DNA of 37,773 bases from a virus, in the IMG/VR virus record IMGVR_UViG_3300042549_004870, positions 1 through 37,773 of that record; one strand, 5' to 3'. The position numbers and the translations under genes were made by a program. The notes below the pieces were generated by a model. The model was not told the origin of the DNA and did no database searches. It saw nothing but the letters and a program-made list of their open reading frames with translations. This document shows, one piece after another, positions 1-37,773 of this stretch. The stretch's first letter is position 1. The number at the start of each line of letters is the position of its first letter.

Positions 1-143
1 GTGTGAACTACATGTATTGTAGCACCTACCAACACTTCTTGTTTTTCGTTCTTAACTACACCAGAAATAGAGGATGTGGTAACTTGACCGAATCCCATTA
101 AAACTGATACTGAAAGGAACAACGATAGAATCGTTTTTTTCAT
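1..143 (-). CDS. Secreted protein with CarboxypepD_reg-like start (TonB-receptor/Oar-like), 3' partial
   Basis: The gene starts at ATG 143 and runs off the left edge, so only about 47 residues are visible. The first 20 residues (MKKTILSLFLSVSVLMGFGQ) look like a Sec signal peptide. They are followed by SISGVVKNEKQEVLVGATI, the typical first strands of a CarboxypepD_reg-like beta-sandwich, which in Bacteroidota begins many TonB-dependent (SusC/Oar-type) outer-membrane receptors. If so, the product would be exported to the outer membrane. The leader is A/C-rich with no Shine-Dalgarno, and a hairpin terminator lies just upstream. The domain call rests on pattern recognition of a short stretch. 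The full length, and whether there is a TonB barrel, cannot be seen. A small secreted adhesin is the alternative. Confidence 0.6.
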   Translation of the reverse strand, partial: MKKTILSLFLSVSVLMGFGQVTTSSISGVVKNEKQEVLVGATIHVVH

Positions 144-160
144 GTTTGTTTTGTTTTTTG

Positions 161-197
161 TTAAAAAATAAAGGGTGGAGACGATATGTTCCACCCT
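161..197 (-). terminator. Rho-independent terminator after the Hc1-like gene
   Basis: On the minus strand an 8-bp perfect stem AGGGTGGA/TCCACCCT (197-190 pairing with 179-172) encloses a 10-nt loop and is followed by TTATTTTTT. It sits 8 nt past the stop codon of the Hc1-like gene and 18 nt before the next start codon. This is the clearest terminator in the window. It would end transcripts coming from the right, so the secreted-protein gene at 143 needs read-through or a start very near the hairpin. Confidence 0.8.
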
Positions 198-204
198 GTT
201 GGGT

Positions 205-387
205 TTAATTTGATGTTTTAGTTTCTTCTACTGAGGCCTGACGATAATCTGTAACTAATTTTTTTAAGTCACCGATATGCGTTCTTGCATTCTTTTGAGA
301 TACTTTTGTTGTCTTGTTGTGCTCTTCTTCAAATTTTACGAACAACGATTTCATTGTTTCAAAAATTTCTTGCTTCTTACTAGCCAT
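205..387 (-). CDS. Histone H1-like Hc1-family small basic protein
   Basis: This 60-residue Lys-rich protein has the pattern MASKKQEIFETMKSLF, then ARTHIGDLKKLVTDYRQASV. It resembles the short Hc1 (histone H1-like) proteins common in Bacteroidota, which have an N-terminal amphipathic helix and then AR.....IKKL...YR..SV. Such proteins are thought to bind DNA non-specifically and compact the nucleoid. It is probably cytoplasmic. The gene has its own promoter (411-442) and its own terminator (161-197), so it looks like a single-gene transcript likely to be strongly expressed. The usual Ala/Lys-rich C-terminal tail is short here. It may organise phage or host DNA, but that is inference from family resemblance. 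Confidence 0.65.
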   Translation of the reverse strand: MASKKQEIFETMKSLFVKFEEEHNKTTKVSQKNARTHIGDLKKLVTDYRQASVEETKTSN

Positions 388-410
388 AATTCTGTTTTTT
401 GTTTGTTAAC

Positions 411-442
411 TAAATATAAGAAAGATTTTTGATATTACCAAA
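411..442 (-). promoter_or_regulatory. Bacteroidota-type promoter P1 for the Hc1-like gene
   Basis: On the minus strand, -33 TTTG (442-439, within TTTGGTAA) is followed by a 20-bp spacer and -7 TATATTTAG. The leader reads AACAAACAAAAAACAG up to the ATG at 387. It matches the TTTG/TAnnTTTG consensus of Bacteroidota sigma-A and the six other sites in this window. Confidence 0.8.
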
Positions 443-643
443 TTATCTTCCTCTTTTTTGACGAATTGCCAATTCTTTAAGGTAGTGTGACTTCCAATGA
501 TATTCAACCGAGATGGGCCCATTCGGGAATTTCTTCAAATCATACTTCCATATAGATTTTGATTCTTCATCTTCAAATATGTATTCAAATTTTGTAGGTT
601 TTTCTGTTTTACTATTGTTTTCTTTAGATGATTTTAGTGACAT
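443..643 (-). CDS. Hypothetical protein, 66 aa
   Basis: I do not recognise this protein. It is small, charged and soluble: a Lys/Ser/Glu-rich N-terminus, then an aromatic segment (FEYIFEDEESKSIWKYDL) that could form a small beta-sheet, and a basic end (RQKRGR). The ATG at 643 follows IscA by 27 nt, so it probably belongs to the IscU-IscA transcript. The 12-mer AAATAAGTTATG at its start also occurs at two other starts in the window. The -33 box of the next promoter touches its stop codon. Confidence 0.6.
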   Translation of the reverse strand: MSLKSSKENNSKTEKPTKFEYIFEDEESKSIWKYDLKKFPNGPISVEYHWKSHYLKELAIRQKRGR

Positions 644-670
644 AACTTATTTAGTAACAATTTAATAATA

Positions 671-994
671 TTAGAGTGCAAAACTTTCACCACACCCACA
701 GGTTCGGGATGCATTGGGGTTTATAAATTGGAAACCCTTACCATTAAGTCCGTCTGAAAAATCCAATTCAGTTCCGAAAAGATATAGTAACGATTTATTG
801 TCTATTAAAATTTTTACTCCATTGTTTTCTGCAAGTGTATCATCAGGTTGTTTTTCGGTATCAAATGAAAGGTCATAAGATAGACCACTACACCCACCAC
901 CTTTAACTGCCACTCTAACAAAGGGAGTTTGAAATCCACTTTCTTCAATGAGTGAGTTTAATTTTTTAGCTGCCGTTTCTGATACTGTTACCAT
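671..994 (-). CDS. iscA: IscA/HesB-type (A-type) Fe-S carrier protein
   Basis: This 107-aa protein is full length for the A-type carrier family. It keeps the three metal-binding cysteines: C35 in GGGCSGLSY and C99 and C101 in the C-terminal TCGCGESF. A-type carriers accept a cluster from a scaffold such as IscU and pass it to apo-enzymes in the cytoplasm. The ATG overlaps the IscU stop codon (TAATG), so the two are translationally coupled. This is the usual chromosomal order but is unusual on a phage. Which targets it serves is inference; the cluster-type proteins encoded here are the radical SAM fusion and the Cas4/AddB-like nuclease. Confidence 0.93.
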   Translation of the reverse strand: MVTVSETAAKKLNSLIEESGFQTPFVRVAVKGGGCSGLSYDLSFDTEKQPDDTLAENNGVKILIDNKSLLYLFGTELDFSDGLNGKGFQFINPNASRTCGCGESFAL

Positions 995-1404
995 TAGATA
1001 TGTGTTTCTTCAAATATCAATTCTTCTAAACCCTGTTTCTTACGATAGTCGTTTACTGCTGATTTAATTGCGTCTTCTGCCAAAACTGAACAATGTATTT
1101 TAACGGGTGGTAGATTCAATTCTTCTACCAAAGACATATTGTCCATCTTAACGGCTTCATCCAAAGACATTCCTTTTAACCATTCGGTTGCAAGAGAGGA
1201 TGCTGCAATTGCAGAACCACAACCAAATGTTTTAAATTTTGCATCTGTTATAATACCATCTTCAACTTCTATTTGTAATCTCATTACATCACCACATTCT
1301 GGTGCGCCCACTAATCCAGTTCCTACATTTGGTTTAGATTTGTCCAAAGTTCCAACATTTTTTGGGTTGGAATAATGGTCTAAAACTTTATCACTATATG
1401 CCAT
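994..1404 (-). CDS. iscU: IscU-type Fe-S cluster scaffold protein
   Basis: At 136 aa this is complete for IscU. The cluster ligands C37 (PECGD, with D39), C62 (GCGSAIA) and C105 (KIHCS) are all present. So is LPPVK at 98-102, which in IscU is the recognition site of the HscA chaperone. IscU builds [2Fe-2S] and [4Fe-4S] clusters using sulfur from a cysteine desulfurase. No desulfurase, HscA or ferredoxin gene is in the window, so the host would have to provide them. A good promoter (1427-1458) lies just upstream and drives iscU, iscA and probably the 66-aa gene. All active residues are intact, which argues for a working protein. Confidence 0.95.
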   Translation of the reverse strand: MAYSDKVLDHYSNPKNVGTLDKSKPNVGTGLVGAPECGDVMRLQIEVEDGIITDAKFKTFGCGSAIAASSLATEWLKGMSLDEAVKMDNMSLVEELNLPPVKIHCSVLAEDAIKSAVNDYRKKQGLEELIFEETHI

Positions 1405-1426
1405 AAATTATGATTTTAGTCATATA

Positions 1427-1458
1427 TAAATATACAATAAATTTATTGATTTTCCAAA
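1427..1458 (-). promoter_or_regulatory. Bacteroidota-type promoter P2 for iscU-iscA
   Basis: On the minus strand, TTTG (1458-1455, in TTTGGAAA) is followed by 20 bp and TATATTTA. The -33 box lies inside the last codons of the HNH-like gene. The leader to the ATG at 1404 is about 20 nt and A/T-rich with no Shine-Dalgarno. Confidence 0.75.
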
Positions 1459-2033
1459 AGTTTTTCTTCGGCCTCAGTTATTTGTCCACCATTTTCTGCA
1501 TACCAATTTTTAACATTTCTTTCTCCCACTAATAAGAAGAAACAATTATAACAAAGTGGACGAATGTTGTCTAATTTACGATTATTCAAATTACCATCTA
1601 AAAAATCTATAAGTAATGGCATTTTACCATCGGTGATTCTTTCTTCACTAAATCCACAACTACTACAAACCTTTGGAATATATCCACTTGTAAATAATTT
1701 ATTTTTGAATTTGTGTAATGGGTAATGTAAATGTTTGCCATCTATAATATCATCAATATGATATTTTTTGTTTTTGATTGCTTTTGCTTTTTCAATACCA
1801 ATACCATATGGATTTTTTAAGTCTTCAAATATACCATAAAGTTTGGCATATTTTTTATAAGTGTTATAAGATACACCTAACAATCTTGCGGCTTCAAATG
1901 CAGAACGTGATTTTTCTTGTGCAGCTTTAATTTGTGATTCAAGTAGAGGCCTGGCACCAATTCCTCTCTTTCCCTTCGGTCTTTCCTCTATATTTGGGAA
2001 AAAATTTTCTTGTTGAATTTCTTCATTTTCCAT
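1443..2033 (-). CDS. HTH protein with degenerate HNH/zinc-finger domain
   Basis: In this 196-aa protein, residues about 43-66 (SAFEAARLLGVSYNTYKKYA) form a helix-turn-helix. Residues 123-164 form an HNH-like treble clef with two zinc knuckles, CSSC (123-126) and CYNC (161-164), around FLDGNLNNRKLDNIRPLCYN. In active HNH nucleases the stretch before DGN reads roughly (I/E)HHIDGN and ends in a final His. Here it is LIDFLDGN and CYNCFF, so the catalytic histidines are missing. I read it as a DNA-binding, probably non-cleaving relative of HNH endonucleases, perhaps a regulator. It follows the kinase gene by 33 nt. Confidence 0.7.
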   Translation of the reverse strand: MENEEIQQENFFPNIEERPKGKRGIGARPLLESQIKAAQEKSRSAFEAARLLGVSYNTYKKYAKLYGIFEDLKNPYGIGIEKAKAIKNKKYHIDDIIDGKHLHYPLHKFKNKLFTSGYIPKVCSSCGFSEERITDGKMPLLIDFLDGNLNNRKLDNIRPLCYNCFFLLVGERNVKNWYAENGGQITEAEEKLLENQ

Positions 2034-2066
2034 ACTAATAACTATTTAATTGTAATTATAAGTATA

Positions 2067-2513
2067 TCAAATAATTATTTTTAATAGTTTTTTAAAAGTT
2101 TCATCTGGACTATCCGATGTATCCAAATCTACAAAATATTCGGTAGGTGGTTCATAATCTAATACAAACTCATCTTCTCTACCTCTAATCTTCTTAGTGT
2201 GACAATATATCTCTTGTACTTTGCATTGAGACTTAAATTCGTCTCTTAAATGTTTATATGGACTAACTAAACTAATTACAACATCGTTCCCAGAATCGTC
2301 TAAAAACCTTGCAATATCAAATGCCTTTTGGATATTCTTTTCTCTACCTTCTTTTGAATAATCTTTGTTTGGAAATAATTCTCTTAACTGGTCTCCGTCA
2401 ATATGAAATACGGATTTTCTCCAATTTGCTTTATCAGTTTGTAACCACATTTGTAACTTCTTAGCCAAAGTAGTTTTACCACTACCTGGTTGACCTGTGA
2501 AAAGGTATATCAT
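2067..2513 (-). CDS. Small P-loop kinase (APS-kinase / polynucleotide-kinase-like)
   Basis: The protein has 148 aa. Walker A is GQPGSGKT at 7-14, followed by FHIDGDQLRELF and KDYSKEGREKNIQKAFDIA. That resembles adenylylsulfate kinase (DGD.(V/L)R ... R..NI), but it is shorter than the usual ~200 aa. It phosphorylates a hydroxyl using ATP; the substrate cannot be told from sequence. The start is 3 nt after the stop of the HAD phosphatase gene, so the pair is coupled. In T4 Pnk a P-loop kinase is fused to a HAD phosphatase, so a split end-healing pair is plausible. An APS kinase for sulfation chemistry is the alternative. Confidence 0.75.
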   Translation of the reverse strand: MIYLFTGQPGSGKTTLAKKLQMWLQTDKANWRKSVFHIDGDQLRELFPNKDYSKEGREKNIQKAFDIARFLDDSGNDVVISLVSPYKHLRDEFKSQCKVQEIYCHTKKIRGREDEFVLDYEPPTEYFVDLDTSDSPDETFKKLLKIII

Positions 2514-2516
2514 AAC

Positions 2517-3362
2517 TTATTTCTTTTTTAATGCGAATTGTGCCGCTTTATATGCCTTTGTATCTTTATCGTATTTTAATGCTGAACTAACTTTAATCAT
2601 TTTACCCGTTTCAGGATTCTTAACTTTTTTATCTAAATCTTTTGGTAACAACGATTTCAAACTCATATCGTTTGATTTTGGACTTTTAACTTTAGTTGCC
2701 TCTTTATCATTTTTTTGAGTTTTCATATCAACTTGTTTTGGTAGTGCCGGTACTTCATGTTTTACATGACTAACCTTCATTTTAATATTTGGATATTTAT
2801 CTTTTAACTTATTTACTGCAACGATATTTTTATGTGAATCATCTATAAAAAATACATCATTATATCCTTTTTTAATTTTATCTTCAATCCAATCTGCCTT
2901 ATGTTGTGGGTCATTGGATGCTAATGCTACTACATATATCCCATCCAATCCAATGTCTTTTAAATAATCCTTAACAGGTTTGTATGCACTTCTCGCAGTT
3001 AATATTACAACCTTTCTTTCACCTTCTGCTTTTGCAACTGTCTTTAATAATTTAGTAACACCTTTAATTTCTTGTGGTTGTTTAACTTGTTCAAAATCTG
3101 AAAAATCATATTGGTCTCCGTCTTTTGGTTCATATACTGCATATTCACCAGGAGTTAGTTTTGATTTTTTTCCGTCACCATGTGTAATGTATATGTGAGA
3201 TTTTGTTTTAACTAATGTATCATCAAAATCAAATACTCTTAATTTTTTAGTTTCAGCTTCATTTATAGGATTGAACGCAAATGCATTTAAATTTGAATAT
3301 ACTTTTCCAAATTCAACTTTTAGGCCGTTCCACATTCCTTCTATGAATCCATTTTTACCCAT
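2517..3362 (-). CDS. HAD-superfamily phosphatase with phage-type C-terminal tail
   Basis: In this 281-aa protein the HAD motifs are in order: motif I DFDDTL at 45-50, motif II LTAR at 121-124, and motif IV FFIDDSHKN at about 171-179. This is the layout of 3'-phosphatase-like and 'Swiss-army-knife' HAD proteins. A basic linker at about 205-240 leads to a C-terminal module with NPETGKMIKVSSALKY, which looks like a small phage or nucleic-acid-linked module. The gene overlaps the membrane coiled-coil gene by 8 nt and sits 3 nt ahead of the P-loop kinase. A role in nucleic-acid end repair with the kinase is inference. Confidence 0.75.
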   Translation of the reverse strand: MGKNGFIEGMWNGLKVEFGKVYSNLNAFAFNPINEAETKKLRVFDFDDTLVKTKSHIYITHGDGKKSKLTPGEYAVYEPKDGDQYDFSDFEQVKQPQEIKGVTKLLKTVAKAEGERKVVILTARSAYKPVKDYLKDIGLDGIYVVALASNDPQHKADWIEDKIKKGYNDVFFIDDSHKNIVAVNKLKDKYPNIKMKVSHVKHEVPALPKQVDMKTQKNDKEATKVKSPKSNDMSLKSLLPKDLDKKVKNPETGKMIKVSSALKYDKDTKAYKAAQFALKKK

Positions 3363-3669
3363 TTAATAAAGTCTTTTTTGGTTTAGCTTTTTTAGCAAGT
3401 TCTTCATTTTCTTTTGTAAGATATTCTACTTTAACAGTCAATGCAGCTACTTGTTTTGTTAAATCTAAAATCATATTTCTCATCTCATCTTTTTCTTTAG
3501 ATGACTGAGATAATAATGCTTCTAATTTTGCAATTCTATCTTTGCAATCGTGTCTAATGAATTCATCATCTCTTTCTTTACGCATTGCTCTTTTTTCATA
3601 GAAACGAAATGCAGTTGTTCCACCTAATACGGTGATTGCGGTAATTAATACTGAATATAAATTTTCCAT
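3355..3669 (-). CDS. Small membrane protein: one TM helix plus coiled coil
   Basis: This 104-aa protein has a hydrophobic helix at about 5-22 (YSVLITAITVLGGTTAF), then FYEKRAMRKERDDEF. A long heptad coiled coil follows at about 45-95 (IAKLEALL ... TVKVEYLTKENEELAKK), with a basic tail. The single N-terminal TM followed by a coiled coil resembles inner-membrane spanins (Rz-like), but no o-spanin or lysin is adjacent. The positive cluster right after the TM would favour a cytoplasmic coiled coil, which argues against a spanin. The start overlaps the stop of the preceding gene (TAATG). Confidence 0.65.
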   Translation of the reverse strand: MENLYSVLITAITVLGGTTAFRFYEKRAMRKERDDEFIRHDCKDRIAKLEALLSQSSKEKDEMRNMILDLTKQVAALTVKVEYLTKENEELAKKAKPKKTLLNG

Positions 3670-4049
3670 TATGATTCTTTATCACCTAATTCGTGATAAC
3701 CGGTGTTAGCTTGATTAATAAATTGCATTGCCTGTGAAATGTGGTCTTGTATCCAACCTGGTAAATTCATTTCTTGTTCTCCAATTTTACCTTTAAGTTC
3801 AGTTGCGTTACGAATTATATCATCCAATTGACCACCTGCCATAGAAACCTCATGGTCTTTAGTTTCGGGACCTTCGTTTATTCTACTTTTAAGTAATTCA
3901 GTCATTTTATTATAGACCTGTTCACCACCATCTTCACCAAATCTATATGCCCCACCCAATTTTTCATAGATTTGAATCTTATGTTTCATTGGAATATTTT
4001 TTTCAGTTACCTTTTTCCAAATTTTAGGATGTGTTACTTCAAATTTCAT
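3669..4049 (-). CDS. Conserved T4-like phage protein of unknown function, 126 aa
   Basis: The distinctive core, HEVSMAGGQLDDIIRNATEL then NLPGWIQDHISQAMQFI, is one I associate with hypothetical proteins of marine T4-like phages. It looks helical and soluble. I cannot assign a function. It starts the small-gene group downstream of the glycan block after a 60-bp gap (4050-4109). That gap is A/T-rich and holds CAATATTTATATCC but no TTTG at the right distance. Confidence 0.65.
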   Translation of the reverse strand: MKFEVTHPKIWKKVTEKNIPMKHKIQIYEKLGGAYRFGEDGGEQVYNKMTELLKSRINEGPETKDHEVSMAGGQLDDIIRNATELKGKIGEQEMNLPGWIQDHISQAMQFINQANTGYHELGDKES

Positions 4050-4109
4050 ATTTTATAAATTGTATACGGATATAAATATTGAAAAAATTTATAAGTAATA
4101 AAATATCTA

Positions 4110-5012
4110 TTATGTTATTTTATCTATTTCCAATGTAAATGCTGAATTTGCTTGATTTCTAAACTCTTCCTTTCTGTCAATTCTTTTTATTAATTTATCA
4201 TAATGACTTCTATCTCTGTAATTATAATTCTCACAAACAATATAATTTTTTAATTTAAACTGATAAAGTTGTTCACCATTTTTATTCAATTTCTCTGCAA
4301 CCCACATAATAAATGTATCATCTGGACCATAATGTCCCATAGATTCTGGTAGAGGGGTTCTATCTAATAATGATTTTGATAAACAATTAAACCAACCACC
4401 ACCAAATTTCATTTTAGGTTGACCCGATACGTTATTTAAAAGTGTTTCTAAACTAACATCACCAACTTCTCCACTATCTTTAAATGGATTATTGATTCTA
4501 CAATATCCAACTTCTTTGTTTAAAAAGTTTTCATTTACCAAACAATCCCAAGTTGTGTCCCAAATTTTAACACACTCTGGACTAATTACATATTTGTCAA
4601 TGTGAGGGTCTGTTTCCGTTAGTCTGTCTATACTTGCTTCTAAATAATATAAAATTCTATCATCAAATACAATATCGGTATCTAACCAAATAAAATGAGT
4701 CGCATCAATACATTCTTTATGAGCAATTCTTCTCAATGATGTACATCCCATAATGTCTTCTCTAATATGAAATGAAGTTTTACCGGCCCAATCAGTTAAT
4801 GATTTTAGTTTATTGAATCTATCTATGAAATATTCTTTATCTAATTTTGAATTTTCCCAATCAACTAAAAAGTCCGACAATGTAAGTGCTAAATATAATT
4901 CGTAATTTTCACCACTAATATATTTAGAAGCTTTATTTAAATCCATTAACAATCTTTCCAAATCATCAATTTCATTTGGCATTATAAAGGTTGTAATAAC
5001 TATTTTTTTCAT
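4110..5012 (-). CDS. Glycosyltransferase, GT-A fold
   Basis: This 300-aa protein has a Rossmann-like start (KKIVITTFI) and a DXD metal/nucleotide-sugar motif, FIWLDTDIVFDD, with DTD at 111-113. Further along, KFGGGWFNCLSKSLLDRTP and GHYGPDDTFIMW look like the acceptor loop and catalytic Asp of GT2-like enzymes. It would transfer a sugar from a nucleotide donor in the cytoplasm; donor and acceptor are unknown. It is the last gene of the glycan block and overlaps the upstream GT by 4 nt (ATGA). Confidence 0.82.
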   Translation of the reverse strand: MKKIVITTFIMPNEIDDLERLLMDLNKASKYISGENYELYLALTLSDFLVDWENSKLDKEYFIDRFNKLKSLTDWAGKTSFHIREDIMGCTSLRRIAHKECIDATHFIWLDTDIVFDDRILYYLEASIDRLTETDPHIDKYVISPECVKIWDTTWDCLVNENFLNKEVGYCRINNPFKDSGEVGDVSLETLLNNVSGQPKMKFGGGWFNCLSKSLLDRTPLPESMGHYGPDDTFIMWVAEKLNKNGEQLYQFKLKNYIVCENYNYRDRSHYDKLIKRIDRKEEFRNQANSAFTLEIDKIT

Positions 5013-5806
5013 TTGTATAAATTTTTTATTTCTTCTTTAATTTTAGGGTCTCTATCGTATTGGTGAACTATTACAAATTCATTACCACTTTGATTATAGA
5101 ATTTACCTCCTTTGTAAATCGGAGCCGGTTCTAATATTTTTTGTGTTTCATTTGGTCTCATAAATACAACCCCCAATTGTGTTACAAATCCTTCTTCCTG
5201 TGTTACAAATTGTACTGATTTTTTGAAATGTTCTAAATTAATCAAAACATTATATGCTGCTTGGTCGGAAAGTTGTTCTGGATTTGCAGTTGTTTTACTC
5301 CATCTATATATTTCAATAAATAAATCTCTAATGGAATTCTTTTTACCAACAATAGTTCCTGCACAATAACTAATTTGGTCTTTCATACCAAATTCCCATT
5401 CCATCGGAAATGTTGTTCCACTATTTACACACGCCCATCTTTCATCTTTTAATTTAATACATTCTGAAAATGCTAGTATGTCTTGTTTCATCCACATATT
5501 CAACCATTCCGTTGGATCTTTTTGGAATATTACATCTTTGACATCAGTCCAAATAATTACATCGGTTTCGTATTGATGTAAAAGTGCATACATATCTCTA
5601 AATCTTTGTAGAATAATGTGTTCTTGTAATTCGGATTGTGCAATTAACCAACCATTTTTATCCAAATATTCTATCACTTCTTTAGAAACATCATATACTA
5701 ACATTATCTTCTCACCATTGAACCCACTTTGTTTGATTGACTCAACATATGGTTTGATATCATCTACTCCGTATTTCGTTATACAACCTACTATTGTGTA
5801 TTTCAT
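5009..5806 (-). CDS. Glycosyltransferase, GT-A fold (TDxxDVxFQxDP type)
   Basis: This 265-aa protein carries IIWTDVKDVIFQKDPTEW at about 85-102. The D..D..FQ.DP signature is typical of a family of small GT-A glycosyltransferases found in bacteria, algae and large viruses. SYCAGTIVGKK and QAAYNVLI are the usual downstream landmarks. It ends in a four-base overlap with the next GT and follows the GT at 5808 by one base. Specificity is not predictable. Confidence 0.82.
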   Translation of the reverse strand: MKYTIVGCITKYGVDDIKPYVESIKQSGFNGEKIMLVYDVSKEVIEYLDKNGWLIAQSELQEHIILQRFRDMYALLHQYETDVIIWTDVKDVIFQKDPTEWLNMWMKQDILAFSECIKLKDERWACVNSGTTFPMEWEFGMKDQISYCAGTIVGKKNSIRDLFIEIYRWSKTTANPEQLSDQAAYNVLINLEHFKKSVQFVTQEEGFVTQLGVVFMRPNETQKILEPAPIYKGGKFYNQSGNEFVIVHQYDRDPKIKEEIKNLYK

Positions 5807-5807
5807 A

Positions 5808-6440
5808 TTATCCTAATTTATACAAATCTTTATATCCATGATAAATTGCGTGGTCTGTATTATCACGATACTCCGGTTCTGCCAATTCAATCCATTCTTC
5901 AAATTTAGCATTATTATTTTTGAATATATTTTCTAATACTACATCTGCTGCCCAATTTGCATTTGGAACGCGTTTCATAATATTAGAAATATCTATATTT
6001 TTAAAAGAATCTAAAAATACATCTTTGTTAAAAATAGAACCACCTCCTGGTCTAAAATAATTTCTACAAGTACCAACATCAGCTTTAGGCCAATATTCAA
6101 TAGGTTTTTTAATTAGAACATCATCTTCTAAAATTAGTATCCATTTGGAATCCGTAGTTTCACAAGTATGTTTTATTCTATCAAATACTTCAACTAATTT
6201 TGGTGTATTTACCTCTAATGAATCGTTTCTATTTGTATAGAATACATGAGTATCTCTTACAATAAATTTACAATTATGTTCAGTTGATATTTTACGATAT
6301 TTTTCAATATCATCTCTAAATGAATCCATATAGATAAAAATATCTGCAGATGGGTAATGTAATCTAACATTATTTAAAACATTTTTATATGATTCAAAAT
6401 AAATGTAAGGCATGTAATTAAACGTAATTGTGTTTTCCAT
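5808..6440 (-). CDS. Small glycosyltransferase-like protein, GT-A fold
   Basis: In this 210-aa protein ILILEDDVLIKKP contains an EDD metal-binding motif at 105-107, and GTCRNYFRPGGGSIFNKDVF resembles an acceptor-side loop. It is short for a GT2 but contains the whole nucleotide-binding half. It lies 3 nt after the ATP-grasp gene and 1 nt before the next GT. I judge it a glycosyltransferase by motif and neighbours; the exact family is uncertain. Confidence 0.7.
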   Translation of the reverse strand: MENTITFNYMPYIYFESYKNVLNNVRLHYPSADIFIYMDSFRDDIEKYRKISTEHNCKFIVRDTHVFYTNRNDSLEVNTPKLVEVFDRIKHTCETTDSKWILILEDDVLIKKPIEYWPKADVGTCRNYFRPGGGSIFNKDVFLDSFKNIDISNIMKRVPNANWAADVVLENIFKNNNAKFEEWIELAEPEYRDNTDHAIYHGYKDLYKLG

Positions 6441-6443
6441 ATT

Positions 6444-7598
6444 TTATTTTATAGTATATAAAGTTCTATCTAAGATATTAGATTTGATATCAGATAATTC
6501 AATATTAGAATTACATTTAATAAATAATAATCCAATTCTACCAAATGGACTTCCTTTTAATTCAGTACCAGTTATATTCATTGGTATTGATAAATCAATA
6601 TTTAATTCTCTATTGTAATGTACACCAATAAATGGAGTATCATTGGATACCGATAATGTATGTCTTAATATATGATTATGTGTTGATACAAAATCATCTA
6701 CATTAAGAGTTTCGTTTATAAATGGGTTTGTGTAATATTCTGCGTATTTGAAACCTGTGGTTTTTTCTATTAAAAAACTATATAAATCACCAGGGCATCT
6801 ACGAGTTATTTCTAATATTTTAAATGAATTTACTGTTTTTATAAATTGTGTATGTACTAACCCATCTACTAAATTTAGTACATCACTCATATGTTCTATA
6901 TCAGTTCTGATTTCATTAAGAATTGATTCTGAAAAATCAGTTACTACATTACTTGTATCAACAGTAAATTCATTGGTACTGCCATTTTCGATTACAATAA
7001 AATCAATTAATATTTTTTTATTAGAAATAAATGCTGTATGACTATATAATTGTCCTTCTATATATTCTTCTATCAAATAATTCTTAGAAGATGAAAAACT
7101 AATTGCAGTATTAATTGCAATATCAATAGAATCTTTATCAATATTTTTAATTACTGAAACTCCTCTACCACTATATGCATCAACTGGTTTTACTATTAAT
7201 GGATTAATAGAATTATACGATTCCTCTTTACTGAATATGTTAGGTACATGCAATCCGTTTGAGAGTGCGAAGTTTCTAAATTTATTTTTATTATTTATAG
7301 TTTCAGTTACTTCCGTAGAATCCAACCCATAAAATTTATTATTTCCATTTACTTTTGTAGCAGATATGTAAGACATATCATTACAGCCAGGAACTATAAC
7401 ATCAAAATTATAAGTGTTAAGTATATTTTCTAATAGTTCTAAGTTTGAATAATTGCAGTTTATATAATTTGTAGTGTATTTTGCCAAACAATCATTTGGG
7501 TTTCCTCCAATAACATATGTATCGTATCCTTTATTGATAAGGAATTCATAGATAGGTAACGATGATACATTTGTATCTAATAGTAACGCTTTTTTCAT
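6444..7598 (-). CDS. ATP-grasp ligase (CarB/peptide-ligase-like)
   Basis: This 384-aa protein has a pre-ATP-grasp Rossmann domain at the N-terminus (KKALLLDTNVSSLPIYEFL ... DVIVPGCNDMSYI). The ATP-grasp signature follows: LIVKPVDAYSGRGVSVI at 134-150, YLIEEYIEGQ at 174-183, and the metal-binding ILEITRRCPGD at 261-271. Such enzymes join a carboxylate to an amine or thiol through an acyl phosphate. In sugar loci relatives attach amino acids to amino sugars. Next to the oxidoreductase and aminotransferase-like genes, a ligase that decorates a sugar is plausible, but the substrate is unknown. Confidence 0.85.
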   Translation of the reverse strand: MKKALLLDTNVSSLPIYEFLINKGYDTYVIGGNPNDCLAKYTTNYINCNYSNLELLENILNTYNFDVIVPGCNDMSYISATKVNGNNKFYGLDSTEVTETINNKNKFRNFALSNGLHVPNIFSKEESYNSINPLIVKPVDAYSGRGVSVIKNIDKDSIDIAINTAISFSSSKNYLIEEYIEGQLYSHTAFISNKKILIDFIVIENGSTNEFTVDTSNVVTDFSESILNEIRTDIEHMSDVLNLVDGLVHTQFIKTVNSFKILEITRRCPGDLYSFLIEKTTGFKYAEYYTNPFINETLNVDDFVSTHNHILRHTLSVSNDTPFIGVHYNRELNIDLSIPMNITGTELKGSPFGRIGLLFIKCNSNIELSDIKSNILDRTLYTIK

Positions 7599-7599
7599 T

Positions 7600-8715
7600 T
7601 TATTTTACTTTTGTCCAACTCTTATTCTTTGCAGATTTTGAAATTGCTTCTAATAACAAAATACATTCTTCGGATTCTTCTATTCCAAATGTACTTCTAT
7701 CAGTATTTCCGATTTTAAAATTTTCTAAATCATCAAATGCATCTTCATAAAAGTTTGCAAGAGCCTCAATATATCCTGCAGGATGACCTACTTTAAATCT
7801 ATTGTATCGTAATTTAGAAGCAGTGGAGCAAGGTTCGGAACTTCTATCTAATGTATATAGTTTACCACTATTATCAGCCATTTTTAGATATTCTGAGTCT
7901 GATTGTAACCATTCGGCACTTCCCTTTGTACCATATATTCTAACTTTCAATCCATTTCGATTACCTAATGCGGATTTACTATACCACATATTACAAACTA
8001 CATCATTTGAATAATTTATTATTGAATTTATATCATCAATAACGTTTGGAAAATTACCAAAACTATTTTCAGTAGCAATTGTTTCTATTGGAATTTCATC
8101 AGTTAAGAATTTAACGATTGAATATGTGTGTGAACCCAAATCTAATGATATAGTTGGAACTACACCATCAACTAATCTCCAATCTTGTGGTTTCATTGGG
8201 TTTCCATCTCTCAATCTAAGAAATCCTTCTTGTTGCATTTCTATTTGTAGTTGAGTTATCTTACCCAACTCACCTCGTTTGATAATTTCTCTTAGTTCTT
8301 TCAACATTGGATAACAAACGTAATTAAATACAACCGAAATAAAATTGTTATTTTCTAATTCTTTTATTCGTTGAATTTCATTATAGTTAGTTGTTAATGC
8401 TTTTTCGCATATGATAGGAATATGTAATTCCATTGCGTATATGATTTGCTCAATGTGTTGATTGTTTGGAGTTAAAATAACAACTGCTTCAATATTATCT
8501 TTTTCACTTAATAACATTGTTTTATAATCAGTATATAAACGTTCGGATGGTACTCCATAAATTTCTGATGATTGTTTATTAATTTCAGAATTTTTACTAA
8601 ATGTGCCTGTTACTATTTTAAATTTATTTGATAAATTTATTGCAGAATAATGTGCATATCCTACTGCCGAATTAATTCCACCACCGATAACTGCTATTGA
8701 TATTTTATTTTCCAT
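7600..8715 (-). CDS. Gfo/Idh/MocA-family NAD(P)-dependent sugar oxidoreductase
   Basis: This 371-aa protein is normal length for the family. The N-terminal dinucleotide fold is SIAVIGGGINSAVGYAHY. ICEKALTTN at 102-110 is a variant of the family's EKP motif, with the Lys (K105) kept and Ala for Pro. DLGSHTYSI (D192, H196) carries the catalytic Asp/His pair. The family oxidises or reduces ring hydroxyls of nucleotide sugars or inositols. The gene starts within the last base of the fusion gene's stop (TAATG), so it is translationally coupled to it. It probably makes a keto-sugar intermediate for this locus. Confidence 0.88.
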   Translation of the reverse strand: MENKISIAVIGGGINSAVGYAHYSAINLSNKFKIVTGTFSKNSEINKQSSEIYGVPSERLYTDYKTMLLSEKDNIEAVVILTPNNQHIEQIIYAMELHIPIICEKALTTNYNEIQRIKELENNNFISVVFNYVCYPMLKELREIIKRGELGKITQLQIEMQQEGFLRLRDGNPMKPQDWRLVDGVVPTISLDLGSHTYSIVKFLTDEIPIETIATENSFGNFPNVIDDINSIINYSNDVVCNMWYSKSALGNRNGLKVRIYGTKGSAEWLQSDSEYLKMADNSGKLYTLDRSSEPCSTASKLRYNRFKVGHPAGYIEALANFYEDAFDDLENFKIGNTDRSTFGIEESEECILLLEAISKSAKNKSWTKVK

Positions 8716-10889
8716 TATATGAATATTCCAAATACTACTTTATGTAAGACATTTGATTTTTTAATTTGTTTATAGATATCGGGTAATGATTGTATTGCTG
8801 CAGGACATATTATTACATCATCACTTAATATATCTAAATCAGTTAATTCATTTTCATTTGTTATTATTTTTGTAACTTTACCAGCCTTACCAAATAATGT
8901 TTTATTTTTTATCCATTTAGATTGGTATCCATCTCCCCATAATATTGCACTTTCATTACTATGATGTGAAAGTATATTTTTATGAAATATATTATTTTCT
9001 TTTAAATTAGATAATATATTTTCAGCCATTTCATTTGAAATCTTTAATCTATCTCTAATTAAATCATCAACATATACAAATTGAAATCCATTAGTTAATA
9101 ATCTTCCGGCTAATTCATATATTGCATATATCATTTCATTAGTTGGTACTTCTAATTTGAAATTACAACTAATTTGGATAAAATTATCTTCAAACCCATA
9201 TTCTTTAATTAAATTAACAAATTCAGTTAATTCAGTAGAAAAATAGTTATCTTCGGTTAAAATGTATTTTATCGTTAGATTTTCTTGTGCATCAATCGAT
9301 TGTTTATATACTTTAAGATTATCTAATACAGTTCGTATATCACCCTTACCTCTTATTTCTTTAAAAGTAGATTGTGTTCCTGCATCAATACTTGTTACAA
9401 TTCGTATTTTTTTATTTGATGAAATTTCATTTAATTTTTCTGAAAATTTCAAACTATTTGTAAGAACTCTGATTTTTGAAACTCGTTCACTATCCAATAA
9501 GTTTTTAGTTATAGTATCAAATTTTGGTTTCAATGTAGGTTCGCCCCCACCCCAAACAATATGAGTATTTTCTAAATAATCGCCGTTTATTAAATCTGAA
9601 ATTATTGAATCAGTATCATATGATGGTTCTCTACCTCCATAATATTTTGGTGAACAATATGTACAACGCATATTACAATATGTGAAATTTTCCAATGAAA
9701 TGTATTTTATCTTTTCATCGTTTGTTTTTTCAAATCTTTGTAAATATGGACACCCTTCACACTCCTCATACTTATCAATATTGATTAAATCCTCAACTTC
9801 TTTTTTTCTATCTAAAATAGTATCCAATGTAATATCAGTTGAATTTGGCATCAATACAATATCACCTTTTATTTTTCCTTTGTAGAAAAAACGTTTACAA
9901 CATCCAATAATTTCTTCGGGTCCAAAAAATATAGAATTTTTTAAATCAGAACATGACAAATATGTTTTGAAACAATAATCTAAATCAGATATAAGTTGAT
10001 TGGTATCTGTACTATTTAAGAATAACGATACTGCGTATTTAAAATTTGTATTATTTTTATTGTATCGTTTAGTTATAAGTTTTCGTAATTCAATTGAGAA
10101 TGTATTTTCTAAATGATTTATAAATTGTAATTTACTATCATCATTAGAATTGTTTATTAAATATAAAATTACACCCAAACATTGAGTTACTATTTCATTT
10201 TTTAATTCATCAATAATTGGGTTATCAATATTTACAATTTCAGTAATTGCATTTAGATACCCATCAATTCTATCAATGGTTAATTCTTTTGTAATTGAAT
10301 CATTACGTTGAATTTTATTGTATATCTTTGAATTTAATATTTGAATATTGATAGATGCTAATAGTATTTCGGTAACATATCGGATATCTTCGTGTATTCC
10401 ATCTGAAAATTGTGTGGATATTAAATCTCTTTTGAATAGATAATTAAAAACTTCTTGCTTTTCTTTGAATGATACGATGTTTGTTACTAAATCTTCTCTA
10501 ATGTTATCATTATATTGTAACTTTAAAGAGTGTGCTATTACATCTATACTATCATCATTATGTATTGCTGAAATTATGTGTTGAATATTTTCATCATAAA
10601 AGGTATCATCATCGTCTACAAACCAAACCCATTTTGATGATGAATTTTCAATACCGAAATTTCTAGCGATACCAGGATATAATCTATTTGGAATATTGTG
10701 TATGATAACATTTTTATCAAAAGTAGATGTTATCTTTTTATTAGTTTCATCTACTCCACTATTTACAACAACTATCTGATAATCATCAAAATTTAAGGTT
10801 TTGAAACTATCAGTTATTTTAGTTATAGTATCTACTAATAACTCCGGTCTATTATATGATGGAATTATTATAGAAAGTAAATTTTGCAT
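8715..10889 (-). CDS. Fusion: GT2 glycosyltransferase + Cys-rich twitch + radical SAM + Rossmann-like tail
   Basis: One uninterrupted 724-aa reading frame. Residues 1-120 are a GT2 domain (LSIIIPSYNRPELL, acidic DDDD at 92-95). Residues about 130-300 are helical with no clear family. Residues about 325-385 hold GPEEIIGCCKRFFYKGKIKG ... ECEGCPYLQ, which looks like a SPASM/twitch-type cluster region placed before the core. The radical SAM core follows with CxxxCxxC (C405, C409, C412), GGGEP at 447-451 and IRVLTNSLKF. Residues about 645-724 (AILWGDGYQSKWI ... DVIICPAAIQSL) look like a nucleotide-binding fold. It would pair sugar transfer with radical chemistry such as epimerisation or deoxygenation. 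It is the first gene after promoter 10907-10938. Confidence 0.85.
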   Translation of the reverse strand: MQNLLSIIIPSYNRPELLVDTITKITDSFKTLNFDDYQIVVVNSGVDETNKKITSTFDKNVIIHNIPNRLYPGIARNFGIENSSSKWVWFVDDDDTFYDENIQHIISAIHNDDSIDVIAHSLKLQYNDNIREDLVTNIVSFKEKQEVFNYLFKRDLISTQFSDGIHEDIRYVTEILLASINIQILNSKIYNKIQRNDSITKELTIDRIDGYLNAITEIVNIDNPIIDELKNEIVTQCLGVILYLINNSNDDSKLQFINHLENTFSIELRKLITKRYNKNNTNFKYAVSLFLNSTDTNQLISDLDYCFKTYLSCSDLKNSIFFGPEEIIGCCKRFFYKGKIKGDIVLMPNSTDITLDTILDRKKEVEDLINIDKYEECEGCPYLQRFEKTNDEKIKYISLENFTYCNMRCTYCSPKYYGGREPSYDTDSIISDLINGDYLENTHIVWGGGEPTLKPKFDTITKNLLDSERVSKIRVLTNSLKFSEKLNEISSNKKIRIVTSIDAGTQSTFKEIRGKGDIRTVLDNLKVYKQSIDAQENLTIKYILTEDNYFSTELTEFVNLIKEYGFEDNFIQISCNFKLEVPTNEMIYAIYELAGRLLTNGFQFVYVDDLIRDRLKISNEMAENILSNLKENNIFHKNILSHHSNESAILWGDGYQSKWIKNKTLFGKAGKVTKIITNENELTDLDILSDDVIICPAAIQSLPDIYKQIKKSNVLHKVVFGIFI

Positions 10890-10906
10890 ATGTTATAGTT
10901 TGTTAG

Positions 10907-10938
10907 TAAATATACGAAATATATTTATTATTTCCAAA
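10907..10938 (-). promoter_or_regulatory. Bacteroidota-type promoter P3 inside the glycan block
   Basis: On the minus strand, TTTG (10938-10935, in TTTGGAAA) is followed by 20 bp and TATATTTAC. The leader AACAAACTATAACAT to ATG 10889 shares AACAAAC with P1 and P5. It separates the fusion-Gfo-ATP-grasp-GT group from the upstream glycan genes. Confidence 0.8.
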
Positions 10939-10940
10939 TA

Positions 10941-11585
10941 TTATTGTTTGTAAATTTCAAATTTACTCAAATCTGGGTATGGTAATTCTAAATCAGGATT
11001 AGATTTTTTCTCACCCTTTGTTGTATAAAATTGATTCATCAACAATAAACCTCTTGCAGCTAATTCAGGCATCATATAGAAATTCCAACCCAACATATCA
11101 AAGTGGTCTTCGTGATATGAACATTCTCTTCTACCACTATATCTAGCTCGTTTGAACCAAAAGTATGCTTCTTCGTTATCGGTTAAAATTGCACCACCTT
11201 TACTTAATTTGAAATGTTTATACGGACCTGTGAATGAAACACACATATGCGTTCCTGATTTGTACATATCAGCCGTAAAACTTAACGCACTATCCCATAC
11301 ATTACTACCCTTTAAATTGTATGAACCTTTTATGGTTTTACCTTTTACTGGTTCAAAATCAATTTTCAATCCTGCATGAATTATTTCACAAGGAACTGAT
11401 GGGTATGTTCTACAAGGTATAGAAACCACTCCATTTGGAATACTTTTCTTAACATGATGTTCGTAGTATAACGCCAAAAATAAAGCGTTACTCATATTGT
11501 CAACAGTTACTACATATGGTGCTCCTGTATATCCACCAAGTGCACTTTCAAAATCTTCTGTTATTTTGTAAATTCCGTTTGCCAT
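10941..11585 (-). CDS. Short DegT/DnrJ/EryC1/StrS-like aminotransferase
   Basis: The 214 aa here compare with about 370 in the family. Landmarks are present but compressed: FESALGGYTGAPYVVTVDN (cofactor phosphate region), VVSIPCRTYPSVPCEIIHAG, WDSALSF at 97-103 (PLP-ring Asp), then SFTGPYKHFKLSKGGAIL. In that last motif K123 aligns with the Schiff-base Lys by its spacing to GG. YFWFKRARYSG and LGWNFYMMPELAARGL also match. The C-terminal small domain is missing. It could transfer an amine to a keto-sugar made by the oxidoreductase or SDR, or it may be a binding-only relic. The intact reading frame argues against decay. Confidence 0.75.
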   Translation of the reverse strand: MANGIYKITEDFESALGGYTGAPYVVTVDNMSNALFLALYYEHHVKKSIPNGVVSIPCRTYPSVPCEIIHAGLKIDFEPVKGKTIKGSYNLKGSNVWDSALSFTADMYKSGTHMCVSFTGPYKHFKLSKGGAILTDNEEAYFWFKRARYSGRRECSYHEDHFDMLGWNFYMMPELAARGLLLMNQFYTTKGEKKSNPDLELPYPDLSKFEIYKQ

Positions 11586-11598
11586 ATTATTATAATTT

Positions 11599-12339
11599 TT
11601 ATTTTCCGTATTTTTGCCAATCGTTATGCATGAATAATCCTTCGTTATGTCCTACTTTATATTCTTGTTGTGCCCACCATTTGCTAATGTTTCCTTCCAA
11701 TGCAATTCCTTCACCCGCGAATGGTTTAACTGTATCTAAGTAAAATTGTTTCTTATAAAGACATGGATTGTTAGTCCAATTACCATATCGAGATGTAGTC
11801 CAAAACATATCTTCGGATTTCTTTATCAAATCAGGAAATTCAACCGATGGGTCTAACCAATGTAATGAATCTAATAAGTGTGGAGATTGACAACCGATTT
11901 CATCATCATAATAAGTAAGTTCTTTACCTTTATGTCTAAATGAAAAGTGAGGATTGCCTGGGTTTACTCTATGTCTTAATCTAACAACATCCATTCCCAT
12001 TTCAATTGCTTGATAACTTCTTTTTAATGTATCGTATGTAGTTTGTTTATTCTCAATCAAATTCCAATCATGTTCTAATACTAAAACATAATCCTCTTTT
12101 GCATTTTCAGTTAAACGGATAAATGCTTGTCCAATTCCTACATTCTTTTGTAGACCAATAAAATCCAATCCAAAGTGTCTTGCAATTTCCATGTCTTGTG
12201 GGGTTACCTCCTGAAATAGAATTGTAACATCGTTTATCATATCAAACAATCCATTTTCGTAATATGTAGTTAGTGTATCTACTAATACTTGTCCACTATG
12301 CCAGGATAATATTCCTATACTAATTGGTAACTTATTCAT
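11599..12339 (-). CDS. GT2-like glycosyltransferase
   Basis: This 246-aa protein has an N-terminal ISIGILSWHSGQVLVDTL typical of GT-A enzymes and VLVLEHDWNLI at about 86-96, with the acidic motif EHD in the DXD position. SEDMFWTTSRYGNWTNNPCL may form the acceptor site. It is followed 13 nt later by the DegT-like gene and preceded by another GT with 3 nt between. The family is clear at fold level only. Confidence 0.78.
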   Translation of the reverse strand: MNKLPISIGILSWHSGQVLVDTLTTYYENGLFDMINDVTILFQEVTPQDMEIARHFGLDFIGLQKNVGIGQAFIRLTENAKEDYVLVLEHDWNLIENKQTTYDTLKRSYQAIEMGMDVVRLRHRVNPGNPHFSFRHKGKELTYYDDEIGCQSPHLLDSLHWLDPSVEFPDLIKKSEDMFWTTSRYGNWTNNPCLYKKQFYLDTVKPFAGEGIALEGNISKWWAQQEYKVGHNEGLFMHNDWQKYGK

Positions 12340-12342
12340 AAT

Positions 12343-13095
12343 TTATTTTTTAATATATTGTCCCAATTCGGAATTGTAAAATGCTTTATAAGATACTGAA
12401 CTACCACCATCATATTGTCTAAAATGATGCTGACCGGATGGTGGATTATTTAATGATTTTACTAATGGAAATGATAACATTTTATTTTCAAAAATCGTTT
12501 CATTAGAATATGGTATTACACATTTGTCTATATTTTTATATCCTAACCAACTACTGATTATCAAATCATCGTTATAATGTTTATTGTACCATTCGTTAAA
12601 AAATTCAGTATCAAACCACTCAGGTTTATAACATATGGACTTATATCCCTCCAATACACCAACTTTAGTGTATATGTGACTTTGCAAACATCCAATAAAA
12701 TTTAAATCACCAAAAGATTCAATTCCAACAGGATATATTCCTGCAAATCCCAAAGCTTCATTTGGAAGCATTTGTGTTAAATTATTATATTCATTTAACA
12801 TTTCACTATGATATATAAAGTCATCATCTACCGTTATTATTCTATCAGTAGTGCGTTTTAATGTATAGTATAATTTTGTTATTGCACCAATATCATCTAC
12901 CCAGAATATTTTTAATCTATCGTCTTTTGGAATATTTAGTTCATCCCACTCACCATTTAAAGGTGATTTTTTGGGAATATTCAAATGAATTTCAAAATTT
13001 GTATAGTTTTGAGAAAGTAAAGAATTTAAATTTTCTTTTAATGATGAATTTCTATTAGGTAAGGTAGTTAATGATATTATAAATTTTTGTTCCAT
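12343..13095 (-). CDS. Glycosyltransferase-like protein, GT-A fold
   Basis: In this 250-aa protein FIISLTTLPNRNSSLKENLN opens a Rossmann-like fold. RIITVDDDFIYHSEML at about 85-100 carries the DDD metal site. The layout resembles the small glycosyltransferases with a TLP.R start and a late DDD motif. Its ATG shares bases with the stop of the FkbM gene (TAATG), consistent with a joint operon. Confidence 0.78.
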   Translation of the reverse strand: MEQKFIISLTTLPNRNSSLKENLNSLLSQNYTNFEIHLNIPKKSPLNGEWDELNIPKDDRLKIFWVDDIGAITKLYYTLKRTTDRIITVDDDFIYHSEMLNEYNNLTQMLPNEALGFAGIYPVGIESFGDLNFIGCLQSHIYTKVGVLEGYKSICYKPEWFDTEFFNEWYNKHYNDDLIISSWLGYKNIDKCVIPYSNETIFENKMLSFPLVKSLNNPPSGQHHFRQYDGGSSVSYKAFYNSELGQYIKK

Positions 13096-13790
13096 TATAT
13101 CTTTTTAAAAAAATTAAATTTAAAATCTTCTTTATTCCTGTTATTTGAATAATCCAATCCTTCAATTGGATATTCTACTGAAATGGGTTTTATTTCATCG
13201 GTTATGTAGTCGGTATTTATGAATGATAATTCATAGACATTTAATATATCATTTCCTTCATAATCAAACATATCACCCCAAGTATTTCCATGTGTGTGAA
13301 CCAATGTAAATCTTTTAGATAATCGTTCCATCATTTTTATAAAATCATCTCTATCTTTATCTTTCTCTAACCAATGTACTTCAATAGATAATCCAATTGT
13401 TAGGTCTGCAATGATATCAATATCTGCAGTTAAAAAATATGGATACTCACCACCCTCAATATCTACTTTTAGATAAACAGGACCATCTATTTTTCTCTGA
13501 AAATAATGATTTATAAAACAATCCATATTTTCGTCAAATCCCAATCCTTGTCTTGTATGATTCAAAAATTCAGGAGGATTATATCCAATTGTGTGGTCAA
13601 ATACAAATATTGGTTTTTTATATTGATTATAAAAATCTAATTCATATCTTATCTCATTACCAACACCATATGTAAACAATGCAACACATTTATCCAACAC
13701 CATTTCAGGCATAACATATCCACCATCTTCATCAGGACCCAATCTTTTCATTTTTAAATTGGTATCCATAGGTTTTAAGTATTTTAACAT
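13095..13790 (-). CDS. FkbM-family SAM-dependent methyltransferase
   Basis: This 231-aa protein has LKVDIEGGEYPYFL at 107-120, the hallmark of FkbM methyltransferases; the acidic DIEG(G)E loop lies at the end of the SAM-binding strand. RLGPDEDGGYVMP near the N-terminus is also typical. FkbM enzymes O-methylate hydroxyls, often of sugars. The gene overlaps its upstream GT by 7 nt. In this locus it probably methylates a glycan residue. Confidence 0.88.
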   Translation of the reverse strand: MLKYLKPMDTNLKMKRLGPDEDGGYVMPEMVLDKCVALFTYGVGNEIRYELDFYNQYKKPIFVFDHTIGYNPPEFLNHTRQGLGFDENMDCFINHYFQRKIDGPVYLKVDIEGGEYPYFLTADIDIIADLTIGLSIEVHWLEKDKDRDDFIKMMERLSKRFTLVHTHGNTWGDMFDYEGNDILNVYELSFINTDYITDEIKPISVEYPIEGLDYSNNRNKEDFKFNFFKKI

Positions 13791-14659
13791 TTCTTATATT
13801 TTTTAAATTGTTCAATTAATTTATCTACTACTTGTACTTGTGTATAATTGTGTAACACTTTCATCATTCCGTTGTGTGCAATTCGTTCTCTTTCTTCTTC
13901 ATTTTCATTGTAATAATTCATCTTCTCTATACAATCAAACATATCATTATATAAAATAATATCTTCACCATCAACGAATAATTCTTCTAAACCTCTACTA
14001 GCATCCAATCTGTCGGTTAATATCAGTTTACCACAGGCCATACCTTCAAAAATTCTACGAGTAATTTCTCCCCATCTACTATTTTGAATAACCATCAATC
14101 CTTTGTTCAAAAATTCAGTATGTTCTTTTGCACCCATTCTATTTTTATTTCCAACTGCACCTTCCGCCCAATGTGTTAGATGGTCTAAAAATTCAGAACC
14201 ACCAATTCCTCTACTCGTTACCGCAACATATTCAGGTTCTAAATTCATTGGGAACTGAACTTTAGTATCTGCAAAATGATTTACCCATTCTGCCTTTATA
14301 CCATTATTAACATAGTGTCTTGCACTTTCTTTATCAGGGGTTATCGTATAATGAAATCTATGTGATTTTGGATAATTCCTAACCCAGTTCTGTGGGTCAT
14401 CTCCACTCTCTTGTATCCAAAATGTATTTGGTTTTAAACTTTTATCCAACCACTTAGAATCTATTCTTCCCCAATCCATAAACAATACAACATCGGTTGG
14501 CGTATCTTGTTGAATCCATAATTGTAATGCTGAATCATCGTTTGCCGTAATAGGTATGATTTCCGTTTCCCACCCACGTTCTTTAAATTCATTTATCAAA
14601 GCCATTGGTGTTGACCAAGTTTCACCATCTTTGTAATCGTATATGAATGTTATTTTCAT
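13784..14659 (-). CDS. GT-B glycosyltransferase, CgeB/YkvP-like
   Basis: In this 291-aa protein the C-terminal half holds RWGEITRRIFEGMACGKLIL and ASRGLEELFVDGEDIILY (about 195-237). That is the donor-binding signature of CgeB-like (Glyco_trans_1_2) enzymes. The N-terminal half is a shortened Rossmann domain. It is flanked by a GT2 and the FkbM methyltransferase with 4- and 7-nt overlaps. Confidence 0.85.
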   Translation of the reverse strand: MKITFIYDYKDGETWSTPMALINEFKERGWETEIIPITANDDSALQLWIQQDTPTDVVLFMDWGRIDSKWLDKSLKPNTFWIQESGDDPQNWVRNYPKSHRFHYTITPDKESARHYVNNGIKAEWVNHFADTKVQFPMNLEPEYVAVTSRGIGGSEFLDHLTHWAEGAVGNKNRMGAKEHTEFLNKGLMVIQNSRWGEITRRIFEGMACGKLILTDRLDASRGLEELFVDGEDIILYNDMFDCIEKMNYYNENEEERERIAHNGMMKVLHNYTQVQVVDKLIEQFKKYKKC

Positions 14660-15279
14660 AAAGTATCGTAATAGTTGTTTTGTCTTTCTTGTCTGTCAAT
14701 CGTTTTTGGATGTTTGATACAATATATTTCTTCAAATGGAAAGTTTGTATAATTTTCAAATCCACCAATTCTTTCGTGTACTTTGCCAGTCCAACCAATT
14801 GTTTCTTTGTTTTTGTATATTCTTGTTTGAACATCTGGGAAATTAACCCAACCTTTTTCATTAACATTCCATTTCCACTTATCAATATGTGACTGAGTTA
14901 ATCCTTCAACGGTATTAATACGGGGAACTAATATTAAATCTTTATCCAAATTGGTATCTAATATATCTTCTAAATTGTAAATTAAATCATTTTCCAAAAA
15001 TTCATCAGCATCCAATTGGAATATCCACTCACCTTTACATTGTGAATTCAATAGATTTTTCCATTGTGCGAAATCATTATCAAATTCAGACTCAATCAAT
15101 GTAATTTTATCTGCATTACCTTGTAATTCCAAATATTCAATTAATTCAATTGGTGACTTTGGTGTATCTAAGAGGACTACTATTTCTGAGTTCTCTCCTT
15201 TGTAGTTTAACAATTGATTCACCAATCTAATTGTTTCTTCAACCTCATTACAGGCCGTTATTGCGTAACTTAATTTCAT
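14656..15279 (-). CDS. GT2-family glycosyltransferase
   Basis: In this 207-aa protein SYAITACNEVEETIRLVNQL is the classic GT2 opening and WIFQLDADEFLENDL at about 85-99 gives the DXD motif (DAD). VQTRIYKN and WTGKVHERI resemble the acceptor loop of the WaaE/KdtX-like branch. The start overlaps the SDR gene by 32 nt, which is long but not unusual here. Confidence 0.85.
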   Translation of the reverse strand: MKLSYAITACNEVEETIRLVNQLLNYKGENSEIVVLLDTPKSPIELIEYLELQGNADKITLIESEFDNDFAQWKNLLNSQCKGEWIFQLDADEFLENDLIYNLEDILDTNLDKDLILVPRINTVEGLTQSHIDKWKWNVNEKGWVNFPDVQTRIYKNKETIGWTGKVHERIGGFENYTNFPFEEIYCIKHPKTIDRQERQNNYYDTL

Positions 15280-16111
15280 TTATATAACTTTTTAATTTAT
15301 CAGTTGGTTGCCATCCTAATCTTTCAATGGTATCGTTATTTAATCTTAATGTTTTTTTATAATTACCTTTCACATCATCCACATATTCTCTTTTAATTTC
15401 ACCAAACATATCTGCAACTTCATTTAAAGAATAGTTTTTACCTGTTCCCAATTCCCACGCATCTTCATGCTTTTCATCACTTTCTGCAATTCGGATTAAA
15501 CCATCTACGATATCGTCAATATGAGTAAAATCTCTCCTCTGTTCACCATCACCATGTATTTTGATTGGTTCTCCGTTTGAAATAGCATTTCTCCATATTC
15601 CAATAACAGCAGCCATATCGGAACTAACTAATTCACCTGGTCCGTACACATTATAGAAACGAGCAATTTCTGCGTTTAATCCATAAACTCCCCTAAACAT
15701 TTTTATCCACTCTTCTCCCATATGCTTTGTTAGTGCGTATGGTGATAACATTGGATTATGATGACGAGATGATGAACCTGCGTAAATTAATTTAGATTTA
15801 TTATGATATACATATTCAACCACTTGCTTAGTACCATCTACATTAACTGAAAATGTTAGTGTTGGATTTTTGAATGAAGGTTGTATTCTACTCAATGCTG
15901 CTAAATGAAATATGTAAGTATAATGTTTATCATCTATATTATTCATAGCTCTAATATCACCACCTAAAAAGTTACATCCGTCTGGTATCTTTGACTCTTT
16001 ACCAATTGAAAGGTTATCTATTACATCAACTTGGTATCCTCTTTTAATTAATTCTATTGATAATGCATATCCAACAAATCCACAACCTCCCGTTACTAAT
16101 GCTGTTTTCAT
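15248..16111 (-). CDS. NAD-dependent nucleotide-sugar epimerase/dehydratase (extended SDR)
   Basis: I chose ATG 16111 (287 aa) over the ATG 36 nt upstream because the protein then begins directly at MKTALVTGGCGFVG and the start forms a TAATG overlap with the gene before. TGGCGFVG (7-14) binds NAD. The active site is Ser around 113-115 and YALTK (Y125, K129). RFYNVYGPGE and IHGDGEQRRDFTHIDDIVDG are nucleotide-sugar features of the UDP-sugar 4-epimerase/dehydratase group. It probably makes or inverts a UDP- or dTDP-sugar for the neighbouring transferases. Confidence 0.9.
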   Translation of the reverse strand: MKTALVTGGCGFVGYALSIELIKRGYQVDVIDNLSIGKESKIPDGCNFLGGDIRAMNNIDDKHYTYIFHLAALSRIQPSFKNPTLTFSVNVDGTKQVVEYVYHNKSKLIYAGSSSRHHNPMLSPYALTKHMGEEWIKMFRGVYGLNAEIARFYNVYGPGELVSSDMAAVIGIWRNAISNGEPIKIHGDGEQRRDFTHIDDIVDGLIRIAESDEKHEDAWELGTGKNYSLNEVADMFGEIKREYVDDVKGNYKKTLRLNNDTIERLGWQPTDKLKSYINEIKLRNNGL

Positions 16112-16485
16112 TAAAATACTTTTTCGTTTGATGTTGTATAACTCCATGCAGAACCACTAGGATACCCATATGTAGTTGATGTACTTCCAAATCCAAATGG
16201 TGGATTAGCTATTGTTATAGAACCACCTCCTGGTGTTGTTGCAATTGTTCCAAATGAACCACTACTACACGTTATTTTATATGGATTGTATGGGTCTACA
16301 TAGTGTGGGTGTTGCCACATTGGAGTAATATTTGGTGTTCCCCATCCACCTTCACCTATTGGAGCTCCATCGTTAACTTCTGCCAATTTTTCTTTTAAGT
16401 AATCCCATTGCTTTGGAGTGATGTTATATTCATGTACTCCTTCCGTAAAACCTTTTAACCAAATAACGAATTCTTTTGATGTCAT
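16111..16485 (-). CDS. Small Gly/Ser-rich protein with phage WLKGF-type N-terminus
   Basis: This 124-aa protein starts FVIWLKGFTEGVHEY, then TPKQWDYLKEKLAEV, a short helical pair I associate with small proteins of large phages. From about 45 on it is rich in Gly, Ser, Thr, Pro and aromatics (GGWGTPNITPMWQHPHYVDP; GSTSTTYGYPSGSAW). That is unlike an enzyme and more like a virion, fibre or adhesive tail. It is encoded in the middle of the glycan block and coupled by TAATG to the SDR. The Ser/Thr-rich tail could be an acceptor for the glycan, which is inference. Confidence 0.6.
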   Translation of the reverse strand: MTSKEFVIWLKGFTEGVHEYNITPKQWDYLKEKLAEVNDGAPIGEGGWGTPNITPMWQHPHYVDPYNPYKITCSSGSFGTIATTPGGGSITIANPPFGFGSTSTTYGYPSGSAWSYTTSNEKVF

Positions 16486-16487
16486 AA

Positions 16488-16961
16488 CTATTTATTTTTT
16501 AATTGGGATTTTTTATCTATACCTATTACATTTTTATTTTTTGGTGTAAGTTGGTTTACATCCATATCCAATTCTATAATTTGTCCAAATCCACTAATCT
16601 TATAAGTTCTATATGAATCATTTGAAACAACTGGAACTTTTGATACAACGGCAGAGTAAAACTTTTTTGCACCTCCTTTCATTTCCAATAATTCAGTATC
16701 TTCATTTATAAATTTACCAAAAAATCTTTTTATAATTTGTGGATTTACATTTGAAACTTTTACAGCATGAACTATATCTTTTGATGCTGATGCAAATAAT
16801 GTATAAATTATTGGTGCATTTGTTTCTGTATATTTACCTTTCGTTCCATCAACATATTCATATTCCTTAATTAAATAAAATCTACCCCTTGTCATTTTTT
16901 TAGGATTTATATAATTTCTTTCGTCTATGAATTTACGATATATTGGATTATAATTTGCCAT
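16488..16961 (-). CDS. Hypothetical phage protein, 157 aa, possible beta-barrel
   Basis: I do not recognise a family with confidence. KKMTRGRFYLIKEYEYVDG and APIIYTLFASASKDIVHAVK suggest a small SH3-like beta-barrel; similar 'short barrel then ...VHAVKV' proteins occur among virion or baseplate-associated proteins of T4-like phages. It is coupled to the GT4 before it (TAATG) and lies 2 nt before the Gly/Ser-rich gene. The two non-enzyme genes sitting together inside a glycan operon is the notable point. Confidence 0.55.
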   Translation of the reverse strand: MANYNPIYRKFIDERNYINPKKMTRGRFYLIKEYEYVDGTKGKYTETNAPIIYTLFASASKDIVHAVKVSNVNPQIIKRFFGKFINEDTELLEMKGGAKKFYSAVVSKVPVVSNDSYRTYKISGFGQIIELDMDVNQLTPKNKNVIGIDKKSQLKNK

Positions 16962-18229
16962 TATTTATTTAACATCTTCAGTTTTGGTAATTGTAATTGT
17001 TGAAACTTTGGTTGTATCTTAGTATAAATACCATACTGATTTAAAATTACATCAAACAATTTAGTCATTTTTTCTAATCCAAAGTTTTGTTTATTTTGTT
17101 TACCCAATTGGAATGATTCAACTTTATATTTGTCATAATTTTTATAAACATCTTTGATTGTAGTCAATGCTTTTGAAATATTTACATTAAACCATTGTGA
17201 TTCTTTTAATAAGAATTGATCTGCTGCAGATTCGTGTACATTTTTTAATTCACCTTCCAATAATACCGCCCCTTGTTTTAAAAAGTCTAAGTGGCCACTC
17301 CAATTAGAAACAATTACAGGTTTACCTGTCAAACTGAATTCCAATAAGGGTCTACCAAATCCTTCACCTTTTGTGAAGTTCAACATAGCCTTTACTTTTG
17401 GGTGTTCATATAATCCATTCATTTCTGATGGAGTTAAATCACCATGTAATAAGTAAATTGGAACAGACTTATAATCTTTACCCAATGTTTCTCTAATCTT
17501 TTTAATAATAGATTCTCTATCTCTTATTGAAAATCCAGCTGAGCTCGTTTTAAGAACTAATGCTGGTTTAATTTTTTCGTTTTTAAATGCCATTGTGAAT
17601 GTTTTAATCATCATTCCAACATTCTTTCTATCTTCTCCCAAATCACCTTTTAACCAATGACCCACAAATAAAAATGCAAAATCTTCTTTGATTGTGTCCA
17701 ATTCCGTAATATGTGCAATATGGTCTATTCCGAAATCCATTTCATCAAATCCTTCAAAAATTATTTCAACCGGTTTTTCAATTCTAATTTGTCTAATTAA
17801 TTGACCAGATTGTTTATCTGCCTCATTATAAACGGTTTTTACTAAACTATCTTTTGAATGTTGAGATGGCACTATAATTAAATCCATTCTATTACAACCA
17901 TGTACCCAATCTATTGCACAATGAGTTGTTTCAATAGCGGCAGTGATACCTATGTTATAATGTCCCAATGGTTGAAACTCATTTGGAACGGTTACTTGAA
18001 TATAGATGTCTGGTTTTTGCTGAATATTCGGTATAATATTATCCACTACCCATTTATGAAATGGTTTGTCATAATTTAATCCATCCATTGGAGTCACTCC
18101 CCAACGAGTACTAATTATTTTGATATCAAATTTATCCAATTTATAAAGAGAATGTAATAAATCTCTCGCGTGGTCACCATACCCACTTCTTGTTGCTACT
18201 GGTGCCTGAAATACTAATGTTGGTTTCAT
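16961..18229 (-). CDS. GT4-family glycosyltransferase (GT-B fold)
   Basis: In this 422-aa protein the C-terminal donor site is LNFTKGEGFGRPLLEFSLTG at about 283-302, followed by KPVIVSNWSGHLDFL, the EX7E-type motif of GT4. FLFVGHWLKGDLGEDRKN at the start of the second Rossmann domain and the N-terminal RSGYGDHARDLL fit the family. It sits 1 nt after the other GT4 gene. It would transfer a sugar with retention from a nucleotide donor. Confidence 0.9.
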   Translation of the reverse strand: MKPTLVFQAPVATRSGYGDHARDLLHSLYKLDKFDIKIISTRWGVTPMDGLNYDKPFHKWVVDNIIPNIQQKPDIYIQVTVPNEFQPLGHYNIGITAAIETTHCAIDWVHGCNRMDLIIVPSQHSKDSLVKTVYNEADKQSGQLIRQIRIEKPVEIIFEGFDEMDFGIDHIAHITELDTIKEDFAFLFVGHWLKGDLGEDRKNVGMMIKTFTMAFKNEKIKPALVLKTSSAGFSIRDRESIIKKIRETLGKDYKSVPIYLLHGDLTPSEMNGLYEHPKVKAMLNFTKGEGFGRPLLEFSLTGKPVIVSNWSGHLDFLKQGAVLLEGELKNVHESAADQFLLKESQWFNVNISKALTTIKDVYKNYDKYKVESFQLGKQNKQNFGLEKMTKLFDVILNQYGIYTKIQPKFQQLQLPKLKMLNK

Positions 18230-18230
18230 A

Positions 18231-19613
18231 TTATAACTCTATTAACTTAAATTTTTGTTTTGGTTTCCAATTTGCAAATGCCCCTTCCATACCTTCAACT
18301 AATGAATCACACATTGCTTCTCTACTTAATTTACCTTCTCCCAAGAAATGTTTTCTACCTTTTAATCCGGCAGTTTCTCTATCTTCTTTTGGCATTTTAT
18401 ACCAACCCATAATTAAAGGACTGATATCTTCAAAATCAATTCTATCATCAAAGATATATGGAGTAGGAACTGAACCTGTTGTTGAACGAACTGGCCAAAT
18501 TGGTGTAACCCAATCTCCCCAAACTACACCCGCCTTTCTATGTCTATCGTGTAGTGAACCTATTTCTACATAATCATCCGCTGTCAATAACTTACCTGTT
18601 CCGTTTTCTCTAAATCCACATTGGTCTTGCAATCCACCAGTTACGTTTACAATGATTGGAGTTCCAGCCATTACAGATTCTGCAGTTGCCAATCCAAATC
18701 CTTCATTAGATGCAACATTGATTGTTACATCTGCCATATTATATAAATAATTTAGTTCGGTTTCCGTATAACGGTTTGATGCAAATATCACATTTGTCTC
18801 TGATAAACAACAATGTTCAATGGTGGTATGTAAATCCGTACCATGTTCTTCAACTGGATTAGTATGCATTAATAAACAAACTTTATCTCTATGTTCAGGT
18901 GACAATGCTTCTACGAATTTGTCAAATGCAAGAATTACATCAATCGGTTGTTTTCTACGAATGTTTCTATTATTCCAATAAAGAACAAATTCATACTCCT
19001 TATCACCAAAAATACTTTTCTTAAAGTCTTGTGGAACATCTACCGGTTTGTATAATTCGGAATTAATTCCATGTGGTACATAACTAACTTGCCAATCGGC
19101 AGGTTTAGTCCAATGTTTTTCTTTATCCCAACTCCAAACTCTTTTGGTAATACCATAAGTTTGTTTTGAAATACAACCAATCCAATCACAACTTTCGTAG
19201 TAATCTCTATTGTATTTTGGGTCTGGTAAATCATCCCAAATATGATAAAAGAATAAAGGCACCGATTGACGGATTTCATGTTCAATATCATATAACCAAA
19301 TCCAATATCTCGGGTCAGTAAAGTGTAAGATTGCATCAGGTTTTTCGGCCATTAATAATTGACGAATTACATCTGCATTACCATATCCATCAAATGGATA
19401 AATTTTTACACTTGCATCTTTTACACCAGTTGATTCTCTCACACTATCATTTAGATCCAAAACCTTACCAGCTTCTGGATGTTTAATTGCAGCTCCTAAC
19501 TGAACCCAATCATACTTGTCAACCGTTCCTAATACTAATTGTTTGGAAACATTGGCGATACCACTCGCCATTCTCAAATCATCTGATAATAACAGAATCT
19601 TCTTTTTTGCCAT
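18231..19613 (-). CDS. GT4-family glycosyltransferase (GT-B fold)
   Basis: In this 460-aa protein ASNEGFGLATAESVMAGTPI at 301-320 is the GT4 donor-binding EX7E motif. LYWNNRNIRRKQPIDVILAF opens the second domain. The N-terminus has MASGIANVSKQLV in the acceptor-side glycine loop. ISKQTYGITKRVW is a typical middle landmark. It is the first gene of the glycan block, starting with AAATAAGTTATG, 25 nt after the nuclease gene. It may share the transcript from promoter 20532-20562. Confidence 0.9.
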   Translation of the reverse strand: MAKKKILLLSDDLRMASGIANVSKQLVLGTVDKYDWVQLGAAIKHPEAGKVLDLNDSVRESTGVKDASVKIYPFDGYGNADVIRQLLMAEKPDAILHFTDPRYWIWLYDIEHEIRQSVPLFFYHIWDDLPDPKYNRDYYESCDWIGCISKQTYGITKRVWSWDKEKHWTKPADWQVSYVPHGINSELYKPVDVPQDFKKSIFGDKEYEFVLYWNNRNIRRKQPIDVILAFDKFVEALSPEHRDKVCLLMHTNPVEEHGTDLHTTIEHCCLSETNVIFASNRYTETELNYLYNMADVTINVASNEGFGLATAESVMAGTPIIVNVTGGLQDQCGFRENGTGKLLTADDYVEIGSLHDRHRKAGVVWGDWVTPIWPVRSTTGSVPTPYIFDDRIDFEDISPLIMGWYKMPKEDRETAGLKGRKHFLGEGKLSREAMCDSLVEGMEGAFANWKPKQKFKLIEL

Positions 19614-19638
19614 AACTTATTTTTAAAATATATATTGT

Positions 19639-20523
19639 TTAATTTAAATTTTTTAATCCTCTATCACATATTCCTCTATCAAAAAACTCACACCATTCAC
19701 ATAGTTTGGTTGCATTCTTTGGGAATTCTACATCGGTTCTATAATTACCATCTTTGTCAAATACACTTTCCACAAATTCAGTAAAACCTTTCCAAGCTTT
19801 ATTTACCGACACCTTACCATTTGCAGGTACATGCTTACTGATTCTATGTGTTGGGATGTCCTCTCTTACTTCAACTTTTCTTTTCAATATGATAAATTCA
19901 ACATCAATCACATCTTCGGAAATACCAATCAATTCAGCATAGAACTTTTTGTATAATAGGATTTGTGCACTTTTAACTGGGTCTGATTTTTGATATTTAC
20001 TCCAACCCCTTGTAGAAGTTTTAAAGTCAATGATTCTATATCTGCCTGTAAAGGTATCTCTGATAATCAAATCTATGAAACCCATAAAGTTTACATTCTC
20101 TGAAATCTTTGTGTTTATAGGTTGTTCAATTGCTACCAACTCATCGTGTTTTAACGAAAAGAATTTGTTAAAGTTTTTGGGTTTTTGAAACCAATCTAAT
20201 AAGACATTTCCATCTTCTAAAAACTCCACCATTTCTTCTTTGGTGCATATTGTAGTATTTCCTATTTCACCTTCCGTTTCTTTAAGATATGCATCTCTCA
20301 TTCTTTCTTTTAGATATTCCTTTAAGTCAATCATTTTGTCAGCTTGTGACTTTGATATTCTTAAACACTTCTCCAAATAGTTTTGGAGTGTCTCATGCAT
20401 TGCAGTTCCAAAGATTGAATGAATGTTTGATGATGATTCACCTAACTTATCTATGTATGCTAATTTGTATTGTTGTGGACAACTATGCCACATACTATAT
20501 TGTGAAAATGATACTCTTGCCAT
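19639..20523 (-). CDS. Cas4/AddB-like PD-(D/E)XK nuclease, probable [4Fe-4S]
   Basis: I set the start at ATG 20523 (294 aa). The frame is open to a TTG at 20544, but that lies inside the promoter spacer. SFSQYSMWHSCPQQYKLAYI is the RecB-type N-terminus. The catalytic set is H43 (GTAMHETL), D151 (GFIDLII) and D166-x-K168 (IIDFKTS). Cysteines C15, C275, C278 and C286 (CEWCEFFDRGIC) form the one-plus-three arrangement that holds a [4Fe-4S] cluster in Cas4 and AddB. The family processes DNA ends. It could act in phage recombination, host DNA degradation or end resection for UvsX. Confidence 0.85.
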   Translation of the reverse strand: MARVSFSQYSMWHSCPQQYKLAYIDKLGESSSNIHSIFGTAMHETLQNYLEKCLRISKSQADKMIDLKEYLKERMRDAYLKETEGEIGNTTICTKEEMVEFLEDGNVLLDWFQKPKNFNKFFSLKHDELVAIEQPINTKISENVNFMGFIDLIIRDTFTGRYRIIDFKTSTRGWSKYQKSDPVKSAQILLYKKFYAELIGISEDVIDVEFIILKRKVEVREDIPTHRISKHVPANGKVSVNKAWKGFTEFVESVFDKDGNYRTDVEFPKNATKLCEWCEFFDRGICDRGLKNLN

Positions 20524-20531
20524 AATAACTG

Positions 20532-20562
20532 TAATATAAGACAAATAATTGGATTTACCAAA
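20532..20562 (-). promoter_or_regulatory. Bacteroidota-type promoter P4, short leader
   Basis: On the minus strand, TTTG (20562-20559, in TTTGGTAA) is followed by 20 bp and TATATTACAG. The ATG at 20523 lies only 8 nt past the -7 box, so the mRNA leader would be nearly absent. This site fixes the nuclease start and separates it from gp62. Confidence 0.8.
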
Positions 20563-21012
20563 TTATATCTTAAGTTTCAATTTAGTTATTTGTTTTTTAT
20601 CTATACCATATTTTTCACTAACATATTTCATATATTCTCTACCTTCTCTCGTTGAATAAAGAACCTCCAAATATTCAATTGCTTGATTTTCTGAACAATC
20701 ATATTCTTTCTTTAATAAGTCAACTATGAATTGTTCATATTTATCCTCTGATTTTCCTTTTATATATTTCAAAAAGTATTTACCTTTTGGAATAACACTA
20801 ATATACAACTTATACATTTCTTTTGGTTGTAGAGTTTGTGTTAAAGGCAATAGAGATGCTACCAACTCAACCCATTCAGGTTTCATTGATAGAAATCTAT
20901 TTATCATAAAATTACTCCAAGTCTTAACATCTTCGTCAGATAGTTTGTCAAAATACTTGGGGTCTTGTATGGTAGTTATTGCATTGATATGGTCAAACAA
21001 TTTTGCTGCCAT
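20563..21012 (-). CDS. 62: gp62-like clamp-loader small subunit
   Basis: This 149-aa protein carries LFDHINAITTIQDPKYFDKL, then DVKTWSNFMINRFLSMKPEW. That is the 'LFDxLNxI ... NRxLS' pattern of the T4 gp62-like accessory subunit in marine T4-like phages; T4 gp62 is larger (187 aa). It works with gp44 to load the gp45 clamp. The start overlaps the stop of the zinc-ribbon gene (TAATG). The 44-x-62 order supports the call more than the sequence alone. Confidence 0.82.
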   Translation of the reverse strand: MAAKLFDHINAITTIQDPKYFDKLSDEDVKTWSNFMINRFLSMKPEWVELVASLLPLTQTLQPKEMYKLYISVIPKGKYFLKYIKGKSEDKYEQFIVDLLKKEYDCSENQAIEYLEVLYSTREGREYMKYVSEKYGIDKKQITKLKLKI

Positions 21013-21254
21013 TATTCTGTGATTTTTGTTTCTTGTAATTCTTGTGGTAATAATTCTTGTAATGGTTTACCACATGATGAACATACATACAATTCAATTG
21101 GCATAACCGAATCTTTTGGTTGTCCTGTTAATAAACGAGATATTTTTTTAAATCTATATGCTGGTAAAAATATCTTTCCACCACATTCACAATCCATATC
21201 TCTTGCATCGTTTAAGTTAAAATTCGTTGGTAACTGGTTCATTTGCTCTTGCAT
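21012..21254 (-). CDS. Small zinc-ribbon protein between gp44 and gp62
   Basis: This 80-aa protein has two Cys pairs, DCECGGKIF (C22, C24) and YVCSSCGKPL (C58, C61), that make a zinc ribbon. The pieces between are basic and hydrophobic. I recall similar short proteins next to clamp-loader genes in T4-like marine phages but know no function. It may bind nucleic acid or the loader. It starts 5 nt after gp44. Confidence 0.7.
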   Translation of the reverse strand: MQEQMNQLPTNFNLNDARDMDCECGGKIFLPAYRFKKISRLLTGQPKDSVMPIELYVCSSCGKPLQELLPQELQETKITE

Positions 21255-21259
21255 AATTT

Positions 21260-22207
21260 TTATTTTATAATGTTTAATATTTGTATAATTGTAGACATAA
21301 ATACGATTTCTTTATCTACCACTAATGCATCTTTTGATAATCCATCTGCAATTGTCAAAATCACATTTGCAACATTTCCAGTTGCATACTCATCAACTTT
21401 GTCGTATAACATTGTATACATTTCGGAGTAGTCATTTAATTTGTTATCTGCTACGGCCTGTCTGATATTCATAAACAAATTTCTCTTATCGTCATTTGAT
21501 TTCAATAAGTCAATAAGTTTACTTGCAAAGTTTGATTCAACCATAATTCTATGGTCTACTTTCAATTCTCCTTTTGCAGATTGTAATTGACAAGTATTGA
21601 GTATTCTTCTAATATCTGGGTAATATGAATTAATCACATCAGCCATATTCTTTGGTTCATACTTAATTTTTTCAGCATCTAATATCTTTGCTACCTGAAT
21701 TGCCACATCCTTTTTAGTCGGAGGAGTGATTGCGAAAGATTGACATCTACTTTGGATAGGGTCAATGATTTTCTCAATATAATTACAGGTTAAGATGAAA
21801 CGACAATGCTTACTGAATGTTTCCATTAAGTTTCTCAAAATCGCTTGTGCTCCCGGTGTCATATAATCAAACTCATCTAATATGATTACTTTGAAACCTG
21901 CAAATCCAACCGATGATGCGAAGTTCTTTACTTTTGTTCTAACCGTATCCACATTATTTTCATCCGATGCGTTGATAATCATAAAGTCACATTTGATTGT
22001 GTTTACGATTAACTTTGCAAGTGTGGTCTTACCAGTTCCTGCTTTTCCGTATAACAATAGATGTGGGATATCGTTTGCATCTAAATACTGCTGAATTGTT
22101 TCTTTGATGGTTTCATTACCAACATAGTCTTCCAACTTGTTCGGTCTGTAGCGCTCCACCCAAAGAGTGTTTTCTTGTTTGTTTATGTTATTTGCAAAGA
22201 AACTCAT
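21260..22207 (-). CDS. 44: gp44-like clamp-loader ATPase (AAA+, RFC-like)
   Basis: In this 315-aa protein LWVERYRPNKLEDYVGN is the RFC box II start. Walker A is GKAGTGKTT at 54-62 and Walker B is VIILDEFD ending at 114. FILTCNYIEKII gives sensor 1, and SRCQSF is the SRC arginine-finger motif. With gp62 it forms the loader that opens gp45 on DNA. The homing endonuclease gene ends 20 nt inside its 5' end, so the two reading frames overlap. Confidence 0.96.
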   Translation of the reverse strand: MSFFANNINKQENTLWVERYRPNKLEDYVGNETIKETIQQYLDANDIPHLLLYGKAGTGKTTLAKLIVNTIKCDFMIINASDENNVDTVRTKVKNFASSVGFAGFKVIILDEFDYMTPGAQAILRNLMETFSKHCRFILTCNYIEKIIDPIQSRCQSFAITPPTKKDVAIQVAKILDAEKIKYEPKNMADVINSYYPDIRRILNTCQLQSAKGELKVDHRIMVESNFASKLIDLLKSNDDKRNLFMNIRQAVADNKLNDYSEMYTMLYDKVDEYATGNVANVILTIADGLSKDALVVDKEIVFMSTIIQILNIIK

Positions 22208-22838
22208 AATTTATATTTTTATTATCCAAACACCTATTTCTTATGGTTTTTTCAGCCATTTTCAATTCTAATGATGCTTTTTTTATACTATCGTAATATA
22301 CACCATTTATTTTAATTTTCCTAGCATTTGTTGGTGTTTTTCCAAACATAGGATTTTTTTCTCCAACTAATATTCCAACATTATTTTTATGACCAAAATT
22401 TCCATGTAATTCTCCTGATACCCATTGAGTATTTTGGAATGTTTTTAATCTTTTTTCAATGGCTATTGGTGTTGCTCCTGGATTTCCATTTTTCCATTTG
22501 CCTAATTTGTCTTTTACTCTATTATAAAGTTCGTCACCTTTTTTATAAGTAATACCACCATCACCACCTTCAGTCATATTATATCCATTTTTATATGTGT
22601 CATATTCGTTTATAAAATGTATTTCATATTCATTTAATTTAATACTATCACCACATTCTATTAATATTTCCCATATAAAATTATCTTTACTATATAATCT
22701 TAATGCATTATGAAAATTAGTTGGAGAGTTTTCCATCACTCTTTTATAATGTGCGGATTTTCTTTTAGATAAAGTTTGTTTTGTTTTACCTATATAAATT
22801 TTACCATTTAGTTTGTTAGTAACCTTGTATATTAACAT
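22188..22838 (-). CDS. Free-standing GIY-YIG homing endonuclease
   Basis: In this 216-aa protein the GIY-YIG module is IYKVTNKLNGKIYIGKTKQ, followed by the R/H helix and LNEYEIHFINEYDTYKNGYN with the catalytic Glu. Middle repeats GELHGNFGHKN and GEKNPMFGKTP are NUMOD3-like, and the end (INGVYYDSIKKASLELKM) is a NUMOD1-type HTH. It sits between dUTPase and gp44, genes usually close in T4-like phages, and overlaps gp44. A weak promoter-like TATATTTAT lies upstream (22850s) with AATG instead of TTTG. The protein looks intact. Confidence 0.93.
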   Translation of the reverse strand: MLIYKVTNKLNGKIYIGKTKQTLSKRKSAHYKRVMENSPTNFHNALRLYSKDNFIWEILIECGDSIKLNEYEIHFINEYDTYKNGYNMTEGGDGGITYKKGDELYNRVKDKLGKWKNGNPGATPIAIEKRLKTFQNTQWVSGELHGNFGHKNNVGILVGEKNPMFGKTPTNARKIKINGVYYDSIKKASLELKMAEKTIRNRCLDNKNINYEFLCK

Positions 22839-22900
22839 TTTGTTTCTTTAATATAAATATATGAAGTCAATATTTTTCAACCATTTAGTATAAATTTATT

Positions 22901-23335
22901 TTAAGAACCGGTACTTCCGAATCCGCCTTCGCCTCTTTCGGTGTTTGTTAATTCATCTACTTCTTTAAATTCAATAGGTGGGTATGGTATAATCATAATT
23001 TGACAAATTCTATCACCAACTTTATAACTATCTCTTTCAATATTATCAATTCCTTGTATTTTATTGAATGTTGCTTGAATTTCACCTCTATATCCACTAT
23101 CAACTACCCCAACCGAATTACTCAATTGTAAGTTTGTTTTTCTGATAGATGAGCGAGGAAAAATCAATCCTACAAATCCTTTAGGTATTTCCATTGCAAT
23201 ATCGGTTCCATATGTAATAGAACCTAAGTTTTCATTTATTACTTTTGTTGCAATCACATCCATACCGGCATCACCATTTTTTGCGTAAGTTGGAATTACT
23301 GCGGAAGGATTAAGCTTCTTTATTTTTACTTGCAT
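22901..23335 (-). CDS. dut: dUTPase (trimeric dUTP diphosphatase)
   Basis: This 144-aa protein shows all five motifs in order: NGDAGMDV, PRSSIRK, SVGVVDSGYRGEI, YKVGDRICQIMI and the P-loop-like RGEGGFGSTG at the C-terminus. It hydrolyses dUTP to dUMP, keeping uracil out of new DNA and feeding dTMP synthesis. It overlaps the preceding small gene by 26 nt. It sits within the replication gene cluster next to gp45. Confidence 0.97.
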   Translation of the reverse strand: MQVKIKKLNPSAVIPTYAKNGDAGMDVIATKVINENLGSITYGTDIAMEIPKGFVGLIFPRSSIRKTNLQLSNSVGVVDSGYRGEIQATFNKIQGIDNIERDSYKVGDRICQIMIIPYPPIEFKEVDELTNTERGEGGFGSTGS

Positions 23336-23648
23336 ATATTTCTTCTCTTTTTAGTTTTGTTTCTTCAGTAATTTCTCTTGCAAATATTTTAAATTGTCCA
23401 TCTTTATTTGTAAATATCATTGCAGATTGGTCTGAATTATCAATGGTAAATGTCAATTCGTTTTTACTTTGTGGTGGGTTAGTGAATGCAAATATAGTTG
23501 GTTCACCATCATTGAATTGAAAACACCACTCACAATCGTCATAATATTTTTTAGTTACAACAATATTATCAGAATTGTTTTTTATCTCCTCTTGTGGGGA
23601 TAATTCATAACCAACTTCCGTTGGGAATAATTCTAACTGTTCACTCAT
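23310..23648 (-). CDS. Hypothetical protein with N-terminal clamp-binding-like motif
   Basis: The function of this 112-aa protein is unknown. The N-terminus MSEQLELFPTE matches the QL(x)LF beta-clamp-binding motif used by bacterial polymerases and mismatch proteins. The rest (DDCEWCFQFNDGEPTIFAFT, FTIDNSDQSAMIFTNKDG) looks like a small beta-sheet protein. It starts 4 nt after gp45 and overlaps dUTPase, so it belongs to the gp45 transcript. It could contact the host DnaN clamp, but this rests on one short motif. Confidence 0.55.
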   Translation of the reverse strand: MSEQLELFPTEVGYELSPQEEIKNNSDNIVVTKKYYDDCEWCFQFNDGEPTIFAFTNPPQSKNELTFTIDNSDQSAMIFTNKDGQFKIFAREITEETKLKREEIYASKNKEA

Positions 23649-23652
23649 TTTA

Positions 23653-24366
23653 TTAATTTGAAATTTCTACTAAATAATATTTACATACAAAATCATCAAT
23701 TTGGAATTCAACATTTGATAAACCATCGGTTGAAACTTTTAATTTTGCATTTGTTGCTTCTTTGTTTGCAGTTAAGATTTCTTTTAAATACTTAGCTGAA
23801 AATGAAATTGGTTTTACTGTTTCTGCATAATCTTTTTGTGCAGTAAATGTAACTCTGTTTGTAGAGATAGAAGAATAACCAATTGCCATCTTCAAATCAC
23901 CACCTTCGGTAAAGATTGTGAAAGTATCTACATCACTCAATGCACCTTTTGCTTTGATAAATTTGTCAATCATATTAGACGCCATATCAATTGAAATACC
24001 AAAATCAGGTAATGTTTTCAAATCTGGAACAGGAGGAATAACTCCTAAGTCCGCCAATTGATACGATGTTTCAGTTTCGTCAGAAGATAACTTCAATGAT
24101 ACTGATTTTTCACCTGCTTTGTCAACTTTTAATGTTAAGTCGTTATCCAATACACCAATCATATTTTTCAATAATGATGTTGTGTAAATACCCACATTCA
24201 TTGGAGTAGATGTATACGCATTGTATTCTACTTCACCCAATAATGTCTTGTCATCTGAAATAAATCTAACCGATAACTTTGTTCCGTCTGCATTCCATGC
24301 TACTGATTCAATAAGTCCACCTAATGAATACTTTTGAATGAATTTTAATAAATTGTTTTTGTTCAT
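23653..24366 (-). CDS. 45: gp45-like sliding clamp
   Basis: The length (237 aa) is close to T4 gp45 (228). The alternating-strand pattern is right: SVAWNADGTKLSVRFISD, TSLLKNMIGVLDNDLTLKV, and the end DFVCKYYLVEIS. It forms the trimeric ring that tethers gp43 to DNA. It starts a transcript from promoter 24395-24424 and lies immediately after gp43. Genes 45-44-62 keep the T4 order, with insertions. Confidence 0.88.
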   Translation of the reverse strand: MNKNNLLKFIQKYSLGGLIESVAWNADGTKLSVRFISDDKTLLGEVEYNAYTSTPMNVGIYTTSLLKNMIGVLDNDLTLKVDKAGEKSVSLKLSSDETETSYQLADLGVIPPVPDLKTLPDFGISIDMASNMIDKFIKAKGALSDVDTFTIFTEGGDLKMAIGYSSISTNRVTFTAQKDYAETVKPISFSAKYLKEILTANKEATNAKLKVSTDGLSNVEFQIDDFVCKYYLVEISN

Positions 24367-24394
24367 TTGTTTTAAATTTTATTGTTTGTTTTAC

Positions 24395-24424
24395 TAATAT
24401 ACGAATAATTTTTTAGAATGCAAA
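24395..24424 (-). promoter_or_regulatory. Bacteroidota-type promoter P5 for gp45
   Basis: On the minus strand, TTTG (24424-24421, inside the last codons of gp43) is followed by 19 bp and TATATTAG. The leader has AACAAACAATAAAATTTAAA. The shared TTCGTATATT around -7 also occurs in P3. Confidence 0.75.
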
Positions 24425-26968
24425 GAATTTCTTTGCTGTTTTTGTATCTGCTGTGACTTTGTCCCATTTTAATGCGTTATAAAAGTCATCTAATTTGTTT
24501 TCCAATTCTGCCATAAATATTTTGTCTCTATCTATGTAAGTTTCAACAAAGTCCATAATCTCTTTTGGGTCATTATAATCTTTGAATGCAAGTGTTTCTA
24601 AACCCAATGGATTATTTTTAAGATATACCCACTTAACTTTATCACCATCTCTAATTGGTTCATTTTTAAATGGACAATTGAAGAACTTAAGTAATCTATT
24701 GTAAGATATTCCGGCTTTAACGTGTGCAGGTGTTCCCTTTTCAAAGCTAGCAATTGATGAACCCGTTTTCCAACTTCCATCATCATATTTACTCAATTCT
24801 TTAATTGCTCCTCCTTTTGCTATTGTATTTACAGGAAGAGTTGGTAAGCTTTTCTTAAATGTCAATAGGGTGTCATCTATGTAATCATGGTCTTTACCCA
24901 TTAAAATATCTTTCAGCATTGTAGACATAAACTTTTGAAATGCTTTTGGGAACGAACTTCTAACTACATCCAATCCTTTCACATCTAACTTATCACACGG
25001 AATACCATTTTTCAAAATCATCCATTGTGCGTATCTTTTCTTTGCTACCCAAAATCCCGCTTTACTGATATATTCTTTTTTAATCTCAAATCTATGTTTC
25101 TCTTTTGGAATAAAGAAAAATCGCTCTGCCAATAGGTCGTAGAATGAGTTTAAGAATGTTTGTGTTTCGGTTGCAATATTGTCTACCTCAACTGCCATTC
25201 TCTTTTCATCAAATGTCTTATATTCTGGGTATCTATGTTTTACCAAAGGTTCTGCCATCATATAAATTGAGTCGGTATCAATATAAACATTGTAGTCATC
25301 GGTTGTTCCTAATTCTTTCCAATATTTTCTATTTGCCATTTCAGCCGTCTTTTTAATTACGACTTGTCCTGTTAGTGTTACCGCCTCCGCATTATCCACA
25401 TCATAGAAACGAAATGCCGGTAGACCTAATACACCATACATTGAGTTCAAAAGGATTTTCTGAACATGTTGTCTTTTACCATAAAATTCATACATTTCGG
25501 TGTTTTTTTCCTCACCATATTTCTTTTCCAACTTACGATATTCCACGCGTTTCTCAAACCATGTATTAAGGATATCCGCAATCAGGCCTGGTTTATCTTG
25601 TATATAAAGAACTCCATTCGCCGCTACACCTAAATTACTATCTTTGATAACATCTGCTAATTCCTGACGGTTATATTCGTATGTATCACCATCTTTACCG
25701 ACTAACTTATATGTAATTTCTTCACCTTTGATATATTGTTCTGCATCCCAATTTGAAATCTTACCAATCTTTGTTTCTGGACTGATGTTTAGTGTCATAA
25801 TGATTGATGGATATAGTGATGTCAAATCCAAATCATAAATCCAATCATACTTTCCAACAATAGGTTCTTTTACATATGCACCTATAAACTTCTCTTGGTC
25901 GTTATCTCTCAAAGCCTGCATTCTTTCTCTCCTATCCGCAGGTTTGTTTGTTGCAACCATTCCTTTTGTTTTAAGGTATGCTAAACAAGCTCCCTCTAAC
26001 CATTTTGACGAAAACATATAATCTTCGTAAGGAACATACCCAGCGTGACATATCGCCCTACATAAATCAATGAATTTTAATTTCTCATCCATTGAAACTA
26101 CTAAGTCCACATCCACAATGTTATATTCAATAAACTTTTCTAAATCGTTTACGAATAAATCATCCAAACTTCCTTCATACTCAACCTTACCTCTACCCAA
26201 TTCTTTCGTTGCGATGTGGTTCAATGTATATGAACTTTCTAAACCGAAATTATATTGTTTGTATAAACTGATGTAATCCAAAATGGATACACCACCGAAA
26301 GACCATTTCTCTCTATATGGTGAATAGAAACATTGTCCGATACGAGATAGTCTTTTTGCATGTCCTTCACCACACACATTTTTAATTCTATTATACAAAT
26401 ATGGAATATCAAAGAAATCTATATTCCACCCCGTAAGAATAGTCGGGTCAATTTCCTCGTAATAATTAAGGAAAGCAAGTAAGAGATTTTTCTCGTTATC
26501 AAAAATGTGAAGAGTAACTTCTCTCCCATCTTTACTAAAGTTTTTGGCATTGTTTTTTACTTTTCGTTCTTTATCTAATACGAATACATCATATAATTTT
26601 GTAGCTCCATCGTGTGCAGCAATTGCTGTTAATTCGTTTTGGGCTTCTCTGGTATTTGGTAATCCTGATATCATTTCAACCTCAATGTCAAAAGTCAAAA
26701 CTCTATGACCTGTTGATGGGATATCACTATCGTAAATGTCTACTAATACTCTTGTAGTTTCAGGAACATCCGATTCAAATAAATCATCGTTATCTTCTTT
26801 TTCCCATTTTGAAATGCGAGTTAATCTTTCACCATTCATTGAAAGATGTTGTCCATGTGGGTCTTTCTTATATGCATACTTTCGGTATGGCATTGTTTGA
26901 TATCCACTTTTGTCATCCCAAAGATGCATTAAATTCTTTTGTCTTTCGTAGTATATATTTTGGTACAT
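24413..26968 (-). CDS. 43: Family B DNA polymerase (gp43-like) with 3'-5' exonuclease
   Basis: This 851-aa protein compares with 898 in T4. Exonuclease motifs: Exo I FDIE (D94, E96), Exo II GWNIDFFDIPYL at 181-191, Exo III YNIVDVD at about 282-288. Polymerase motifs: A DLDLTSLYPS at 379-388, B KILLNSMYG at 504-512, C YIDTDS at 562-567. All metal-binding acidic residues are present. The C-terminus ends AKKFFAF, a likely gp45-binding peptide. The ATG is 2 nt after the DruA-like gene. Confidence 0.98.
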   Translation of the reverse strand: MYQNIYYERQKNLMHLWDDKSGYQTMPYRKYAYKKDPHGQHLSMNGERLTRISKWEKEDNDDLFESDVPETTRVLVDIYDSDIPSTGHRVLTFDIEVEMISGLPNTREAQNELTAIAAHDGATKLYDVFVLDKERKVKNNAKNFSKDGREVTLHIFDNEKNLLLAFLNYYEEIDPTILTGWNIDFFDIPYLYNRIKNVCGEGHAKRLSRIGQCFYSPYREKWSFGGVSILDYISLYKQYNFGLESSYTLNHIATKELGRGKVEYEGSLDDLFVNDLEKFIEYNIVDVDLVVSMDEKLKFIDLCRAICHAGYVPYEDYMFSSKWLEGACLAYLKTKGMVATNKPADRRERMQALRDNDQEKFIGAYVKEPIVGKYDWIYDLDLTSLYPSIIMTLNISPETKIGKISNWDAEQYIKGEEITYKLVGKDGDTYEYNRQELADVIKDSNLGVAANGVLYIQDKPGLIADILNTWFEKRVEYRKLEKKYGEEKNTEMYEFYGKRQHVQKILLNSMYGVLGLPAFRFYDVDNAEAVTLTGQVVIKKTAEMANRKYWKELGTTDDYNVYIDTDSIYMMAEPLVKHRYPEYKTFDEKRMAVEVDNIATETQTFLNSFYDLLAERFFFIPKEKHRFEIKKEYISKAGFWVAKKRYAQWMILKNGIPCDKLDVKGLDVVRSSFPKAFQKFMSTMLKDILMGKDHDYIDDTLLTFKKSLPTLPVNTIAKGGAIKELSKYDDGSWKTGSSIASFEKGTPAHVKAGISYNRLLKFFNCPFKNEPIRDGDKVKWVYLKNNPLGLETLAFKDYNDPKEIMDFVETYIDRDKIFMAELENKLDDFYNALKWDKVTADTKTAKKFFAF

Positions 26969-26970
26969 GA

Positions 26971-28134
26971 TTATCTCCCCACTTCTTTTAAGTATTTTTT
27001 TCTACAATCTTCCCAAGTCATTCCAATTAAATCAATATAAAACAAACTTTCTGGTTTTATTCTACCTTCTTCATACAATTTTGTATATCGTTTGATTGCT
27101 TTATCTTTCCACCAACGAATGGTGTAGTCATCACCTTCTACAAATTTTGGTTTTAATATCAATTCTTCTTCGGTTATTTTATTACAAAGATAATCATTTC
27201 CATTCTCATACATTTGTGCAAAGTAAATACCTCTTTGAAATCCATGATGATATTTGGTAGGACTTATTTGAAGTTCTTTTAATATTAAATTTATAATGTT
27301 TTGTTTTGGACCTGTGGCGTTAATTGCCTTTTCGTATTTTTCTGGATACTTTTCTTTAATGTAATCGTGCCATATTTTGTAAATCCAATTATCAGGTTTT
27401 GTTCCAATTTTACCAGCAGATTCACCCAATGTTTTCATATGAGGAATACCATTATATTGTGAAGATGCTCCGTATAAAGCGGTTGTATGCATTGCCACCA
27501 TTATATCATCATATTGTTCTTTCCACTTATTTCTAAATGTAGGTGATGTTGTTAAAGCTGCAATTAATTTACCACCTAAGAAATTAAATCCTAATGGTTG
27601 AGTTGGTACAATTGAAGTACCCATGGCAATACAATTTAATTTACCTTTTTTGAATTTATCTTCTTTAGTCCAACCAATAAACTCATCCCTTACTTTAACG
27701 GAAACCACATCACTACCCAAACTAATGACACCCAATATCTTACCACTTGTTCTATCTTTTACAAAAGCTTTAAGATTACGACCTGGATTTGCTGTAAACT
27801 CCATTGAACTAATCAATTTTCTAACCTCAGTCCACTTTGAAACATCTTCTACCAATTCAACATATGGTTGCATGTTTTGGATTTCGGATATTGTTAATTC
27901 TTTATTAAAGATGTCCGTTGGTTTCCAAATTTTATCGTAATGTTGTTGTAAAGATGGTAGTTTCATCATAGATGAATGTAAATCCGAATTGAACTCTTGC
28001 CACTTTTTATAGAGTGTTTGTTCTTCAACTGGCATTTCAGACAACATATCTAAATTTCTTATTAATTTTTCTTTGTTTGCTTCAAATACAAACTCTCCAC
28101 CGTTTTCTATGTTACTATCCCAAAATTTGTTCAT
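26971..28134 (-). CDS. DUF4338/DruA-like protein
   Basis: In this 387-aa protein residues about 120-250 resemble DUF4338, the core of Druantia protein DruA: GKILGVISLGSDVVSV, RDEFIGWT at 149-156, MGTSIVPTQPLGFNFLGGKL, and YGASSQYNGIPHMKTLGESA. The last part parallels the 'SYAD..GH.G.IY.A.NW.Y.G' element of the adjacent Mom-like proteins, suggesting a shared acyltransferase (GNAT-like) fold. The first ~100 residues are helical and unrecognised. Family functions are poorly known. Promoter 28140-28170 places transcription start at or within 2 nt of the ATG, so the message is effectively leaderless. The match is by eye and moderate. Confidence 0.65.
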   Translation of the reverse strand: MNKFWDSNIENGGEFVFEANKEKLIRNLDMLSEMPVEEQTLYKKWQEFNSDLHSSMMKLPSLQQHYDKIWKPTDIFNKELTISEIQNMQPYVELVEDVSKWTEVRKLISSMEFTANPGRNLKAFVKDRTSGKILGVISLGSDVVSVKVRDEFIGWTKEDKFKKGKLNCIAMGTSIVPTQPLGFNFLGGKLIAALTTSPTFRNKWKEQYDDIMVAMHTTALYGASSQYNGIPHMKTLGESAGKIGTKPDNWIYKIWHDYIKEKYPEKYEKAINATGPKQNIINLILKELQISPTKYHHGFQRGIYFAQMYENGNDYLCNKITEEELILKPKFVEGDDYTIRWWKDKAIKRYTKLYEEGRIKPESLFYIDLIGMTWEDCRKKYLKEVGR

Positions 28135-28139
28135 ACATG

Positions 28140-28170
28140 TAATATACTAAAAATTATCCAAATTACCAAA
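28140..28170 (-). promoter_or_regulatory. Bacteroidota-type promoter P6, leaderless
   Basis: On the minus strand, TTTG (28170-28167, in TTTGGTAA) is followed by 20 bp and TATATTACATG. Only 5 nt separate the -7 box from ATG 28134, so the start codon would be at or near the 5' end of the RNA. The -33 box overlaps the end of the second Mom-like gene. Confidence 0.8.
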
Positions 28171-28966
28171 ACTTACTTGCCAACTCCGTTTCAGGTGCAA
28201 TTGTAGTATGGAGTTCTATGTCCTTATTAAATTCTCTTGTATCTTTTGGATAATTTTTAGGGTTGTGTTTAAGAGTTTTAAGTAATTCTCTTTTTTCTTT
28301 TTTATCTGCACCCAATACCTGTATGTATCTATGTTTTGGTGGTTCTTCCCTTCTCCAAAATTGTTTATATCCTTGCTTACCTATTTCTCTCCTAAGATGT
28401 TCTAAATTACCACTACCCCACATTGAAAACACAGTTCTACTATGAATCCATTTGTAAGGGTCATTTGAAAGTGATATTCCGTAATTTGGCATCAATGCAA
28501 TATCGGTATTCATTCCTTGATAAATCCAATTGGTTGCCTGATAAATGCCTCCTAAATGTTCTTGTCCGTTATCTGCGTATGAGATTAAGATTTTAATTGC
28601 TTTATCATTTTCTCTAAACCACTTAAACGATTGTCCTAACGCATATGACTCAATGTTTGAACCATATCCATCATCACAATACAATCGTGTCAATTCTAAA
28701 ATGTTATCTTTTGTAATTGAATCTGAAACCGAATTTGCGGCTCTTGCACCTACTGGGAATCCATACACTAAACATCCAATCAATTTATCACTATCTCCTA
28801 ATGCATTTGACTCATCGGTTTTGTAAAAGATACCCAATGAATATCTACACGCAGTCCATGCATGTGTATAGTGTTTCTTAACTATAATTTCTTTTGCAAC
28901 TGAACTACTTATTTCTCTAACCGATACTCTACTCGTATCACAATATAACTTATTTAACTCTTTCAA
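28163..28966 (-). CDS. Mom-like DNA base-modifying acyltransferase family protein
   Basis: This 267-aa protein has IIVKKHYTHAWTACRYSLGI with His-Tyr at 32-33. It then has LIGCLVYGFPVG, LELTRLYCDDGYGSNIES, and LISYADNGQEHLGGIYQATN with D132 and Y142. The His-Tyr pair plus Asp and Tyr ten residues apart match the residues I recall for the active site of phage Mu Mom, which converts adenine to an acetamido-like N6 form. The C-terminal KHRYIQVLG.DKKEKRELLK is shared with its neighbour. It overlaps the upstream Mom-like gene by 17 nt; the two are paralogues. Which base or group it modifies is unknown. Confidence 0.85.
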   Translation of the reverse strand: MKELNKLYCDTSRVSVREISSSVAKEIIVKKHYTHAWTACRYSLGIFYKTDESNALGDSDKLIGCLVYGFPVGARAANSVSDSITKDNILELTRLYCDDGYGSNIESYALGQSFKWFRENDKAIKILISYADNGQEHLGGIYQATNWIYQGMNTDIALMPNYGISLSNDPYKWIHSRTVFSMWGSGNLEHLRREIGKQGYKQFWRREEPPKHRYIQVLGADKKEKRELLKTLKHNPKNYPKDTREFNKDIELHTTIAPETELASKFW

Positions 28967-29717
28967 TTGGTTCTAATTTTAATATTTCTTCAGTATATTT
29001 TTCTAATGTTTTTGGATATGAATATAAAGGATGTTTTATATTTTTCAACAATTCCTTTTTATCTTTTTTATCTTTGCCCAAAATGTAGATATACCTATGT
29101 TTCTTTGGTTCTCTTTTTACCCAAAATGGTTTATCAATAAGTTCTTGTAATTTGAAAGGTGAGGTCGTTCCCCAATAAGGTGCCATAGTTCTACCATGTA
29201 TCCATTTACCACCTTCTTCAAAACGAAAAGACCATGTGTCGTTTGGTCTAATACTTGTTCCTTGATATAACCAATTTGTTGCCTGATATATTTGTCCTTT
29301 GTGTCCTTGCACAGGGTCGGAGTATGATATCAATGCTCTTATTTGTTTTGCGTTTTCTTTTAACCATTCAAAGGACTTTCCGACAAACCAACTTTCAATG
29401 TTACAACCATAACCGTCAAATACAAAAAGTCTTACTAATTCCATCACTTCCGTTCTATCCAATGTTTCACTTATAGATGCTCCACAATGTCTACCAATCG
29501 GGTCACCATAACAAATTACTCCAATTAGTTCCTGATTTATTCCACCAAAGAATTTATGTTCGGTGTCATTTTCGTAGAACAAACCTAATGCGTAACTAAC
29601 TTTTGTCCATTGTTTAGAATAATGATGCTTTACTATTATATTCTTTGCAACCGACTTTTCTATTAACCTTACACTAAACTTGGAAGTATCACAATATTGT
29701 TTATCTTGTACTTTCAT
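28950..29717 (-). CDS. Mom-like DNA base-modifying acyltransferase family protein
   Basis: This 255-aa protein is close in architecture to the downstream paralogue: a shared start (KQYCDTSKFSVR), KHHYSKQWTKVSYALGLF with His-Tyr at 32-33, MELVRLFVFDGYGCNIES, LISYSDPVQGHKGQIYQATN with D134 and Y144, and PKKHRYIYILGKDKKDKKEL. Sequence drift between the two is large, so this is not a recent duplication. Its ATG lies within the end of the HTH gene, so the HTH protein and both Mom-like proteins form one transcript from promoter 29910-29940. Keeping two copies suggests different targets or a heteromer. Confidence 0.85.
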   Translation of the reverse strand: MKVQDKQYCDTSKFSVRLIEKSVAKNIIVKHHYSKQWTKVSYALGLFYENDTEHKFFGGINQELIGVICYGDPIGRHCGASISETLDRTEVMELVRLFVFDGYGCNIESWFVGKSFEWLKENAKQIRALISYSDPVQGHKGQIYQATNWLYQGTSIRPNDTWSFRFEEGGKWIHGRTMAPYWGTTSPFKLQELIDKPFWVKREPKKHRYIYILGKDKKDKKELLKNIKHPLYSYPKTLEKYTEEILKLEPIERVK

Positions 29718-29904
29718 ATGGCCACTTAACCATGTGTTTCCACGTTTCGTTTGTAACTATTTTCTTAATGTTTGCAGGTGATACTCCATAGTTCCTAGCT
29801 ATTACATTAATATTTCTATGACCTATTTTATATAGTTCCCTAATTTGCAATATCTGCTCTTCCGTCAGTTTATGCATTGGATGTAATTCACCTACTAATT
29901 TCAT
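29701..29904 (-). CDS. Small HTH protein (NUMOD-like), leaderless start
   Basis: I set the start at ATG 29904 (67 aa). The frame is open to a GTG at 29931, but that codon is inside the promoter spacer. GELHPMHKLTEEQILQIREL, then IARNYGVSPANIKKIVTNET, is the HTH found at the C-terminus of many homing endonucleases (GE.....LTEE.V..IR..Y ... IA..YGVS..TI..I). No nuclease domain is present. It is either a freestanding relic of such a nuclease or a small DNA-binding regulator of the Mom-like genes it precedes. Confidence 0.7.
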   Translation of the reverse strand: MKLVGELHPMHKLTEEQILQIRELYKIGHRNINVIARNYGVSPANIKKIVTNETWKHMVKWPYESTR

Positions 29905-29909
29905 ATGTC

Positions 29910-29940
29910 TAATATAACTAATTTTTCTCACAATACCAAA
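29910..29940 (-). promoter_or_regulatory. Bacteroidota-type promoter P7, leaderless, for HTH-Mom-Mom
   Basis: On the minus strand, TTTG (29940-29937, in TTTGGTAT) is followed by 20 bp and TATATTAGACATATG. The -7 box ends 5 nt before ATG 29904. Together with P4 and P6 it forms a subset with little or no leader. Confidence 0.8.
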
Positions 29941-29941
29941 T

Positions 29942-30205
29942 TTACTTTATTGCTTCATTGATTGCGTTTGTATATGCCATTTTAGATGAAAGTCCTGAAA
30001 ATCTTTGTAGTTCAACACCATCTCTTTCAATGATTACTGTTGGAACTGAACGAACTCCATATTTTTCTGTTATTTCACTATATTCATCAATATCATATTC
30101 TTCAAATTTTACATTTGAAAAATTACCTTTGATTTCATTCATTACCGGTGCTAATGCTCTACAAGGGCCACACCATACTGCTGAGAATTTTTTAACTGTT
30201 ACCAT
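29942..30205 (-). CDS. Thioredoxin
   Basis: This 87-aa protein has VWCGPCRALAP with the WCGPC redox site at 11-15 and SVPT with the cis-Pro at 55. It is a minimal thioredoxin fold lacking the usual N-terminal strand and helix. It reduces disulfides using NADPH through host thioredoxin reductase. It lies downstream of class II ribonucleotide reductase, whose C-terminal Cys pair needs such a reductant. The start overlaps the stop of the DUF5522 gene by 14 nt. Confidence 0.95.
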   Translation of the reverse strand: MVTVKKFSAVWCGPCRALAPVMNEIKGNFSNVKFEEYDIDEYSEITEKYGVRSVPTVIIERDGVELQRFSGLSSKMAYTNAINEAIK

Positions 30206-30380
30206 TTTGTTTTTGTTTTGTATTTTTATTTCCTTTTATACCAACTGGAATATATGGACAATGACGGCACCCACTCCCACAGCAATCACCTCGTTGAAGG
30301 TGGTACTTAGGAGTGAACACCACTTTACCATTTTCCAAATAATATAATTCCGGGTCATCTGTTATTTTTAATTTGCCCAT
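30192..30380 (-). CDS. DUF5522-like Cys-rich small protein
   Basis: In this 62-aa protein ELYYLENGKVVFTPKYHLQR, then GDCCGSGCRHCPY (C33, C34, C38, C41), matches the short DUF5522 family, common in Bacteroidota. The closely spaced cysteines could hold zinc or an Fe-S cluster. Its function is unknown. It sits between the ribonucleotide reductase and thioredoxin genes, overlapping the latter, which points to redox or dNTP metabolism. The C-terminal tail (KGNKNTKQKQNGNS) is polar and disordered. Confidence 0.75.
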   Translation of the reverse strand: MGKLKITDDPELYYLENGKVVFTPKYHLQRGDCCGSGCRHCPYIPVGIKGNKNTKQKQNGNS

Positions 30381-30421
30381 ATATTCCGTTAATAATATTT
30401 TGAATTAATCCGTCATGCATC

Positions 30422-32278
30422 TTACTTAACTTCACATGCACCTCCTGCACAAGCTACTTCGCCTGATAAATCTGTATTATCTTCAATTTCAATAACTTTA
30501 CTTAAGTCTACTTCTGTAAGTGTTTTCATTAATTCTTCGTACTTCTCTTTTGTACAATCTTCGAAAGGAGCTTGAATGTAAGTTCCACCATCGTAAGGTA
30601 ATACTGAAAGTCCGTTGTAATATTCTTTATTTTCCCACATCCACTCACCAACTGCATCCCACTCATGTTCTCTAATTGAAACTGTTGCAGATACATTGTG
30701 TGTATTGTTTCCTGTTCTATGTCCTGGTTTAATCCACTCACCATGTACTTTCTTAACTCTTTCCAATAATTGAATTGGAGATTCGGTTCTAAAGATTGCA
30801 TCCGATGGTGCCTTTTGTGGAATACCAATTACTGCAGTATCATGTGGTCTAAAATATTCATCTTCTACTAATTCTGGATGATTTAATAATAAGTGAGAAT
30901 AAATTGCTTCATTCTTACCTACTCTCACTCTGCGAATATAGTAATCATTATGCCAAGCGTGGATACCACTACTTGTTCCTAATGTCAATGATGTTGTTCC
31001 TGCAGGTTTAACTGTTGTAGTTCTTGCAGAATGGTTAATTCCCAATACATCTGCAACTCTTTTGTTTTCTTCTTTAACAACTTTTGCTGCTTCTTTCATA
31101 TTCATTTTCAAAACTGCACCACTACCAATACCAGTCATACTTACACCGATTAAGGCATCCTTTTCGGTTGTTCTTTGCCAAATTGGTCTTAAGTAATGAA
31201 AATCAGTATAACCCGCTTGTAATGTTCCAATGAATGATGCTGCCTTAACTCTTTCGTTTAAATCATTTTGGTCAACTACATCACTTACATTCACCTCACA
31301 TAAATTACAGAATTGGAAAGGTCTCAATGCAATCTCACAACATGGATTAGTTCCCCAATCTTTATCATTTGATAAGTAGATACCAGGCTCACCTGCTCCA
31401 CTTGCTTCAATTCTTTTCCATAAGTCCATAAAGTAAGGTTTGTCAATCTTATGTCTCATCAATACTGCTGAGTTATTTGAACGGCCTCTTTGTGGATTTG
31501 TTTCCCACCACGCACCACTCTTACAACTAATCATTTGTTCGTCATTTGCAGAGAACAAAGAAATCAATGCTGCTCTACGGATACCACCTGCCAATACTGC
31601 GTCTGCAATATGACAAACCATATCATGTACTTCTAATGGAGTTAATTTATCACCATCTTTTTTAGCATCTAAGATACCTTCCAATTTGATAAGACATTCT
31701 TTTAAAGGTTGAGGGCCCGGTGCTTTACCACCTGATGTAATCAATCTTGCACCTTTTTGTCTAATATCTCTAAAGTCAAATTGAGGTTTACTTCCACCAA
31801 AGAAATACGCTTTAACTAATACTGAAATACTATCGGCCCATCCTTCAATAGAATCTCCAATAAGGAATCTACGAGTTTTATCTGAATTTGGTTTTCTAAT
31901 TTCAGGTAATGCATCTACGTGATGTTTTTGAACCGAATATCCTACACCTGTTCCACCTAATAATAGGAACATAATTTCTGAGAATACTCTCCAATCATCA
32001 ATCGGTGCAAATGCACAATTGTAAATTCTATTTGGTGACATTTCAATTGGTTTACCTGCGAACTGCATTGAACGCATTGATGGTAATACCTTTTTATCAT
32101 ATACGAATTTGTAGTTGTCTCTAATCTCTTGTTCTAATTGTGGATACTTTTTAATATGCATTTCCATATTTCTCGTAACCAACTCATGCCATGTTTCTCT
32201 TCTCTGCAATTCCGGTTGGTATTTTGCATACTTCATATAAACCGTAATTTCAGATAAAATTTTGTTTGAAATGTCCAT
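30422..32278 (-). CDS. nrdJ: Class II (adenosylcobalamin-dependent) monomeric ribonucleoside-triphosphate reductase
   Basis: In this 618-aa protein NPCCEIAL carries N311, thiyl Cys C313 and E315. C324 (FCNL) and C88 (YNCAF) form the active-site redox pair. The C-terminal CAGGAC (C610, C615) is the swinging-arm pair. The 11- and 5-residue spacings equal those of Lactobacillus leichmannii RTPR. That enzyme is 739 aa, so this one lacks about 120 residues, perhaps from the dimer-mimic insertion. It turns NTPs into dNTPs, needs vitamin B12 from the host and works with or without oxygen. No small subunit or activase gene is nearby, as expected. Confidence 0.94.
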   Translation of the reverse strand: MDISNKILSEITVYMKYAKYQPELQRRETWHELVTRNMEMHIKKYPQLEQEIRDNYKFVYDKKVLPSMRSMQFAGKPIEMSPNRIYNCAFAPIDDWRVFSEIMFLLLGGTGVGYSVQKHHVDALPEIRKPNSDKTRRFLIGDSIEGWADSISVLVKAYFFGGSKPQFDFRDIRQKGARLITSGGKAPGPQPLKECLIKLEGILDAKKDGDKLTPLEVHDMVCHIADAVLAGGIRRAALISLFSANDEQMISCKSGAWWETNPQRGRSNNSAVLMRHKIDKPYFMDLWKRIEASGAGEPGIYLSNDKDWGTNPCCEIALRPFQFCNLCEVNVSDVVDQNDLNERVKAASFIGTLQAGYTDFHYLRPIWQRTTEKDALIGVSMTGIGSGAVLKMNMKEAAKVVKEENKRVADVLGINHSARTTTVKPAGTTSLTLGTSSGIHAWHNDYYIRRVRVGKNEAIYSHLLLNHPELVEDEYFRPHDTAVIGIPQKAPSDAIFRTESPIQLLERVKKVHGEWIKPGHRTGNNTHNVSATVSIREHEWDAVGEWMWENKEYYNGLSVLPYDGGTYIQAPFEDCTKEKYEELMKTLTEVDLSKVIEIEDNTDLSGEVACAGGACEVK

Positions 32279-32445
32279 TTTGTTTGTAAATTTTTAATTT
32301 TCGTTAATAAATGTTTTTCCCAAAAAAGTGGGAAATGTAAAGATATATATCTGGTCTACCACCATTATACCTCATTTTCTTTAGTTAATTTTAGGTTTTT
32401 TTGAAAATATTTATTAACACTTTTTTTAATTTTTTAATACTTATC
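32279..32445 (-). other. Longest intergenic region: nrdJ leader with hairpin and palindrome
   Basis: At 167 bp this is the longest gap in the window. Two structures stand out: a perfect 7-bp hairpin TTTCCCA/TGGGAAA with a 6-nt loop (32318-32337), and a 10-bp palindrome GATATATATC (32342-32351). A TATAAT lies further upstream. I find no TTTG at the right distance from a -7 box. The hairpin has no following U-run, so it is not an obvious terminator. It is too short for a full cobalamin riboswitch. A control element for nrdJ is possible. Confidence 0.5.
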
Positions 32446-33045
32446 TCAATTTTTCTTTAATGGATAAGTGTATATATTTTTAGGTAATGTTTCTATCACC
32501 CTAACCCCCACATCCTTTGCTTTGTATCTTCTATTTATCTCCACACCATATGGTCTGTCTAACATAGATAAAGTTCTAATGTGAAATGATTTACCATCTA
32601 CTTCTAATTTTTTACCCGAACTTGTTTTACCCAAATATTTAAAATTAGATGCCTTGTATATAACCCCACTATGTCCTTGTTCTTCGTCTGCGTAAGATAT
32701 AACAAATTCCCAATCTGTGTTTTGTCTCAACCATCTCAAAGTTCTTCCAACAAAGAAAGACTCTGCGTTTTTGGGTGTTTCGTCAATTAAACACAATCTT
32801 CGTAATTCTAACACTCTATCGGGTGCTTTTGGATAGTATGTTTGTCCTGCAGATGGGCCTGCGGGCCTTGTATATATGCAAACTCCTATCATTTCGGGAA
32901 TATCAAACTTACCATTTTTGAATAAACAAAAAGTATGTTTTGCTTGTATATTTACATAATCGGAATAGTGCCATTTTTTAAGAAATTTTCTAACCGTATG
33001 ATTAAAAGTTGTTTCTTGAACTATATAAGATTTTACTTCACTCAT
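32446..33045 (-). CDS. Third Mom-like acyltransferase family protein
   Basis: This 199-aa protein has FLKKWHYSDYVNIQAKHTFC (His-Tyr at 26-27), MIGVCIYTRPAGPSAG, VLELRRLCLIDETPKNAES, and ISYADEEQGHSGVIYKASNF with D120 and Y130. The HY and D-x9-Y layout of the other two is kept. It is shorter, lacking the C-terminal KHRY extension, and is more divergent. It sits 2 nt after gp41 helicase, so it is co-transcribed with replication genes and apart from the other pair. Confidence 0.8.
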   Translation of the reverse strand: MSEVKSYIVQETTFNHTVRKFLKKWHYSDYVNIQAKHTFCLFKNGKFDIPEMIGVCIYTRPAGPSAGQTYYPKAPDRVLELRRLCLIDETPKNAESFFVGRTLRWLRQNTDWEFVISYADEEQGHSGVIYKASNFKYLGKTSSGKKLEVDGKSFHIRTLSMLDRPYGVEINRRYKAKDVGVRVIETLPKNIYTYPLKKN

Positions 33046-33047
33046 AA

Positions 33048-34406
33048 TTAACCCATGTTTTCCACATACTTTTTATGTAGGAGTTTTTTCTCCAATCCTT
33101 CACCATTTTTACTATCTCTAGTTGATGACATACCATCTACTGATGTTGCTGCAAATACATCCATAGTACCTGTAAATGTGTCAATCTTTGCAGGGAAAGT
33201 CATTCCATCAGGACCGAATCTATTCTTTACAATGTGAATACGACCTGTGTTAGATAATTTATCTTTGGTCTTTCTACTCACACTCATAATGAAATCTGCA
33301 GTTTGAACTTTCTTATAAGAATCACCTACACTATCCGCTCCAATAACTTCGTGGTCTATTGCTGCTCTGTTCGTTTGTGTTGCTGTCCAAACGGGAATCT
33401 TATGTTCACCACTCAAACCTCTTAACTCTTCGTAAATACCCCCCAATTCTGCGTATAGACCATCTCTATTACCATTACCACTCTTCAATAAATCTGCGTA
33501 ATCAATTACAATAAGTTTTGGATTGAATCCAGTTTGTCTTACCTTCTCAATATGAGCAGATATTGTCTTAGCCGATGCAAATTGTGGTGGATAGTATTTG
33601 ATACGAACTCTACCTGGAACTTGTTTGATTTTACGAATAATCTCATCCTTTCGTTCCTTTTGGTCTACGGTTCCAATATTAGTAAGAATTGTAGTATATC
33701 TTTGACCCACATAACTTTCCGATAATTCTAAAGTATAGTGTAATACATCTAAACCTCTTTTTAGAGCTTCACATGCAATTTTAGATAAGAACCAACTTTT
33801 ACCGATACCAGATGGTGCCATAACAACTCCCAACTCACCTGGTCCTAAACCACCATCCATTAATTCATCAATAACATCCCACCCTGTTGGTGTGGAATCT
33901 CTTTTAACATCTTCTAAAATGGATTCAAAGTTTTCAATATAATCCAAACCTAAATCCGACTCAACACCTACTTGAGATGCTTTCATCATTGTATCTATAA
34001 TTTGGTCGTATTGTCCGTTCTTTAATAGGTCTACCGATTTGAATAGAGCCTCTTTAACTTTCTGATTCTTTGCAAATGTAAGGTATTCTTTCTTTACATA
34101 TGGTATATCATTTGCACCAACCTGTAAATAAACATTCTTTAATTGTTCAACTACTGTTTGTTTCAATCCCTTATCTTCAATATCACCAACTTTAATCTTA
34201 AACACTTCCATTGTCGGAACTGCTCTATATTCATCAAAGTATGATTGAACCTCTTTTACAATCCATTGATTTGCTTGAGACTCAAAGAATAAAGGTTTAG
34301 TAATTTCACTTACTTGTTCTAAAAACTTTACATCTGTTATAAGAGAAGCAACAACTTTAGATTGATACGATTGGCCATATTTGACTAGTGTATCTACTTC
34401 TTGCAT
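33048..34406 (-). CDS. 41: DnaB-like replicative helicase (gp41-like)
   Basis: In this 452-aa protein Walker A is APSGIGKSW at 197-205, Walker B is LIVIDYADLL at about 298-307, and TATQTNRAAI is the motif 3/4 Gln region. The N-terminal helical domain (about 1-150) is the DnaB-N type. SRKTKDKLSNTGRIHIVKNR gives the arginine-finger region. It unwinds the fork 5' to 3'. No primase gene is in the window. It overlaps the 84-aa gene's stop (TAATG). Confidence 0.94.
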   Translation of the reverse strand: MQEVDTLVKYGQSYQSKVVASLITDVKFLEQVSEITKPLFFESQANQWIVKEVQSYFDEYRAVPTMEVFKIKVGDIEDKGLKQTVVEQLKNVYLQVGANDIPYVKKEYLTFAKNQKVKEALFKSVDLLKNGQYDQIIDTMMKASQVGVESDLGLDYIENFESILEDVKRDSTPTGWDVIDELMDGGLGPGELGVVMAPSGIGKSWFLSKIACEALKRGLDVLHYTLELSESYVGQRYTTILTNIGTVDQKERKDEIIRKIKQVPGRVRIKYYPPQFASAKTISAHIEKVRQTGFNPKLIVIDYADLLKSGNGNRDGLYAELGGIYEELRGLSGEHKIPVWTATQTNRAAIDHEVIGADSVGDSYKKVQTADFIMSVSRKTKDKLSNTGRIHIVKNRFGPDGMTFPAKIDTFTGTMDVFAATSVDGMSSTRDSKNGEGLEKKLLHKKYVENMG

Positions 34407-34660
34407 TACTTACTTATTAAATAGTTATCTAAATCTTCAGCTGGTCTTTGTCTTTCACCAATCTTTTTTCTTTTCAATGCTTTTTCTGAAAGAGTTTCTT
34501 CTTTCTTTTCAATTTCTTCAACTTGTTTTACCGAAGCTTTTGGTCGTAATGCTTTCCATTCTGATTTTGGAATAAACTTCCACTCACTTGATGCACTATT
34601 TGCTTCTCTATCAGTTACTCTGATAATATTTCCTGTTTTACTACTTTTAAGACACTTCAT
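34406..34660 (-). CDS. Conserved small phage protein, 84 aa
   Basis: MKCLKSSKTGNIIRVTDREA, then WKFIPKSEWKALRP, is a pattern I associate with small proteins of large phages, with no known function. The second half is highly charged (EEIEKKEETLSEKALKRKK). It is the only gene here with a consensus Shine-Dalgarno (GGAGGT, 34666-34671), so it may be translated differently from its neighbours. It lies between groES and gp41. Confidence 0.65.
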   Translation of the reverse strand: MKCLKSSKTGNIIRVTDREANSASSEWKFIPKSEWKALRPKASVKQVEEIEKKEETLSEKALKRKKIGERQRPAEDLDNYLISK

Positions 34661-34665
34661 TGTTG

Positions 34666-34671
34666 ACCTCC
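34666..34671 (-). promoter_or_regulatory. Consensus Shine-Dalgarno GGAGGT
   Basis: On the minus strand GGAGGT lies 5 nt before ATG 34660. I saw no other consensus ribosome site directly before a start in this window, where leaders are A-rich or absent. Confidence 0.7.
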
Positions 34672-34682
34672 ATGTTTTTATG

Positions 34683-34997
34683 TTATCTAATAACCATTAA
34701 TAATTCCGATTCTCTAAGTAAGATGTATTTGTTACCACCTACTTTAATTTCTACTCCCTGATGATATGGTGGAAGAATTACTTCATCACCTACTTTTACA
34801 CTCATTGGAATTGCTACTCCAGATTGTGTATAGATTCCGTCACCTACGGCTTCTACTCTTGCTCTTTTTACATCTTCCGATTTTGCACTATCTGGGATGA
34901 TAATACCACCGGCAGTTTTTGAAGCTTCTGCCTCTAATTCACTCAATAGGACTCTGTCTCCTAATGGTTTTGCTAATTTGTCTGCTGACTTTGCCAT
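34683..34997 (-). CDS. groES: GroES-like co-chaperonin
   Basis: In this 104-aa protein PLGDRVLLSELEAEASKTAG, then GIIIPDSAKSED, gives the first strand and the mobile loop (about 21-41) with the hydrophobic tripeptide III. VGDEVILPPYHQGVEIKVGG is the core barrel. It caps host GroEL. In T4 the gp31 version allows folding of the large capsid protein; a similar job is likely here. No GroEL gene is in the window. It starts 12 nt after the exonuclease gene with an A-rich leader. Confidence 0.95.
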   Translation of the reverse strand: MAKSADKLAKPLGDRVLLSELEAEASKTAGGIIIPDSAKSEDVKRARVEAVGDGIYTQSGVAIPMSVKVGDEVILPPYHQGVEIKVGGNKYILLRESELLMVIR

Positions 34998-35009
34998 AAC
35001 TTTTTGTTT

Positions 35010-36068
35010 TTAAAATTTTGCTATATGTGAAAATGTTGATTGTAACCAGTCCAACACATTTGGGAAACCTTCTAACACTCTATTCTTCAAACCATACTTT
35101 AAGAAAGTTTGTTTGTCAAATTTGGTAGTTGGTTCGTTGTATCTATCCATAATTTTCATACGGAGATTACCACTAAATGTTGGTTCTGCTAACTGCATCA
35201 ATTTACGATTTCTTTCGCAAATTTCCAAATTATTTAAGAATAATTCGTGTGCTTTTGATTTTTTGGGTAATGTGTTTACATAATTAACCATATCGGTAGT
35301 ATCAACTAATTGGTGTTCTGATAACATTGGAAATGCTTTCATAATTGATTTAACACCCAATCCACTAATACCTTCCACATTGTCGGATTTGTCTCCGTCA
35401 ATCATTCTGAAATTAATAAAATTATGTGGGTGGATACCAAATTCTTCTACTACTTCTGGAATATTGTAAACTTTCTTTTTAGATGGTGAATATACACTCA
35501 CATCTTTATTTACCAATTGAAGGAAATCCTTATCCGTACTCATTATCACAACCTTTTCGTTTTCTTGTCTTAGGGTTGTAGCAATGTAAGCCATAACATC
35601 ATCCGCTTCAATTCCATCATAAATCATAATGGAAACAGGTAATGATGAAAGTAGTTCACCTAATGCAGACATTTGTCTTTTCATTGATACACCTTCCTCT
35701 TCAGGATTCATTTCAACGGATGCGGCACGATTTAATCTCATTTTGATTTTGTTCTTACCTCTTTCCGATTTGTAACCAGAATATATGTCTTTTCTACTTT
35801 GTGAACCACCTTTGCCGTCAAAAACAACGACAACTCTTGTAGGGTTAATTGTACGGATTGCAAAGCCGATACTTTTTAAAGTACCGACTATGCCTCCAAT
35901 GTGGTCACCGTTATCGTTAAGATTCGGTGCTGTTGACCAAGAACGAATGAAGGTATTAAGACCATCAATTACTAAGGTTTTTGAGTTCCTATGTAGGTCT
36001 CCAAATCCTTTATGTTCTTCATCTATTTCTTTTAGTATATTTAAATACTTCTTATTAATCTGACTCAT
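35010..36068 (-). CDS. 5'-3' exonuclease / flap endonuclease (T4 RNase H type)
   Basis: I chose ATG 36068 (352 aa), which overlaps the uvsX stop by 14 nt, over a GTG 69 nt upstream inside uvsX. The metal site residues are D35 (VIDGLN), D83 (VFDGKGGSQSRK), E154/D156/D157 (GIEADD), D179/D181 (STDKD), and D224/D226/D229 (DGDKSDN). The H2TH motif GISGLGVKS follows. It removes RNA primers and flaps during lagging-strand synthesis. Confidence 0.94.
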   Translation of the reverse strand: MSQINKKYLNILKEIDEEHKGFGDLHRNSKTLVIDGLNTFIRSWSTAPNLNDNGDHIGGIVGTLKSIGFAIRTINPTRVVVVFDGKGGSQSRKDIYSGYKSERGKNKIKMRLNRAASVEMNPEEEGVSMKRQMSALGELLSSLPVSIMIYDGIEADDVMAYIATTLRQENEKVVIMSTDKDFLQLVNKDVSVYSPSKKKVYNIPEVVEEFGIHPHNFINFRMIDGDKSDNVEGISGLGVKSIMKAFPMLSEHQLVDTTDMVNYVNTLPKKSKAHELFLNNLEICERNRKLMQLAEPTFSGNLRMKIMDRYNEPTTKFDKQTFLKYGLKNRVLEGFPNVLDWLQSTFSHIAKF

Positions 36069-37158
36069 TTGCTTCGTCCGTTGTAACTTCAACTTCTTCC
36101 GATGCGGAATTTTTGTATTGTAATATTGTTGCCTCACAAATCCTACGATAGATTTGATCTTTTAGTTCTAAGTTTTCTAACATCTTAGGAAAATCCTTAG
36201 ATTGAAACTTCATAACTTCACCACTATCAATGTCAATGTATTCATACCATGCTCCGGCCTGTTTAACGATTTTACCATCCTTCATAACCGATAACCATCC
36301 ACCATAGTTGTCAATACCTCTGTCAAAGAAAATGTCAAAGTCTGCATGTCTCAATGGTGGGCCCATTCGGTTTTTAATAACCTGACAACGAACTTTAATA
36401 CCTACGATTCTATCACCCGCTTTTAATTGTCCCATATTCTTCAATCTCAATCTAACTGAACTATGAAATGCTAATGCCTTACCACCCGATGTTGTCCACG
36501 GGTCACCAAACATTGCGTTCATCTTTTGTCTTAATTGATTTGTGAATACTAAAGCGATTGACTGACGACCAATCATATTGGTAATTTTTCTCATTGCTTT
36601 TGAAATGATAATAGCTTTGTCAGTTGCGTAACCATCTTTATCGTAGTCAGCTTCCATCTCTTTCTTTGAAGATGCAGCTGCTACTGAGTCAACTACGATT
36701 GTAACCAATCTATCTTTGTCTCCTGTTCTAACCTTTTCAATAATTGTTTCACATGCTTCAAAGATACCTTCAACGGTGTCAACTGAAACATATAATAACT
36801 TTGAAATATCTACTCCGATTGCTTCTAAGTATTCCCTACTTACGGCAGTTTCGGTATCAATTAATACAGCCACTCCACCCTTGCGTTGTGTTTCCGCAAG
36901 AATATGGGCAGAGAGCAGAGATTTTCCACTCTGCTCTAAACCCGTAATCTCACATATACGTCCAACCGGGAAGCCGCCATAAGGTCTATTAGAGATTGCG
37001 ACATCCAACATAGCATTACCAGTTGAAATCCAATCTTTAACATTGGTAGGAGCATCACCACCTTCATCATTTAGAAAGTAGGCAATCTTACCATCCTTAT
37101 TTTGTTTGTTTAATGAGTCAGCAAGAATACTTGCTAAATCCTCTTCTCTTTTGGCCAT
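36055..37158 (-). CDS. uvsX: UvsX/RecA-type recombinase
   Basis: In this 367-aa protein the Walker A motif is GLEQSGKS at 73-80, a variant of GPESSGKT. Walker B is IVVDSVAAAS. FTNQLRQKMNAMFGDPWTTS is the L2/DNA-binding region. The acidic C-terminus (SEEVEVTTDEANESD) resembles that of RecA and UvsX and may limit DNA binding. It promotes strand exchange and recombination-dependent replication with gp32. It starts 13 nt after the gp32 gene. Confidence 0.95.
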   Translation of the reverse strand: MAKREEDLASILADSLNKQNKDGKIAYFLNDEGGDAPTNVKDWISTGNAMLDVAISNRPYGGFPVGRICEITGLEQSGKSLLSAHILAETQRKGGVAVLIDTETAVSREYLEAIGVDISKLLYVSVDTVEGIFEACETIIEKVRTGDKDRLVTIVVDSVAAASSKKEMEADYDKDGYATDKAIIISKAMRKITNMIGRQSIALVFTNQLRQKMNAMFGDPWTTSGGKALAFHSSVRLRLKNMGQLKAGDRIVGIKVRCQVIKNRMGPPLRHADFDIFFDRGIDNYGGWLSVMKDGKIVKQAGAWYEYIDIDSGEVMKFQSKDFPKMLENLELKDQIYRRICEATILQYKNSASEEVEVTTDEANESD

Positions 37159-37171
37159 TGTAACCTAATTA

Positions 37172-37773
37172 TTAATTGTTAAATAAATCATCAAATGCTG
37201 ATGCTACATCGTCCTTTGCTTTTGGAGCTTTAGGAGTTTCATCTTCCCAAGGTAAGTCGTTTGGTAAAGAACCAATACCTACACCTGGAATTTCTTTTGT
37301 TTCCTCAACTTTAGCAGGTTGTGCTTTTGGTTTTGGTGCTTCTAATTCTTCAATGATATCATCACTACCAACAGCTGCTGATGGGTTCAACCAATTTTCT
37401 AAAACTGATTTTAATTCAGCGTAAGATAATTCCGAATATAATTCAGTAATTTCTTTCTGACCATCTAATAATTGTTGGATTTGTTCAGGTGTATCTGCTA
37501 ACTTAGTTGTTGCAGGTTTAACTCTGATTGTTGTTGTTGGATAAGATGCGTTAGATTCTTCTGCTGACATTACTTCCAATACGATATCTCTACCTGTATT
37601 TGGGTCTGTAATATCTCCGTAATCAGGGTCAGCAATATATCCTAAGATATCTTGATAAACTGTCTTACCGAATCCCCAGAATTTTACTCCTTCTGATTCT
37701 TTACCTCTTACGATAACTGGTACAAAAGTTCTTAACTTTGGTTCCATTTTCTTACCTGCTTTCCAATCATCGG
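37172..37773 (-). CDS. 32: gp32-like single-strand DNA-binding protein, 5' end outside window
   Basis: The frame continues past Met 37747 to the right edge (DDWKAGKKMEP), so that Met is internal. About 200 C-terminal residues are visible. KLRTFVPVIVRGKESEGVKF, then FGKTVYQDILGYI, matches the OB-fold core of gp32 in T4-like phages. A Pro/Lys/Glu-rich linker ends in the acidic tail DDVASAFDDLFNN, which in T4 contacts replication proteins. It is the first gene of this replication run. Confidence 0.9.
   Translation of the reverse strand, partial: DDWKAGKKMEPKLRTFVPVIVRGKESEGVKFWGFGKTVYQDILGYIADPDYGDITDPNTGRDIVLEVMSAEESNASYPTTTIRVKPATTKLADTPEQIQQLLDGQKEITELYSELSYAELKSVLENWLNPSAAVGSDDIIEELEAPKPKAQPAKVEETKEIPGVGIGSLPNDLPWEDETPKAPKAKDDVASAFDDLFNN

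Follow-up and report, generated by a model that had tools for sequence, protein, structure and literature searches.

A glycosyltransferase-radical SAM fusion protein of phages and bacterial sugar-modification islands and its possible role in protein glycosylation

The window studied here, the whole 37,773-nucleotide stretch of IMG/VR virus record IMGVR_UViG_3300042549_004870, contains a long frame in which a GT2 glycosyltransferase and a radical SAM enzyme appear to be joined. This raises the question of whether the two really form one protein and, if so, what reaction a phage would have it perform. A preliminary description, made from the sequence alone, placed a continuous 724-residue frame at positions 8715 to 10889. 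The coordinates and the length were correct, but the gene lies on the minus strand, with its ATG at 10889 and its stop codon at 8715-8717; the plus strand of this interval is crossed by many stops. Features of the gene and its surroundings are collected in Table 1.

Table 1. Positions in the window of the fusion gene, its segments and associated genes
Feature	Coordinates	Strand	Basis
GT2 / twitch-like / radical SAM / Rossmann-like fusion, 724 aa	8715..10889	-	Frame, Pfam, alignment, AlphaFold2
GT2 catalytic domain, residues 1-230	10200..10889	-	PF00535, invariant residues, VIA-align to TarP/TarS
Helical segment, residues 231-304, aligning with C-terminal part of TarP/TarS-type glycosyltransferases	9978..10199	-	Model
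Twitch-like Cys segment, residues 305-395	9705..9977	-	Invariant cysteines
Radical SAM core, residues 396-630	9000..9704	-	PF04055, fold matches
Rossmann-like tail, residues 631-724	8718..8999	-	Alignment, model, CoA_binding match of a relative
Short DegT/DnrJ/EryC1/StrS-type PLP protein, 214 aa, cassette member 1	10941..11585	-	PF01041, E 6.7e-10
Gfo/Idh/MocA dehydrogenase, cassette member 3	7600..8715	-	PF01408/PF22725/PF02894
ATP-grasp ligase, cassette member 4	6444..7598	-	PF02655, E 8.2e-8; PF13535, E 4.3e-7
NDP-sugar epimerase/dehydratase (SDR), same glycosylation block, possible feeder	15248..16147	-	PF01370, E 2e-42
Fe-S assembly proteins of the IscA and IscU types, which may support the Fe-S clusters	671..1404	-	IscA also after the cassette in L004

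Domains of the fusion protein and integrity of the junction

The GT2 and radical SAM motifs recognized earlier were borne out by Pfam, with matches to PF00535 over residues 6-129 (E 6.6e-20; 72.1 bits against a cut-off of 23.3) and to PF04055 over residues 403-533 (E 6.9e-17; 62.6 bits against a cut-off of 29.5). In an alignment of 25 rows, the GT2 residues D92, D94 and D95 (DxDD) and H166-E167-D168 (HED) were invariant, as was the radical SAM motif C405xxxC409xxC412; the GGEP motif of the core, present as G447-G448-G449-E450-P451 (GGGEP), was mostly invariant. The segment ahead of the core is Cys rich, as had been described, but it contains six cysteines (C306, C313, C330, C331, C377 and C380) rather than four, and all of these except C306 were invariant. 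Auxiliary cysteines of Twitch/SPASM domains follow the pattern C-x9-15-G-x4-C, then CxxC. The spacing here is C313-x9-G323-x6-C330, then C377xxC380, with six rather than four residues after the glycine and with the segment N-terminal to the core. The proposed Rossmann-like character of the tail was supported by the invariant G652-x-G654 and by the bacterial relatives, in which the tail is better preserved; the tail of one of them gave a CoA_binding (PF02629) match with an E value of 3.1e-4, just below the family cut-off. Profile searches with the protein returned no NCBIfam equivalog above its cut-off and no PHROG spanning more than one domain.

Structure prediction, which had been suggested as a check, gave an AlphaFold2 model of the whole protein with a mean pLDDT of 88.5 and a pTM of 0.80 (25 aligned sequences). 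Because the GT2 half dominated the PDB fold search of this model, the radical SAM part (residues 305-724) was predicted and searched alone (mean pLDDT, 89.3; pTM, 0.89). Residues 1-310 matched the wall teichoic acid GT2 enzymes TarP, TarS and RmlT by VIA-align (Z of about 20 to 21; 280 to 307 residues aligned; 15 to 18% identity), and the likeness, with model residues 2..306 aligned on TarP 1..327, extended to the helical part that follows GT-A. Those enzymes, however, have no radical SAM part, and their acceptor is ribitol phosphate. The radical SAM part matched SkfB (Z, 15.6; rmsd, 2.9; 209 residues aligned) and the PFL activase PFL-AE (Z, 15.4), and BlsE, CteB, anSME and DesII ranked high by Foldseek; these matches are generic and indicate fold, not function. 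The twitch/SPASM enzymes SkfB, CteB and anSMEcpe and the sugar-acting BlsE and DesII thus share the core fold, but none is fused to a glycosyltransferase. The auxiliary cluster domain is C-terminal in SkfB, CteB and anSMEcpe and N-terminal in the fusion protein. The family NF033640, whose name refers to an N-terminal twitch, gave a weak core-only match (41.4 bits; profile positions 104-308 of 398) that falls far under its curated cut-off of 170 bits, and it has no GT2 domain.

The preliminary description knew of no phage or bacterial enzyme with this layout, a view that did not hold. The whole fusion was found in six further IMG/VR contigs, representing four distinct genes with 55 to 69% identity, and scanning 84,980 species genomes by motif yielded 18 bacterial loci in which a GT2 domain is followed by a twitch-radical SAM part and then a tail. 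The junction between the GT2 and radical SAM parts is free of stops in the four other distinct viral genes and in 17 of the 18 bacterial loci; the remaining locus, L062 from a Prochlorococcus single-cell genome, is interrupted by an in-frame TGA at precisely this point. Comparison of the window with relative L002 gave dN/dS values of about 0.32 for the GT2 part, 0.08 for the twitch-like segment, 0.15 for the radical SAM core and 0.23 for the tail, and every segment is under purifying selection. These open junctions and the selection throughout eliminated the sequencing error that had been named as the possible undoing of the fusion. The protein is a genuine four-unit fusion, in which a complete TarP/TarS-like GT2 is followed by a Cys-rich twitch-like segment, then by the radical SAM core and last by a small tail of Rossmann-like character. 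In one relative (L063), the radical SAM motif is left with a single cysteine of its three while the GT2 site is retained, the sole such loss; the two activities are thus at least separable, and L063 and L062 together suggest that the halves can work apart.

Bacterial relatives and the flagellar neighborhood

The bacterial carriers comprise at least 18 species of Pseudomonadota, Cyanobacteriota, Acidobacteriota, Poribacteria and Saganbacteria. Within these, occurrence was patchy, with 1 of 300 genomes of the Prochlorococcus family, 1 of 349 of the Aquabacterium order and 4 of 347 of the Pseudoalteromonas family. Such counts indicate horizontally moved genes, and vertical descent was rejected on this basis as the cause of the wide taxonomic spread. 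Annotated phage genomes contained only partial matches with less than 60% identity, and plasmids only partial matches to the C-terminal half, again with less than 60% identity.

Genes for flagellin, hook or flagellar regulators lay within about 20 kb of the fusion gene in 8 of the 18 bacterial loci (L048, L049, L052, L053, L054, L055, L059 and L065). They include FliD, FlgK/FlgL, FliA, FleQ/FleR-type and flagellin genes, the names being our reading of the reference protein sequences. No flagellar genes were present in the stretch seen of the other 10 loci, some of which were unextended. At L059, fliC/fliD and fliA flank the fusion gene, and the interval between them is the standard site of enterobacterial flagellin glycosylation islands (PMC4875605). 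The laboratory strain Prodigiosinella confusarubida LacA (NZ_CP025085), derived from Serratia sp. ATCC 39006, has the gene in this interval, at about 2,546,265-2,548,553. The bacterial fusion genes occupy patchily distributed sugar-modification islands. DegT enzymes near the fusion in five loci scored best against DesI (dTDP-4-dehydro-6-deoxyglucose aminotransferase), below its cut-off, and those of L060 and L065 scored as PseC, over the cut-off. The product of DesI is dTDP-4-amino-4,6-dideoxyglucose.

Likeness to known flagellin islands goes further. The modified-viosamine islands (P. syringae vio and P. aeruginosa PAK a-type; PMC3927599) and the enterobacterial islands (PMC4875605) share with the fusion loci a DegT/VioA-type aminotransferase, an ACP-linked acyl supply, a NeuD/VioB-type acyltransferase and glycosyltransferases, and several fusion loci, like flagellin glycosylation islands, lie beside fliC/fliD/fliA. 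In the viosamine island, an aminotransferase, acyl-ACP genes, an acyltransferase and a methyltransferase yield a modified 4-amino sugar (PMC3927599). In word searches, PMC4875605 gave no radical SAM, Gfo/Idh or ATP-grasp gene and PMC3927599 no occurrence of "radical"; the fusions described in flagellin islands join GT41 and one GT2 to methyltransferase domains, not to radical SAM (PMC4875605). In the literature searched, which was that outside subscription, no paper described the GT2-radical SAM layout or relevantly tied radical SAM to flagellin glycosylation. Each domain is already known, and it is their GT2-to-radical SAM fusion that is apparently undescribed.

In the tree of the fusion proteins, the five cassette phages (the window and four others) grouped together, adjoining an Aquabacterium MAG and Neptuniibacter, both of which also carry an ATP-grasp gene. 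A second phage group (L020, L021 and L041) was nested within the bacterial part, and the gene must therefore have been acquired by phages at least twice.

The phage cassette and its partner genes

In the window and in the four other distinct phages, the genes follow the fixed order short DegT, GT2-radical SAM, Gfo/Idh and ATP-grasp, with variable flanking genes. The short DegT has 73 to 92% identity in the other cassettes and 83% in the isolated Flavobacterium phage immuto; it is without the C-terminal half of its family and, to judge from that truncation, may lack transaminase activity. In L003, the cassette also contains a class-II DAHP synthase. An IscA gene also lies downstream of the cassette of L004. 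Fe-S assembly genes were rejected as fixed companions: besides the window, only L004/L007 had them, and they were absent from immuto and from Microcystis phage Mel-JY01, the other records being incomplete. In the second phage group, AMP-ligase, ACP and NeuD genes replace ATP-grasp, and L020 and its relatives have an additional HMW1C-like GT41.

The PolB, clamp and clamp loader of the window resemble those of Mel-JY01, and its GT4 block is common to Mel-JY01 and immuto. Since immuto keeps the glycosyltransferase block and the short DegT, there followed by a PglD-like acyltransferase, without the GT2-radical SAM cassette, the cassette appears to occupy a glycosylation block that varies among T4-like phages. 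That the T4-like carriers probably infect Bacteroidota is suggested by an outer-membrane receptor-type gene in L002 and by the similarity of the glycosyltransferases to those of a Flavobacterium phage. Because Bacteroidota are usually without flagella, the phage acceptor would be something other than flagellin.

Gfo/Idh was the most constant partner: 23 of 27 loci have it close to the fusion, and one more (L055) has it about 10 kb off. When 14 bacterial genomes were searched throughout, the top Gfo/Idh match lay beside the fusion or about 10 kb from it in 12; in a 13th (G003), stops interrupt the Gfo/Idh pieces beside the fusion and another part of the genome has a copy with a better score, and a genome-wide search of Neptuniibacter found none at threshold. 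ATP-grasp gave one significant match in each of nine bacterial genomes, always adjoining the fusion, and none in the remaining genomes searched. The two acylation modules were close to mutually exclusive, with ATP-grasp in 15 loci and AMP-ligase plus ACP in 9 others (8 with NeuD). The exception was L055, which has both kinds, its AMP-ligase being about 10 kb away; L049 combines ATP-grasp with merely a weak (22%) AMP-ligase match. Mapped on the tree, the module label required two changes, compared to 7.6 for shuffled labels. We infer that ATP-grasp and AMP-ligase plus ACP are interchangeable means of activating a carboxylic acid for a sugar amine.

Proposed function and alternatives

Since one polypeptide contains both catalytic sites and both are conserved, coupled glycosyl transfer and radical modification can fairly be supposed. 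The explanation that we favor, with a probability of about one-half, is that the protein is a bifunctional cytoplasmic protein-glycosylation and glycan-tailoring enzyme whose GT2 half attaches an N-acylated amino-deoxysugar and whose radical SAM half, with Gfo/Idh, tailors the glycan. As to the substrates, the phage protein acceptor, the order of the steps and the exact radical reaction, we infer the following. The ATP-grasp ligase, or elsewhere AMP-ligase with ACP and a NeuD-type acyltransferase, would install the N-acyl group on an NDP-amino-deoxysugar; in bacteria the donor would probably be a dTDP-4-amino-4,6-dideoxyhexose with an acylated amine. The GT2 half would then move the NDP-activated amino-deoxysugar onto a protein that has yet to be exported or assembled, this being flagellin in bacteria and, in the phage, probably a component of the virion. 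In the radical SAM half, one 4Fe-4S cluster would cleave SAM, and the N-terminal twitch-like segment would likely carry a second cluster; this half would abstract hydrogen from the sugar or from the acyl group on it, with the Gfo/Idh dehydrogenase adding or removing hydride at the resulting carbonyl. Part of this explanation, and equally balanced in our estimate, is that phages took the gene from bacterial protein-glycosylation islands, chiefly those for flagellin. The bacterial homologues being in flagellar islands, DNA glucosylation was set aside as a function for the phage gene.

The radical SAM half might instead alter the protein acceptor itself, at a side chain or the backbone of flagellin or a virion protein, while GT2 glycosylates the same protein, giving two coupled post-translational modifications. 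Among the nearest solved folds of this half, enzymes that modify peptides or proteins predominate (SkfB, CteB, SuiB, anSME and PFL-AE). However, the fold is generic, high ranks also went to BlsE and DesII, whose substrates are sugar nucleotides or nucleoside sugars, and the most constant partner is a sugar-type dehydrogenase; we consider this reading unlikely.

Somewhat less probable is a cassette that remodels host LPS or capsule, with superinfection exclusion or serotype conversion as the outcome and a lipid-linked or polysaccharide acceptor. Phage glycosylation loci often act in this way, and the GT2 fold resembles the wall-teichoic-acid transferases TarP and TarS. Yet the phage loci contained no flippase, polymerase, or anchor- or transporter-like membrane protein, and the bacterial genes have flagellin for a neighbor. 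Proteins with at least six predicted transmembrane segments occurred in only 3 bacterial loci, and this scarcity fits a cytoplasmic acceptor.

It is more doubtful still that the halves act on unrelated substrates of one pathway and are fused for co-expression only, the radical SAM half and Gfo/Idh making, for example, the acid used by the ATP-grasp or AMP-ligase/ACP module. The co-occurrence of an acylation module that swaps between two types, the DAHP synthase in the L003 cassette and the separation of the halves by a stop in L062 are consistent with such a division, but all other relatives keep the fusion despite large divergence. An assembly or sequencing artifact joining two genes finds nothing in the window to favor it, only that same stop in one single-cell genome, and is refuted by more than 20 independent full-length frames from isolates and metagenomes.

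The most far-reaching reading is a tentative proposal, rather doubtful at present: one enzyme attaches a sugar to a protein and radical-edits the attached glycan, has spread in bacterial flagellin glycosylation islands and was captured by phages at least twice for glycans otherwise unknown on virions. Radical SAM chemistry had previously had no link, in the literature searched, to the glycosylation of flagellin or virion proteins. The fusion points to a class of protein glycan that could not be predicted from known sugar pathways, and the fusion gene with its partner genes, together with a laboratory carrier strain, offers a handle for finding the first such glycan. That two phage lineages captured the gene suggests that the glycan is valuable on the particle or in the host.

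The short DegT protein and a DAHP synthase in the cassette

The DegT protein of the phage cassette is of half length; it is 73 to 92% identical between phages that otherwise have little in common. The Lys and Asp positions were kept and the C-terminal half was missing; transaminase activity is doubtful. In the cassette of viral locus L003, a class-II DAHP synthase gene lies between the genes for GT2-rSAM (the GT2-radical SAM fusion) and the short DegT. The L003 combination of DAHP synthase, Gfo/Idh, and DegT recalls the aminoshikimate genes (RifH/RifK/RifL).

Coordinates of the features discussed
Feature	Location	Remarks
IscA + IscU, phage	window 671-1404	
APS kinase-like protein	window 2067-2513	
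Half-length DegT	window 10941-11585; L086:18113-18757	214 aa
Three small proteins	window 28163-29717 and 32446-33045	267, 255, 199 aa
Class-II DAHP synthase	L003:8608-9936	full-length; PF01474, E 4.4e-157
IscA	L004:14488-14811	
GT2 + twitch-rSAM	L062:8996-11299	Prochlorococcus sp. AG-402-B05
GT2-rSAM relative	L063:8933-11287	Siccirubricoccus phaeus

Aberrant bacterial relatives and a second viral lineage

In the Prochlorococcus locus, the frame shared by GT2 and twitch-rSAM is interrupted by one TGA (9977-9979), which falls precisely on the boundary between the two domains and is followed two codons downstream by an ATG; this TGA reflects either a natural split or a single-cell amplification error. 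The Siccirubricoccus protein has RDLQRGYC in place of the rSAM motif CNMKCxYC, with two cluster cysteines substituted and the twitch cysteines and GT2 DxD/HED retained; it is a naturally rSAM-dead relative. Its neighborhood contained neither ATP-grasp nor AMP-ligase. In the second viral lineage (L020, L021, and L041), GT2-rSAM belongs to a set with an HMW1C-like GT41, a TylF-like methyltransferase, NeuD, AMP-ligase, Gfo/Idh, and ACP, which adjoins phage lysis and tail genes.

Other phage genes

In viral locus L004, the IscA gene directly follows the cassette ATP-grasp gene. Also present in the window was a short P-loop kinase, judged by eye, purely on its sequence, to resemble adenylylsulfate (APS) kinase, which might supply PAPS close to the glycosylation block. 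The three small window proteins share motifs seen by eye, e.g., KHHYS..W and ISYAD..QGH.G.IYQATNW, and seem to constitute a repeated family in the phage.

Follow-up and report, generated by a model that had tools for sequence, protein, structure and literature searches.

A stand-alone DruA-family protein of a T4-like phage with a predicted Mom-like GNAT fold

Introduction

Why would a phage carry a gene of the DruA/DUF4338 family, to which the DruA protein of the Druantia type I defence system belongs, beside genes for Mom-like DNA modification proteins? The question is raised by a 37.8-kb virus contig from IMG/VR (record IMGVR_UViG_3300042549_004870), here called the window and analysed over its whole length of 37,773 nucleotides. 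A sequence-only reading of this DNA had proposed that DruA-like and Mom-like proteins share a fold and a chemistry, and that the phage copy could modify DNA or counter a defence.

The DUF4338 domain has been termed a GNAT domain (PMC10853773), and the Phold paper describes DruA-like proteins, found by structure, in six Synechococcus phages (PMC12774648). A review lists Druantia among the systems relying on DNA modification (PMC12904381), and the same review notes that phages can promote methylation to counter type I Druantia (Druad1). DNA hypermodification is known in cyanophage S-B43 (PMC12783734). Within the literature searched, which left most subscription papers out of reach, no statement was found on a link between DruA and Mom or on what DruA does in Druantia type I. 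The GNAT fold of DUF4338 and the DruA-like cyanophage proteins are thus already published; for the DruA-Mom link no published statement was found.

Results

Gene order around druA

The window has a T4-like make-up and derives from an environmental phage. It encodes a gp32-like protein, UvsX, a DnaB-like helicase, a ribonucleotide reductase, a family B DNA polymerase and an AAA clamp-loader-like ATPase, in agreement with the phage location given by the earlier reading. The open reading frame that had been picked out as DruA-like is real, but is encoded on the minus strand (Table 1). The Mom-like genes that had been noted beside it were confirmed as two neighbours (Pfam Mom, E about 1e-43), and a third was found further along. 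Read along the minus strand, the genes are helicase, mom3, ribonucleotide reductase, thioredoxin, HTH, mom2, mom1, druA and polymerase, with overlaps between HTH and mom2 and between mom2 and mom1. Judged from the letters, druA and the polymerase gene are likely to be translationally coupled through the GGGGAG inside the end of druA. By its polymerase, the closest isolate is Microcystis phage Mel-JY01 (49%), which has different genes at the position matching that of druA.

Three further features of the window lie outside this gene group. A large glycan-type cluster contains glycosyltransferases, a GFO/IDH/MocA oxidoreductase, an ATP-grasp protein, a NAD epimerase and a radical-SAM/glycosyltransferase fusion; surface glycan synthesis and DNA glycosylation are possible purposes. 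A GroES-like co-chaperonin is encoded inside the replication region, and a GIY-YIG-type homing endonuclease was also present.

Table 1. Features of the window discussed in the text.
Feature	Coordinates	Strand	Evidence
druA, DruA-family (PF14236) GNAT-fold protein (predicted), 387 aa	26971..28134	-	Pfam, PADLOC, AF2 model
mom1, Mom-like DNA modification protein	28163..28966	-	Pfam Mom E 6e-43; PHROG 1384 Mom-like
mom2, Mom-like DNA modification protein	28950..29717	-	Pfam Mom E 4e-43; phmmer match to Mu Mom 8bv8 E 2e-6
Small HTH protein, overlaps mom2	29701..29931	-	Pfam HTH_7 E 3e-5; order kept in related contigs
mom3, third Mom-like gene, adjoins DnaB-like helicase	32446..33045	-	PHROG 1384 E 9e-46; Pfam Mom E 8e-36
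Family B DNA polymerase	24413..26968	-	Pfam DNA_pol_B E 2e-34; start 2 nt past druA stop codon
Shine-Dalgarno-like GGGGAG of polymerase gene, within last druA codons	26975..26980	-	Read from sequence
Glycan-type cluster	4110..19613	-	
Radical-SAM/glycosyltransferase fusion, part of glycan-type cluster	8715..10889	-	
GroES-like co-chaperonin (Cpn10)	34683..34997		Pfam E 5e-25
GIY-YIG-type homing endonuclease	22188..22838		

Family membership

The window protein is a true member of the DruA/DUF4338 family, far beyond chance. It matches Pfam PF14236 with 81.8 bits (cut-off 27; E 6e-23), PADLOC DruA1 with an E-value of 1.7e-21 and PHROG 19197 with 1e-32, and the motifs read earlier as DUF4338-like are in place, RDEFIGWT at residues 149-156 and GGKLIA at residues 187-192. 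An N-terminal helical region (about 12-87) is followed by the GNAT core (about 88-310) and a C-terminal region (311-387). No match to Pfam Mom was obtained at E-values up to 10.

Spread and conservation in phages

A relative of the window DruA is encoded in 220 candidate stretches of IMG/VR, and among the best 80 of these the gene order is the same as in the window in dozens of contigs. Of these 80 loci, 38 have Mom immediately upstream of druA, no more than 70 nt away, and 17 have it at another place in the locus; another 10 loci end prematurely and 15 show no Mom. Close pairs of druA genes gave a dN/dS of about 0.05, which denotes purifying selection. Relatives were also found in the Pelagibacter phages Mosig and HTVC008M and in some 25 Synechococcus phage records, and scans with proteins from these phages yielded 117 and 420 further viral stretches. 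The gene is widespread among T4-like phages of fresh water and the sea.

In cyanophages druA is located between the genes for clamp-loader subunits, and in pelagiphages near gp46/gp47-type genes. Mom is present in 10 of 20 DruA-bearing phage records, all 10 with a DruA of the window type. It was not found in the other 10, among them the 147-kb genome of HTVC008M, with the reservation that many records may be fragments, nor in the cyanophage-type records searched. On these counts the idea that DruA always accompanies Mom was rejected, and the pairing is lineage-specific; the general tie of druA is thus to replication, and its tie to Mom belongs to one lineage. Pelagiphage-type records G008, G010, G011 (HTVC008M) and G019 have two DruA-family genes each.

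The Druantia helicase DruE was not found in the window or in 19 related phage records, some of which are fragments, and none of ten other window proteins scanned matched a Druantia component. The DruE model matched 13 of 14 control genomes by helicase similarity, so that its absence from the phages is informative and a match elsewhere is not. Since DruE was found in none of the 20 phage records, the window druA is not part of a Druantia system.

Family tree and cellular relatives

A tree of 62 representatives, in which some branches are long and the exact joins unsure, splits with a support of 100/100 into a short and a long clade. The short clade holds phage DruB and short cellular DUF4338 proteins; cellular DruA of the Druantia type falls in the long clade, as does every long phage DruA. 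The window DruA therefore groups with a DruE-linked DruA, since the long clade includes L287, a cellular long DruA adjoining DruE (PADLOC DruA1, 7.5e-108). The long phage DruAs form one deep clade of their own, apart from cellular DruA (94/79), for which reason the idea that the phage gene was recently acquired from a host's defence genes was rejected.

The cellular locus of L287 (539-11488) is a Druantia-like operon with the order DruE-DruA-NurA-like-HerA. Open reading frames of comparable sizes follow DruA in L283, L284, L286 and L292, and L290 has the order HerA-DruA-Shedu. DruA may be paired with HerA/NurA nucleases.

The short DUF4338 proteins measure about 295 aa, and one adjoins an IS66 transposase (L272). 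In one related phage stretch (L058, 4438-5163) a short DruA, here DruB, is encoded between HTH and mom1, the slot that mom2 fills in related phages, which suggests a functional kinship of DruB and Mom.

Predicted structure and the link to Mom

The AlphaFold2 model of the window DruA, made from 61 sequences, had a pLDDT of 90.1 and a pTM of 0.86. Foldseek against the PDB returned mainly GNATs as top matches, with weak E-values of 0.02 and above. In a second look with VIA-align, phage Mu Mom (8bv8) was the top match of all PDB chains aligned, with a Z of 10.3 and an rmsd of 4.1 A over 183 residues, a small lead over the next matches, which were GNATs with a Z of 9.0 over about 142 residues. For the DruB model (pLDDT 85.9) Mom was again first, with a Z of 15.7 against 13.9 for the next match. 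GNATs dominate both lists for the window model, so that the protein is predicted to have a GNAT fold, and the best PDB match points to a Mom-like one. Strong matches to the window model were also found among predicted structures of giant-virus proteins in BFVD, namely A0A3G4ZXG3, A0A5K0UAJ3 and A0A3G4ZRA1 (E 1e-19 to 5e-10), from Faunusvirus, Yasminevirus and Dasosvirus; these are DruA-like folds beyond bacteria and phages.

At the profile level, short DUF4338 (A7) and Mom (A4) were matched by hhalign at 96.3% with a score of 70.8; no score above 24.4 was reached in 100 column shuffles, and the reversed profile scored 21. Phage DruB alone matched Mom at 95.1% over 184 columns. Short DUF4338 in turn matched the Druantia-type long DruA at 99.2% and the window-type DruA at 96.8%. 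Direct hhalign comparison of the long DruA profiles (A8, A1, A6) with Mom gave nothing above background, and an HMM search of PDB sequences with the DruA profiles found no Mom. Because the direct profile comparison fails, the link between DruA and Mom rests on the short DUF4338 intermediate together with structure. Model and profile comparisons with DruA, Mom and GNAT proteins accordingly returned similarity to DruA and GNATs, and the shared DruA-Mom fold proposed from the sequence is supported by Mu Mom as the best structural match and by the short DUF4338 profile link.

Active-site residues

The earlier reading had set LGESAGK (residues 236-242) in parallel with the NW.Y.G element of Mom. 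This parallel stands by way of the short DUF4338 intermediate, in which NW..vG.T.G aligns both to NW.Y.G of Mom and to HMKTLGESAG of the window protein; the NW itself is absent. The window DruA is without the HY and NW elements of Mom, and it and its close orthologues carry HFK or HMK at the place of NW.

Structure 8bv8 is titled as the S124A inactive mutant, and its chain has Ala at the position of the invariant NxES serine in the phage Moms studied here; S124 is therefore most likely this serine. DruB has S or T at the position. The window family has an invariant Gly188, aligned to the serine via short DUF4338 with a one-residue uncertainty in one alignment, and Mom's conserved NxES serine is thus absent from the window DruA. 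Conserved in the window family are G118-R119, R149-D150, G187-G188-K189-L190, T217-T218, S225, Y227, G237 and R301, most of them common to cellular DruA. A likeness of QPLGFN (residues 179-184) to the Q/RxxGxG/A loop is visible by eye only.

A chemistry identical to that of Mom is not supported, because Gly replaces the conserved Ser and no direct sequence match exists. The chemistry of the window DruA is probably not identical to Mom's and may be shared with Druantia's DruA. The shared chemistry proposed earlier is therefore plausible in part; the serine and a significant direct profile match to Mom are both missing.

Discussion

Proposed role of the window DruA

The window DruA is a stand-alone phage member of DruA/DUF4338, and probably a GNAT-fold enzyme distantly related to Mom. 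That it modifies phage DNA during replication as a GNAT-type enzyme is, in our estimate, evenly balanced between right and wrong. Presumably expressed together with the Mom paralogues and replication genes, it would most likely transfer an acyl-type group, possibly from a CoA thioester, onto bases of newly synthesised phage DNA, acting alongside or after Mom, and DNA so modified would escape recognition by host nucleases. Enzymatic activity, DNA as substrate and protection as purpose are all points that we infer. The earlier suggestion of DNA modification or counter-defence is plausible in this light, and the position in a replication operon, with a relative sharing the mom slot, makes DNA modification more likely than a role directed specifically against Druantia. 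Most likely, DruA works with replication as a DNA-modifying GNAT and, in this lineage, with Mom.

The rival that survives best, although itself unlikely, is a GNAT acyltransferase whose substrate is a tRNA, a small molecule or a protein, such as one of the replisome or the host, with the likeness to Mom owed only to common GNAT ancestry. The range of substrates that GNATs acetylate is wide, the scores of SpeG and other GNATs on the window model come close to that of Mom, Mom's catalytic-type serine is absent, and an action on proteins has been proposed for a DUF4338 fused to DndF (PMC10853773). Against it, the window and DruB models both have Mom as their best match, the short DUF4338 profile links to Mom, and the gene is recurrently sited near Mom and in replication gene clusters.

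We give little credence to a decoy by which the phage copy poisons the host Druantia complex. The grouping with the subfamily containing the DruE-linked copy and the lack of any DruE found in phages would suit such a decoy, but the long phage DruAs are one deep clade and not recent captures, their core residues are conserved under strong purifying selection, and the gene is retained by phages whose hosts differ widely, Pelagibacter among them. Similarly improbable is an accessory protein that binds DNA without catalysis and assists replication or Mom. Siting by polymerase, clamp loader and Mom, a predicted pI of 8.7 with a net positive core and the missing Mom active-site residues are in its favour; the invariant polar residues R149, D150, K189, T217, T218, S225, Y227 and R301 are more typical of an enzyme, and most of them are common to cellular DruA. 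A role in defence against competing phages, with the gene as a one-gene remnant of Druantia, has the PADLOC label DruA1 for it and is very improbable given DruE in 0 of 20 records and a T4-like context within the replication core.

The preferred reading, a DNA-modifying GNAT, can be extended to DruA proteins generally, Druantia's included, as Mom-related nucleobase-modifying enzymes. Bacterial DruA would then mark DNA as self or sense marks for the DruE helicase, and a solitary DruA in T4-like phages, together with up to three Mom enzymes, would carry out a multi-step hypermodification of viral DNA. This extension is speculative and we hold it to be rather doubtful.

The evolutionary link between DruA and Mom provides a concrete hypothesis for DruA, namely that it modifies DNA as a GNAT-type enzyme. 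It also puts forward, as a candidate for DNA modification, a gene that is common in T4-like phages of the sea and fresh water and has been overlooked. Isolated phages like HTVC008M are natural test cases: since they have DruA and no detectable Mom, the DNA of a single phage could be analysed for a base made by DruA.

Comparison with known systems

The DruA of Druantia type I (PF14236; PADLOC DruA1) belongs to the same family and the same long subfamily as the window DruA, with the common core GR..G..RD..IGW..GGKL..TT..G.SS.YN..G.T.G. Unlike in Druantia type I, where DruE and other Druantia genes accompany DruA, the window DruA stands alone with Mom and polymerase as neighbours; it also has its own N-terminal helical region and falls in the deep phage clade.

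Phage Mu Mom (8bv8; PF25680) has a similar predicted fold, over 183 of 222 residues, and is linked by profile via short DUF4338. Unlike Mu Mom, the window DruA is much longer, matches it nowhere directly in sequence and does not conserve the NxES serine, HY or NW.

The DruA-like proteins of Synechococcus phages (PHROG 19197; PMC12774648) fall in the same long DruA clade as the window DruA and differ in their place between clamp-loader genes and in that no Mom gene was found in the cyanophage-type records searched. Short DUF4338 and phage DruB are homologous to the window DruA (hhalign 97-99%) and have RD..IGW and G.T.G in common with it; short DUF4338 retains the Mom-like HY, N..S/T and Y.A.NW that the window DruA has lost.
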